Translations under genes and position numbers: made by a program | Notes under the pieces: generated by a model | The model's database searches: none | What the model was told of the DNA's origin: nothing | The model's input: only the letters and a program-made list of their open reading frames with translations | Source of the DNA: Chamaelirium japonicum | Lineage: Eukaryota; Streptophyta; Magnoliopsida; Liliales; Melanthiaceae | Assembly: GCA_947650365.1 (NCBI GenBank) | Contig: CANTAL010000025.1 | Span: 1,984,001-2,048,000 of the forward strand | Length of the DNA: 64,000 nucleotides | Reading direction: 5' to 3' | Part shown: one piece after another, positions 1 to 64,000 of the stretch | Layout: every line of letters starts with the position of its first letter | Position numbering within the stretch: the first letter of the stretch is position 1

Positions 1-2450
1 CATTCTAATCCATTCGTACGATCCATTCTAATTCATTCGCATGATCCATTCTAATTCATTCGTATGATCCATTCAAATTCATTCGCACGATCCATTCAAA
101 TTCATTCGCACGATCCATTCTAATTCATTCATACGATCCATTCTAATTCATTTGTATGATCCATTCTAATTCATTCGCACGAATGTATCCCTTCTAATTC
201 ATTCGCACGATCCATTCTAATTCATTCGTTCGATCCATTCTAATTCATTCGTACGATCCATTCAAATTCATTCGCATGATCCATTCTAATTCATGCGTAC
301 GATCCATTCTAATTCATTCACACGAATGTATCCATTCTAATTCATTCGCACAAATGTATCCATTCTAATTCATTCGTACGATCCATTCTTATTCATTCAT
401 ACGATCCATTCTAATTCATTTGCACGATCCATTCTAATTCATTCTCACAAATGTAACCTTTCTAATTTATTTGTACGATCCATTCTAATTCATTCGCACG
501 ATCCATTCTAATCCATTTGTACGATCCATTCTAATCCATTCGTACGATTCATTCTAATTCATTCGCACGAATTTAACCATTGTAATTCATTCGTACGATC
601 CATTCTAATTCATTCCTACGATCCATTCTAATTCAATCGCACGAATGTATCCATTCTTATTCATTTGCATGATCCATTCTAATTCATTCATACGATCCAT
701 TCTAATTCATTCGTACGATCCATTCTAATTCATTCGCACGATCCATTCTAATTCATTCGCACGATCCATTCTAATTCATTCGAACGATCCATTCTAATTC
801 ATTCGCACGAATGTATCCATTCTAATGCATTCGTACGATCCATTGTAATCCATTTGTACGATCCATTCTAATCCATTCTAATTCATTCGTACGATCCATT
901 CTAATTCGTTCATATGATCCATTCTAATTCGTTCGTACGATCCATTCTAATTCGTTCGTACGATCCATTCTAATTCATTCATACGATCCATTCTAATTCA
1001 TTCATACGATCCATTCTATTTTATTCGCTCGAATGTATCCATTCTAATTCATTCGTTCGATCCATTCTAATTCATTCGTACGATCCATTCAAATTCATTC
1101 TCACAAATGTAACCTTTCTAATTCATTTGTACGATCCATTCTAATTCATTCGTACAATCCATTCTTATTTATTCGTACGATCCATTCAAATTCATTCGCA
1201 TGTTCCATTCTAATTCATTCGTACGATCCATTCTAATTCATTCTCACGAATGTAACATTTCTAATTTATTTGTATGATCCATTCTAATTCATTCGCATGA
1301 TCTATTCTAATTCATTCGCACGATCCATTCTAATTCATTCGTCCGATCCATTCTAATTCATTCGCACGAATGTATCCATTCTATTTCATTCGTACGATCC
1401 ATTCAAATTCATTCGCACGATCCATTCTAATTCATTCGTAAGATCCATTCAAATTCATTCGCACGATCCATTCTAATTCATTCGTACGATCCATTCAAAT
1501 TTATTCGCACGATCCATTCTAATTCATTCGTATGATTCATTCTAATTCATTCGTACGATCCATTCTAATTCATTCGCACGAATGTAACCATTCTAATTCA
1601 TTCGTACGATCCATTCTAATTCATTCCTACGATCCATTCTAATTCATTCGCACGAATGTATCCATTCTAATTCATTTGCACGATCCATTCTAACTCATTC
1701 CGATGATCCATTCTAATTCATTCGTACGACCATCTAATTCATTCGCTCGAATGTATCCATTCTAATTCATTCGTACGATCCATTCTAATTCGTTCATACG
1801 ATCCATTCTAATTCGTTCGTACGATCCATTCTAATCCATTCGTACGATCCATTCTAATTCATTCTCACAAATGTAACCTTTCTAATTCATTTGGATGATC
1901 CATTCTAATTCATTCGTACGATCCATTCTAATCAATTCATACGATCCATTCTAAACCATTCTTACGATCCATTCTAATTCATTCGCACGAATGTAACCAT
2001 TCTAATTCATTCGTACGATCCATTCTAATTCATTCTCACAAATGTAACCTTTCTAATTCATTCGTACGATCCATTCTAATTCATTCGTACGATCCATTCT
2101 AATCCATTCGTACGATCCATTCTAATCCATTCGTACGATCCATTCTAATTCATTCGCATGAATTTAACCATTCTAATTCATTCGTACGATCCATTCTAAT
2201 TCATTCCTACGATCCATTCTAATTCATTCGCACGAATGTATCCATTCTAATTCATTTGCACGATCCATTCTAATTCATTCCTATGATCTATTCTAATTCA
2301 TTCGTAAGATCCATTCTAATTCATTCGCTCGAATGTATCCATTCTAATTCATTTGTACGTTTCATTCTAATTCATTCGCACGATCCATTCTAATTCATTC
2401 GTATGATCCATTCTTATTCATTCATACGATCCATTCTAATTCATTTGTAC
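1..2450 (+). repeat. Satellite block 1, forward
   Basis: Forward monomers. A 10-bp duplicated half-unit (CATTCTAATC before CATTCTAATT) lies at about 870-890. Monomers with TTCGTTC instead of TTCATTC cluster at about 905-960 and 1785-1830. A truncated monomer lies at about 1725-1740. The block ends on CATTTGTAC, immediately followed by GAATGAATTAG. Confidence 0.9.
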
Positions 2451-3265
2451 GAATGAATTAGAATGGATCGTACAAATGGATTAGAATGGATCGTACGAAT
2501 GAATTAAAATGGATCGTACGAACGAATTAGAATGGATCGTATGAACGAATTAGAATGGATCGTACGAATGAATTAGAATGGATACATTCGAGCGAATGAA
2601 TTAGATGGATCGTACGAATGAATTAGAATGGATCATCGGAATGAATTAGAATGGATCGTGCAAATGAATTAGAATGGATACATTCGTGCGAATGAATTAG
2701 AATGGATCGTAGGAATGAATTAGAATGGATCGTATGAATGAATTTGAATGGTTACATTCATGCGAATGGATTAGAATGGATCTTACGAATGGATTAGAAT
2801 GGATCGTGCGAATGAATTAGAATGGATCGTACAAATGAATTAGAAAGGTTACATTTGTGAGAATGAGTTAGAATGGATCGTACGAATGGATTAGAATGGA
2901 TCGTACGAATGGATTAGAATGGATCGTACGAATGAATTAGAATGGACCATACAAATGAATTAGAAAGGTAACATTCGTGAGAATGAATTAGAATGGATCG
3001 TACGTATGAATTAGAATGGATCATGCGAATGAATTTGAATGGATCGTACGAATGAATTAGAATGGATCGAACGAATGAATTAGAATGGATACATTCGAGC
3101 GAATGAATTAGAATAGATCGTAGGAATGAATTAGAATGGATCATACGAATGAATTAGAATGGATCGTGCGAATGAATTAGAATGGATTGTACGAATGAAT
3201 TAGAATGTATACATTCGTGCGAATGAATTAGAATGGATCGGACGAATGAATTAGAATGGATCGTA
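2451..3265 (-). repeat. Satellite block 2, reverse
   Basis: Reverse monomers begin at an inversion centred on GTAC 2447-2450. The 44-nt arms on either side match with about 5 mismatches. The block holds a copy of the higher-order module with an incidental open frame (2914-3144) and ends in GATCGTACGATTC, a second palindromic switch. Confidence 0.9.
2914..3144 (-). repeat. Higher-order module with incidental 76-codon open frame
   Basis: This run of 23- and 28-bp monomers reads open for 76 codons (starts MIHSNSF; periodic IHSNSFVRS). A pure 23-mer array meets TAA once per 69 nt in any frame. Here one TAA position is AAA (residues DPFKFIR) and two 28-mers shift the phase, so the frame stays open. 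The same monomer order recurs at 8923-9120, 13220-13417, 24937-25134, 26426-26623 and 33573-33770. No ribosome or promoter signal and no non-repeat sequence is present; I do not regard it as a gene. Confidence 0.85.
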
Positions 3266-4091
3266 CGATTCATTCTAATTCATTCATACGATCCATTCTA
3301 ATGCATTCGTACGATTCATTCTAATTCATTGGCACGATCCATTCTAACTCATTCGTATGATCCATTCTAATTTATTTGCACGAATATACGATCCATTCTA
3401 ATTTATTCGCTAGAATGTATCCATTCTAATTCATTCGTACAATACATTCTAATTTATTCGTACAAATGTGTCCATTCTAATTAATTGGTACGATCCATTC
3501 TAATTCATTCGTACGATTCATTCTAATTCATTCGTACGATCCATTCTAATTCATTCGTACGATCCATTCTAATTCATTCGCACGAATGTATCCATTCTAT
3601 TTAATTCGTACAATCCATTCTAATTTATTCATACGATCCATTCTAATTTATTCGTATGATCCATTCTAATTCATTCCTACGATCTATTTTAATTCATTCG
3701 CTCGAATGTATCCATTCTAATTCATTCGTACGATCCATTCTTATTCATTCGTACGATCCATTCTAATTCATTCGTATGATCAATTCTAATTCATTCGCAC
3801 GATCCATTCTAATTCATTCTCATGAATGTAACCTTTCTAATTCATTTGTATGATCCATTCTAATTCATTCGTACGATCCATTCTAATCCATTCGTACGAT
3901 CCATTCTAATCCATTCGTACGATCCATTCTAATTTATTCTCACAAATGTAACCTTTCTAATTCATTTGTACGATCCATTCTAATTCATTTGTACGATCCA
4001 TTCTAATCCATTCGTACGATCCATTCTAATCCATTCGTACGAATGTAACCATTCTAATTCATTTGTACGATCCATTCTAATTCATTCCTAC
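3266..4091 (+). repeat. Satellite block 3, forward
   Basis: Forward monomers with several divergent units near 3375-3480, including CGAATATACGATCC near 3380 and TTCGTACAA at 3434. Two dimers of the TCACRAATGTAACCTTTC type lie at about 3810-3850 and 3930-3970. The block ends at CATTCCTAC followed by GAATGAG. Confidence 0.88.
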
Positions 4092-5231
4092 GAATGAGTT
4101 AGAATGGATCATACGAATGAATTAGAATGGATCGTACAAATGAATTAGAATGGATCGAACGAATTAATTAGAATGGATACATTCGAGCGAATGAATTAGA
4201 ATAGATTGTAGGAATGAATTAGAATGGATCATACGAATGAATTAGAATGGATCGTGCGAATGAATTAGAATGGATTGTACGAATGAATTAGAATGGATAC
4301 ATTCGTGCGAATGAATTAGAATGGATCGGACTAATGAATTAGAATGGATCGTACGAATGAAGTAGAATGGATCGTGCGAATGAATTAGAATGAATCATAC
4401 AAATGCATTAGAATGGATACATTCGTGCGAATGAATTAGAATGGATCGTACGAATGATTTAGAATGGATCGTGCGAATGAATTCGAATGGATTGTACGAA
4501 TGAATTAGAATGAATCGTGCGAATGAATTAGAATAGATCGTACGAATGAATTAGAATAGATACATTCGAGCGAATGAATTAGAATGGATCGTACGAATGA
4601 ATCAGAATGGATAATAGGAATGAATTAGAATGGATCATGCAAATGAATTAGAATGGATCGTACAAATGGATTAGAATGGATCATACGAATGAATTAGAAT
4701 GGATCATACAAATGAATTAGAAAGGTTACATTCGTGAGAATGAATTAGAATGGATCGTGCCAATGAATTAGATTGGATCGTGCGAATGAATTAGAATGGA
4801 TCGTACGAACGAATTAGAATGGATCGTACGAACGAATTAGAATGAATCGTATGAACAAATTAGAATGGATCGTACGAATGAATTAGAATTGAAACATTCG
4901 ACCGAATGAATTAGAATGGATCGTACGAATGAATTAGAATGGATCATAGGAATGAATTAGAATAGATCGTGCAAATGAATTATAATGGATACATTCGTGC
5001 GAATGAATTAGAATGGATCGTAGGAATGAGTTAGAATGGATCGTACGAATGAATTAGAATGGTTACATTCGTGCGAATGAATTAGAATGGATCGTACGAA
5101 TGAATTAGAATGGATCGTATGAATGAATAAGAATGGATCGTACGAATGAATTAGAATGGATCCTGCGAATGAATTAGAATGAATCGTACGAACGCATTAG
5201 AATGGATCATACGAATGAATTAGAATGAATC
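4092..5231 (-). repeat. Satellite block 4, reverse
   Basis: Reverse monomers. Units with GAACGAATTAG (the TTCGTTC subfamily in reverse) lie at about 4805-4860. The block ends at AATCGTATGATCC, a CpG-decayed form of the palindromic switch. Confidence 0.88.
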
Positions 5232-7853
5232 GTATGATCCGTTCTAATTCATTCGTCCGATCCTTTCTAATTCATTCGCACGAATGTATCCATTCTAATT
5301 CATTCGTACAATCCATTTTAATTCATTCGCACGATCCATTCTAATTCATTCGTATGATCCATTCTAATTCATTCCTACGATCTATTCTAATTCATTCGTT
5401 CGAATGTATCCATTCTAATTCATTCGTTCGATCCATTCTAATTCATTCGTACGATCCATTCTAATTCATTCGTACGATCCATTCTAATGTATCCATTCTA
5501 ATTCATTCGTACGATCCATTCTAATTCATTCTCACGAATGTAACCTTTCTAATTCATTTGTATGATCCATTCTAATTCATTCGTACGATCCATTCAAATC
5601 CATTCATACGATCTATTCTAATGTATTCGTACGATCCATTCTAATTCGTTCTCACAAATGTAACCTTTCTAATTCATTTGTACGATCCATTCTAATCCAT
5701 TCGTACGATCCATTCTAATCCATTCGTACGATCCATTCTAATTCATTCGCACGAATATAACCATTCTAATTCATTCGTACGATCCATTCTAATTCATTCG
5801 CACGAATGTATCCATTCTAATTTGTTTACACGATCCATTCTAATTCATTCCTATGATCCATTCTAATTCATTCGTACGATCTATTCTAATTCATTTGCTC
5901 GAATGTATCTATTCTAATTCATTCGTACGATCTATTCTAATTCATTCGTACGATCCATTCTAACCATTCGTACGATCCATTCTAATTCATTCGTACAATG
6001 CATTCTAATCCATTCGTACGATCCATTCTAATCCATTCGTACGATCCATTCTAATTCATTTGTACGAATGGATCCATTCTAATTCATTAGTACGATCCAT
6101 TCTAATTCATTCTTACATTCCATTCTAATTCATTCCCACGAGTGTATCCAATCTAATTCATTCGCACAATCCATTCTAATTCATTCATACGATCCATTCT
6201 AATTCATTCGTATGATCCATTCTAACTCATTCGGTTGATCCATTCTAATTCATTCGTACGATCCATTCTAATTCATTCGCACGATCCATTCTAATTTATT
6301 CGTACGATCCATTCTAATTCATTCGTACGATCTATTCTAATTCATTCGCATGATCCATTCTAATTCATTCGTACGATCCATTCTAATTCATTCGTACAAT
6401 CCATTCAAATTCATTCGTACGATACAATCTAATTCATTCGCACAAATGTATCTATTCTAATTCATTCGTACAATGCGTTCTAATCCATTCATACGATCCA
6501 TTCTAATCCATTCGTACGATCCATTCTTATTCATTCGCACGAATGTAACCATTCTAATTCATTCATATGATCCATTCTAATTCATTCGTACGATCCATTC
6601 TAATTCATTCGTCCGATCCATTCTAATTCATTCGCATGAATGTATCCATTCTAATTCATTCATACGATCCATTCTAATTAATTTACACGATCCATTCTAA
6701 TTCAGTCGTATGAATGTATCCATTTTAATTCATTCGTACGATCCATTCTAATTCATTCGTACGATCTAATTCATTCGTACGATCCATTCTAATTCATTCG
6801 TACGATCGACTCTAATTCATTCGCACGATCCATTCTAATTCATTCGTCTGATCCATTCTAATTCATTCGTATGATCCATTCTAATTTATTCGTTCAAATA
6901 TATCTATTCTAATTCATTCGTACGATCCATTCTAATTCATTCCCACGATCCATTCTAATTCATTCGTACGATCCATTCTAATTCATTTGTACGATCCATT
7001 CTAATTTATTCGTATAATCCATTCTAATTCAGTCGTATGAATGTATCCATTTTAATTCATTCGTACGATCCATTCTAATTCATTCGTACGATCTAATTCA
7101 TTCGTACGATCCATTCTAATTCATTCATACGATCGATTCTAATTCATTCGCACGATCCATTCTAATTTATTCGTACGATCTATTCTAATTCATTCGTATG
7201 ATCCATTCTAATTTATTCGTTCAAATATATCCATTCTAATTCATTCGTACGATCCATTCTAATTCATTCGCACGATCCATTCTAATTCATTCGTATGATC
7301 CATTCTAATTCATTCATATGATCAATTCTAATTCATTCGCACGATCCATTCTAATTCATTTGTATGATCTATTCTAATTAATTCATACGATCCATTCTAA
7401 TTCATTCGCACGAATGTATCCATTCTAATTCATTCGTACGATCCATTCTAATTCATTCGCACTATCCATTCTAATTCATTCGTACGATCCATTCTAATTC
7501 ATTCGTACGATCTATTCAAATTAATTCGCACAAATATATCCATTCTAATTCATTCGTACGATCTATTCTAATTCAGTCGTATAATCCATTCTAATTCATT
7601 CGCACAAATGTATACATTTTAATTTATTCATACGATCCATTCTAATTTAATCATACGATCCATTCTAATTTATTCGCACGATCCATTCTAATTCATTCGT
7701 ACGATCCATTCTAATTAATTCGCATGAATATATCTATTATAATTCATTCGTATGATCCATTCTAATTTATTCGCATGATCTATTCTAATTCATTCATACG
7801 ATCCATTCTAATTTATTCGTACGATCCATTCTAATTCATTCGCACGAATGTAT
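5232..7853 (+). repeat. Satellite block 5, forward
   Basis: Forward monomers, one of the longer forward runs. A local duplication of about 320 bp is visible: the marker AGTCGTATGAATG followed by TATCCATTTTAATT occurs near 6705 and again near 7033, with similar monomers after each. A short monomer (ACGATCTAATTC) follows both copies. The block ends CGAATGTATCATACGAATG near 7853. Confidence 0.87.
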
Positions 7854-9241
7854 CATACGAATGAATTAGAATGGATCATGCGAATGAATTAAAATGGATC
7901 GTACAAATGAATTAGAATGGATCGTGCGAATGAATTAGAATGGACCGTACGAACGAATTAGAATGGATCGTACGAACGAATTAGAATGGATCGTACGAAT
8001 GAATTAGAACGGATACATTCGAGCGAATGAATTAGAATTGATCGTAGGAATGAATTAGAATGGATCATAGGAATGAATTAGAATGGATCGTGCAAATGAA
8101 TTAGAATGGATACATTCGTGCGAATGAATTAGAATCGATCATAGGAATAAATTAGAATGGATCGTACGAATGAATTAGAATGGTTACATTCGTGCGAATG
8201 AATTAGAATGGATCGTACGAATGGATTAGAATGGATCGTACGAATGGATTAGAATGGATCGTACGAATGAATTAGAAAGGGTATATTTGTGAGAATGAAT
8301 AAGAATGGATCATACGAATGAATTAAAATGGATCGTACGAATGGATTAGAATGGATACATTTGTGAGAATGAATTAGAATGGATCATACGAATGAATTAG
8401 AATGGATCGTAGGAATGTATTAGAATGGATCATACTAATGGATCGTACGAATGAATTAGAAAGGTTATATTCGTAAGAATGAATTAGATTGGATCGTACG
8501 AATGAATTAGACTGGATCATGCGAATGAATTTGAATGGATCGTACGAATGAATTAGAATGGATACATTCGAGCGAATGAATTAGAATAGATCGTAGGAAT
8601 GAATTAGAATGGATCATACGAATGAATTAGAATGGATCGTAGGAATGAATTAGAATAGATCGTAGGAATGAATTAGAATGGATCATACGAATGAATTTGA
8701 ATGGTTACATTCGTGTGAATGATTTAGAATGGATCGTACGATTGGATTAGAATGGATCGTACGAATGGATTAGAATGGATCGTACGAATGAATTAGAATG
8801 GATCGTACAAATGAATTAGAAAGGTTACATTTGTGAGAATGAGTTAGAATGGATCGTACGAATGGATTAGAATGGATCATACGAATGGATTAGAATGGAT
8901 CGTACGAATGAATTAGAATGGATCATACAAATGAATTAGAAAGGTTACATTTATAAGAATGAATTAGAATGGATCGTACGAATGAATTAGAATGGATCAT
9001 GCGAATGAATTTGAATGGATCGTACGAATGAATTAGAATGGATCGAACGAATGAATTAGAATGGATACATTCGAGCGAAAGAATTAGAATAGACCATAGG
9101 AATGAATTAGAATGGATCATACGAATGAATTAGAATGGATCGTGCGAATGAATTAGAATGGATTGTACGAATGAATTAGAATGGATACATTCGTGCGAAT
9201 GAATTAGAATGGATCGGACGAATGAATTAGAATGGATCGTA
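7854..9241 (-). repeat. Satellite block 6, reverse
   Basis: Reverse monomers, with a truncated unit CATACTAATGGATC near 8430-8445. Module copy 8923-9120 lies inside. The block ends at GGATCGTACGATTC, the same palindromic switch as at 3265. Confidence 0.88.
8923..9120 (-). repeat. Higher-order module with incidental 65-codon open frame
   Basis: Same monomer order as 2914-3144, differing by scattered substitutions (for example residues WSILIL early in the frame and SYKCN near the end). Both copies lie a few hundred bases before a GATCGTACGATTC switch, so block 2 and block 6 probably descend from one ancestral segment. Confidence 0.82.
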
Positions 9242-10411
9242 CGATTCATTCTAATTCATTCGTACGATCCATTCTAATGCATTCGTACGATTCATTCTAA
9301 TTCATTCGCACGATCCATTCTAATTCATTCGTACGATCCATTCTAAATCATTCGCACGATCCATTCTAATTCATTCGTACGATCCATTCTAATTTATTCG
9401 CACGAATGTAACCATTCTAATTCATTCGTATGATCTATTCTAATTCATTCCTACGATCCATTCTAATTCATTCGCACGAATGTATCCATTCAAATTCATT
9501 TGCACGATCCATTCTAATTCATTCCTATGATCCATTCTAATTCATTCGTACAATCCATTCTAATTCATTCGCTAGAATGTATCCATTCTAATTCATTCGT
9601 ACGATCCATTCTAATTCGTTCCTACGATCCATCCTAATTCGTTGATATGATCCATTCTAATTCGTTCGTACGATCCATTCTAATTCATTCGCATGATCCA
9701 TTATAATTCATTCGCACGATCCATTCTAATCCATTCTCACGATTGTAACCTTTCTAATTCATTTGTATGATCCATTCTAATTTATTCATACGACCCATTC
9801 TAATCCATTCGTACGATCCATTCTAATTCATTTGCACGATCCATTCTAATTCATTCCTATGATCCATTCTAATTCATTTGTACGATCCATTCTAATTCAT
9901 TCGCTCGAATGTATCCATTCTAATTCATTCGTACGATCCATTCTAATTCATTCGTATGATCCATTCTAATTCATTCTCACGAATATAACCTTTCTAATTC
10001 ATTTGTATGTATCCATTCTAATTCATTCGCACGATCCATTCTAATTCATTCGTACGATCCACTCTAATTCATTCGCACGATCCATTCTAATTCATTCGTA
10101 CGATCCATTCTAATTCATTCGCACGAATGTATCCATTATAATGCATTTGTACGATTCATTCTAATTCATTCGCACGATCCATTCTAATTCATTTGTACGA
10201 TCCATTCTAATTCATTCATCCGATCCATTCTAATTCATTCGCACGAATGTATCCATTCTAATTCATTCGTACAATCCATTCTAATTCATTCGCATGATCC
10301 ATTCTAATTTATTCGTATGATCCAATCTAATTCATTCCTACGATCTATTCTAATTCATTCGCTCGAATGTATCCATTCTAATTCATTTGTACGATCCATT
10401 CTAATTCATTC
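9242..10411 (+). repeat. Satellite block 7, forward
   Basis: Forward monomers. TTCGTTC-type units occur near 9615-9680, with one divergent TTCGTTGATATG. The block ends in TTCATTCATTAGAATGG, a switch that is not centred on the GTAC palindrome. Confidence 0.87.
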
Positions 10412-11021
10412 ATTAGAATGGATCGTACGAATGAATTAGAAAGGTTACATTTGTGAGAATGAATTAGAATGGATCGTACGAATGAATTAGAATGGATCGT
10501 ACGAATGGATTAGAATGGATCGTACGAATGGATTAGAATGGATCGTACGAATGAATTAGAATGGATCATACAAATGAATTAGAAAGGTTACATTCGTGAG
10601 AATGAATTAGAATGGATCGTGCGAATGAATTAGAATTGATCATACGAATGAATTAGAGTGGATCGTACGAATGTATAAGAATGGATCGTACGAATGAATT
10701 AGAATGGATACATTCGAGCGAATGAATTAGAATAGATCGTAGGAATGAATTAGACTGGATTATATGAATGAATTAGAAAGGATCATATGAATGAATTAGA
10801 ATGGATCGTACGAATTAATTAGAATGGATACATTCGTGCGAATGAATTAGAATGGATCGTATGAATGAATTAGAATGGATCGTACGAATAAATTAGAATG
10901 AATCATACGAATGAATTAGAATGGATCGTTCGAATGAATTAGAATGGATCATACGAATAAATTCGAATGGATCGTGTGAATGAATTAGAATGAATCGTAC
11001 GAATGCATTAGAATGGATCGT
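10412..11021 (-). repeat. Satellite block 8, reverse
   Basis: Reverse monomers with a TAACCTTTC-type dimer in reverse at about 10440 and again at about 10575. The block ends at GGATCGTACGATCC, an exact palindromic switch. Confidence 0.87.
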
Positions 11022-12530
11022 ACGATCCATTCTAATTCATTCGCACGATCCATTCTAATTCATTCGTATGATCAATTCTAATTCATTCGCACGATCCATT
11101 CTAATTCATTCATATGATCCATTCTAATTCATTCGTACGATCCATTCTAATTCATTCATATGATCCATTCTAATTCATTCGCACGAATGTATCCATTCTA
11201 ATTAATTCGTATGATCCATTCTAATTTATTCGTTCGATCCATTCTAATTCATTCGTATGATCCAGTCTAATTCATTCCTACGATCTATTCTAATTCGTTC
11301 GCTCGAATGTATCCATTCTAATTCATTCGTACGATCCATTCTTATTCATTCGTACGATCCACTCTAATTCATTCGTATGATCAATTCTAATTCATTCATA
11401 CGATCCATTCTAATTCATTCATACGATCCATTCTAATTCATTCATACGATCCATTCTAATTCATTCGCACGAATGTATCCATTCTAATTAATTTGTATGA
11501 TCCATTCTAATTCATTCATACGATCCATTCTAATTCATTCGTATGATCCATTCTAATTCATTCCTACGATCTATTCTAATTCATTCGCTCGAAAGTATCC
11601 ATTCTAATTCATTCGTCCGATCCATTCTTATTCATTCGTACGATCCATTCTAATTCATTCGTATGATCAATTCTAATTCATTCGCATGATCCATTCTAAT
11701 TCATTCTCACGAATGTAACCTTTCTAATTCATTTGTATGATCCATTCTAATTCATTCGTACGATCCATTCTAATCCATTCGTACGATTCATTCTAATCCA
11801 TTCGTACGATCCATTCTAATGCATTCCTACGATCCATTCTAATTCATTCTCACAAATGTAACCTTTCTAATTCATTTGTACAATCCATTCTAATTCATTC
11901 ATACGATCCATTCTAATTCATTCGTACGATCCATTCTAATTCATTCGTATGATCCATTCTAATTCATTCGTTCGATCCATTCTAATTCATTCGCACGAAT
12001 ATATCCATTCTAATTCATTCATACGATCCATTCTAATTCGTTCGTACGATCCATTCTAATTCGTTCGCATGAATATATCTATTCTAATTCATTCGTATGA
12101 TCCATTCAAATTCATTCGTACGATCCATTCAAATTCATTCATATAATCCATTCAAATTCATTCGTACGATGCAATCTAATTCATTCGCACAAATGTATCT
12201 ATTCTAATTCATTCGTACAATGCGTTCTAATCCATTCATACGATCCATTCTAATCTATTCGTACAATCCATTCTAATTCATTCGCACGAATGTAACCATT
12301 CTAATTCATTCATTTGATCCATTCTAATTCATTCGTATGATCCATTCTAATTCATTCATATGATCCATTCTAATTCATTCGTATGATCCATTCTAACTCA
12401 TTCGTAGGAAGTACGATCCATTCTAATCCATTCGTACGATCCATTCTAATTCATTCGTACAATGCGTTCTAATCCATTCGTACTATCCATTCTAATTCAT
12501 TCGTACGATCCATTCTAATTCATTTGTACG
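11022..12530 (+). repeat. Satellite block 9, forward
   Basis: Forward monomers. A local duplication of about 280-300 bp is suggested by repeated GATCCATTC..CCTACGATCTATTC units followed by a GCTCGAA-type 28-mer, near 11275-11300 and 11560-11590. A compressed monomer (TTCGTAGGAAGTACGATCC) lies near 12405. The block ends CATTTGTAC|GAATG. Confidence 0.86.
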
Positions 12531-12984
12531 AATGAATTAGAATGGATCATACGAATGTATTAGAATAGATCGTACGAATGAATTAGAATAGATCGTACGA
12601 ATGAATTAGAATGGATACATTCGAGCGAATGAATTAGAATGGATCGTAGAAATAAATTAGAATGGATACATTTGTGCAAATGAATTAGAATGGATCGTAC
12701 AAATGAATTAGAATGGATCACGCGAATGAATTTGAATGGATCGTATGAATGAATTAGAATGGATCGAAGGAATGAATTAGAATGGATACAATCGAGCGAA
12801 TGAATTAGAATTGATCGTAGGAATGTATTAGAATGGATTATTCGAATGAATTAGAATGGATCATGCGAATGAATTAGAATGGATTGTACGAATGAATTAG
12901 AATTAATACATTCATGCGAATGAATTAGAATGGATCGTACGAATGGATTAGAATGGATCGTACGAATGAATTAGAATGGTTACA
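12531..12984 (-). repeat. Satellite block 10, reverse
   Basis: Short reverse block between a palindromic switch at its left end and GGTTACATTCATTCTAATTC at its right end, where the switch falls in the 28-mer tail. Confidence 0.86.
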
Positions 12985-14324
12985 TTCATTCTAATTCATT
13001 CGTACAATCCATTCTAATTTATTCGTACAAATGTATCCATTCTAATTCATTCGTATAATCCATTCTAATTCATTCGTACGATTCATTCCAATTCATTCGT
13101 ACGATCCATTCTAATTCATTCGTACGATCCATTCTAATTCATTCGCACGAATGTATCCATTCTAATTCATTTGTACAATCAATTCTAATTCATTCGCACG
13201 ATCCATTCTATTCATTCGTATGATCCATTCTAATTCATTCCTACGATCTATTCTAATTTATTCGCTCGAATGTATCCATTCTAATTCTTTCGTTCGATCC
13301 ATTCTAATTCATTCGTACGATCCATTCAAATTCATTCGCATGATCCATTCTAATTCATTCGTACGATCCATTCTAATTCATTCTCACGAATGTAACCTTT
13401 CTAATTCATTTGTATGATCCATTCTAATTCATTCATACGATCCATTCTAATACATTCAAACGATCCATTGTAATTCATTCATACAATCCATTCAGATTCA
13501 TTCGCACAAATGTATCCATTCAAATTCATTCGTACGATCCATTATAATTAATTCGCACGATCCATTCTAATTCAGTCATATGAATGTATCCATTTTAATT
13601 CATTCGTACGATCCATTCTAATTCATATGATCCATTCTAATCCATTCGTACGATCCATTCTAATTCATTCGTATAATCCATTCTAATTCATTCGCATGAA
13701 TGTAACCGTTCTAATCCATTCCTACGATCCATTCTAATTCATTCGCATGAATGTATCCATTCTAATTCATTTGCACGAAGCATTCTAATTCATTCCTATG
13801 ATCCATTCTAACTCATTCGTACGATCCATTCTAATTCATTCACTCGAATGTATCCATTCTAATTCATTCATACGATCCATTCTAATTCATTCGTACGATC
13901 CATTCTAATTCGTTCGTACGATCCATTCTAATTCATTCGTACGATCCATTCTAATTCATTCGTATGATCAATTCTAATTCATTCGCACGATCCATTCTAA
14001 TACATTCGTACGATCCATTCTAATTCATTCGCTCGAATGTAACCATTCTAATTCATTCGTACGATCCATTCTAATTCATTCCTACGATCCATTCTAATTC
14101 ATTCGCACGAATGTATCCATTCTAATTCATTTGCACGATCCATTCTAATTCATTCCTATGATCCATTCTAATTCATTCGTACGATCCATTCTAATTCATT
14201 CGCTCGAATGTTTCCATTCTAATTCATTCGTACGATTCATTCTAATTCATTCGCATGATCCATTCTAATTCATTCGTACGATCCATTCTTATTCATTCAT
14301 ACAATCCATTCTAATTCATTTGTA
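12985..14324 (+). repeat. Satellite block 11, forward
   Basis: Forward monomers including module copy 13220-13417. It also holds a copy of a second marker module (CATTGTAATTC, CATTCAGATTC, AGTCRTATGAATG) at about 13460-13600 and a truncated unit ATTCATATGATCC near 13622. The block ends CATTTGTAC|AAATG. Confidence 0.87.
13220..13417 (+). repeat. Higher-order module with incidental 65-codon open frame
   Basis: Forward copy of the 2914-3144 module. The same peptide frame is open on the opposite genomic strand, which shows that the frame travels with the repeat and not with a fixed locus. Confidence 0.82.
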
Positions 14325-15043
14325 CAAATGAATTAGAATGGATCGTACGAATGGATTAGAATGGATCGTACGAATGAATTAGAATGGATCGTACGAACGA
14401 ATTAGAATGGATCGTATGAACGAATTAGAATGAATCGTACGAATGAATTAGAATGGATACATTCGAGCGAATGAATTAGAATGGATCGTGCGAATGAATT
14501 AGAATGGTTACATTCGTGAGAATGAATTACAATGGATCGTACGAATGAATTAGAATGGATCGTACGAATGAATTAGAATGGATCGTACGAATGAATTAGA
14601 AAGGTTACATTTGTGAGAATGAATTACAATGGATCGTACGAATGAATTAGAATGGATCGTATGAATGGATTAGAATTGATCGTACGAATGGATTAGAATG
14701 GATCGTATGAATGAATTAGAATGGATCATACAAATGAATTAGAAAGGTTACATTAGTGAGAATGAATTAAAATGGACCGTACGAATGAATTAGAATGGAT
14801 CAGGTGAGTGAATTTGCATGGATCGTACGAATGAATTAGAATGGATCGAACGAATGAATTAGAATGGATACATTCGAGTGAATGAATTAGAATAGATCGT
14901 AGGAATCAATTAGAATGGATCATATGAATGAATTAGAATGGATCGTGCGAATGAATTTGATTGGATTGTACGAATGAATTAGAATGGATACATTCGTGCG
15001 AATGAATTAGAATGGACCGGACAAATGAATTAGAATGGATCGT
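14325..15043 (-). repeat. Satellite block 12, reverse
   Basis: Reverse monomers. A module related to 2914-3144 lies at about 14710-14920, but its frame is broken by substitutions (for example GATCAGGTGAGTG near 14795). The block ends GGATCGTACGATTC. Confidence 0.86.
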
Positions 15044-15453
15044 ACGATTCTTTCTAATTCATTCGTACGATCCATTCTAATGCATTCGTACGATTCATTC
15101 TAATTCATTCGCACGATCCATTCTAATTCATTCGTATGATCCATTCTAATTTATTTGCACGAATATACGATCCATTCTAATTTATTCGCAAGAATGTATC
15201 CATTCTAATTCAATCGTACAATCCATTCTAATTTATTCGTACAAATATATCCATTCTAATTCATTTGTACGATCCATTCTAATTCATTCGTACGATTCAT
15301 TCTAATTCATTCGCACGATCCATTCTAATTCATTTGTACAATCCATTCTAATTCATTCGCACGAATGTATCCATTCTAATTCATTCGTACAATCCATTCT
15401 AATTCATTCGCACGATCCATTCTAACTCATTCGTATGATCCATTCTAATTCTT
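15044..15453 (+). repeat. Satellite block 13, forward
   Basis: Short forward block, opening with a divergent TCTTTCTAATTC unit and closing at TTCTTTTAATGAATTAG, a switch in the AT-rich half of the monomer and not at GTAC. Confidence 0.85.
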
Positions 15454-15526
15454 TTAATGAATTAGAATAGATACATTCGTGCGAATGAATTAGAATGGAT
15501 CGGACGAATGAATTAGAATGGATCGT
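15454..15526 (-). repeat. Satellite block 14, reverse (73-bp flip)
   Basis: A three-monomer reverse insert between two forward blocks, bounded by CTTTTAATGAATTAG on the left and GGATCGTACGATTC on the right. It is one of the smallest inversions in the window. Confidence 0.84.
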
Positions 15527-16002
15527 ACGATTCATTCTAATTCGTTCGTACGATCCATTCTAATTCATTCGTATGATCCATTCTAACTCATTCGGTGGGT
15601 CCATTCTAATTCATTCGTACGATCCATTCTAATTCATTCGCACTATCCATTCTAACTCATTCGCATGATCCATTCTAATTCATTCGTACGATCCATTCTA
15701 ATTCATTCGCACGAATGTATCCATTCTAATTTATTTGTACAATCCATTCTAATTCATTTGTACAATGCGTTCTAATCCATTTGTACGATCCATTCTAATT
15801 TATTCCTATGATCCATTCTAATTCATTCGTACGATTCATTCTAATTCATTCGCTCGAATGTATCCATTCAAATTTATTCGTACGATCCATTCTAATTCAT
15901 TCATACAATCCATTCTAATTCGTTCGTACGAATGTATCCATTCTAATTCATTCGCACGATCCATTCTAATCCATTCGTACGATCCATTCTAATTCATTCG
16001 TA
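15527..16002 (+). repeat. Satellite block 15, forward
   Basis: Forward monomers including a GGTGG-type unit (CATTCGGTGGGTCC) near 15590. The block ends CATTCGTAC|AAATG. Confidence 0.85.
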
Positions 16003-16517
16003 CAAATGAATTAGAATGGATCGTATGAATGAATAAGAATGGATCGTACGAATGAATTAGAATGGATCGTGCGAATGAATTAGAATGAATCGTACGAATA
16101 CATTAGAATGGATACATTCGTGCGAATGAATTAGAATGGATCGTACGAATGAATTAGAATGGATCATACAAATGAATTAGAAAGGTTACATTCGTGAGAA
16201 TGAATTAGAATGGATCGTACGAATGAATTAGAATGGATCACGCGAATAAATTTGAACGGATCATACAAATGAATTAGAATGGATCGAACGAATGAATTAG
16301 AATGGATACATTCGAGCGAATGAATTAGAATGGATCGTATGAATGAATTAGAATGGATCGTGCGAATGAATTAGAATGGATCGTACGAATGGATTAGAAT
16401 GGATCGTACGAATGGATTAGAATGGATCGTACGAATGGATTAGAATGGATCGTGCGAATGAATTTGAATAGATCGTACGAATGAATTAGAATGGATCGTG
16501 CGAATGAATTAGAATGA
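16003..16517 (-). repeat. Satellite block 16, reverse
   Basis: Reverse monomers. The block ends GAATGAATCCATTC, a switch sharing only a few bases between the two directions. Confidence 0.85.
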
Positions 16518-17248
16518 ATCCATTCTAATTCATTCGCACGAATGTATCCATTCTAATGCATTCGTACGATCCATTCTTATTCATTCATACGATCCATTCT
16601 AATTCATTTGCACAATCCATTCTAATTCATTCGTACGATCCATTCTAATTCATTCGTATGATGCATTCTAACTCATTCGGTGGATCCATTCTAATTCATT
16701 CGTACGATCCATTTTAATTCATTCGCACGATCCATTCTTATTTATTCGTACGATCCATTCTAATTCATTCGTACGATCTATTCTAATTCATTCGAACGAA
16801 TGTAACCATTATAATTCATTCATACGATTCATTCAAATTCATTCGTATGAGCTATTCTAATTCATTCGTACGATCCATTCTAATTCATTCGTACGATCCA
16901 TTGTAATTCATTCATACAATCCATTCAGATTGCTTCGCACAAATGTATCCATTCAATATCATTCGTACGATCCATTCTAATTAATTCACACGATCCATTC
17001 TAATTCAGTCGTATGAATGTATCCATTTTAATTCATTCGTACGATCCATTCTAATTCATTCGTACGATCTAAATCATTTGTACGATCCATTCTAATTCTT
17101 TCGCACGAATGTATTCATTCTAATTCATTTGCACGATCCATTCTAATTCATTCGTACGATCCATTCTTATTCATTCATACGATCCATTCTAATTCATTCG
17201 CACAATCCATTCTAATTCATTCGTACGATTTCATTCTAATTCATTTGT
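16518..17248 (+). repeat. Satellite block 17, forward
   Basis: Forward monomers with a GGTGG unit at 16679-16683, followed by the CATTGTAATTC/CATTCAGATTG marker module at about 16905-16940 and AGTCGTATGAATG near 17007. The block ends CATTTGTAC|GAATG. Confidence 0.86.
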
Positions 17249-18077
17249 ACGAATGAATTATAATGGATCGTACGAATGGATTAGAATAGATCGTATGAAT
17301 GAATTAGAATGGATCGTACGAACGAATTAGAATGGTTCGTATGAACGAATTAGAATGGATCGTACGGATGAATTAGAATGTATACATTCGAGCGAATGAA
17401 TTAGAATGGATCGTACGAATGAATTAGAATGGATCGTACGAATAAATTAGAATGAATCGTACGAATGAATTAGAATGGATTGTACGAATGAATTCGAATG
17501 GATCGTACGAATGAATTAGAATGTATCGTACGAATGAATTAGAATGGATCGTGCGAATGAATTAGAATGGATCGTACGAAAGAAATAGAATCGTTCATAC
17601 GAATGAATTAGAAATGATCATACGAATGAATTAGAATCGATCGTGCGAATGAATCAGAATGGATCGTACGAATGAATTAGAATGGATACATTTGTGCGAT
17701 GAATAAGAATAGAGCATACGAATGAATTAGAATGGAGCATACGAATGAACTAGAATGGATACATTCGTGCGAATGAATTAGAATGGATCATATGAAAGAA
17801 TTAGAATGGATCGTGCGAATGAATTAGAATGGATCGTGCGAATGAATTAGAATGGATCGTACGAACGAATTAGAATGGATCGTACGAACGAATTAGAATG
17901 GATCATATGAACAAATTAGAATGTATCGTACGAATAAATTAGAATGGATCGAACGAATGAATTAGAATGGATTGTGCGAATGAATAAGAATGGATCGTAT
18001 AAATGAATAAGAATTGATCGTATGAATGAATTAGAATGGATCGTGCAAATGAATTAGAATGGATACATTCGTGCAAA
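17249..18077 (-). repeat. Satellite block 18, reverse
   Basis: Reverse monomers. A distinctive pair, GCGATGAATAAGAATAGAGC then GAATGGAGCATACG, lies near 17695-17740 and recurs at about 36275 and 55485. The block ends GCAAATGATCCATTC. Confidence 0.86.
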
Positions 18078-20442
18078 TGATCCATTCTAATTCATTCGTA
18101 CGATCCATTCTAATTCATTCCTACGATCCATTCTAATTCATTCGCAGGAATGTATCCATTCTAATTAATTCGTACGATCCATTCTAATTCATTCGTATGA
18201 TCCATTCTTATTCATTCGCACGATCCAGTCTAATTGATTCGCACGATCCATTCTAATTCATTCGCACGATCCATTCTAATTTATTCGTACGATCCATTCT
18301 AATTCATTCGTACGATCTATTCTAATTCATTCGCACGAATGTAACCATTCGAATTCATTCGTACGATTCATTCTAATTCATTCGTATGAGCTATTCTAAT
18401 TCATTCGTACGATCCATTCTAATTCATTCGTACGATCCATTGTAATTCATTCATACAATCCATTCAGATTCATTCGCACAAATGTATCCATTCAAATTCA
18501 TTCGTACGATCCATTCTAATTCAGTCGTATGAATGTATCTATTTTAATTCATTCGTACGATCCATTCTAATTCATTCGTACGATCTAATTCATTCGTACG
18601 ATCCATTCTAATTCATTCGTACGATCGATTCTAATTCATTCGTACGATCGATTCTAATTCATTCGCACGATCCATTCTAATTCATTCATACAATCCATTC
18701 AGATTCATTCGCACAAATGTATCCATTCAAATTCATTCGTACGATCCATTCTAATTCATTCGTATGATCCATTCTAATTCATTCGTACGATCCATTCCAT
18801 TCGCACGATCTATTCTAATTTCTTCGTACGATCCATTCTAATTTATTCGTACGATCCATTCTAATTCATTCGCTCGAATGTATCCATTCTAATTCATTCG
18901 TATGATCCATTCTAATTCATTCGTGTGATCCATTCTAATCCATTAGTATGATCAATTCTAATTCATTCGCACGATCCATTCTAATTCATTCTCACGAATG
19001 TAACCTTTCTAATTCATTTGTATGATCCATTCTAATTCATTCGTACGATCCATTCTAATCCATTCGTACGATCCATTCTAATCCATTCGTACCATCCATT
19101 CTAATCCATTCGTACGATCCATTCTAATTCATTCGCTCGAATGTATCCATTCGAATTCATTCGTACAATCCATTCTAATCCATCCGTACGATCCATTCTA
19201 AACCATTCGTACTATCCATTCTAATTCATTCGCATGAATGTAACCATTCTAATTCATTCATACGATCCATTCTAATTCATTCCTACGATCCATTCTAATT
19301 CATTCGTATGATCAATTCTAATTCATTCGCACGATCCATTCTAATTCATTCGTACGATCCATTCTAATTCATTCGCACGAATGTAACCATTCTAATTCAT
19401 TCGTACGATCTATTCTAATTCATTCGCATCATACATTCTAATTCATTCGCACAAATGTGACTATTCTAATTCATTCGGTGGATCCATTCTAATTCATTCG
19501 TATGATCCATTCTAATTCATTCTCACGAATGTAACCTTTCTAATTCATTTATATGATCCATTCTAATTCATTCGTACGATCCATTCTAATCCATTCGTAC
19601 GATCCATTCTAATCCATTCGTACGATCCATTCTAATCCATTCGTACGATCCATACTAATCCATTCGTACGATCCATTCTAATTCATTCTTTCGAATGTAT
19701 GCATTTTAATTCATTCGTACGATCCATTCTAATTCATTCGTACGATCCATTCTAATCCATTCGTACGATCCATTCTAATTCATTCATACAATGCGTTCTA
19801 ATCCATTCGTACGATCCATTCTAATTCATTCGTACGATCCATTCTAATTTATTTGTACGATCCATTCTAATTCATTCATACGATCCATTCTAATTCATTC
19901 GTACGATCCATTCTAATCCATTCTAATTCATTTACTAGAGTGTATCCATTTTAATTCATTCATACAATCCATTCTTATTCATTCATACGATCCATTCTAA
20001 TTCATTCGCACGATCCATTCTAATCCATTCGTACGATCCATTATAATTCATTCGTACGATCCATTCAAATTCATTTGCATGATCCATTCAAATTCATTCG
20101 CACGATCCATTCTAATTCGTTCGTATGATCCATTCTAATTCATTCGTACGATCCATTCTAATTCATTTGTACGAATGGATCCATTCTAATTTATTAGTAC
20201 GATCCATTCTAATTCATTCTTACATTCCATTCTAATTCATTCGCACGAATGTATCTATTCTAATTCATTCGCACAATCCATTCTAATTCATTCGTACGAT
20301 CCATTCTAATCCATTCGTACGATCCATTCTAATCCATTCGTACGATCCATTCTAATTCATATGCACAAAGGTATCCATTCTATTTGTTTCGTACGATCTA
20401 TTCTAATTCATTCGCTCGAATGTATCCATTCTAATTCATTCG
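18078..20442 (+). repeat. Satellite block 19, forward
   Basis: Long forward block. The CATTCAGATTC marker appears twice, near 18464 and 18695, so a segment of about 230 bp was duplicated locally. A GGTGG unit lies near 19473. The block ends CATTCGTTAGAATGG, a non-GTAC switch. Confidence 0.86.
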
Positions 20443-20774
20443 TTAGAATGGATACATTCGTGCGAATGAATTAGAATGGATCATACGAATGAATTAGAAT
20501 GGATCGTGCAAATGAATTAGAATTGATCATAAGAATTAATTAGAATAGATCGTACGAATGAATTAGAATGGATCGTACGAATGAATTTGAATGGATACAT
20601 TCGTGTGAATGAATTAGAATGGATCGTACGAATGGATTAGAATGGATCGTACGAATGGATTAGAACGCATTGTACGAATGAATTAGAATAGATACAATTT
20701 GGCGAATGAATTAGATTGCATCGTACGAATGAATTTGAATGGATTGTACGAATGAATTAGAATCGATATATTTG
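20443..20774 (-). repeat. Satellite block 20, reverse
   Basis: Short reverse block. It includes units with GAACGCATTGTACG and GATTGCATCGTACG, seen also near 25315-25375 and 37805-37870. The block ends GATATATTTGAATGTATCC, inside a 28-mer. Confidence 0.84.
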
Positions 20775-22129
20775 AATGTATCCATTCTAAATCGTTCGTA
20801 CGATTCATTCATTCGTATGAGCTATTCTAATTCATTCGTATGATCCATTCTAATTCATTCGCACGATCCATTCTAATCCATTCGTACGATCGATTCTAAT
20901 TCATTCGTACAATGCGTTCTAATCCATTCGTACGATCCATTCTAATTCATTCGTACGATCCATTCTAATTCATTTGTACGAATAGATCCATTCTAATTCT
21001 TTAGTACAATCCATTCTAATTCATTCTTACATTCCATTCTAATTCATTCACACGAATGTATCCATTCTAATTCATTTGCACAATCCATTCTAATTCATTC
21101 GTACGATCCATTCTAATCCATTCGTACGATCCATTCTAATCCATTCATACGATCCATTCTAATTCATTCGCACGAATGTAACCATTCTAATTCATTCGTA
21201 CGATCCATTCTAATTCATTCCTATGATCCATTCTAATTCATTCGCACGAATGTATCCATTCTAATTCATTTGTATGATCCATTGTAATTCATTCGTACGA
21301 TCCATTCTAATTCACTCGCACGATCCATTCTAATTCATTCGTATGATCCATTCTAATTCATTCGTACGATCCATTCTAATTCATTTGCATGAATGTATCG
21401 ATTCTAATTCATTCGTACGATCCATTCCAATTCATTTGTATGATCCATTCTAATTCATTCATGCAATCCATTCTAATTCAATCATACGATCCATTCTAAC
21501 TCATTCTCACAAATGTAACCTTTCTAATTCATTTGTACGATCCATTCAAATTCATTCGTACGATCTATTCTAATTCATTCGCTCGAATGTATCCATTCTA
21601 ATTCATTCGTACGATCCATTTTAGTTCATTCGCACGAATGTAACCATTCTAATTCATTCGTACGATCCATTCTAATTCATTCATACAATCCATTCTAATT
21701 CATTCGCACGAATGTATCCATTCTAATTCATTCGTACGATCCATTCTAATCCATTCGTACGATCCATTCTAATCCATTTGTACTTTCCAATCTAATTCAT
21801 TCTCACAAATGTAACCTTTCTAATTCATTTGTACGATCCATTCTAATTCATTCGTACGATCCATTCTAATCCATTCGTACGATCCATTTTAATTCATTCC
21901 AACGATCAATTCTAATCCATTCGTACGATCCATTCTAATCCATTCGTACGATCCATTCTAATTCATTCGCACGAATGTAACCATTCTAATTCATTCGTAC
22001 GATCCATTCTAATTCATTCCTACGATCCATTCTAATTCATTCGCACGAATGTATCCATTCTAATTCATTTGCACGATCCATTCTAATTCATTCCTATGAT
22101 CCATTCTAATTCATTCCTATGATACATTC
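20775..22129 (+). repeat. Satellite block 21, forward
   Basis: Forward monomers opening with a compressed unit (CGTTCGTACGATTCATTCATTCG) and containing several 28-mers. The block ends CCTATGATACATTCGAATGACTG, where extra bases lie at the switch. Confidence 0.84.
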
Positions 22130-22291
22130 GAATGACTGAATTAGAATGGATTGTACGAATGAATTAGAATGAATCATACGAATGCATTAGAATGGATCGT
22201 ACGAATGAATTAGAATGGATCATACGAATGAATTAGAATGGATCGTACGAATGAATTAGAATGGATCGTGCGAATGAATTAGATTGCATCG
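22130..22291 (-). repeat. Satellite block 22, reverse (162-bp flip)
   Basis: About seven reverse monomers. The left switch resembles the one near 32815 (GATACATTC then GACTGAATTAGAATGG in both), so the two are likely copies of a single event. The right end is GCATCGTACGATCC. Confidence 0.84.
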
Positions 22292-24073
22292 TACGATCCA
22301 TTCAAATTCATTCGTACGATGCAATCTAATTCATTCGCACAAATGTATCTATTCTAATTCATTCGTACAATGCGTTCTAATCCATTCGTACGATCCATTC
22401 TAATCCATTCATACGATCCATTCTAATTCATTCGTATGATCCATTCTAATTCATTCGTACCATCCATTCTAATTCATTTGCATAAATGTTTCCATTCTAA
22501 TTCATTCGTACGATCCATTCTAATTCATTCGCACGATCCATTCTAATTCATTCGCACGAATGTATCCATTCTAATTCATTTGCACGATCCATTCTAATTC
22601 ATTCCTATGATCCATTCTAATTCATTCGTACGATCCATTCTAATTCATTCGTCCGATCCATTCAAATTCATTCGTACGATGCAATCTAATTCATTTGCAC
22701 AAATGTATCTGTTCTAATTCATTCGTCCGATCCATTCTAATTCATTCGTATGATCCATTCTAATTCATTCGTACGATCCATTCTAATTCATTTGCATGAA
22801 TGTATCCATTCTAATTCATTTGTACAATCCATTCTAATTCATTCGCACGATCCATTCTAATTTATTCGTATGATCCATTCTAATTTATTCCTATGATCCA
22901 TTCTAATTCATTCGTTCGATACATTCTAATTCATTCGTACGATCCATTCAAATTCATTCGCATGATCCATTCTAATTCATTCGTACGATCCATTCTAATT
23001 CATTCTCACGAATGTAACCTTTCTAATTAATTTGTATGATCCATTCTAATTCATTCGTACGATCCATTCTAATCCATTCGTACGATCCATTCTAATCCAT
23101 TCGTAAGATCCATTCTAATTCATTCGTACGATCCATTCTAATTCATTCTCACAAATGTAACCTTTCTAATTCATGTGTACGATCCATTCTAATTCATTCG
23201 TACGATCCATTCTAATTCATTTGCACAAATGTATCCATTCTAATTCATTCGTACGAATTATTCTAATTCATTCGCACGATCCATTCTAATTCATTCATAC
23301 GATCCATTCTAATTTATTCGCACAATCCATTCTAATTCATTCGTACGATCCATTCTAATTCATTCGCACGAATGTATCCATTCTAATGCATTCGTACGAT
23401 CCATTCTAATTCATTCATACGATCCATTCTAATCCATTCGTACGATCCATTCTAATTCATTCGTACGATCCATTCTATTTCATTCTCACAAAGGTAACCT
23501 TTCTAATTCATTTGTACGATCCATTCTAATTCATTCGTACGATCCATTCTAATCCATTCGTACGATCCATTCTAATCCATTCGTACGATCCATTCTAATT
23601 CATTCGCACGAATGTAACCATTCTAATTCATTTGTACGATCCATTCTAATTCATTCGCACGAATGTATCCATTCTAATTCATTTGCACGATCCATTCTAA
23701 TTCATTCCTATGATCCATTCTAATTCATTCATACGATCCATTCTAATTCATTCGTACAATCCATTCTAATTCATTCGTACGATCCATTCTAATCCATTCG
23801 TACGATCCAATCTAATTCATTCGTACAATGCATTCTAATCCATTCGTACAATCCTTTCTAATTCATTCGTATGATCCATTCTAATTCATTTATACGATTG
23901 GATTCATTCTAATTCATTAGTACGATCCATTCTAATTCAATCTTACATTCCATTCTAATTCATTTGCACGAATGTATCCATTCTAATTCATTCGCACAAT
24001 CCATTCTAATTCATTCGTACGATCCATTCTAATTCATTCGTATGATCCATTCTAACTCATTCGCACGAATGTA
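22292..24073 (+). repeat. Satellite block 23, forward
   Basis: Forward monomers. The marker ACGATGCAATC followed by a CACAAATGTATCTRTTC 28-mer occurs at about 22315 and 22675, a local repeat of about 365 bp. The block ends CGAATGTACCATACGAATG. Confidence 0.86.
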
Positions 24074-25660
24074 CCATACGAATGAATTAGAATGGATCAT
24101 GCGAATGAATTAAAATGGATCGTATAAATGAATTAGAATGGATCGTGCGAATGAATTAGAATGGATCGTACGAACGAATTAGAATGGATCGTACAAACGA
24201 ATTAGAATGGATCGTACGAATGAATTAGAATGGATACATTCGAGCGAATGAATTAGAATGGATCTTACGAATGAATTAGAATGGATCATAGGAATGAATT
24301 AGAATGGATCGTGCAAATGAATTAGAATGGATACATTCGTGCGAATGAATTAGAATGGATCGTAGGAATGAATTAGAATGGATCGTACGAATGAATTAGA
24401 ATGGTTACATTCGTGCGAATGAATTAGAATGGATCGTCCGAATGGATTAGAATGGATCGTACGAATGGATTAGAATGGATCGTACAAATGAAATAGAAAT
24501 GTTACATTTGTGAGAATGAATTAGAATGGATCCAACGAATGAATTAGAATGGATCGTACGAATGCATTAGAATGGATACATTCGTGCGAATGAATTAGAA
24601 TGGATCTTAAGAATGAATTAGAATGGATCGTTCGAATGAATTAGAATGGATCGTACAAATGAATTAGAATGGATCGTGCGAATGTATTAGAATGGATCGT
24701 ACGAATGAATGAGAATGGACACATTTGTGCGAATGAATTAGAATGGATCATACGAATGAATTAGAATGGATCGTACGAATGAATTAGAATGGATCGTACA
24801 AATGAATTAGAAAGGTTACATTTGTGAGAATGAGTTAGAATGGATTGTACGAATGGATTAGAATGGATCGTACGAATGGATTAGAATGGATCGTACGAAT
24901 GGATTAGAATGGATCGTATGAATGAATTATAATGGATCATACAAATGAATTAGAAAGGTTACATTCGTGAGAATGAATTAGAATGGATCGTACAAATGAA
25001 TTAGAATGGATCATGCGAATGAATTTGAATGGATCGTACGAATGAATTAGAATGGATCGAACGAATGAATTAGAATGGATACATTCGAACGAATGAATTA
25101 GAATAGATCGTAGGAATGAATTAGAATGGATCATACGAATAAATTAGAATGGATCGTGTGAATGAATTAGAATGGATTGTACGAATGAATTAGAATGGAT
25201 ACATTCATGCAAATGAATTAGAATGGATCGTACGAATGAATTAGAATGGATCATACGAATGAATTAGAATGGATCGTACGAATGGATTAGAATGGATCGT
25301 ACGAATGGATTAGAACGCATTGTACGAATGAATTAGAATAGATACATTTGTGCGAATGAATTAGATTGCATCGTACGAATGAATTTGAATGGATCGGACG
25401 AATGAATTAGAATGGATCGTACGAATGAATTAGAATGGATCATAGGAATGAATTAGAATGGATCGTGCAACTGAATTAGAATGGATACATTCGTGCGAAT
25501 GAATTAGAATGGATCGTGGGAATGAATTAGAATGGATCGTACGAATGAATTAGAATGGATATATTTGAACGAATAAATTAGAATGGATCATACGAATGAA
25601 TTAGAATGGATCGTGCGAATGAATTAGAATGGATCGTGCGAATGAATTAGATTGCATCGA
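24074..25660 (-). repeat. Satellite block 24, reverse
   Basis: Long reverse block. The left switch and first monomers (CATACGAATG, then CATGCGAATGAATTAAAATGG) match those at 7853, pointing to a segmental copy about 16 kb away. Module copy 24937-25134 is inside. The block ends GCATCGAACGATCC. Confidence 0.86.
24937..25134 (-). repeat. Higher-order module with incidental 65-codon open frame
   Basis: Reverse copy of the 2914-3144 module, near-identical in its peptide reading (ends SHECNLSNSFV), again a few hundred bases from a switch. Confidence 0.82.
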
Positions 25661-26425
25661 ACGATCCATTCTAATTCATTCGCTCGAATGTATCCATTCT
25701 AATTCATTCATACGATCCATTCTAATTCATTCATACGATTCCTTCTAATTCGTTCGCACGATCCATTCTAATTCATTCGTACGATCTATTCTAATTCATT
25801 CGCATGATCCATTCTAATTCATTCGTACGATCCATTCTAATTCATTCGTACAATCCATTCAAATTCATTCGTACGATGTAATCTAATTCATTCGCACAAA
25901 TGTATCTATTCTAATTCATTCGTACAATACGTTCAAATCCATTCGTACGATCCATTCTAATCCATTCGTACGATCCATTCTAATTCATTCGCACGAATGT
26001 AACCATTCTAATTCATTCGTTCGATCCATTCTAATTCATTCGTACGATCCATTCTAATTTATTTGCATGATCCATTCGAATTCATTCCTATGATCCATTC
26101 TAATTCATTCGTACGATCCATTCTAATTCATTCGTTCGAATGTATCCATTCTAATTCATTCGTACAATCCATTCTAATTCATTCGTACGATCCATTCTAA
26201 TTCATTCGCACAAATGTATCCATTCTAATTCATTCGTACGATCCATTCTAATTCATTCGCACAAATGTATCCATTCTAATTTATTCGTTCGATCCATTCT
26301 AATTCATTCGCATAAATATATCCATTCCTCGATCCATTCTAATTCATTCGCACGAATGTATCCATTCTAATTCATTAGTACAATCCATTCTAATTCATTC
26401 GCACGATCCATTCTAATTCATTTGT

Positions 26426-26623
26426 ATGATCCATTCTAATTCATTCCTACGATCTATTCTAATTCATTCGCTCGAATGTATCCATTCTAATTCATTCGTT
26501 CGATCCATAATAATTTATTCGTACGATCCATTCAAATTCATTCGCATGATCCATTCTAATTCATTCGTACGATCCATTCTAATTCATTCTCACGAATGTA
26601 ACCTTTCTAATTTATTTGTATGA
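26426..26623 (+). repeat. Higher-order module with incidental 65-codon open frame
   Basis: Forward copy of the module. Differences from other copies include SIIIYS mid-frame and a final LFV. The substitutions look neutral, as they fall at the same CpG and AT positions that vary elsewhere in the satellite. Confidence 0.82.
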
Positions 26624-29600
26624 TCCATTCTAATTCATTCCTATGATCCATTCTATTCAATTGTATGATCCATTCTAATTCATTCGCACGATCAATTCTA
26701 ATTCATTCGTCCGATCCATTCTAATTCATTCGCACGAATGTATCCATTCTAATTCATTCGTATGATCCATTCTAATTCATTCGCATGATTCATTCTAACT
26801 CATTCGGTGGATCCATTCTAATTCATTTGTACAATCCATTCTAATTTATTCGCACGATCCATTCTAATTTATTTGTACGATCCATTCTAATTCATTCGTA
26901 CGATCTATTCTAATTCATTTGCATGATCCATTCTAATTCATTCATACGATCCATTCTAATTCATTCATACAATCCATTCAAATTCATTCGTACGATGTAA
27001 TCTAATTCATTCGCACAAATGTATCTATTCTAATTCATCCGTACAATGCGTTCTAATCCATTCGTACGATCCATTCTAATTCATTCGTATAATCAATTCT
27101 AATTCATTCACATGATCCATTCTAATTCATTCGTACGATCCATTCTAATTCATTCGTACGATCCATTCTAATTCATTCGTATAATCCATTCTAATTCATT
27201 CGTACGATCTATTCTAATTCATTCGCACGAATGTATCCATTCTAACTCATTCTAATTCATTCGTACGATCCATTCTGATGCATTCATACGATTCATTCTA
27301 ATTCATTCGCACGATCCATTCTAATTCATTCGTACGATCCATTCTAATTCATTCTCACGAATGTAACCTTTCTAATTCATTTGTATGATCCATTCTAATT
27401 CATTCGTACGATCCATTCTAATTTATTCGTACGATCCATTCTAATTCATTCCTATGATATATTCTAATTCATTCATATGATCCATTCTAATTCATTCGCA
27501 CGATCCATTCTAATTCATTCGCACAATCCATTCTAATTTATTCGTACGATCCATTCTAATTCATTCGCACGAATGTATCCATTCTAATTTATTCGTACGA
27601 TCCATTCTAATGCATTCATACGATTCATTCTAATTCATTCGCATAAATATATCGATTCTTATTCATTCGTACGATCCATTCTAATTCATTCACATGATCC
27701 ATTCTAATTCATTCGCCCAAATGTATCCATTCTAATTCATTCGTACGATCCATTCTAATGCATTCGTACGATTCATTCTAATTCATTTGCACGATCATTC
27801 GCACGATCCATTCTAATTCATTCGTACGATCCATTCTAATTCATTCGTACGATCCATTCTAATTCATTCTCACGAATGTAACCTTTCTAATTCATTTGTA
27901 TGATCAATTCTAATTCATTCGTACGATCCAGTCTAATCCATTCGTACGATTCATTCTAATCCATTCGTACGATCCATTCTAATTCATTCGCACAAATGTA
28001 TCCATTCTAATTCATTCGTACGATCCATTCTTATTCATTCGCACGATGCATTCTAATTCATTCGTACGATCCATTCTAATTCATTCGCACGATCCATTCT
28101 AATTCATTCGTACAATCCATTCTAATTCATTCGTACAATCCATTCAAATTCATTCGTACGATGCAATCTAATTCATTCGCACAAATGTATCTATTCTAAT
28201 TCATTCGTACAATGCATTCTAATCCATTCGTACGATCCATTCTAATCCATTCGTACGATCCATTCTAATTCATTCGCACGAATGTAACCATTCTAATTCA
28301 TTCATATGATCCATTCTAATTCATTCGTACGATCCATTCTAATTCGTTCGTATGATACATTCTATTTCATTCGTACGATCGATTCTAATTCATTTGCATG
28401 AATGTATCCATTCTAATTTATTCGTACGATCCAGTCTAATTCATTCGTACGATCCATTCTAATTCATTCGCACGAATATATCCATTCTAATTCATTCGTA
28501 CGATCCTTTCTAATTCATTTGCACGATCCATTCTAATTCATTCCTATGATCTATTCTAATTTATTCATACAATCCATTCTAATTCATTTGTGCGATCCAT
28601 TCTAATTCATTCGCACGAATGTATTCATTCTAATTCATTCGCTCGAATGTATCCATTCAAATTCATTCGTACGATCCATTCTAATTCGTTCGAACGATCC
28701 ATTCTAATTTGTTCGTACGATTCATTCTAATTCATTCGTACGATCCATTGTAATGCATTCGTATGATTCATTCTAATTCATTCACACGATTCATTCTAAT
28801 TCATTCGTACGATCCATTCTTATTCATTCGTCCGATCCATTCTAATTCATTCGTACGATCTATTCAAATTCATTCGTACGATCCATTCTAATTCATTCGC
28901 ACGATCCATTCTAATTCATTCGTATGATCCATTCTAATTCATTCACACAATCTAATCTAATTCAAACGTACGATCCATTCTAATTCATTCACATGATGTA
29001 TTCTAATTCATTCGTACGATCCATTCCAATTCATTTGTACGATCCATTTTAATTCATTTGTATGATCCATTCTAATGTATTCGTACGATTGATTCTAATT
29101 CATTCGCACGATCCATTCTAATTCATTCGTACGATCCATTCTAATTCATTCGTACGATCCATTCAAATTCATTCGCATGATCCATTCTAATTCATTCGTA
29201 CGATCCATTCTAATTCATTCTCACGAATGTAACCTTTCTAATTCATTTGTATGATCCATTCTAATTCATTCGTACGATCCGTTCTATTCCATTCGTACGA
29301 TCCAAATTCATTCATACAATCCATTCAGATTCATTCGCACAAATGTATCCATTCAAATTCATTCGTACGATCCATTCTAATTAATTCGCATGATCCATTC
29401 TAATTCAGTCGTATGAATGTATCCATTTTAATTAATTCGTATGATCCATTCTAATTTGTACGATCCATTCTAATCCATTCGTACGATCCATTCTAATCCA
29501 TTTGTATGATCCATTCTAATTCATTCGCATGAATGTAACCATTCTAATTCATTCGTACGATCCATTCTAATTCATTCCTACGATCCATTCTAATTCATTC

Positions 29601-30273
29601 GCACGAATGTATCCATTCTAATTCATTTGCACGATCCATTCTAATTCATTCCTATAATCCATTCTAATTCATTCGTACTATCCATTCTAATTCATTCGCT
29701 CGAATGTATCCATTCTAATTCATTCGTACGATCCATTCTAATTCATTCATACGATCCATTCTAATCCATTCGTACGATCCATTCTAATTTATTCGTACAA
29801 TGCGTTCTAATCTATTCGTACGATCCAATCTAATTCATTCGTACGATCCATTCTAATTCATTTGTACGATCCATTCTAATTCATTCGCTCGAACGTATCC
29901 ATTCTAATTCATTCGTATGATCCATTCTAATTCATTCGTATGATCCATTCTTACTCTTTTGGTGGATCCATTCTAATTCATTCGTACGATCCATTCTAAT
30001 TCATTCGCACGATCCATTCTAATTTATTCGTACGATCCATTCTAATTCATTCGTACGATCTATTCTAATTCATTCGCATGATCCATTCTAATTCATTCGT
30101 ACGATCCATTCTAATTCATTCGTACAATCCATTCAAATTCATTCGTACGATGCAATCTAATTCATTTGTACAAATGTATCTATTCTAATTCATTCGTACA
30201 ATGCGTTCTAATCCATTCGTACGATCCATTCTAATCTATTCCTACGATCCATTCTAATTCATTCGCACAAATG

Positions 30274-30278
30274 TAACC
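30274..30278. repeat. Target-site duplication, left (TAACC)
   Basis: TAACC precedes the TG of the solo LTR and is repeated exactly at 31493-31497. Removing the LTR and one copy restores an intact 28-bp monomer (AAATGTAACC then ATTCTAATTC). Confidence 0.95.
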
Positions 30279-30429
30279 TGTTGGGGGTAGCTGAAATCCG
30301 CGCAGAAGTCGGAATCCTCATCCGCATGAGCTCGTCTCCTATCTCCGCGCGCTTCCCACCAGTTCGCCCTGGTCTGTGGATCTCATAGACCCTAGGACTC
30401 CAAGGGGTGAAGAACTCGCAAGGAGTTCG

Positions 30430-30443
30430 CCCCCCCCCCCCCC
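30430..30443 (+). repeat. C14 homopolymer
   Basis: Fourteen C in a row within the LTR U3, preceded by GAGTTCG. Its length is likely variable between individuals and prone to sequencing error. Confidence 0.9.
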
Positions 30444-30503
30444 ATGCTCGCCGAATCATCTTGACAGGGAGCGAGATCAATATTGGGCTGAAGGGGCCTA
30501 GGC

Positions 30504-30756
30504 AAAGAGCTCGCTCAGAACATCGCCTAAGCTCTCTTAGGAGCTCGGCGAAGCTCGCTCAGGAGCTCGCCAAAGCTCGCTCAGGAGCTCGCCAAAGCTC
30601 GCTCAGGAGCTCGATTACGCTCACTGGAACTCGCCTAAGCTCGCCAGAGCTCGCCAAAGCTCGCTCTGGAGCTCGCCTAAGCTCACTCAGGAGCTCGCCT
30701 AAGCTCGCTCAGAAGCTCGCCAAAGCTCGCTCGGGAGTTCGCCCAAGCCCGCACGA
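30504..30756 (+). repeat. GC-rich 22-bp minisatellite inside LTR U3
   Basis: About 11 imperfect copies of a unit built of AAGCTCGCTCAGG and AGCTCGCCA, itself roughly two 11-bp halves sharing GCTCGC. GAGCTC (SacI) recurs in most copies. The U3 position means it could act as promoter-upstream repeats, as tandem repeats do in some LTRs; that role is inferred. It keeps a 159-codon frame open across 30407-30886, which I do not accept as a gene. Confidence 0.88.
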
Positions 30757-31257
30757 GAATCTGCCTACAGTGGCAGCGGGAGTTAGACCGTCATGCGTAA
30801 CAAAATCGCCAACACCGCGGACACCCCCAGCTCGCCAGACCCCCCTGTTTATCAAAGAGGTCGCTCCTGCAAGGTCCGACTCTTGATAGATGTGGAAGGG
30901 AAGGCGGAGTAATGGAGGGCGAGCTCGCCCTGGCTCCCCACCTGAGGTCGCCCCCGTAAAGAGGCATAAAGGTTGCCAGGTGACGAAATCCCACGAAAGC
31001 TACGTGGACAAACATCCATGGAAGCCCGCCAGAATCAGTTTTGAGACCTCCCAGACTTGAACATTCTAGAATAGCCACCTGGCAGCGACAAGAAAGATGC
31101 TCTCCCCCACTCAAACCGCCTGGCAGGCTCGACGACAAAGAATGTCAGGGGCGCAAGTACCAAGGATCGTCAGAGACCCACGCGAGCCAGAACGTGGGGG
31201 TCTAGAAGGCACTGGAAAGAATCTCCACGTGTCGGACAGCGGTAGGTCGCCAATGTC

Positions 31258-31263
31258 TATAAA
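31258..31263 (+). promoter_or_regulatory. Putative LTR TATA box (TATAAA)
   Basis: TATAAA in the context GTCTATAAATGCTC, about 235 bp from the LTR 3' end. This is a usual place for the U3/R boundary, so transcription would start near 31290 and run into the forward satellite beyond 31497. Confidence 0.6.
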
Positions 31264-31350
31264 TGCTCACCCCCAGGCTCCAAGGTACAGGTTCGAAATC
31301 CTTTTCCCTACCACTTTTGTCCACTAAAGCTCACCGTTGTGCACCTGAGA

Positions 31351-31370
31351 CTGACTTGAGCGTCGGAGGG
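31351..31370 (+). other. LTR R/U5 motif resembling a conserved plant LTR stretch
   Basis: CTGACTTGAGCGTCGGAGGG lies downstream of the TATA box. From memory, very similar strings occur in the R/U5 of many plant LTR elements; a repeat database search would settle it. About 50 bp further on is a pyrimidine tract ending TTTCAG (to 31422) followed by GTACGCC, also typical of this zone. Confidence 0.55.
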
Positions 31371-31432
31371 TCTGCGCTCCTAGTGGAGCCAGCCGTTCTT
31401 ACGCTTTTTCTTTGTCTTTCAGGTACGCCGCA

Positions 31433-31492
31433 CGGACCAGCGAAATATCCCCCGAACATTTAGCAACGGACCAGCGAAATATCCCCCGAACA
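31433..31492 (+). repeat. Duplicated LTR 3' terminus (34-bp period)
   Basis: A 26-bp stretch running from CGGACCAGCG to CCCCCGAACA occurs at 31433-31458 and again at 31467-31492, separated by TTTAGCAA. Either copy could serve as an LTR end, but the target duplication abuts only the outer one. Confidence 0.92.
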
Positions 31493-31497
31493 TAACC
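31493..31497. repeat. Target-site duplication, right (TAACC)
   Basis: This is an exact match to 30274-30278, directly after the terminal CA of the LTR. Confidence 0.95.
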
Positions 31498-32814
31498 ATT
31501 CTAATTCATTCGTACGATCAATTCTAATTCATTACTATGATTCATTCTAATTCATTCACACGAATGTATCCATTCTAATTCATTTGCACGATCCATTCTA
31601 ATTCATTCCTATGATCCATTCTAATTCATTCGTACGATCCATTCTAATTCATTCGTACGATCCATTCTAATTCGTTCGTACGATCCATTCTAATCCATAC
31701 GTACGATCCATTCTAATCCATTCGTACGATCCATTCTAATCCATTCGTACGATCCATTCTAATTCATTCTCACAAATGTAACCTTTCTAATTCATTTGTA
31801 CGATCCATTCTAATCCATTCGTACGATCCATTCTAATCCATTCGTACGATCCATTCTAATTCATTCGCACGAATGTAACCATTCTAATTCATTCCTACGA
31901 TCCATTCTAATTCATTCCTACAATCCATTCTAATTCATTCGCACGAATGTATCCATTCTAATTCATTTGCACGATCCATTCTAATTCAATCCTATGATCC
32001 ATTCTAATTCATTCGTACGATCCATTCAAATTCATTCGTACGATCCATTCTAATTCATTCGTACGATCCATTCTAATTCATTCGCATGATCTATTCGTAC
32101 GATCCATTCTAATCCATTCGTACGATCCATTCTAATTCATTACTACGATCCATTCTAATTCGTTCATACGATCTATTCTAATTCGTTCGTACGATCCATT
32201 CTAATTCATTCGCACGATCCATTCTAATTCATTCGCACGATCCATTCTATTTCATTCGTATCATCCATTCTAATTCATTCGTACGATCCATTCTAATTCA
32301 TTCGTATGATCCATTCTAACTCATTCGCACAAATGTATCCATTCTGATTCATTCGTACGATCCATTCTAATTCATTCGCACGATCCATTCTAATTCATTC
32401 GTACGATCCATTCTAATTTATTCGTACGATCCATTCTAATTCATTTGCACAAATATATCCATTCTAATTCATTTGTATGATCCATTCTAATTCATTCGTA
32501 CGATCCATTCTAATCCATTCATACGATCCATTCTAATCCATTCGTAAGATCCATTCTAATCCATTCGTACGATCCATTCAAATTCATTCGTATGATCCAT
32601 TTTAATTTATTCGTTCAAATATATTCATTCTAATTCATTCGTACGATCCATTCTAATTCATTCGCACGATCCATTCTAATTCATTCGTACGATCTATTCT
32701 AATTCATTCGTACGATCCATTCTAATTCATTCGCACGATCCATTCTAATTCATTTGTACGATCCATTTTAATTCATTCGCATGATCCATTCTAATTCATT
32801 CGTATGATACATTC
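31493..32814 (+). repeat. Satellite block 26, forward
   Basis: Continuation of block 25 past the LTR, same direction. A short unit (GATCTATTCGTACGATCC) lies near 32090. The block ends CGTATGATACATTCATACGACTG, similar to the switch at 22130. Confidence 0.88.
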
Positions 32815-33536
32815 ATACGACTGAATTAGAATGGATTGTATGAATGAATTAGAATTGATCATACGAATGAATTAGAATGGATCGTACGAATGAATTAGAA
32901 TGGATCGTGCGAATGAATTAGAAAGGATCGTACGAATGAATTAGAATGGATATATTTGAACGAATAAATTTGAATGGATCATATGAATGAATTAGAATGG
33001 ATCGTACGAATGAATTAGAATGGATCGTACGAATGAATTAGAATGGATCGTACAAATGAATTAGAAAGGTTACATTTGTGAGAATGAATTAGAATGGATC
33101 GTACGAATGAATTAGAATGGATCGTACGAATGGATTAGAATAGATCGTACGAATGAATTAGAATGGATCGTACGAATGCATTAGAATGGGTACATTTGTG
33201 CGAATGAATTAGAATGGATCGTACGAATGAATTAGAATGGATCGTGCGAATGAATTAGAATGGATCGTACGAATGGATTAGAATGGATCGTGCGAATGAA
33301 TTAGAATGGATCGTACGAATGAATTTGAATGGATACATTTGTGAGAATGAATTAGAATGGATCGTACGAATGAATTAGAATGGATCATACGAATGAATTA
33401 GAATGGATCGTGTGAATGAATTAGAATGGATACATTCGTACGAATGAATTAGAATGGATCGTACGAATGAATTAGAATGGTTACATTCGTGCGAATGAAT
33501 TAGAATGGATCGTACGAATGGATTAGAATGGATCGT
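32815..33536 (-). repeat. Satellite block 27, reverse
   Basis: First reverse block downstream of the solo LTR promoter, so an LTR-initiated transcript would cross a forward-then-reverse pair here. The block ends GGATCGTCTAATTC, a switch off the palindrome centre. Confidence 0.86.
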
Positions 33537-34352
33537 CTAATTCATTCGCACGATCCATTCTAATTCATTCGTATGATCCATTCTAATTCAATCCTACGAT
33601 CTATTCTAATTCATTCGCTCGAATATATCCATTCTAATTCATTTGTACGATCCATTCTTATTCATTCGTACGATCCATTCAAATTCATTCGCATGATCCA
33701 TTCTAATTCATTCGTACGATCCATTCTAATTCATTCTCACGAATGTAACCTTTCTAATTCATTTGTATGATCCATTCTAATTCGTTCGTACGATCCATTC
33801 TAATCTATTCATACGATCCATTCTAATTCATTGGTACGATCCATTCTAATTCATTCGCACGAATGTATCCATTCTAATCCATTCTAATTCATTCGCTCGA
33901 ATGTATGCATTCTAATTCATTCGTACGATCCATTCTAATTCATTCGTCCGATCCATTCTAATTCATTCGCACGAATGTATCCATTCTAATTCATTCGTAC
34001 AATCCATTCTAATTCATTCGCACGATCCATTCTAATTCATTCGTATGATCCATTCTAATTCATTCGTACAATCCATTCTAATTCATTCGCTCGAATGTAT
34101 CCATTCTAATTCATTCGTACGATCCATTCTAATTCATTCGTTCGATCCATTCTAATTCATTCTCATGAATGTAACCTTTCTAATTCATTTGTATGATCCA
34201 TTCTAATTCATTCGTACGATACATTCTAATCCATTCGTAAGATCCATTCTAATCCATTCGTACGATCCATTCTAATCCATTCGTACGATCCATTCTAATC
34301 CATTCGTACGATCTATTCTAATTCATCGCACGAATCCGTTCTAATTCATTCG
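33537..34352 (+). repeat. Satellite block 28, forward
   Basis: Forward monomers with module copy 33573-33770 and a 10-bp slip (CATTCTAATC before CATTCTAATT) near 33865-33885. A shortened unit, ATTCATCGCACGAATCCG, precedes the switch at CATTCGAAC|GAATG. Confidence 0.86.
33573..33770 (+). repeat. Higher-order module with incidental 65-codon open frame
   Basis: Sixth open copy of the module. A related copy at about 35105-35310 has the same monomer order. Confidence 0.82.
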
Positions 34353-34737
34353 AACGAATGAATTAGAATGGATTTATTCGTGCGAATGAATTAGAACGGA
34401 TTCATGCGATGAATTAGAATGGATTAGAATGGATACATTCGAGCTAATGAATTAGAATGAATCGTACGAATGAGTTAGAATGGATCGTACGAATGGATTA
34501 GAATGAATCGTACGAATGGATTAAAATGGATCATACAAATGAATTAGAAAGATTACATTCGCTCGAATGAATTAGAATGGATCGTACGAATGAATTAGAA
34601 TGGATCGTACGAATGAATTAGAATGGATACATTCTAGCGAATGAATTAGAATTGATCGTACGAATGAATTAGAATGGAGCATACGAATGAATTAGAATGG
34701 ATCGTGCAAATGAATTAGAATAGATTATACGAATGAA
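34353..34737 (-). repeat. Satellite block 29, reverse
   Basis: It opens with irregular units (GAACGGATTCATGCGATGAATT) that pair with the ATTCATCGCACGAATCCG unit to the left as a nested hairpin over about 34323-34415. The block ends GAATGAATCTATTC. Confidence 0.84.
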
Positions 34738-36034
34738 TCTATTCTAATTCATTCGCACAAATGTATCTATTCTAATTCATTCGTACAATGCGTTCTAATC
34801 CATTCGTACGATCCATTCTAATTCATTCGCACGAATGTAACCATTCTAATTCATTCGTACAATCCATTCTAACTCATTCGTACGATCCATTCTAATTCAT
34901 TCGTACGATCCATTCTAATTCATTCGTACGATCCATTCTAATTCATTCGTACGATCCATTCTAATTCGTTCGTACGATCCATTCTAATTCGTTCGTACGA
35001 TCCATTCTAATTCGTTCGTACGATCCATTCTTATTCATTTGTATGATCCATTCTAATTCATTTGTACGATCCATTTTAATTCATTTGTACGAACCATTCT
35101 AATTCATTCGTACGATCCATTCTAATTCATTCCTACGATCTATTCTAATTCATTCGCTCGAATGTATCCATTCTAATTCATTCATACGATCCATTCTTAT
35201 TCATTCGTACGATCCATTCAAATTCATTCGCATGATCCATTCTAATTCATTCGTATGATCCATTCTAATTCATTCTCATGAATGTAACCTTTCTAATTCA
35301 TTTGTATGATCCATTCTAATTCATTCGTACGATCCATTCTAATCCATTCGTACGATCCATTCTAATCCATTCGTACGAATGTATCCATTCTAATCCATTC
35401 TAATTCATTCGCACGAATGTATCCATTCTAATTCGTTCATACGATCCATTCTTATTCATTCACACGAATGTAACCTTTCTAATTCATTTGTATGATCCAT
35501 TCTAATCCATTCGTACGATCCATTCTAATCCATTCGTACGATCCATTCTAATCCATTCGTACGATCCATTCTAATTCATTCGCTCGAATGTATCCATTCT
35601 AATTCATTCGTACGATCCATTCTAATCCATTCGTACGATCCATTCTAAACCATTCGTACGATCCATTCTAATTCATTCGCACGAATGTAACCATTCTAAT
35701 TCATTGATACGATCCATTCTAATTCATTCGCACAATCCATTCTAATTCATTCGTACGATCCATTCTAATTCATTCGCACGATCCATTCTAATTCATTCGT
35801 ACGATCCATTCTAATTCCTTCGCACAATCCATTCTAATTCATTCGTACGATCCATTCTAATTCATTCGTTCGATCTATTCTAATTCATTCGTACGATCCA
35901 TTCTAATTCATTCGTACGATCCATTCTAATTCATTCGCACGATCCAATCTAATTTATTCCTATGATCCATTCTAATTCATTCGCACGAATGTAACCATTC
36001 TAATTCATTTGTACGATCCATTCTAATTCATTCG
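34738..36034 (+). repeat. Satellite block 30, forward
   Basis: Forward monomers. A run of TTCGTTC units lies at about 34965-35025. A 10-bp slip occurs near 35390-35400. The block ends exactly on CATTCGTAC|GAATG. Confidence 0.87.
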
Positions 36035-39000
36035 TACGAATGAATTATAATGGATACATTCGAGCGAATGAATTAGAATAGATCGTACGAATGAAATAGA
36101 ATGGATCGTACGAATAAATTAGAATGGATCGTGCGAATGAATTAGAATGGATCGTACGAATGAATTAGAATGGATCCACCGAATGAGTTAGAATGGATCA
36201 TACGAATGAATTAAAATTGATCGTACGAATGAATTAGAATGGATTGTGCGAATGAATTAGAATGGATACATTTGTGTGATGAATAAGAATGGAGCGTACG
36301 AATGAATTAGAATGGAGCGTACGAATGAACTAGAATGGATACATTCGTAGGAATGAATAAGAATGGATCGTACGAATGGATTAGAATGGTTACATTCGTG
36401 CGAATGAATTAGAATAGATCATACGAATGAATTAGAATGGATCGTACGAATGAATTAGAATAGATCGTACGAATGCATTAGAATGGATCGTATGAATGAA
36501 TTAGAATGGATACATTCGAGCGAATGAATTAGAATGGATCGTGCCAATAAATTAGAATGGATCGTACGAATGAATTAGAATGGATCATACAAATGAATTA
36601 GAATGGATCGTACAAATGAATTAGAAAGGTTACATTTGTGAGAATGAATTAGAATGGATCGTACGAATGAATTAGAATGGATCGTACGAATAGATTACAA
36701 TGGATCGTATGAATGGATTGTGTCGAGCGAATGAATTAGAATAGATCGTACGAATGAATTAGAGTGGATCATACGAATGAATTAGAATGGATCGTGCGAA
36801 TGAATTAGAATGGATCGTACGAATGAATTAGAATGGATCGTACAAACAAATTAGAATGGATCGTACGAACGAATTAGAATGGACCGTGCGAATGAATTAG
36901 AATGGATCATACGAATAAATTAGAATGGATCGTACGAACGAATTAGAATGGATCCTATGAACGAATTAGAATGGATCATACGAATGAATTAGAATGGATC
37001 GTACGAATGAATTCGAAAGGTTACATTTCTGAGAATGAATTAGAATGGATCGTACGAATGAAGTAGAATGGATCGTACGAATGGATTACAATGGATCGTA
37101 CGTACGAATGGATTAGAATGGATCATACGAATGGATTAGAATGGATCGTACGAATGGATTAGAATGGATCGTACGAATGAATTAGAATGGATCATACAAA
37201 TGAATTAGAAAGGTTACATTCGTGAGAATGAATTAGAATGGATCGTACGAATGCATTAGAATGGATATATTCGTACGAATGAATTAGAATGGATCGTATG
37301 AATGAATTAGAATGGATCGTACAAATGGCTTAGAATGGATCGTACGAATGAATTAGAATGGATCGTACAAATGAATTAGAAAGGTTACATTTGTGCGAAT
37401 GAATAAGATTGCATCGTACGAATGAATTTGAATGGATTGTACGAATGAATTAGAATGGACCATACGAATGAATTAGAATGGATATATTCGTGCGAATGAA
37501 TTAGAATGGATCCTAGGAATGAATTAGAATGGATCGTACGAATGAATTAGAATGGATAGTGCGAATGAATTAGAATGGATCGTGTGAATGAATTAGAATG
37601 GATCGTGCGAATGAATTAGAATGGATCGTACGAATGAATTAGAATGGATCGTGCGAATGAATTAGAATGAATCGTATGAATGAATTAGAATGGATCGTAC
37701 GAATGAATTAGAATGGATCATATGAATGAATTAGAATGGTTACATTCGTGTGAATGAATTAGAATGGATCGTACGAATGGATTAGAATGGATCGTACGAA
37801 TAGATTAGAACGCATTGTACGAATGAATGAGAATAGATACATTTGTGCGAATTAATTAGATTGCATCGTGCGAATGAATTAGAATGGATCGTACGAATGA
37901 ATTAGAATGGATCGTGCGAATGAATTAGAATGGATCAAATGAATGAATTAGAATGGATCGTACGAATGAATTAGAATGGATCGTACGAATGAATTAGAAT
38001 GGATCCACCGAATTAGTTAGAATGGATCATACGAATGAATTAGAATGAATCATACGAATGAATTAGAATGGATTGTACGAATAAATTAGAATGGATCGTA
38101 GGAATGAATTAGAATGGATCGTGCAAATGAATTAGAATGGATACATTCATGCGAATGAATTAGAATGGATCGTAGGAAGGAATTAGAATGGATCGTACGA
38201 ATGAATTAGAATGGTTACATTCGTGCGATTGAATTAGAAAGGATCGTACGAATGAATTAGAATGGATATATTCGTGCGAATGAATTAGAATGGATCGTAC
38301 GAATGAATTAGACTGGATCGTACGAATGAATTAGAATGGATCGTACGAATGAATTAGAATAAATCGAACGAATGAATTAGAATGGATCGTGCAAATGAAT
38401 TAGAATGGATACATTCGTGCGAATGAATCTTAATGGATTGTATGAATGAATTACAATGGATCATACGAATGAATTAGAATAGATCGTACGAATGAATTAG
38501 AATAGCTCATACAAATGAATTAGAATGAATTGTACGAATGAATTAGAATGGTTATATTCGCGCGAATGAATTAGAATAGATCGTACGAATGAATTAGAAT
38601 AGATCGTACAAATAAATTAGAATGGATCGTGTGAATGAATTAGAATGGATCCACCGAATGAGTTAGAATGGATCATACGAATGAATTAGAATGAATCGTA
38701 TGAATGAAATAGAATGGATTATTTTAATGAATTAGAATGGATCGTATGAATGAATAATAATGGATCGTACGAATGAATTAGAATGGATCGTCCGAATGAA
38801 TTAGAATTAATCGTACGAATGAATTAGAATGGATCGTGCGAATGAATTAGAATGGATCGTGCGAATGAATTAGAATGGATACATTTGTACAAATGAATTA
38901 GAATGGATCGTGCGAATGAATTAGAATGGATACATTCGAGTGAATGAATTAGAATGGATCGTACGAATGAATTAGAATGGATCATAGGAATGAATTAGAA

Positions 39001-39176
39001 TGGATCGTGCAAATAAATTAGAATGGATACATTCGTGCGGATAAATTAGAATGAATCGTGTAAATCAATTAGAATGGATCGTACGGATGAATTAGAATGG
39101 ATACATTTGAGCGAATCAATTAGAATGGATTGTGCGAATGAATTAGAATGGATCATACAAATGAATTAGAATAGAT
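36035..39176 (-). repeat. Satellite block 31, reverse (longest reverse run)
   Basis: 3.1 kb of reverse monomers. Short units lie near 36715-36725 (GAATGGATTGTGTCGAGCG) and 37098 (CGTACGTACG). GGATCCACCGAAT units, the GGTGG subfamily in reverse, lie near 36175, 38003 and 38649. The block ends ATAGATCTAATTC. Confidence 0.89.
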
Positions 39177-41170
39177 CTAATTCATTCGCACGATCCATTC
39201 TAATTCATTCGCACGAATGTGTCCATTCTAATTCAATTGCACGATCCATTCTAATTCATTCCTATGATCCATTCTAATTCATTCGTACGATCCATTCTAA
39301 TTCATTCGCTCGAATGTATCCATTCTAATTCATTTGTACGATCCATTCTAATTCGTTCATACGATCCATTCTAATTCATTCGCACGATCCATTCTAATTC
39401 ATTTGTACGAATGTATCCATTCTAATTCATTCGCACGATGCATTATAATTCATTCGCACGATCCATTCTAATTTATTCATATGATTCATTCTAATTCATT
39501 CGCACGATCCATTCTAATTCATTCGTACGATCCATTCTTATTCATTCATAAGATCCATTCTAATTCATTCACACAATCCATTCTAATTCATTCGTACGAT
39601 CCACTCTAATTCATTCGTATGATCCATTCTAACGCATTCGGTGGATCCATTCTAACTTATTCGTATAATCCATTCTAATTCATTCGCACGGTCCATTCTA
39701 ATTTATTCGTACGATCCATTCAAATTCATTCGTATGATCTATTCTAGTTTATTCGCACGAATGTAACCATTCTAATTCATTCGTACGATTCATTCTAATT
39801 CATTCGTATGAGCTATTCTAATTCATTCATACGATCCATTCTAATTCATTCATACGATCCATTTTAATTCATTCATACAATCCATTCAGATTCATTCGCA
39901 CGAATGTATCCATTCTAATTCATTTGCATGATCCATTCTAATTAATTCGTTCGATCCATTCTAATTCATTCGTACGATCCATTCTAATTCATTCGTACGA
40001 ATGTATCCATTCTAATTTATTCGTACGATCCAGTCTAATTCTTTCGTACGATCCATTCTAATTCATTCGCACGAATATATCCATTCTAATTCATTCGTAC
40101 GATCCTTTCTAATTCATTCGCACGAATGTAACCATTCTAATTCATTCGTACGATCCATTCTTATTCATTCATACGATCCATTCTAATTCATTCGCACAAA
40201 TGTATCTATTCTAATTCATTCATACAGTGTGTTCTAATCCATTCGTACGATCCATTCTAATTCATTCATACAATCTATTCTAATTCATTCGTACGATCCA
40301 TTCTAATACATTCGTATGATCCATTCTAACTCATTCGGTGGATCCATTCTAATTCATTCGTACGATCCATTCTAATTCATTCGCACGATCCATTCTAATT
40401 CATTCGTACGATCCATTCTAATTCATTCGCACGATCCATTCTAATTCATTCGTACGATCCATTCTAATTCATTCGCACGATGCAATCTAATTCATTCGCA
40501 CAAATGTATCTATTCTAATTCATTCAAACAATGCGTTATAATCCATTCGTACGATCCATTCTAATCCATTCGTACGATCCATTCTAATTCATTAGCAAGA
40601 ATGTAACCATTCTAATTCATTCATATGATCTATTCTAATTCATTCGTACGATCCATTCTAATTCATTCGCACCATCCATTCTAATTCATTTGTACGAATG
40701 TATCCATTCTAATTCATTTGCACGATCCATTCTAATGCATTCGTTCGATCCATTCTAATTCATTCATATGATCCATTCTAATTTATTCATAGGATCCATT
40801 CAATCTCATTCGCATGATCCATTCTAATTTATTCGTACGATCCATTCTAATTCATTCGTTCGATCCATTCTAATTCATTCGTATGATCCATTCTAATTCA
40901 TTCGGACAAATGTATCCATTCTAATTCATTTGCACGATCTATTCTAATTCATTCTATGATCCATTCTAATGCATTCGTATGATTCATTCTAATTCATTTG
41001 CACGATCCATTCTAATTCATTCGTACGATTCATTCTAATTCATTCACTCGAATGTAACCTTAATTTCTAATTCATTTGTATGTATCTATTCTAATTCATT
41101 CACACGACCCATTCTAATTCATTTGTACGATCCATTTTAATTCATTCGTACGATCCATTCTAATTCATTC
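39177..41170 (+). repeat. Satellite block 32, forward
   Basis: Forward monomers with GGTGG units near 39640 and 40337 and a slipped TAACCTTAATTTCTAATTC unit near 41055. The block ends TTCATTCGATACATTCGTGCG. Confidence 0.87.
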
Positions 41171-41253
41171 GATACATTCGTGCGAATAAATTAGAATGGA
41201 TCATAGGAATGAATTAGAATGGATCGTACGAATGGATTAAAACGGATACATTC
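41171..41253 (-). repeat. Satellite block 33, reverse (83-bp flip, copy 1)
   Basis: Three to four reverse monomers entering at GATACATTCGTGCGAAT and leaving at GGATACATTCATACGATCC. The flip and its flanks are repeated at 55770-55851, about 14.6 kb away. Confidence 0.87.
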
Positions 41254-42089
41254 ATACGATCCATTCTAATTCATTCGTACGATCCATTCTAATTCATTCG
41301 CACGATTCATTCTAATTTATTCATACGATCCATTCTAATCCATTCATACGATCCATTCTAATCCATTCGTATGATCCATTCTAATTCATTCTCATGATCC
41401 ATTCTAATTCATTCGTATGATCCATTCTAATTCATTCGCACGATCCATTCAAATTCATTCGCACGATCCATTCTAATTCATTCATACGATCCATTCAAAT
41501 TCATTTGTACGATCCATTCTAGTTCATTCGCACGAATGTATCCATTCTAATTCATTCTCACGATCCATTCTAATTCAATCGTTCAATCCATTCTAATTCA
41601 TTCATACGATCCATTCAAATTCATTCGCATGATCCATTCTAATTCATTCGTACGATCCATTCTAATTCATTCGCACGAATGTATCCATTCTAATTTATTC
41701 GCACAAATGTATCCATTCCAATTCATTCGTACGATCCATTCTTATTCATTCATACGATCCATTCTAATTCATTTGCACGATCCATTCTAATTCATTCTCA
41801 CAAATGTAACCTTTCTAATTCATTCGTACGATCCATTCTAATTCATTTGTACGATCCATTCTAATCCATTCGTACGATCCATTCTAATCCATTCGTACGA
41901 TTCATTCTAATTCATTCGCACGAATGTAACCATTCTAATTCATTCGTACGATCCATTCCAATTCATTCGTACGATCCATTCTAATTCATTCGCACGAATG
42001 TATCCATTCTAATTTATTTGCACGATCCATTCTAATTCATTCCTATGATCCATTCTAATTCATTTGTACGATCCATTCTAATTCATTCG

Positions 42090-43165
42090 TACGATCCATT
42101 CTAATTCATTCGCACGATCCATTCTAATTAATTCGAACGATCCGTTCTAATTCATTCGCACGAAAGTATCCATTCTAATGCATTCGTACGATCCATTGTA
42201 ATCCATTCGTACGATCCATTCTAATCCATTCTAATTCATTCGTACGATCTATTCTAATTCGTTCATATGATCCATTCTAATTCGTTCGTACGATTCATTC
42301 TAATTCGTTCGTACGATCCATTCTAATTCATTCGCACGATCCATTCTAATTCATTCGTACGATCCATTCTAATTCATTCATACGATCCATTCTAATTCAT
42401 TCGCTTGAATGTATCCATTCTAATTCATTCGTTCGATCCATTCTAATTCATTCGTATGATCCATTCAAATTCATTCTCACAAATGTAACCTTTCTAATTC
42501 ATTTGTACGATCCATTCTAATTCATTCGTAGGATCCATTCTTATTCATTCGTAGGATCCATTCTTATTCATTCGTACGATCCATTCAAATTCATTTGCAT
42601 GATCCATTCTAATTCATTCTCACGAATGTAACCTTTCTAATTCATTTGTATGATCCATTCTAATTCATTCGCACGATCTATTCTAATTCATTCCCACGAT
42701 CCATTCTAATTCATTCGTCCGATCCATTCTAATTCATTCGCACGAATTTATCCATTCTAATTCATTTGTACGATCCATTCAAATTCATTCGCACGATCCA
42801 TTCTAATTCATTCGTAAGATCCATTCAAATTCATTCGCACGATCCATTCTAATTCATTCGTATGATCCATTCAAATTCATTCGCACGATCCATTCTAATT
42901 CATTCGTATGATTCATTCTAATTCATTCGTACGATCCAGTCTAATTCATTCGCACGAATGTAACCATTCTAATTCATTCGTACGATCCATTCTAATTCAT
43001 TCCTACGATCCATTCTAATTCATTCGCACGAATGTAACCATTCTAATTCATTCGTACGATCCATTCTAATTCATTCGCACGATCCATTCTAATTCTTTCG
43101 CACGAATGTATCCATTCTAATTCATTTGCACGATCCATTCTAATTCATTCCTATGATCCATACTA
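42090..43165 (+). repeat. Long-range duplicate of 745-1690
   Basis: The order of rare variants matches between the two places: GAACGATCC, then a CATTCTAATGC unit, then CATTGTAATCC. Next come the 10-bp slip (TAATCC before CATTCTAATTC), three TTCGTTC units with one CGTTCATATG, a TCACAAATGTAACC dimer, CGTCCGATCC, and GTAAGATCC followed by CATTCAAATTC. Many single differences show that the event is not recent. Confidence 0.83.
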
Positions 43166-43635
43166 ATTCATTCGTACGATCCATTCTAATTCATTCGCAC
43201 GAATGTATCCATTCTAATTCATTCGTAAGATCCATTCAAATTCATTCGCACGATCCATTCTAATTCATTCGTACGATCCATTCAAATTCATTCGCACGAT
43301 CCATTCTAATTCATTCGTATGATTCATTCTAATTTATTCGTACGATCCAGTCTAATTCATTCGCACGAATGTAACCATTCTAATTCATTCGTACGATCCA
43401 TTCTAATTCATTCGTACGATCCATTCTAATTCATTCTCACGAATGTAACCTTTCTAATTCATTCGCACGATCCATTCTAATTCATTCGCACGATCTATTC
43501 TAATTCATTCGCACGATCCATTCTAATTCATTCGTCCGATCCATTCTAATTCATTCGCACGAATGTATCCATTCTAATTCAATTGTACGATCCATTCAAA
43601 TTCATTCGCATGATCCATTCTAATTCATTCGTATG
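42814..43635 (+). repeat. Tandem duplication with 411-bp period
   Basis: GTAAGATCC followed by CATTCAAATTC starts at 42814 and 43225. The rare CCAGTCTAATTC variant is at 42936 and 43347. Both give a spacing of 411 bp. The right end of the second copy is uncertain. Confidence 0.82.
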
Positions 43636-44336
43636 ATTCATTCTAATTCATTCGCACGAATGTAACCATTCTAATTCATTCGCACGAATGTATCTATTCT
43701 AATTCATTCGTACGATCCATTCTAATTCATTCGTATGATCAATTCTAATTCATTCGCACGATCCATTCTAATTCTTTCGTACGATCCATTCTAATTCATT
43801 CGTATGATCAATTCTAATTCATTCGCACGATCCATTCTAATTCCTTCGTATGATCCTCTCTAATTCAATTCGTGCAATCCATTCAAATTTACTCGCACGA
43901 TCCATTCTAATTCATTCGTATGATCCATTCTAATTCATTCCTACGATCCATTCTAATTCATTCGCTCGAATATATCCATTCTAATTCATTCGTACGATCC
44001 ATTCTAATTCATTTGCACGATCCATTCTAATTCATTCCTATGATCCATTCTAATTCATTCGTACGATCCATTCTAATTCATTCGCTCGAATGTATCCATT
44101 CTAATTCATTCGTACGATTTATTCTAATTCATTCGCACGAATGTATCCATTCTAATTCATTCGTACGATCCATTCTAATTCATTCGCACAATCCAATCTA
44201 ATTCAAACGTGCAATATATTCATGCGAATGAATTAGAATGGACCGTACGAATGAATTAGAATGGATCGTGTGAATGAATTAGAATGGATTGTAGGAATGA
44301 ATTAGAATGGATCGTACGAATGAATTAGAATGGTTA

Positions 44337-46449
44337 CATTCGTGCGAATGAATTAGAATGGATCGTACGAATGAATTAGAATGGATCGTACGAATGGATT
44401 AGAATGGATCGTACGAATGAATTAGAATTGATCATACGAATGAATTAGAATGGATCAGACGAATGAATTAGAATGGATTATACGAATGAATTAGAATGGA
44501 TCATACGAATGAATTAGAATGGATCGTGCGAATGAATTAGAATTGATCATACGAATGAATTAGAATGGATAGGACGAATGAATTAGAATGGATACATTTG
44601 TACGAATGAATTAGAATGGATCGTACGAATGAATTAGAATGGATCCACCGAATGAGTTAGAATGGATCATACGAATGAATTAGAATGAATCGTATGAATG
44701 AATTAGAATGGATTGTGCGAATGAATCTGAATGGATTGTATGAATGAATTACAATGGATCGTACAAATGAATTAGAATGGATCGTACAAATGAATTAGAA
44801 TGGATCATACGACGATCCATTCTAATTTATTTGCATGAATGTATCCATTCTAATTCATTCGTACGATCCATTCTAATTCATTCGTACTATCCATTCTAAT
44901 TCATTCGTCCGATCCATTCTAATTCATTCGCACGAATGTATCCATTCTTATTCATTCATACGATCCATTCTAATTCATTCGCACAATCCATTCTAATTCA
45001 TTCGTACGATCCATTCTAATTCATTCGTATGATCCATTCTAACTCATTTTACAATGGATCGTACGAACTAATTAGAATGGATCGTATAAACGAATTAGAA
45101 TGGATCGTACGAATGAATTAGAATGGATATATTCGAGCGAATGAATTAGAATGGACCATGCGAATGAATTAGAATGGACAGTACGAATGAATTAGAATGG
45201 ATCATACGAATGAATTAGAATGGATACATTCATGCAAATGAATTAGAATGGATCGTACGAATGACATAGAATGGATGATACGAATGAATTATAATGGATC
45301 GTACGAATGCCTTTCTAATTCATTTGTACGATCCATTCGTACGATCCATTCTAATCCATTCGTATGATCCATTCTAATTCATTCGTACAATCCATTCTTA
45401 TTCATTCAAACGATCCATTCTAACTCATTCGCACAATCCATTCTAATTCATTCGTACGATCCATTCTAACTCATTCCTATGATCCATTCTAATTCATTCG
45501 TACGATCCATTCTAATCCATTCGTACGATCCATTCTAATCCATTCATACGATCCATTCTAATTCATTCGTACGATCCATTCTATATCATTCTCACGAATG
45601 TAACCTTTCTAATTCATTCGTATGATCCATTCTAATTTATTCGTATGATCCATTCTAATCCATTCGAACGATCCATTCTAATCCATTCGTACGATCCATT
45701 CTAATTCATTCTCACAAATGTAACCTTTCTGATTCATTTGTACGATCCATTCTAATTCATTCGTACGATCTGTTCTAATTCATTCGTACGATCCATTCTA
45801 ATTCATTTGTATGATCCATTCTAATTCATTCGTACGATCCATTCTAATGCATTCGCACGATCCATTCTAATTCATTCGCACGAATGTATCCATTCTAATT
45901 CATTTGCATGATCTATTTTAATTCATTCGTACGATCCATTCTAATCCATTCGTACGATCCATTCTAATTCATTCGTACAAATGAATTAGAATGGATCGTA
46001 CGAATGAATTAGAATGGATCGTACGAACGAATTAGAATGGATCGTATGAACGAATTAGAATGGATCGTACGAATGAATTAGGATGGATACATTCGAGTGA
46101 ATGAATTAGAATGAATCGTACGAATGAATTAGAATGGATCGTACGAATGAATTAGAATGGATCATACGAAAGAATTAGAATACATCATGTGAATGAATTA
46201 GAATGGATCGTACGTTTGAATTAGATTGGATTGTGCGAATGAATTAGAATGGATACAATCGTGCGAATGAATTAGAATAGATCGTATGAATGAATTAGAA
46301 TGGATCGTACGAATGAATTAGAATGGATCGTACGAATGAATTAGAATAGATTTATTTGAGCGAATAAATTAGAATGGATCGTACGAATGAATTAGAATGG
46401 ATCATAGGAATGAATTAGAATAGATCATGCAAATGAATTAGAATGGATA
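44337..46449. repeat. Higher-order unit A, 2113 bp, with internal inversions
   Basis: First of three tandem units. Direction changes inside at about 44809 (CATACGACGATCC), 45049 (CTCATTTTACAATGG), 45309 (GAATGCCTTTCTAATTC) and 45979 (CATTCGTAC|AAATG), giving the order -, +, -, +, -. Marker GATAGGACGAATG is at 44568. The reverse monomers from 44215 to 44336 lie just outside the unit. Confidence 0.87.
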
Positions 46450-48595
46450 CATTCGTGCGAATGAATTAGAATGGATCATAGGAATGAATTAGAATGGATC
46501 GTACGAATGGATTAGAATGGATCGTACGAATGAATTAGAATTGATCATACGAATGAATTAGAATGGATCAGACGAATGAATTAGAATGGATTATACGAAT
46601 GAATTAGAATGGATCATACGAATGAATTAGAATGGATCGTGCGAATGAATTAGAATTGATCATACGAATGAATTAGAATGGATAGGACGAATGAATTAGA
46701 ATGGATACATTTGTACGAATGAATTAGAATGGATCGTACGAATGAATTAGAATGGATCCACCGAATGAGTTAGAATGGATCATACGAATGAATTAGAATG
46801 AATCGTATGAATAAATTAGAATGGATTGTGCGAATGAATCTGAATGGATTGTATGAATGAATTACAATGGATCGTACAAATGAATTAGAATGGATCGTAC
46901 AAATAAATTAGAATGGATCGTACAAATAAATTAGAATGGATCATACGACGATCCATTCTAATTCATTTGCATGAATGTATCCATTCTAATTCATTCGTAC
47001 GATCCATTCTAATTCATTCGTACTATCCATTCTAATTCATTCGTCTGATCCATTCTAATTCATTCGCACGAATATATCCATTCTTATTCATTCATACGAT
47101 CCATTCTAATTCATTCGCACAATCCATTCTAATTCATTCGTACGATCCATTCTAATTCATTCGTATGATCCATTCTAACTCATTTTAGAATGGATCGTAC
47201 GAACTAATCAGAATGGATCGTATGAACGAATTAGAATGGATCGTACGAATGAATTAGAATGGATACATTCGAGCGAATGAATTAGAATGGACCATGCCAA
47301 TGAATTAGAATGGATAGTACGAATGAATTAGAATGGATCGTACGAATGAATTAGAATGGATACATTCATGCAAATGAATTACAATGGATCGTACGAATGA
47401 ATTAGAATGGATCATACGAATGAATTATAATGGATCGTACGAATGCCTTTCTAATTTATTTGTACGATCTGTTCTAATCCATTCGTACGATCCATTCTAA
47501 TCCATTCGTATGATCCATTCTAATTCATTCGTACAATCCATTCTTATTCATTCAAACGATCCATTCTAACTCATTCGCACAATCCATTCTAATTCATTCG
47601 TACGATCCATTCTAACTCATTCCTATGATCCATTCTAATTCATTCGTACGATCCATTCTAATCCATTCGTACGATCCATTCTAATCCATTCATACGATCC
47701 ATTCTAATTCATTCGTACGATCCATTCTAATTCATTCTCACGAATGTAACCTTTCTAATTCATTCGTATGATCCATTCTAATTCATTCGTATGATCTATT
47801 CTAATCCATTCGTACGATCCATTCTAATCCATTCGTACGATCCATTCTAATTCATTCTCACAAATGTAACCTTTCTGATTCATTTGTACGATCCATTCTA
47901 ATTCATTCGTACGATCCGTTCTAATTCATTCGTACGATCCATTCTAATTCATTCGTATGATCCATTCTAATTCATTCGTACGATCCATTCTAATGCATTC
48001 GCACGATCCATTCTAATTCATTCGCACGAATTTATCCATTCTAATTCATTTGCACGATCTATTTTAATTCATTCATACGATCCATTCTAATCCATTCGTA
48101 CGATCCATTCTAATTCATTCGTACAAATGAATTAGAATGGATCGTACGAATGAATTAGAATGGATCGTACGAACGAATTAGAATGGATCGTATGAACGAA
48201 TTAGAATGGATCGTACGAATGAATTAGGATGGATACATTCGAGTGAATGAATTAGAATGAATCGTACGAATGAATTAGAATGGATCGTACGAATGAATTA
48301 GAATGGATCATACGAATGAATTAGAATACATCATGTGAATGAATTAGAATGGATCGTACGTTTGAATTAGATTGGATTGTGCGAATGAATTAGAATGGAT
48401 ACAATCGTGCGAATGAATTAGAATAGATCGTATGAATGAATTAGAATGGATCGTACGAATGAATTAGAATGGATCGTACGAATGAATTAGAATAGATTTA
48501 TTTGAGCGAATAAATTAGAATGGATCGTACGAATGAATTAGAATGGATCATAGGAATGAATTAGAATAGATCGTGCAAATAAATTAGAATGGATA
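46450..48595. repeat. Higher-order unit B, 2146 bp, with internal inversions
   Basis: Same five-segment order as unit A, with switches at about 46945, 47183, 47446 and 48124. It is 33 bp longer in total; the most obvious change is one extra 23-bp reverse monomer just before 46942. Marker GATAGGACGAATG is at 46681 (+2113 from unit A) and CGTACGTTTG at 46209 and 48355 (+2146). Confidence 0.87.
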
Positions 48596-50060
48596 CATTC
48601 GTGCGAATGAATTAGAATGGATCGTACGAATGAATTAGAATGGATCGTACGAATGGATTAGAATGGATGGTACGAATGAATTAGAATTGATCATACGAAT
48701 GAATTATAATGGATCAGACGAATGAATTAAAATGGATTATACGAATGAATTAGAATGGATCATACGAATGAATTAGAATGGATCGTGCGAATGAATTAGA
48801 ATTGATCATACGAATGAATTAGAATGGATAGGACGAATGAATTAGAATGGATACATTTGTACGAATGAATTAGAATGGATCGTACGAATGAATTAGAATG
48901 GATCCACCGAATGAGTTAGAATGGATCATACAAATGAATTAGAATGAATCGTATGAATGAATTAGAATGGATTGTGCGAATGAATCTGAATGGATTGTAT
49001 GGATGAATTACAATGGATCGTACAAATGAATTAGAATGGATCGTACAAATGAATTAGAATGGATCATACGACGATCCATTCTAATTCATTTGCATGAATG
49101 TATCCATTCTAATTCATTCGTACGATCCATTCTAATTCATTTGTACTATCCATTCTAATTCATTCGTCCGATCCATTCTAATTCATTCGCACGAATGTAT
49201 CCATTCTTATTCATTCATACGATCCATTCTAATTCATTCGCACAATCCATTCTAATTCATTCGTACGATCCATTCTAATTCATTCGTATGATCCATTCTA
49301 ACTCATTTTAGAATGGATCGTACGAACTAATTAGAATGGATCGTATGAACGAATTAGAATGGATCGTACGAATGAATTAGAATGGATACATTCGAGCGAA
49401 TAAATTAGAATGGACCATGCGAATGAATTAGATAGGATAGTACGAATGAATTAGAATGGATCGTACGAATGAATTAGAATGGATACATTTATGCAAATGA
49501 ATTAGAATGGATCGTACGAATGAATTAGAATGGATCATACGAATGAATTATAATGGATCGTACGAATGCCTTTCTAATTCATTTGTACGATCCATTCTAA
49601 TCCATTCGTACGATCCATTCTAATCCATTCGTATGATCCATTCTAATTCATTCGTACAATCCATTCTTATTGACTCAAACGATCCATTCTAACTCATTCG
49701 CACAATCCATTCTAATTCATTCGTACGATCCATTCTAACTCATTCCTATGATCCATTCTAATTCATTCGTACGATCCATTCTAATCCATTCGTACGATCC
49801 ATTCTAATCCATTCATACGATCCATTCTAATTCATTCATACGATCCATTCTAATTCATTCTCACGAATGTAACCTTTCTAATTCATTCGTATGATCCATT
49901 CTAATTCATTCGTATGATCCATTCTAATCCATTCGTACGATCCATTCTAATCCATTCGTACGATCCATTCTAATTCATTCTTACAAATGTAACCTTTCTA
50001 ATTCATTTGTACGATCCATTCTAATTCATTCGTACGATCCGTTCTAATTCATTCGTACGA
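48596..50060. repeat. Higher-order unit C, partial (about 1465 bp)
   Basis: Switches at about 49069, 49308 and 49568 match units A and B. Homology stops at about 50060, after the TACGATCCGTTC unit, so the last + to - switch and final reverse segment are missing. Marker GATAGGACGAATG is at 48827. Confidence 0.86.
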
Positions 50061-52028
50061 TTCATTCTAATTCTTTCGTACGATCCATTGTAATTCATTC
50101 AAACAATCCATTCAGATTCATTCGCACAATCTATTCTAATTCATTCATACGATCCATTCTAATTCATTCGTATGATCCATTCTAACTCATTCGGTGGATC
50201 CATTCTAATTCATTCGTACGATCCATTCTAATTCATTCGTACAATCCATTCTAATTCATTCATACGATCTATTCTAATTCATTCGCATAATCCATTCTAA
50301 TTCATTCGTACGATCCATTCTAATTCATTCGTATGATCCATTCTAACTCATTTGGTGGATCCATTCTAATTCATTCGTACAATCCATTCTAATTTATTCG
50401 CATAAATATATCCATTCTAATTCATTCGTATGATCCATTCTAATTCTTTCATATGATCCATTCTAATTCATTCACACGATCCATTCTATTCGTTCATACG
50501 ATCCATTCTAATTCGTTCGTATAATCCATTCTAATTCATTCGTACTATCCATTCTAATCCATTCGTACGATCCATTCTAATTCATTCGTACAAATGTATC
50601 TATTCTAATTCATTCGTACAATGCATTCTAATCCATTCGTACGATCCATTCTAATCCATTCGTACGATCCAATCTAATTCATTCGTATGATCCATTCTAA
50701 TTCATTCGTACGATCCATTCTAATTCATTTGCTTGAATGTATCCATTCTAATTTATTCGTACGATCCATTCTAATTCATTCGCATAAATATAACCATTCT
50801 AATTCATTCGTACGATCCATTCTAATTCATTCCTACGATCCATTCTAATTCATTCGTACGATCCGTACTAATGTAACCATTCTAATTCATTCGTACGATC
50901 CATTCTAATTCATTCCTACGATCTATTTTAATTCATTCGCACGAATGTATCCATTCTAATTCATTTGCATGATCCATTCTAATTCATTCCTATGATCCAT
51001 TCTAATTCATTCGTAGGATCCATTCTAATTCATTCGTACGAATGTATCCATTCTAATCGTACAATCTATTCTAATTCATTCCTACGATCCATTCTAATTC
51101 ATTCCTATGATCCATTCTAATTCAGTGGTATGAATGTATCCATTTTAATTCATTCGTATGATCCATTCTAATTCATTCGCACAATCCATTTTAATTCATT
51201 CGTACGATCCATTCTAATTTATTCATACGATCCATTCTAATTCATTCGCACGATCCATTCTAAATCATTCGTACGATCCATTCTAATTCATTCCTATGAT
51301 CCATTCTAATTCATTCGTACAAATGTATCCATTCTAATTCATTTGTATGATCCATTCTAATTCATTCGTACGATCCATTCTAATTCATTCGTACGATCTA
51401 TTCTAATTCATTCGCACGAATGTATCCATTCTAATTCATTCGTACGATTCATTCTAATTCATTCGTATGAGCTATTCTAATTCAATCGTACGATCCATTC
51501 TATTTCATTCGTACGATCCATTGTAATTCATTCATACAATCCATTCAGATTCATTCGCACAAATGTATCCATTCAAATTCATTCGTACGATCCATTCTAA
51601 TTAATTCGCACGATCCATTCTAATTCAGTCGTATGAATGTATCCATTTTAATTCATTCGTATGATCCATTCTAATCCATTCGTACGATCCATTCTAATTC
51701 ATTCGCACGAATGTAACCATTCTAGTTCATTTATATGATCCATTCTAATTCATTCCTATGATCCATTCTAATTCATTCGTACGATCCATTCTAATTCATT
51801 CGCTCGAATGTATACATTCTAATTCATTCGTACGATTCATTCTAATTCATTCGTACGATCCATTCTAATTCATTTGTATGATCCATTCTAATTCATCGTA
51901 CGATCCATTCTAATTCATTCGCTTGAATGTATCCATTCTAATTCATTCGTACGATCCATTCTAATGTATTCGTACGATCCATTCTTATTCATTCATACGA
52001 TCCATTCTAATTCGTTCGTACGATCCAT
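50061..52028 (+). repeat. Satellite block 46 (right part), forward
   Basis: Forward monomers continuing from 49569. CATTCAGATTC marker modules lie near 50113 and 51543, GGTGG units at 50193 and near 50355, and an irregular TACGATCCGTACTAATGTAACC unit near 50860. The block ends GATCCATTAGAATGG. Confidence 0.86.
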
Positions 52029-52220
52029 TAGAATGGATTGCATGAATGAATTAGAATGGATCATATGAATGAATTAGAATGGATCGTACGAATGAATTAG
52101 AATGGATCGTACGAATGGATTAGAATGGATACATTCGTGCGAATGAATTAGAATGGATCGTACGAATGAATTAGAATGGATCGTACGATTCATTCTAATT
52201 CATTCGTACGATCCATTCTA
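52029..52220. repeat. Satellite blocks 47-48, short flip before the 0.7-kb units
   Basis: Reverse from 52029 to 52187, then forward after GGATCGTACGATTC, leading into the first 0.7-kb unit. The left switch, CCATTAGAATGG, is not palindrome-centred. Confidence 0.83.
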
Positions 52221-52894
52221 ATGCATTCGCACGATCCATTCTAATTCATTCGCACGAATGTATCCATTCTAATTCATTTGCACGATCTATTTTAATTCAT
52301 TTGTACGATCCATTCTAATCCATTCGTACGATCCATTCTAATTCATTCGTACAAATGAATTAGAATGGATCGTACGAATGAATTAGAATGGATACATTCG
52401 AGCGAATGAATTAGAATGGATCGTACGAATGAATTAGAATGGATCGTACGAATGAATTAGAATACATCATGTGAATGAATTAGAATGGATCGTACGTTTG
52501 AATTAGATTGGATTGTGCGAATGAATTTGAATGGATACATTCGTGCGAATGAATTAGAATAGATCGTATGAATGAATTAGAATGGATCGTACGAATGAAT
52601 TAGAATAGATCGTACGAATGAATTAGAATGGATATATTTGAGCGAATGAATTAGAATGGATCGTACGAATGAATTAGAATGGATCATAGGAATGAATTAG
52701 AATAGATCGTGCAAATGAATTAGAATGGATACATTCGTGTGAATGAATTAGAATGGATCGTACGAATGAATTAGAATGGATCGTACGAATGAATTAGAAT
52801 GGATACATTCGTGCGAATGAAATAGAATGGATCGTACGAATGAATTAGAATGGATCGTACGATTCATTCTAATTCATTCGTACGATCCATTCTA
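52221..52894. repeat. Higher-order unit i, 674 bp
   Basis: Phase marker ATGCATTCGC is at 52221. The unit is forward to 52352, then reverse to 52861 with the linked rare variants GAATACATCATGTG and CGTACGTTTG (52491), then forward again. It is 92 bp (four monomers) shorter than unit ii. Confidence 0.86.
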
Positions 52895-53660
52895 ATGCAT
52901 TCGCACGATCCATTCTAATTCATTCGCACGAATGTATCCATTCTAATTCATTTGCACGATCTATTTTAATTCATTCGTACGATCCATTCTAATCCATTCA
53001 TACGATCCTTTCTAATTCATTCGTACAAATGAATTAGAATGGATCGTACGAATGAATTAGAATGGATCGTACGAACAAATTAGAATGGATCGTATGAACG
53101 AATTAGAATGGATCGTACGAATGAATTAGGATGGATACATTCGAGTGAATGAATTAGAATGAATCGTACGAATGAATTAGAATGGATCGTACGAATGAAT
53201 TAGAATGGATCATACGAATGAATTAGAATACATCATGTGAATGAATTAGAATGGATCGTACGTTTGAATTAGATTGGATTGTGCGAATGAATTAGAATGG
53301 ATACATTCGTGCGAATGAATTAGAATAGATCGTATGAATGAATTAGAATGGATCGTACGAATGAATTAGAATGGATCGTACGAATGAATTAGAATAGATT
53401 TATTTGAGCGAATAAATTAGAATGGATCGTACGAATGAATTAGAATGGATCATAGGAATGAATTAGAATAGATCGTGCAAATGAATTAGAATGGATACAT
53501 TCGTGCGAATGAATTAGAATGGATCGTACGAATGAATTAGAATGGATCGTACGAATGAATTAGAATGGATACATTCGTGCGAATGAATTAGAATGGATCG
53601 TACGAATGAATTAGAATGGATCGTACGATTCATTCTAATTCATTCGTACGATCCATTCTA
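52895..53660. repeat. Higher-order unit ii, 766 bp
   Basis: Marker ATGCATTCGC is at 52895 and CGTACGTTTG at 53257. Switches fall at about 53026 (CATTCGTAC|AAATG) and 53627 (GATCGTACGATTC). The same segment type starts at 45847 and 47993 within the 2.1-kb units, so five copies exist in the window. Confidence 0.86.
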
Positions 53661-54310
53661 ATGCATTCGCACGATCCATTCTAATTCATTCGCACGAATG
53701 TATCCATTCTAATTCATTTGCACGATCTATTTTAATTCATTCGTACGATCCATTCTAATCCATTCGTACGATCAATTCTAATTCATTCGTACAAATGAAT
53801 TAGAATGGATCGTACGAATGAATTAGAATGGATCGTACGAACGAATTAGAATGGATCGTATGAACGAATTAGAATGGATCGTACGAATGAATTAGAATGG
53901 ATACATTCGAGCGAATGAATTAGAATGGATCGTACGAATGAATTACAATGGATCGTACGAATGAATTAGAATGGATCATACGAATGAATTAGAATACATC
54001 ATGTGAATGAATTAGAATGGATCGTACGTTTGAATTAGATTGGATTGTGCGAATGAATTAGAATGGATACATTCGTGCGAATGAATTAGAATAGATCGTA
54101 TGAATGAATTAGAATGGATCGTACGAATGAATTAGAATGGATCGTACGAATGAATTAGAATGGATATATTTGAGCGAATGAATTAGAATAGATCGTACGA
54201 ATAAATTAGAATGGATCAAAGGAATGAATTAGAATAGATCGTGCAAATGAAGTAGAATAGATACATTCGTGCGAATGAATTAGAATGGATCGTACGAATG
54301 AATTAGAATG
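53661..54310. repeat. Higher-order unit iii, partial
   Basis: Marker ATGCATTCGC is at 53661 and CGTACGTTTG at 54023 (766 bp after unit ii). Switch to reverse at about 53792. Homology fades at about 54310, inside the reverse block. Confidence 0.84.
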
Positions 54311-54934
54311 GTTACATTCGTGCGAATGAATTAGAATGGATCGTACGAATGAATTAGATTGGATCATACGAATGAATTAGAATGGATCGTACGAATGAAT
54401 TAGAATGGATCGTGTGAATGAATTTGAATAGATCGTACGAATGAATTTGAATGGATTGTACGAACGAATTAGAATGGATCGTATGAATGAATTAGAATGG
54501 ATCGTACGAATGGATTAGAATGGATCGTACGAATAGATCATGCGAATGAATTAGAATGGATCGTACGAATGAATTAGAATGGATCGTAGTAATGAATTAG
54601 AATGGATACATTCGAGCGAATGAATTAGAATGGATCGTACAAATGAATTAGAATGGATCGTGCGAATGAATTAGAATGAATCGTACGAATGAATTAGAAT
54701 GGATCGTACGAATGAATTGGAATGGATACATTTGTACGAATAAAATAGAATGGATTGTACGAATGAATTAGAATGGTTACATTCTTGCGAATAAATTAGA
54801 ATGGATCATATATTCATGCAAATAAATTAGAATGGATCATACGAATTAATTAGAATGGATCGTGCGAATGAATTAGAATGAATCGTACGAATGCATTAGA
54901 ATGGATCGTACGAATGAATTAGAATGAATCGTAC
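54311..54934 (-). repeat. Satellite block 53 (right part), reverse
   Basis: Reverse monomers after the end of unit iii. A compressed unit (GGATCATATATTCATGC) lies near 54805-54825. The block ends AATCGTACGATCC. Confidence 0.84.
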
Positions 54935-55080
54935 GATCCATTCTAATTCATTTGTACGATCCATTCTAATTCATTCGCAGGATCCATTCTAATTCATTCG
55001 TATGATCCATTCTAATTCATTCGTATGATCAATTCTATTTCATTCGTACAATCCATTCTAATTCAGTCGTATGAATGTAT
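54935..55080 (+). repeat. Satellite block 54, forward (146-bp flip)
   Basis: Six forward monomers ending CGAATG-type TATCATACGAATG, the same switch string as at 7853. Confidence 0.83.
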
Positions 55081-55724
55081 CATACGAATGAATTAGAATG
55101 GATCATGCGAATGAATTAAAATAGATCGTACAAATGAATTGGAATGGATCGTATGAATGAATTAGAATACATCATGTGAATGTATTAGAATGGATCGTAC
55201 GTTCAAATTAGATTGGACTGTGCGAATGAATTAGAATAGATCGTATGAATGAATTAGAATAGATCGTACGAATGAATTAGAATGGATACATTTGCACGAA
55301 TGAATTAGAATGGATCGTACGAATAAATTAGAATGGATCGTACGAATGAATTAGAATGGATAGTGCGAATGAATTAGAATGGATCGTACGAATGAATTAG
55401 AATGGATCATATGAATGAATTAGAATCGATCGTGCGAATGAATTAGAATGCATCGTACGAATGAATTAGAATGGATACATTTGTGCGATGAATAAGAATG
55501 GAGCGTACGAATGAATTAGAGTTGAGCGTACGAATGAACTAGAATGGATACATTCGTGCGAATGAATTAGAATGGATCATATGAAAGAATTAGAATGGAT
55601 TGTGCGAACGAATTAGAATGGATCGTATGAACGAATTAGAATGGATCGTACGAAGGAATTAGAATGGATCATATGAACGAATTAGAATGGATCGTACGAA
55701 TGAATCAGAATGGATACATTCGTA
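55081..55724 (-). repeat. Satellite block 55, reverse
   Basis: Reverse monomers with a degenerate copy of the CATCATGTG / CGTACGTTC marker pair near 55170-55200 and the GCGATGAATAAGAATGGAGC pair near 55485-55520. The block ends ACATTCGTACGATCC. Confidence 0.84.
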
Positions 55725-55769
55725 CGATCCATTCTAATTCATTCGTACGATCCATTCTAATTCGTTCAA
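55725..55769 (+). repeat. Satellite block 56, forward (45-bp flip)
   Basis: Only two forward monomers, between two reverse blocks. This is the shortest oriented block I can resolve. Confidence 0.8.
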
Positions 55770-55851
55770 TACATTCGTGCGAATGAATTAGAATGGATCG
55801 TAGGAATGAATTAGAATGGATCGTACGAATGGATTAAAATGGATACATTCA
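55770..55851 (-). repeat. Satellite block 57, reverse (82-bp flip, copy 2)
   Basis: Matches 41171-41253 and its flanks: enters at ATACATTCGTGCG, contains GAATGGATTAAAATGG, and leaves at GATACATTCATACGATCC. Confidence 0.86.
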
Positions 55852-56228
55852 TACGATCCATTCTAATTCATTCGTACGATCCATTCTAATTCATTCGCAC
55901 GATCCATTATAATTTATTCGTACGATCCATTCTAATCCATTCGTATGATCCATTCTAATTCATTCGTATGATCCATTCTTATTCATTCGTACGATCCATT
56001 CAAATTCATTCGCATGATCCATTCTAATTTATTCGTACGATCCATTCTAATCCATTCGTACGATCCATTCTAATTCATTCTCACAAATGTAACCTTTCTA
56101 ATTCATTTGTACGATCCATTCTAATTCATTCGTACGATCCATTCTAATTTATTCGTACGATCCATTCTAATTCATTCGTACGATCCATTATAATTCATCG
56201 CACGAATCTTTTTTAATTCATTCGCATG
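55852..56228 (+). repeat. Satellite block 58, forward
   Basis: Forward monomers, ending with the shortened ATTCATCGCACGAATC unit that also precedes the switch at 34352. Confidence 0.84.
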
Positions 56229-56781
56229 AATGAATTAGAATGGATACATTCATACGAATGAATTAGAACGGATTCGTGCGATGAATTAGAATGGATACAT
56301 TCATGTGAATGAATTAGAATAGATCGTGCGAATGAATTAGAATGGATCGTACGAATGAATTAAAATGGATATATTTGAACGAATAAATTAGAATGGATCG
56401 TACGAATGATTTAGAATGGATACATTTGTGCGAATTAATTAGAATGGATCATACGAATAAATTAGAATGGATCGTGCGAATGAATTAGAATGGATCGTAC
56501 GAATGAACTAGAATGGATCCACCGAATGAGTTAGAATGGATCATACGAATGAATTAGAATGAATCGTGCGAAAGAATTTGAATGGATCGTTCGAATGAAT
56601 TAGAATGGATTGTACGAATGGATTAGAATGGATCGTACGAATGAATTAGAATGGATCATACAAATGAATTAGAAAGGTTACATTCGTGAGAATGAATTAG
56701 AATGGATCGTACGAATGAATTAGAATGGATCATGCGAATGAATTTGAATGGATCGTACGAATGAATTAGAATGGATCGTAC
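56229..56781 (-). repeat. Satellite block 59, reverse
   Basis: It begins with GAACGGATTCGTGCGATGAATT units like those at 34353. A GGATCCACCGAATGAG unit lies near 56515. The block ends GGATCGTACGATCC. Confidence 0.85.
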
Positions 56782-59414
56782 GATCCATTTTAATTCATTC
56801 TCACAAATGTATCCATTCTAATTCATTCGTATGATCCATTCTAATTCATTCGCACGATCCATTCTAATTCATTCACACGAATATATCCATTCTAATTCAT
56901 TCGTACGATCTATTCTAATTCATTCGTACGATCCATTCGAATTCATTCGCACGATCCAGTCTAATTCATTCGTACGATCCATTCTAATTCATTCGTACGA
57001 TCTATTCTAATTCATTCGCACGAATGTAACCATTCTAATTCATTCGTACGATTCATTCTAATCCATTCGTATGAGCTATTCTAATTCATTCGTACGATCC
57101 ATTCTATTCATTCGTACGATCCATTGTAATTCATTCATACAATCCATTCAGATTCATTCGCACAAATGTATCAATTCAAATTCATTCGTACGATCTTTTC
57201 TAATTAATTCACATGATCCATTTTAATTCATTCTCACGAATGTAACCTTTCTAATTCATTTGTACGATCTATTCTAATTCATTCGTACGATCCATTCTAA
57301 TCCATTCGTACGATCCATTCTAATCCATTCGTACGATCCATTCTAATTCATTCTCACAAATGTAACCTTTCTAATTCATTTGTACGATCCATTCTAATTC
57401 ATTCGTACGATCCATTCTAATCCATTCGTATGATCCATTCTAATCCATTCGTACGATCCATTCTAATTCATTCGCACGAATGTAACCATTCTAATTTATT
57501 GGTACGATCCATTCTAAATCATTCCTACGATCCATTCTAATCCATTCGCACGAATGTATCCATTCTAATTCATTTGCACGATCCATTCTAATTCATTCCT
57601 ATGATCCATTCTAATTCGTTCGTACGATCCATTCTAATCCATTCGTACGATCCATTCTAATCCATTCGTACGATCTATTCTAATCCATTCGTACGATCCG
57701 TTCTAATTCATTCTCACAAATGTCCCCTTTCTAATTCATTTGTAAGATCCATTCTAATTCATTCGTACGATCCATTCTAATCCATTCATACGACCATTCT
57801 AATCCATTCGTACGATCCATTCTAATTCATTCGCACGAACATAACCATTCTAATTCATTCGTACGATCCATTCTAATTCATTCATATAATCCATTCTAAT
57901 AAATTCGCACTAATGTATCCATTCTAATTAATTTGTACGACCCATTCAAATTCATTCGTATGATCCATTCTTATTCATTCGCACGATCCAGTGTAATTGA
58001 TTCGCACGATCCAGTCTTATTGATTCGCACGATCCAGTCTAATTGATTCGCACGAATGTATCCATTCTAATTCATTCGTACGATCCATTCTAATTCATTA
58101 ATATGATCCATTCTAATTCATTCGTACGATCCATTCTAATTCATATGCACAAATGTATCCATTCTAATTCATTTGCACGATCCATTCTAATTCATTCCTA
58201 TGATCTATTCTAATTCATTCGTACGATCCATTCTAATTCATTCGCTCGAATGTATCCATTCTAATTCATTCGAACGATCCATTCTAATTCCTTCATACGA
58301 TCCATTCTAATTCGTTCGTACGATCCATTCTAATTCGTTCGTACGATCCATTCTAATTCATTCGTATGATCCATTCTAATTCATTCCTACGATCTATTCT
58401 AATTCATACGTATGATCCATTCTAATTCATTCCAACGATCTATTTTAATTCATTCGCTCGAATGTATCCATTCTAATTCATTCGTTCGATCCATTCTAAT
58501 TCATTCGTACGATCCATTCTAATTCATTCGCTCGAATGTATCCATTCTAATTCATTCGTACGATCCATTCTAATTCATTCGTACGATCCATTCTAATTCA
58601 TTCGCACGATCCATTCTAATTCATTCCTATGATCCATTCTAATTCATTCGCACGAATGTAACCATTCTAATTCATTCGTACGATCCATTCTAATTCATTC
58701 CTACGATCCATTCTAATTCATTCGCACGAATGTATCCATTCTTATTCATTTGCACGATCCATTCTAATTCATTCCTATGATCCATTCTAAATCATTCGTA
58801 CGATCCATGCTAATTCATTCACTCGAATGTATCCATTCTAATTCATTCGTACGATCCATTCTAATTCATTCATACGATCCATTCTAATTCATTCTCCCGA
58901 ATATAACCTTTCTAATTCATTTGTATGATCCATTCTAATTCATTCGTACGATCCATTCTAATCCATTCGTACGATCCATTCTAATCCATTCGTACGATCC
59001 ATTGTAATTCATTCGCTCGAATGTATCCATTCTAATTCATTCGTACGATCCATTCGAATTCGTTCGTACGATCCATTCTAATTCGTTCGTACGATCAATT
59101 CTAATTCATTCGTACGATCCATTCTAATTCGTTCATACGATCCATTCTAATTCGTTCGAACGATCCATTCTAATTCATTCGTACGATCCATTCTAATTCG
59201 TACGATCCATTCTAATTCGTTCATACGATCCATTCTAATTCGTTCGTACGATCCATTCTAATCCATTCGTACGATCCATTCTAATTCGTTCGTACAATCC
59301 ATTCTAATTCATTCGCTCGAATGTATCCATTCTAATTCATTCGTACGATCCATTCTAATTCGTTCATACGATCCATTCTAATTCGTTCGTACGATCCATT
59401 CTAATTCGTTCGTA
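56782..59414 (+). repeat. Satellite block 60, forward
   Basis: Long forward block. The CATTCAGATTC marker lies near 57145. Units with CCAGTNTAATTGATTCGCACG are locally amplified three times at about 57980-58045. TTCGTTC units dominate from about 59045 to the end. The block ends GTTCGTAC|GAATG, with arms of about 53 nt and about 5 mismatches. Confidence 0.87.
59045..59414 (+). repeat. Amplified TTCGTTC subfamily
   Basis: Most monomers here read TAATTCGTTCGTACGATCC or its CATACG form, which adds a third CpG to the unit. Elsewhere this variant appears singly or in runs of two to four. Confidence 0.82.
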
Positions 59415-59921
59415 CGAATGAATTAGAATGGATCGTACGAATGGATTAGAATGGATCGTACGAATGAATTAGAATGGATCGTACGAATGAATTAGAATAG
59501 ATACATTCGTGCAAATGAATTAGAATGGATCGTACGAATGAATTAGAATGAATCTTGCAAATGAATTAGAATGGATCGTACGAATGAATTAGAATGGATC
59601 GTACGAATGAATTAGAATGGATTGTGCGAATGAATTAGAATGGATCGTGCGAATAAATTAGAATGGATACATTTGTGCGAATGAGTTAGAATGAATCATA
59701 ATAATGAATTAGAATGGATCGTACGAATGAATTAGAATGGATACATTCGAGCGAATAAAATAGAGTAGATCGTAGGAATGAATTAGAATGGATCATACGA
59801 ATGAATTAGAATGGATCGTGCGAATGAATTAGAATGGATTGTACGAATGAATTACAATGGATACATTCGTGCGAATGAATTAGAATGGATCGGACGAATG
59901 AATTAGAATGGATCGTACGAT
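59415..59921 (-). repeat. Satellite block 61, reverse
   Basis: Reverse monomers. The last part (GATCGGACG, then GATCGTACGATTC and a CATTCTAATGC unit) repeats the arrangement at 9215-9290 and 3235-3310. Confidence 0.86.
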
Positions 59922-60838
59922 TCATTCTAATTCATTCGTACGATCCATTCTAATGCATTCGTACGATTCATTCTAATTCATTCGCACGATCCTTTCTAAT
60001 TCATTCGTACGATCTATTCTTATTTATTCATACGATCCATTCTAATTCATTCGCACAATTCATTCTAATTCATTTGTACGATCCATTCTAATTCATTCGT
60101 ATGATCCATTCTAACTCATTCGGTGGATACATTCTAATTCATTCGTTCGATCCATTCTAATTCATTCGCACGATCCATTCTAATTTATTCGTATGATCCA
60201 TTCTAATTCATTCGTACGATCTATTCAAATTCATTCGCACGAATGTAACAATTCTAATTTATTCGTACGATTCATTTTAATTCATTCGTATAAGCTATTC
60301 TAATTCATTCGTACGATCCATTCTAATTCATTCGTACGATCCATTGTAATTTATTCATACAATCCATTCAGATTCATTCGCACAAATGTATCCATTCAAA
60401 TTCATTCGTATGATCCATTCTAATTAATTCGCACGATCCATTCTAATTCAGTCGTATGAATGTATCAATTTAATTCATTCGTACGATCCATTCTAATTCA
60501 TTCGTACGATCTAATTCATTCGTATGATCCATTCTAATTCATTCGTACGATCGATTCTAATTCATTCGCACGATCCATTCTAATTTATTCGTACGATCCA
60601 TTTTAATTCATTCGTATGATCCATTATAATTTATTCGTTCAAATATAACCATTCTAATTCATTCGTACGATCCATTCTAATTCATTCGCACGATCCATTC
60701 TAATTCATTCGCACGAATGTATCCATTCTAATTCATTTGCACGATCCATTCTAATTCATTCCTATGATCTATTCTAATTCATTCACACAATCCATTCTAA
60801 TTCATTCGCACGAATGTATCCATTCTAATTCATTCGTG
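59922..60838 (+). repeat. Satellite block 62, forward
   Basis: Forward monomers with a GGTGG unit at 60122, CATTCAGATTC near 60366 and AGTCGTATGAATG near 60450. The short CGATCTAATTC unit that follows is also found after this marker near 6770, 7090 and 18585. Confidence 0.86.
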
Positions 60839-61211
60839 CGATGCATAAGAATGGATCGTGCAAATGAATTAGAATGGATCATAGAAATGAATTAGAATGG
60901 ATCGTGCAAATGAATTAGAATGGATATATTTGTGCGAATGAATTAGAATGGATCGTAGGAATTAATTAGAATGGATCGTACGAATGAATTAGAATGGTTA
61001 CATTCTAATTCATTCGTATGCTCCATTCTTTTTCATCGCACAAATGTATCCATTCTAATTTATTTGTACGATCCATTCTAATTCATTCATACGATCCATT
61101 CTAATTCCTTCCTATGATCCATTCTAATTCATTCGTACGATCCATTCTAATTCATTCACACAATCCATTCAAATTCATTCGCACGAATGTATCCATTCTA
61201 ATTCATTCGTG
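60839..61211. repeat. 373-bp duplication, copy 1 (flip plus forward segment)
   Basis: Reverse to about 60999, then forward after GGTTACATTCTAATTC. ATGCATAAGAATGG at 60841 corresponds to ATGAATAAGAATGG at 61214, a 373-bp spacing. The forward part includes the odd unit CTCCATTC.TTTTCATCGCACAAATG near 61020-61045. Confidence 0.84.
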
Positions 61212-61540
61212 TGATGAATAAGAATGGATCGTGCAAATGAATTAGAATGGATCATAGAAATGAATTAGAATGGATCGTGCAAATGAATTAGAATGGATAC
61301 ATTCGTGCGAATAAATTAGAATGGATCTTTGGAATAAATTAGAATGGATCGTACGAATGAATTAGAATGGTTACATTCTAATTCATTCGTACGCTCCATT
61401 CTTATTCATCGCACAAATGTAGCCATTCTAATTCATTTGTACGATCCATTCTAATTTATTCGTACGATCCATTCTAATTCATTCCTATGATCCATTCTAA
61501 TTCATTCGTACGATCCATTCTAATTCATTCGCTCGAATGT
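61212..61540. repeat. 373-bp duplication, copy 2
   Basis: Same order as copy 1: reverse to about 61374, GGTTACATTCTAATTC switch, CTCCATTCTTATTCATCGC unit near 61395. Similarity fades near 61540. Confidence 0.83.
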
Positions 61541-63303
61541 ATCCATTCTAATTCTTTCGTACGATCCATTCTAATTCGTTCATTCGATCCATTCTAATTC
61601 GTTCGTACAATCTATTCTAATTCATTCGTACGATCCATTCTAATTCGTTCGTATGATTCATTCTAATTCATTCGTACGATCTATTCTAATTCATTCACAT
61701 GATCCATTCTAATTCATTCGTACGATCCATTCTAATTTATTCATACAATCTATTCAAATTCATTCGTACAATGCAATCTAATTCATTCGCACAATTGTAT
61801 CTATTCTAATTCATTAGTACAATGCGTTCTAATCCATTCGTACGATCCATTCTAATCCATTCGTACGATTCATTCTAATTCATTCGCATGATAAATTCTA
61901 ATTCATTCGTACGATCCATTCTAATTCATTCGTACAATCAATTCTAATCCATTCGTATGATCAATTCTAATTCATTCGCACGATCCATTCGAATTCATTC
62001 TCACGAATGTAACCTTTCTAATTCATTTGTACGATCCATTCTAATTCATTCGCTCGAATGTATCCATTCTATTTCATTCGTACGATCCATTCTAATCCAT
62101 TCGTACGATTCATTCTAAACCATTCGTACGATCCATTCGAATTCATTCGCACGAATGTAACCATTCTAATTCATTCATACGATCCATTTTAATTCATTCG
62201 CACAATCCATTCTAATTCATTCGTACGATCCATTCTAATCCATTCGTACGATCCATTCTAATTCATTCGTACAATCTATTCTAATTCATTCTCACAAATG
62301 TAACCTTTCTAATTCATTTGTACGATCCATTCTAATCCATTCGTACGATCCATTCTAATCCATTCGTACGATCCATTCTAATTCATTCGCACGAATGTAA
62401 CCATTCTAATTCATTCATACGATCCATGCTAATTCATTCCTACGATCCATTCTAATTCATTCGCACGAATGTATCCATTCTAATTCATTTGAACGATCCA
62501 TTCTAATTCATTCCTATGATCCATTATAATTCATTCGTACGATCCATTCTAATTCATTCGCTCGAATGTATCCATTCTAATTCATTCGTAAGATCCATTC
62601 TAATTCGTTCATACGATCCATTCTAATTCGTTCGTACGATCTATTCTAATTCATTCGTACGATCCATTCTAATTTAGTCGTACGATCCATTCTAATTCAT
62701 TCGCACGATCCATTCTAATTCATTCGCACAAATGTATCCATTCTAATTCATTCGTACGATCCATTCTAATTCATTCGTACGATCCATTCTAATTCATTCG
62801 CACAAATGTAACCTTTCTAATTCATTTATATGATCCATTCTAATTCATTCGTACGATCCATTCTAATCCATTCGTATGATCCATTCGTACGATCCATTCA
62901 AATCCATTCGTACGATCCATTCTAATCCATTCGTACGATCAATTCTAATCCATTCGTACGATCCATTCTAATTCATTCGCAAGATCCATTCTAATTCATT
63001 CGTACGATCCATTCTAATTCATTTGTATGATCCATTGTATTTCATTCGTATGATCCATTCTAATTCATTCGTACGATCCATTCTAATTCATTCGGTGGAT
63101 CCATTCTAATTCATTCGTACGATCCATTCTAATTCATTCGCACGATCCATTCTAATTTATTCGTACGATCCATTCTAATTCATTTGTACGATCTATTCTA
63201 ATTCATTCGCATGATCCATTCTAATTCATTCATACGATCCATTCTAATTCATTCGCACGATCCATTCTAATTCATTCGCACGATCCATTCTAATTGATTT
63301 GTA
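61541..63303 (+). repeat. Satellite block 66 (right part), forward
   Basis: Forward monomers. ATGCAATC and ATGCGTTC marker units lie near 61780 and 61815, a shortened unit (TATGATCCATTCGTACG) near 62875, and a GGTGG unit at 63094. The block ends GATTTGTAC|GAATGCATTAG. Confidence 0.87.
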
Positions 63304-63420
63304 CGAATGCATTAGAATGGATCGTACGAATGGATCATACGAATGAATTAGAATGGATCGTACGAACGAATTAGAATGGATCGTATGAATGAATTAAAAT
63401 GGATCGTACGAATGAATTAG
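63304..63420 (-). repeat. Satellite block 67, reverse, end of array
   Basis: About five reverse monomers, one shortened (GAATGGATCATACG near 63330). The last is cut after GAATGAATTAG by the sequence starting at 63421. Confidence 0.87.
63416..63420. repeat. Candidate left target-site duplication (ATTAG)
   Basis: If 63421 is an LTR start, ATTAG should recur just after the element's far end, which is outside the window. It cannot be confirmed here. Confidence 0.35.
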
Positions 63421-63806
63421 TGTGGGGGAAAATCTTCGTGCCGACCTGAAGACTTCGCAGCACCAGTCAATTGAAGTTGAAGTTGACGTCGAAGATCGTT
63501 GGTCGATCTGTTGATTGAAGTTGCAGCGTTTGATATGCAAATAGAGAGAGATACAATCAGAGATTTGACACGAGAGATATGATCTCGGAGTTCAGCCGAA
63601 GCCTACGTCTCCGTGCTATAGGGAGCAACCCGAATTCATTATCACTTATGTCAAAGTGATCTCGACAGGCCGAGTATCACTAGAAACCCTCTAATCTCTT
63701 TAAAGGAGAGAAGAAGATCAAAGAGAGATGGTAAATGGGGAGTTGGAAATCCCAGAGCTCTGGTTTTAGAATTGAGGGTTCGATCTTTTTACATTCGAAG
63801 GCTCTG

Positions 63807-63816
63807 CTATTTATAG
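63807..63816. promoter_or_regulatory. TATA-like box in terminal LTR-like sequence
   Basis: CTATTTATAG, or CTATAAATAG on the reverse strand, within GCTCTG...GATTCC. If forward, transcription would start near 63840 in the GC-rich part; if reverse, near 63780, heading for the satellite. Confidence 0.4.
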
Positions 63817-63927
63817 GATTCCCGGGGAGGAATTCCGGGGCAAATGGCGGTTTTTTGCTGTCGTATTTGGGGATTCTTCAGGTAAAGCTGGCAGGCCCCG
63901 CTACCGTCTTCTGGGGGATTCTACTGG

Positions 63928-64000
63928 CTCGTGGGCCTACCGGGCAGGGCCAGTGGGTCTCGCGGTGGTCCTCGTGGGCCCACCCGGCAGGGTCGGTGGG
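63928..64000 (+). repeat. GC-rich imperfect direct repeat, 43-bp period
   Basis: CTCGTGGGCC followed by a CCGGCAGGG-like stretch occurs at 63928 and 63971. Only two copies are visible before the window ends. Confidence 0.7.

Follow-up and report, generated by a model that had tools for sequence, protein, structure and literature searches.

The closest described system to the DNA analysed here is the pair of centromere repeats Chio1 and Chio2 of Chionographis japonica, for which NCBI uses the name Chamaelirium japonicum. These have monomers of 23 and 28 bp, lie in arrays of mixed forward and reverse orientation, and contain a conserved 8-bp dyad for which a hairpin between monomers is predicted (PMC10264360). 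Chio is bound by CENH3, and either microhomology-mediated gene conversion or circle integration has been proposed for the growth of its arrays (PMC10264360). That published account already covers the mixed orientation, the dyad, the predicted hairpin and the role at the centromere; the portions of it compared here do not examine at which monomer positions orientation switches, which bases are shared at junctions, or how junctions group into families.

Four other systems provide points of comparison. First, the Chama satellite of Chamaelirium luteum is also centromeric and has TTCGTACGA in common with Chio, but its monomer is 60 bp long, its orientation is reported to be consistent, and its higher-order structure extends over several hundred kb (PMC12722358); its authors propose hairpins, breaks and ectopic recombination. 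Secondly, orientation changes within arrays are described for the mouse minor and major satellites, where they are read as rearrangements such as inversions, although they concern 1.7% of MiSats and 1.9% of MaSats (PMC10880262), whereas Chio has about 1.1 switches per kb. Thirdly, fold-back inverted duplications also have inverted junctions, whose boundary carries short inverted matches (PMC3907307); they differ in having a spacer and a mirrored flank, which we looked for in Chio and did not find. Lastly, polymerase-theta end joining and templated inverted insertions resemble what may happen in Chio in their priming by a short stem-loop or microhomology and in their short inverted inserts, but the yeast inserts, of about 5–34 bp, are described as fold-back products (PMC11292364, PMC11724301).

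Composition of the satellite array

The window is the whole stretch of 64,000 nucleotides analysed, C37:1984001-2048000, in a host genome of 1,518,659,071 bases and 3,253 contigs. Segmentation with a hidden Markov model (HMM) resolves it into a tandem array in which the 23-mer CATTCTAATTCATTCGTACGATC is mixed with the 28-mer CATTCTAATTCATTCGCACGAATGTATC and the orientation alternates (Table 1). This is almost certainly the Chio centromere satellite of C. japonica, a holocentric lilioid. Monomers of 23 and 28 bp are both present, the 23-mer lacking 5 bp and having one substitution (a match to the published description rather than to the published full letters); TTCGTACGA and the 8-bp dyad are present in the monomer CATTCTAATTCATTCGTACGATC; and forward and reverse arrays are mixed. 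Genome-wide there are 585,529 forward and 581,198 reverse monomer 32-mers, and a rough extrapolation puts the satellite at 291 Mb, or 19% of the 1.519-Gb genome; the published share of Chio is 16.11% (PMC10264360).

The two monomers differ at the palindrome. TCGTACGA is intact in 40.5% of 8,304 23-mers as compared to 1.7% of 1,484 28-mers, and at the corresponding place the 28-mer has an enlarged near-palindrome, CATTCG-CA-CGAATG. The 28-mer itself could be an old, short snap-back product.

The array is interrupted by a 1.2-kb LTR-like insert (30279-31492) that starts with TGTTGGGGG and ends with CCCGAACA, with TAACC at both flanks when inspected by eye; it looks like a solo LTR inserted in a 28-mer. 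At the right end (63421-64000) the satellite stops abruptly, and LTR-like sequence (TGTGGGGGAAAATC...) starts within a reversed monomer. On contig C1 the satellite lies, among the matches listed, in separate blocks at about 1.36–3.17, 10.3–10.6, 17.1–18.4 and 135 Mb, as expected for a holocentromere built of a few units.

Table 1. Satellite segments, example junctions and higher-order blocks in the window (F->R, forward to reverse; R->F, reverse to forward).
Positions	Feature	Basis
1..30278	Chio-type satellite, 23-mer CATTCTAATTCATTCGTACGATC and 28-mer CATTCTAATTCATTCGCACGAATGTATC, alternating orientation	HMM segmentation
2442..2455	F->R junction CATTTGTACGAATG, axis on TCGTACGA	switch called at 2450, axis 10
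3258..3271	R->F junction GGATCGTACGATTC, axis 10	switch called at 3265, letters
7843..7860	Contrast: off-palindrome F->R junction, axis 0	switch called at 7852
11015..11028	R->F junction, perfect GGATCGTACGATCC	HMM and string list
12521..12534	F->R junction CATTTGTACGAATG, axis 10	HMM and string list
14317..14330	F->R junction CATTTGTACAAATG, axis 10	HMM and string list
31487..63420	Chio-type satellite, right-hand part, alternating orientation	HMM segmentation
36029..36042	F->R junction CATTCGTACGAATG, axis 10	HMM and string list
44813..49569	Higher-order block, unit of ~2.1 kb x3, flip series repeated	HMM and copy comparison
52185..53792	Block, palindrome-centred flip pair x3, ~0.7 kb apart; copies 1 and 2 90–91% identical	HMM and copy comparison
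56773..56786	R->F junction, perfect GGATCGTACGATCC	HMM and string list

Distribution of orientation switches

Switches were called with a two-orientation HMM of the 23-mer and the 28-mer, with uniform switch probabilities and no preference for switch position. Each switch is described by its mirror axis, the sum of the two phases modulo 23, which is independent of where the switch is drawn within a shared stretch; axis 10 of the 23 is the centre of TCGTACGA. The window contains 33 F->R and 32 R->F switches, with 16 and 14 of these, respectively, on axis 10. By comparison, when real satellite segments were joined at random in silico 5,880 times, the model detected 5,890 switches, of which 5,872 lay no more than 15 bp from a true join, and the distribution of axes was flat; axis 10 takes 4.3% of F->R and 4.7% of R->F switches (about 4.5%). 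An earlier, sequence-only reading of the window had placed about 14 of about 33 F->R switches, and a similar share of R->F switches, on the palindrome; the counts bear this out, and all 22 palindrome switches that it had located (12 F->R and 10 R->F) fall within 4 bp of an axis-10 switch. Its wording that flips occur exactly on the palindrome holds as a strong bias but not as a rule, since over half of the window switches are on other axes (17/33 F->R and 18/32 R->F).

The string CATTYGTACRAATG was rejected as a flip counter, because flips and 28-mers are both counted among its 87,512 matches in the genome. There are 27 copies in the window, 11 at flips and 16 representing the 28-mer or a variant in unflipped array (by eye), and in the window together with 17 other loci 22 of 64 copies are no more than 12 bp away from an F->R switch. 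R->F flips through the longer palindrome of the 28-mer, which would read GGATACATTCG..CGAATGTATCC, number zero in the window and these 17 loci.

To enlarge the sample, 25 further loci containing satellite were taken from C37 and nine additional contigs; eight of these loci (L001-L008) were fetched by motif and are biased, and 17 of 28 other stretches fetched had enough satellite for use. Raw counts in the 25 loci place axis 0 above axis 10 among F->R switches (24 versus 17 of 98), and axis 9 above axis 10 among R->F switches (33 versus 28 of 100). With the motif-fetched loci left out, the switch density is about 1.1 per kb and the median run length 0.5–0.7 kb.

Junction families

Within the block at 44813..49569 there are four flips in each of copies 1 and 2, which are 97.7% identical, and three in copy 3. 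Because the unit of about 2.1 kb repeats its flip series, these flips were copied after their origin, and the earlier remark that the same switches recur in higher-order copies is correct. The set of 263 junctions was reduced to 258 by removing four physical duplicates of overlapping loci and one junction with a short flank, and families were formed by single linkage, with the cut-off at the 95th percentile of the similarities that unrelated pseudo-junctions show to one another. This yields 96 families, a figure that over-merges because of the single linkage at that percentile, and 20 of them are on axis 10 (p 9e-9 versus 4.5%); axes 0, 9 and 18 have 13, 10 and 9 families. At a 99.9% threshold there are 144 families, with 37 on axis 10. 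The motif-fetched loci are part of the 96-family figures, and are excluded from the family sets marked as such and from the switch densities.

The preference is also present in each of the subsets. In the window, with copies collapsed at the most aggressive threshold, 10 of 31 families are on axis 10 (6/14 F->R and 4/17 R->F), so that the offsets, tabulated against random placement, retain an excess over about 4.5% once copies are collapsed. Without the window and the motif-fetched loci the count is 18 of 74 families, and without the rest of C37 as well it is 14 of 64. The palindrome bias is thus real and general, and weaker than the raw counts of the window.

A few founding flips followed by massive copying could also generate a palindrome excess, through luck in which junctions were amplified. 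Copying has been extensive, with 17 of the 96 families occurring on more than one contig and holding 155 of the 258 junctions, in line with the earlier suggestion that some junctions are copies of one event; the largest two axis-10 families have 29 and 26 members (21 of the 26 in the latter on axis 10), and singletons could be diverged copies. However, axis 10 keeps its 20 of 96 when each family is counted once at an over-merging threshold, and 14 of these 20 families are singletons, and we consider luck in copying a highly improbable source of the bias.

The junctions found on several contigs also bear on the caution, raised in the sequence-only reading, that assembly of inverted repeats may create false flips by collapse or mis-joining. 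C37 is 2.06 Mb long, far below chromosome-sized contigs, which would leave room for such errors, but recurrence of the same junctions on different contigs speaks against them, and the median run of 0.5–0.7 kb fits within one HiFi read, the usual length of which is greater. Mixed orientation is also reported for the published assembly, which was made with HiFi reads at 58.5x (PMC10264360), and we regard the chance that the flips are artefacts as very small.

Conservative inversion is a further way to flip part of an array, in which cutting or crossing over at two palindromes of one array turns the intervening piece in place. The palindromes are inverted repeats of each other, as this would require, and axis 10 is found at both ends of 12 of 116 reverse segments. 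Permutation, however, gives 10.1 such segments (p 0.27), and the same axis, whichever it is, occurs at both ends in 13 of the 116 versus 14.3 by permutation, a comparison that addresses clean inversion without end loss or later scrambling. Neighbouring R->F/F->R pairs have a common axis in 13 of 117 cases versus 13.4 by permutation. Clean inversion is unlikely because neighbouring junctions do not tend to have a common axis, conservative inversion was rejected on the same-axis comparison, and overall we hold it to be very unlikely.

Microhomology at the junctions

The mean number of bases shared at the join is 2.07 over the 96 families, as compared to 0.64 in simulated joins, and the excess is also present when the palindrome junctions are removed (1.47 versus 0.59, p = 3e-11). 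A fit to the off-palindrome junctions raises the odds of a join 1.78-fold per shared base. This exponential rule derives from data with 0–4 shared bases, and its extrapolation to 8 bp predicts 21.0% of families on axis 10, where 20/96 (20.8%) are observed. The number of families per axis follows the length of the self-inverse match in the 23-mer (Spearman 0.58 over 23 axes, and 0.52 without axis 10). At least five bases are shared in 9 of the 20 palindrome families versus 31 of 265 random axis-10 joins (p 2e-4), such that palindrome junctions favour intact palindromes. Much of the palindrome bias, or all of it, follows from a plain microhomology rule. The rule describes a tendency, because 26 of the 96 families have no shared base.

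Several features of the other junctions are of note. Axis 0 has its 13 families despite a 23-mer match of only 2 bp; in some of these, CATTCGTACGAATG lies beside a 10-bp phase shift, and they could be palindrome joins with a deletion. There are 246 phase jumps without a change of orientation, and among those of at least 9 bp the commonest is 13 bp (28 jumps), joining CATTC to CATTC; jumps of 1, 3, 5 and 8 bp are also common (50, 25, 26 and 21, respectively) and involve little homology. In one locus, L034, two 23-bp inverted inserts (at 2132 and 5266) lie 3.1 kb apart with identical letters around their right-hand junctions, and resemble one copied templated insertion.

A rival reading makes the palindrome a hot spot in its own right, more active than its match length would predict. 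A cruciform or hairpin prone to breakage might be responsible, for instance, or a centromere protein bound there, and joining by microhomology would come in addition. If the effect of microhomology saturates at 4, 5 or 6 bp, the predicted share of axis 10 falls to 7.8%, 9.8% or 12.4%, and the observed share exceeds prediction 1.7- to 2.7-fold; under exponential extrapolation there is no excess left to explain. TTCGTACGA is common to Chio and Chama, for which hairpins and breaks have been suggested (PMC12722358), but Chama has these same 9 bp and is reported to be consistently oriented, so that possession of the palindrome is not enough for flipping. It also counts against a hot spot that the 23-mers of the window have their lowest consensus frequencies inside the palindrome (0.78–0.83; positions 15, 16 and 18 from 0). 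Some of this variation consists of C->T and G->A changes at CpGs and some of T->C at position 16; the CpG changes (core positions 14–19 from 0) agree with published data on Chio, which describe high CpG methylation. We consider a dedicated hot spot possible though unlikely.

Tests for fold-back

The sequence-only reading had attributed the flips to hairpin-driven template switching or to fold-back repair of breaks, in which a strand would fold onto itself at TCGTACGA and take the adjacent sequence as its template, so that the arms become mirror images. The bias of the axes towards the palindrome would agree with this, as would the predicted hairpin between Chio monomers (PMC10264360) and the presence, among 223 interior runs, of 10 shorter than 60 bp, a length that templated insertions would also have. 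The long mirrored arms that had been noted are also present, with 2–9 ungapped mismatches over 50 nt at 22 of the 30 axis-10 junctions of the window, but unrelated arms in the same phase match much the same. Raw means over 50 bp are higher for a junction's own arms than for cross-paired arms (35.8 versus 32.9 for F->R, 41.0 versus 36.5 for R->F), and over 100 bp they are 0.652 versus 0.611 and 0.640 versus 0.639, respectively. We take the slightly higher raw values to reflect the weight of two large families. Counted per family over 100 bp (nine F->R and seven R->F representatives), own arms are no more alike than cross-family arms, at 0.594 versus 0.611 for F->R and 0.616 versus 0.639 for R->F, with 25 and 50 bp behaving likewise.

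Two further observations argue against fold-back. First, in the 60 of 96 families with sufficiently long locus and flanks, the first 120 bp of the flipped run had its own upstream sequence as best match (rank at most 0.05) in only 2 of the 60, with a mean rank of 0.455. Simulated fold-backs were recognised in 98, 98, 98 and 92% of cases at 5, 10, 15 and 20% divergence, the simulation having 1 kb of upstream sequence and the real upstream runs being as short as 300 bp. Secondly, flips with zero loop are nearly absent away from the palindrome. Of the mirror 14-mers that such flips would produce (23 F->R and 23 R->F are possible), each is present zero times or once in 209 kb outside four strings; these are CATTCGTACGAATG (29 copies, flips and 28-mers together) and GGATCGTACGATCC (10 copies) at TCGTACGA, and two containing GATC, namely CGTACGATCGTACG (four copies, a single string belonging to both the F->R and R->F lists) and GAATGGATCCATTC (three copies). 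Genome-wide there are 5,655 copies of GAATGGATCGTACGATCCATTC, as compared to 12 of the non-palindromic mirror TTCTAATATTAGAA and eight of its reversed control. The tests address copying of at least about 100 bp before a second switch. Fold-back inverted duplication was rejected, since at the family level the flipped arm is not a copy of the adjacent sequence, and we regard snap-back copying in general as improbable; the hairpin interpretation of the sequence-only reading is not upheld.

Origin and spread of the switches

The best reading of these data, to which we give a probability of roughly 0.6, is microhomology-guided joining of arrays of opposite polarity, followed by spread of the resulting junctions. 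The satellite arrays of the holocentromere would be cut and rejoined many times, with breaks or fork collapse probably starting the events. When two ends of opposite polarity meet, or when a stalled strand reaches a new template running the other way, they would be joined at a point of agreement over a few bases. Because the palindrome TCGTACGA reads the same on both strands, intact forward and reverse monomers share eight bases there, and it would be used most because it is the longest forward/reverse match in the monomer; the other axes, with shorter matches, would be used roughly as often as those match lengths predict. The pathway may be polymerase-theta alternative end joining, or a microhomology-primed switch to a non-adjacent template. 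The junctions would subsequently be copied, both locally as higher-order repeats and between chromosomes.

In the portions of PMC10264360 and PMC12722358 compared here, there is no account of switches being placed on the dyad, of a microhomology rule or of evidence that speaks against fold-back. We also speculate, although we think it distinctly unlikely, that TCGTACGA is an orientation-neutral splice point that two lineages, said to have split 23.5 million years ago, have both retained in their centromere satellites. In Chionographis it might additionally draw breaks, allowing arrays of either polarity to join and to spread to about 100 centromere units, in a holocentromere that keeps no strand direction.

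The hairpin account is replaced by a measurable rule, namely that the odds of a join climb with the number of shared bases. With 291 Mb of satellite and about 1.1 switches in each kb, the genome would offer, by rough extrapolation, a natural set of some 300,000 junctions for testing break-repair models of centromere growth. Chama, with the same palindrome and reportedly without alternation, provides together with Chio a contrast between two sister lineages. The orientation switches of Chio would then reflect an ordinary repair rule in a remarkable centromere.
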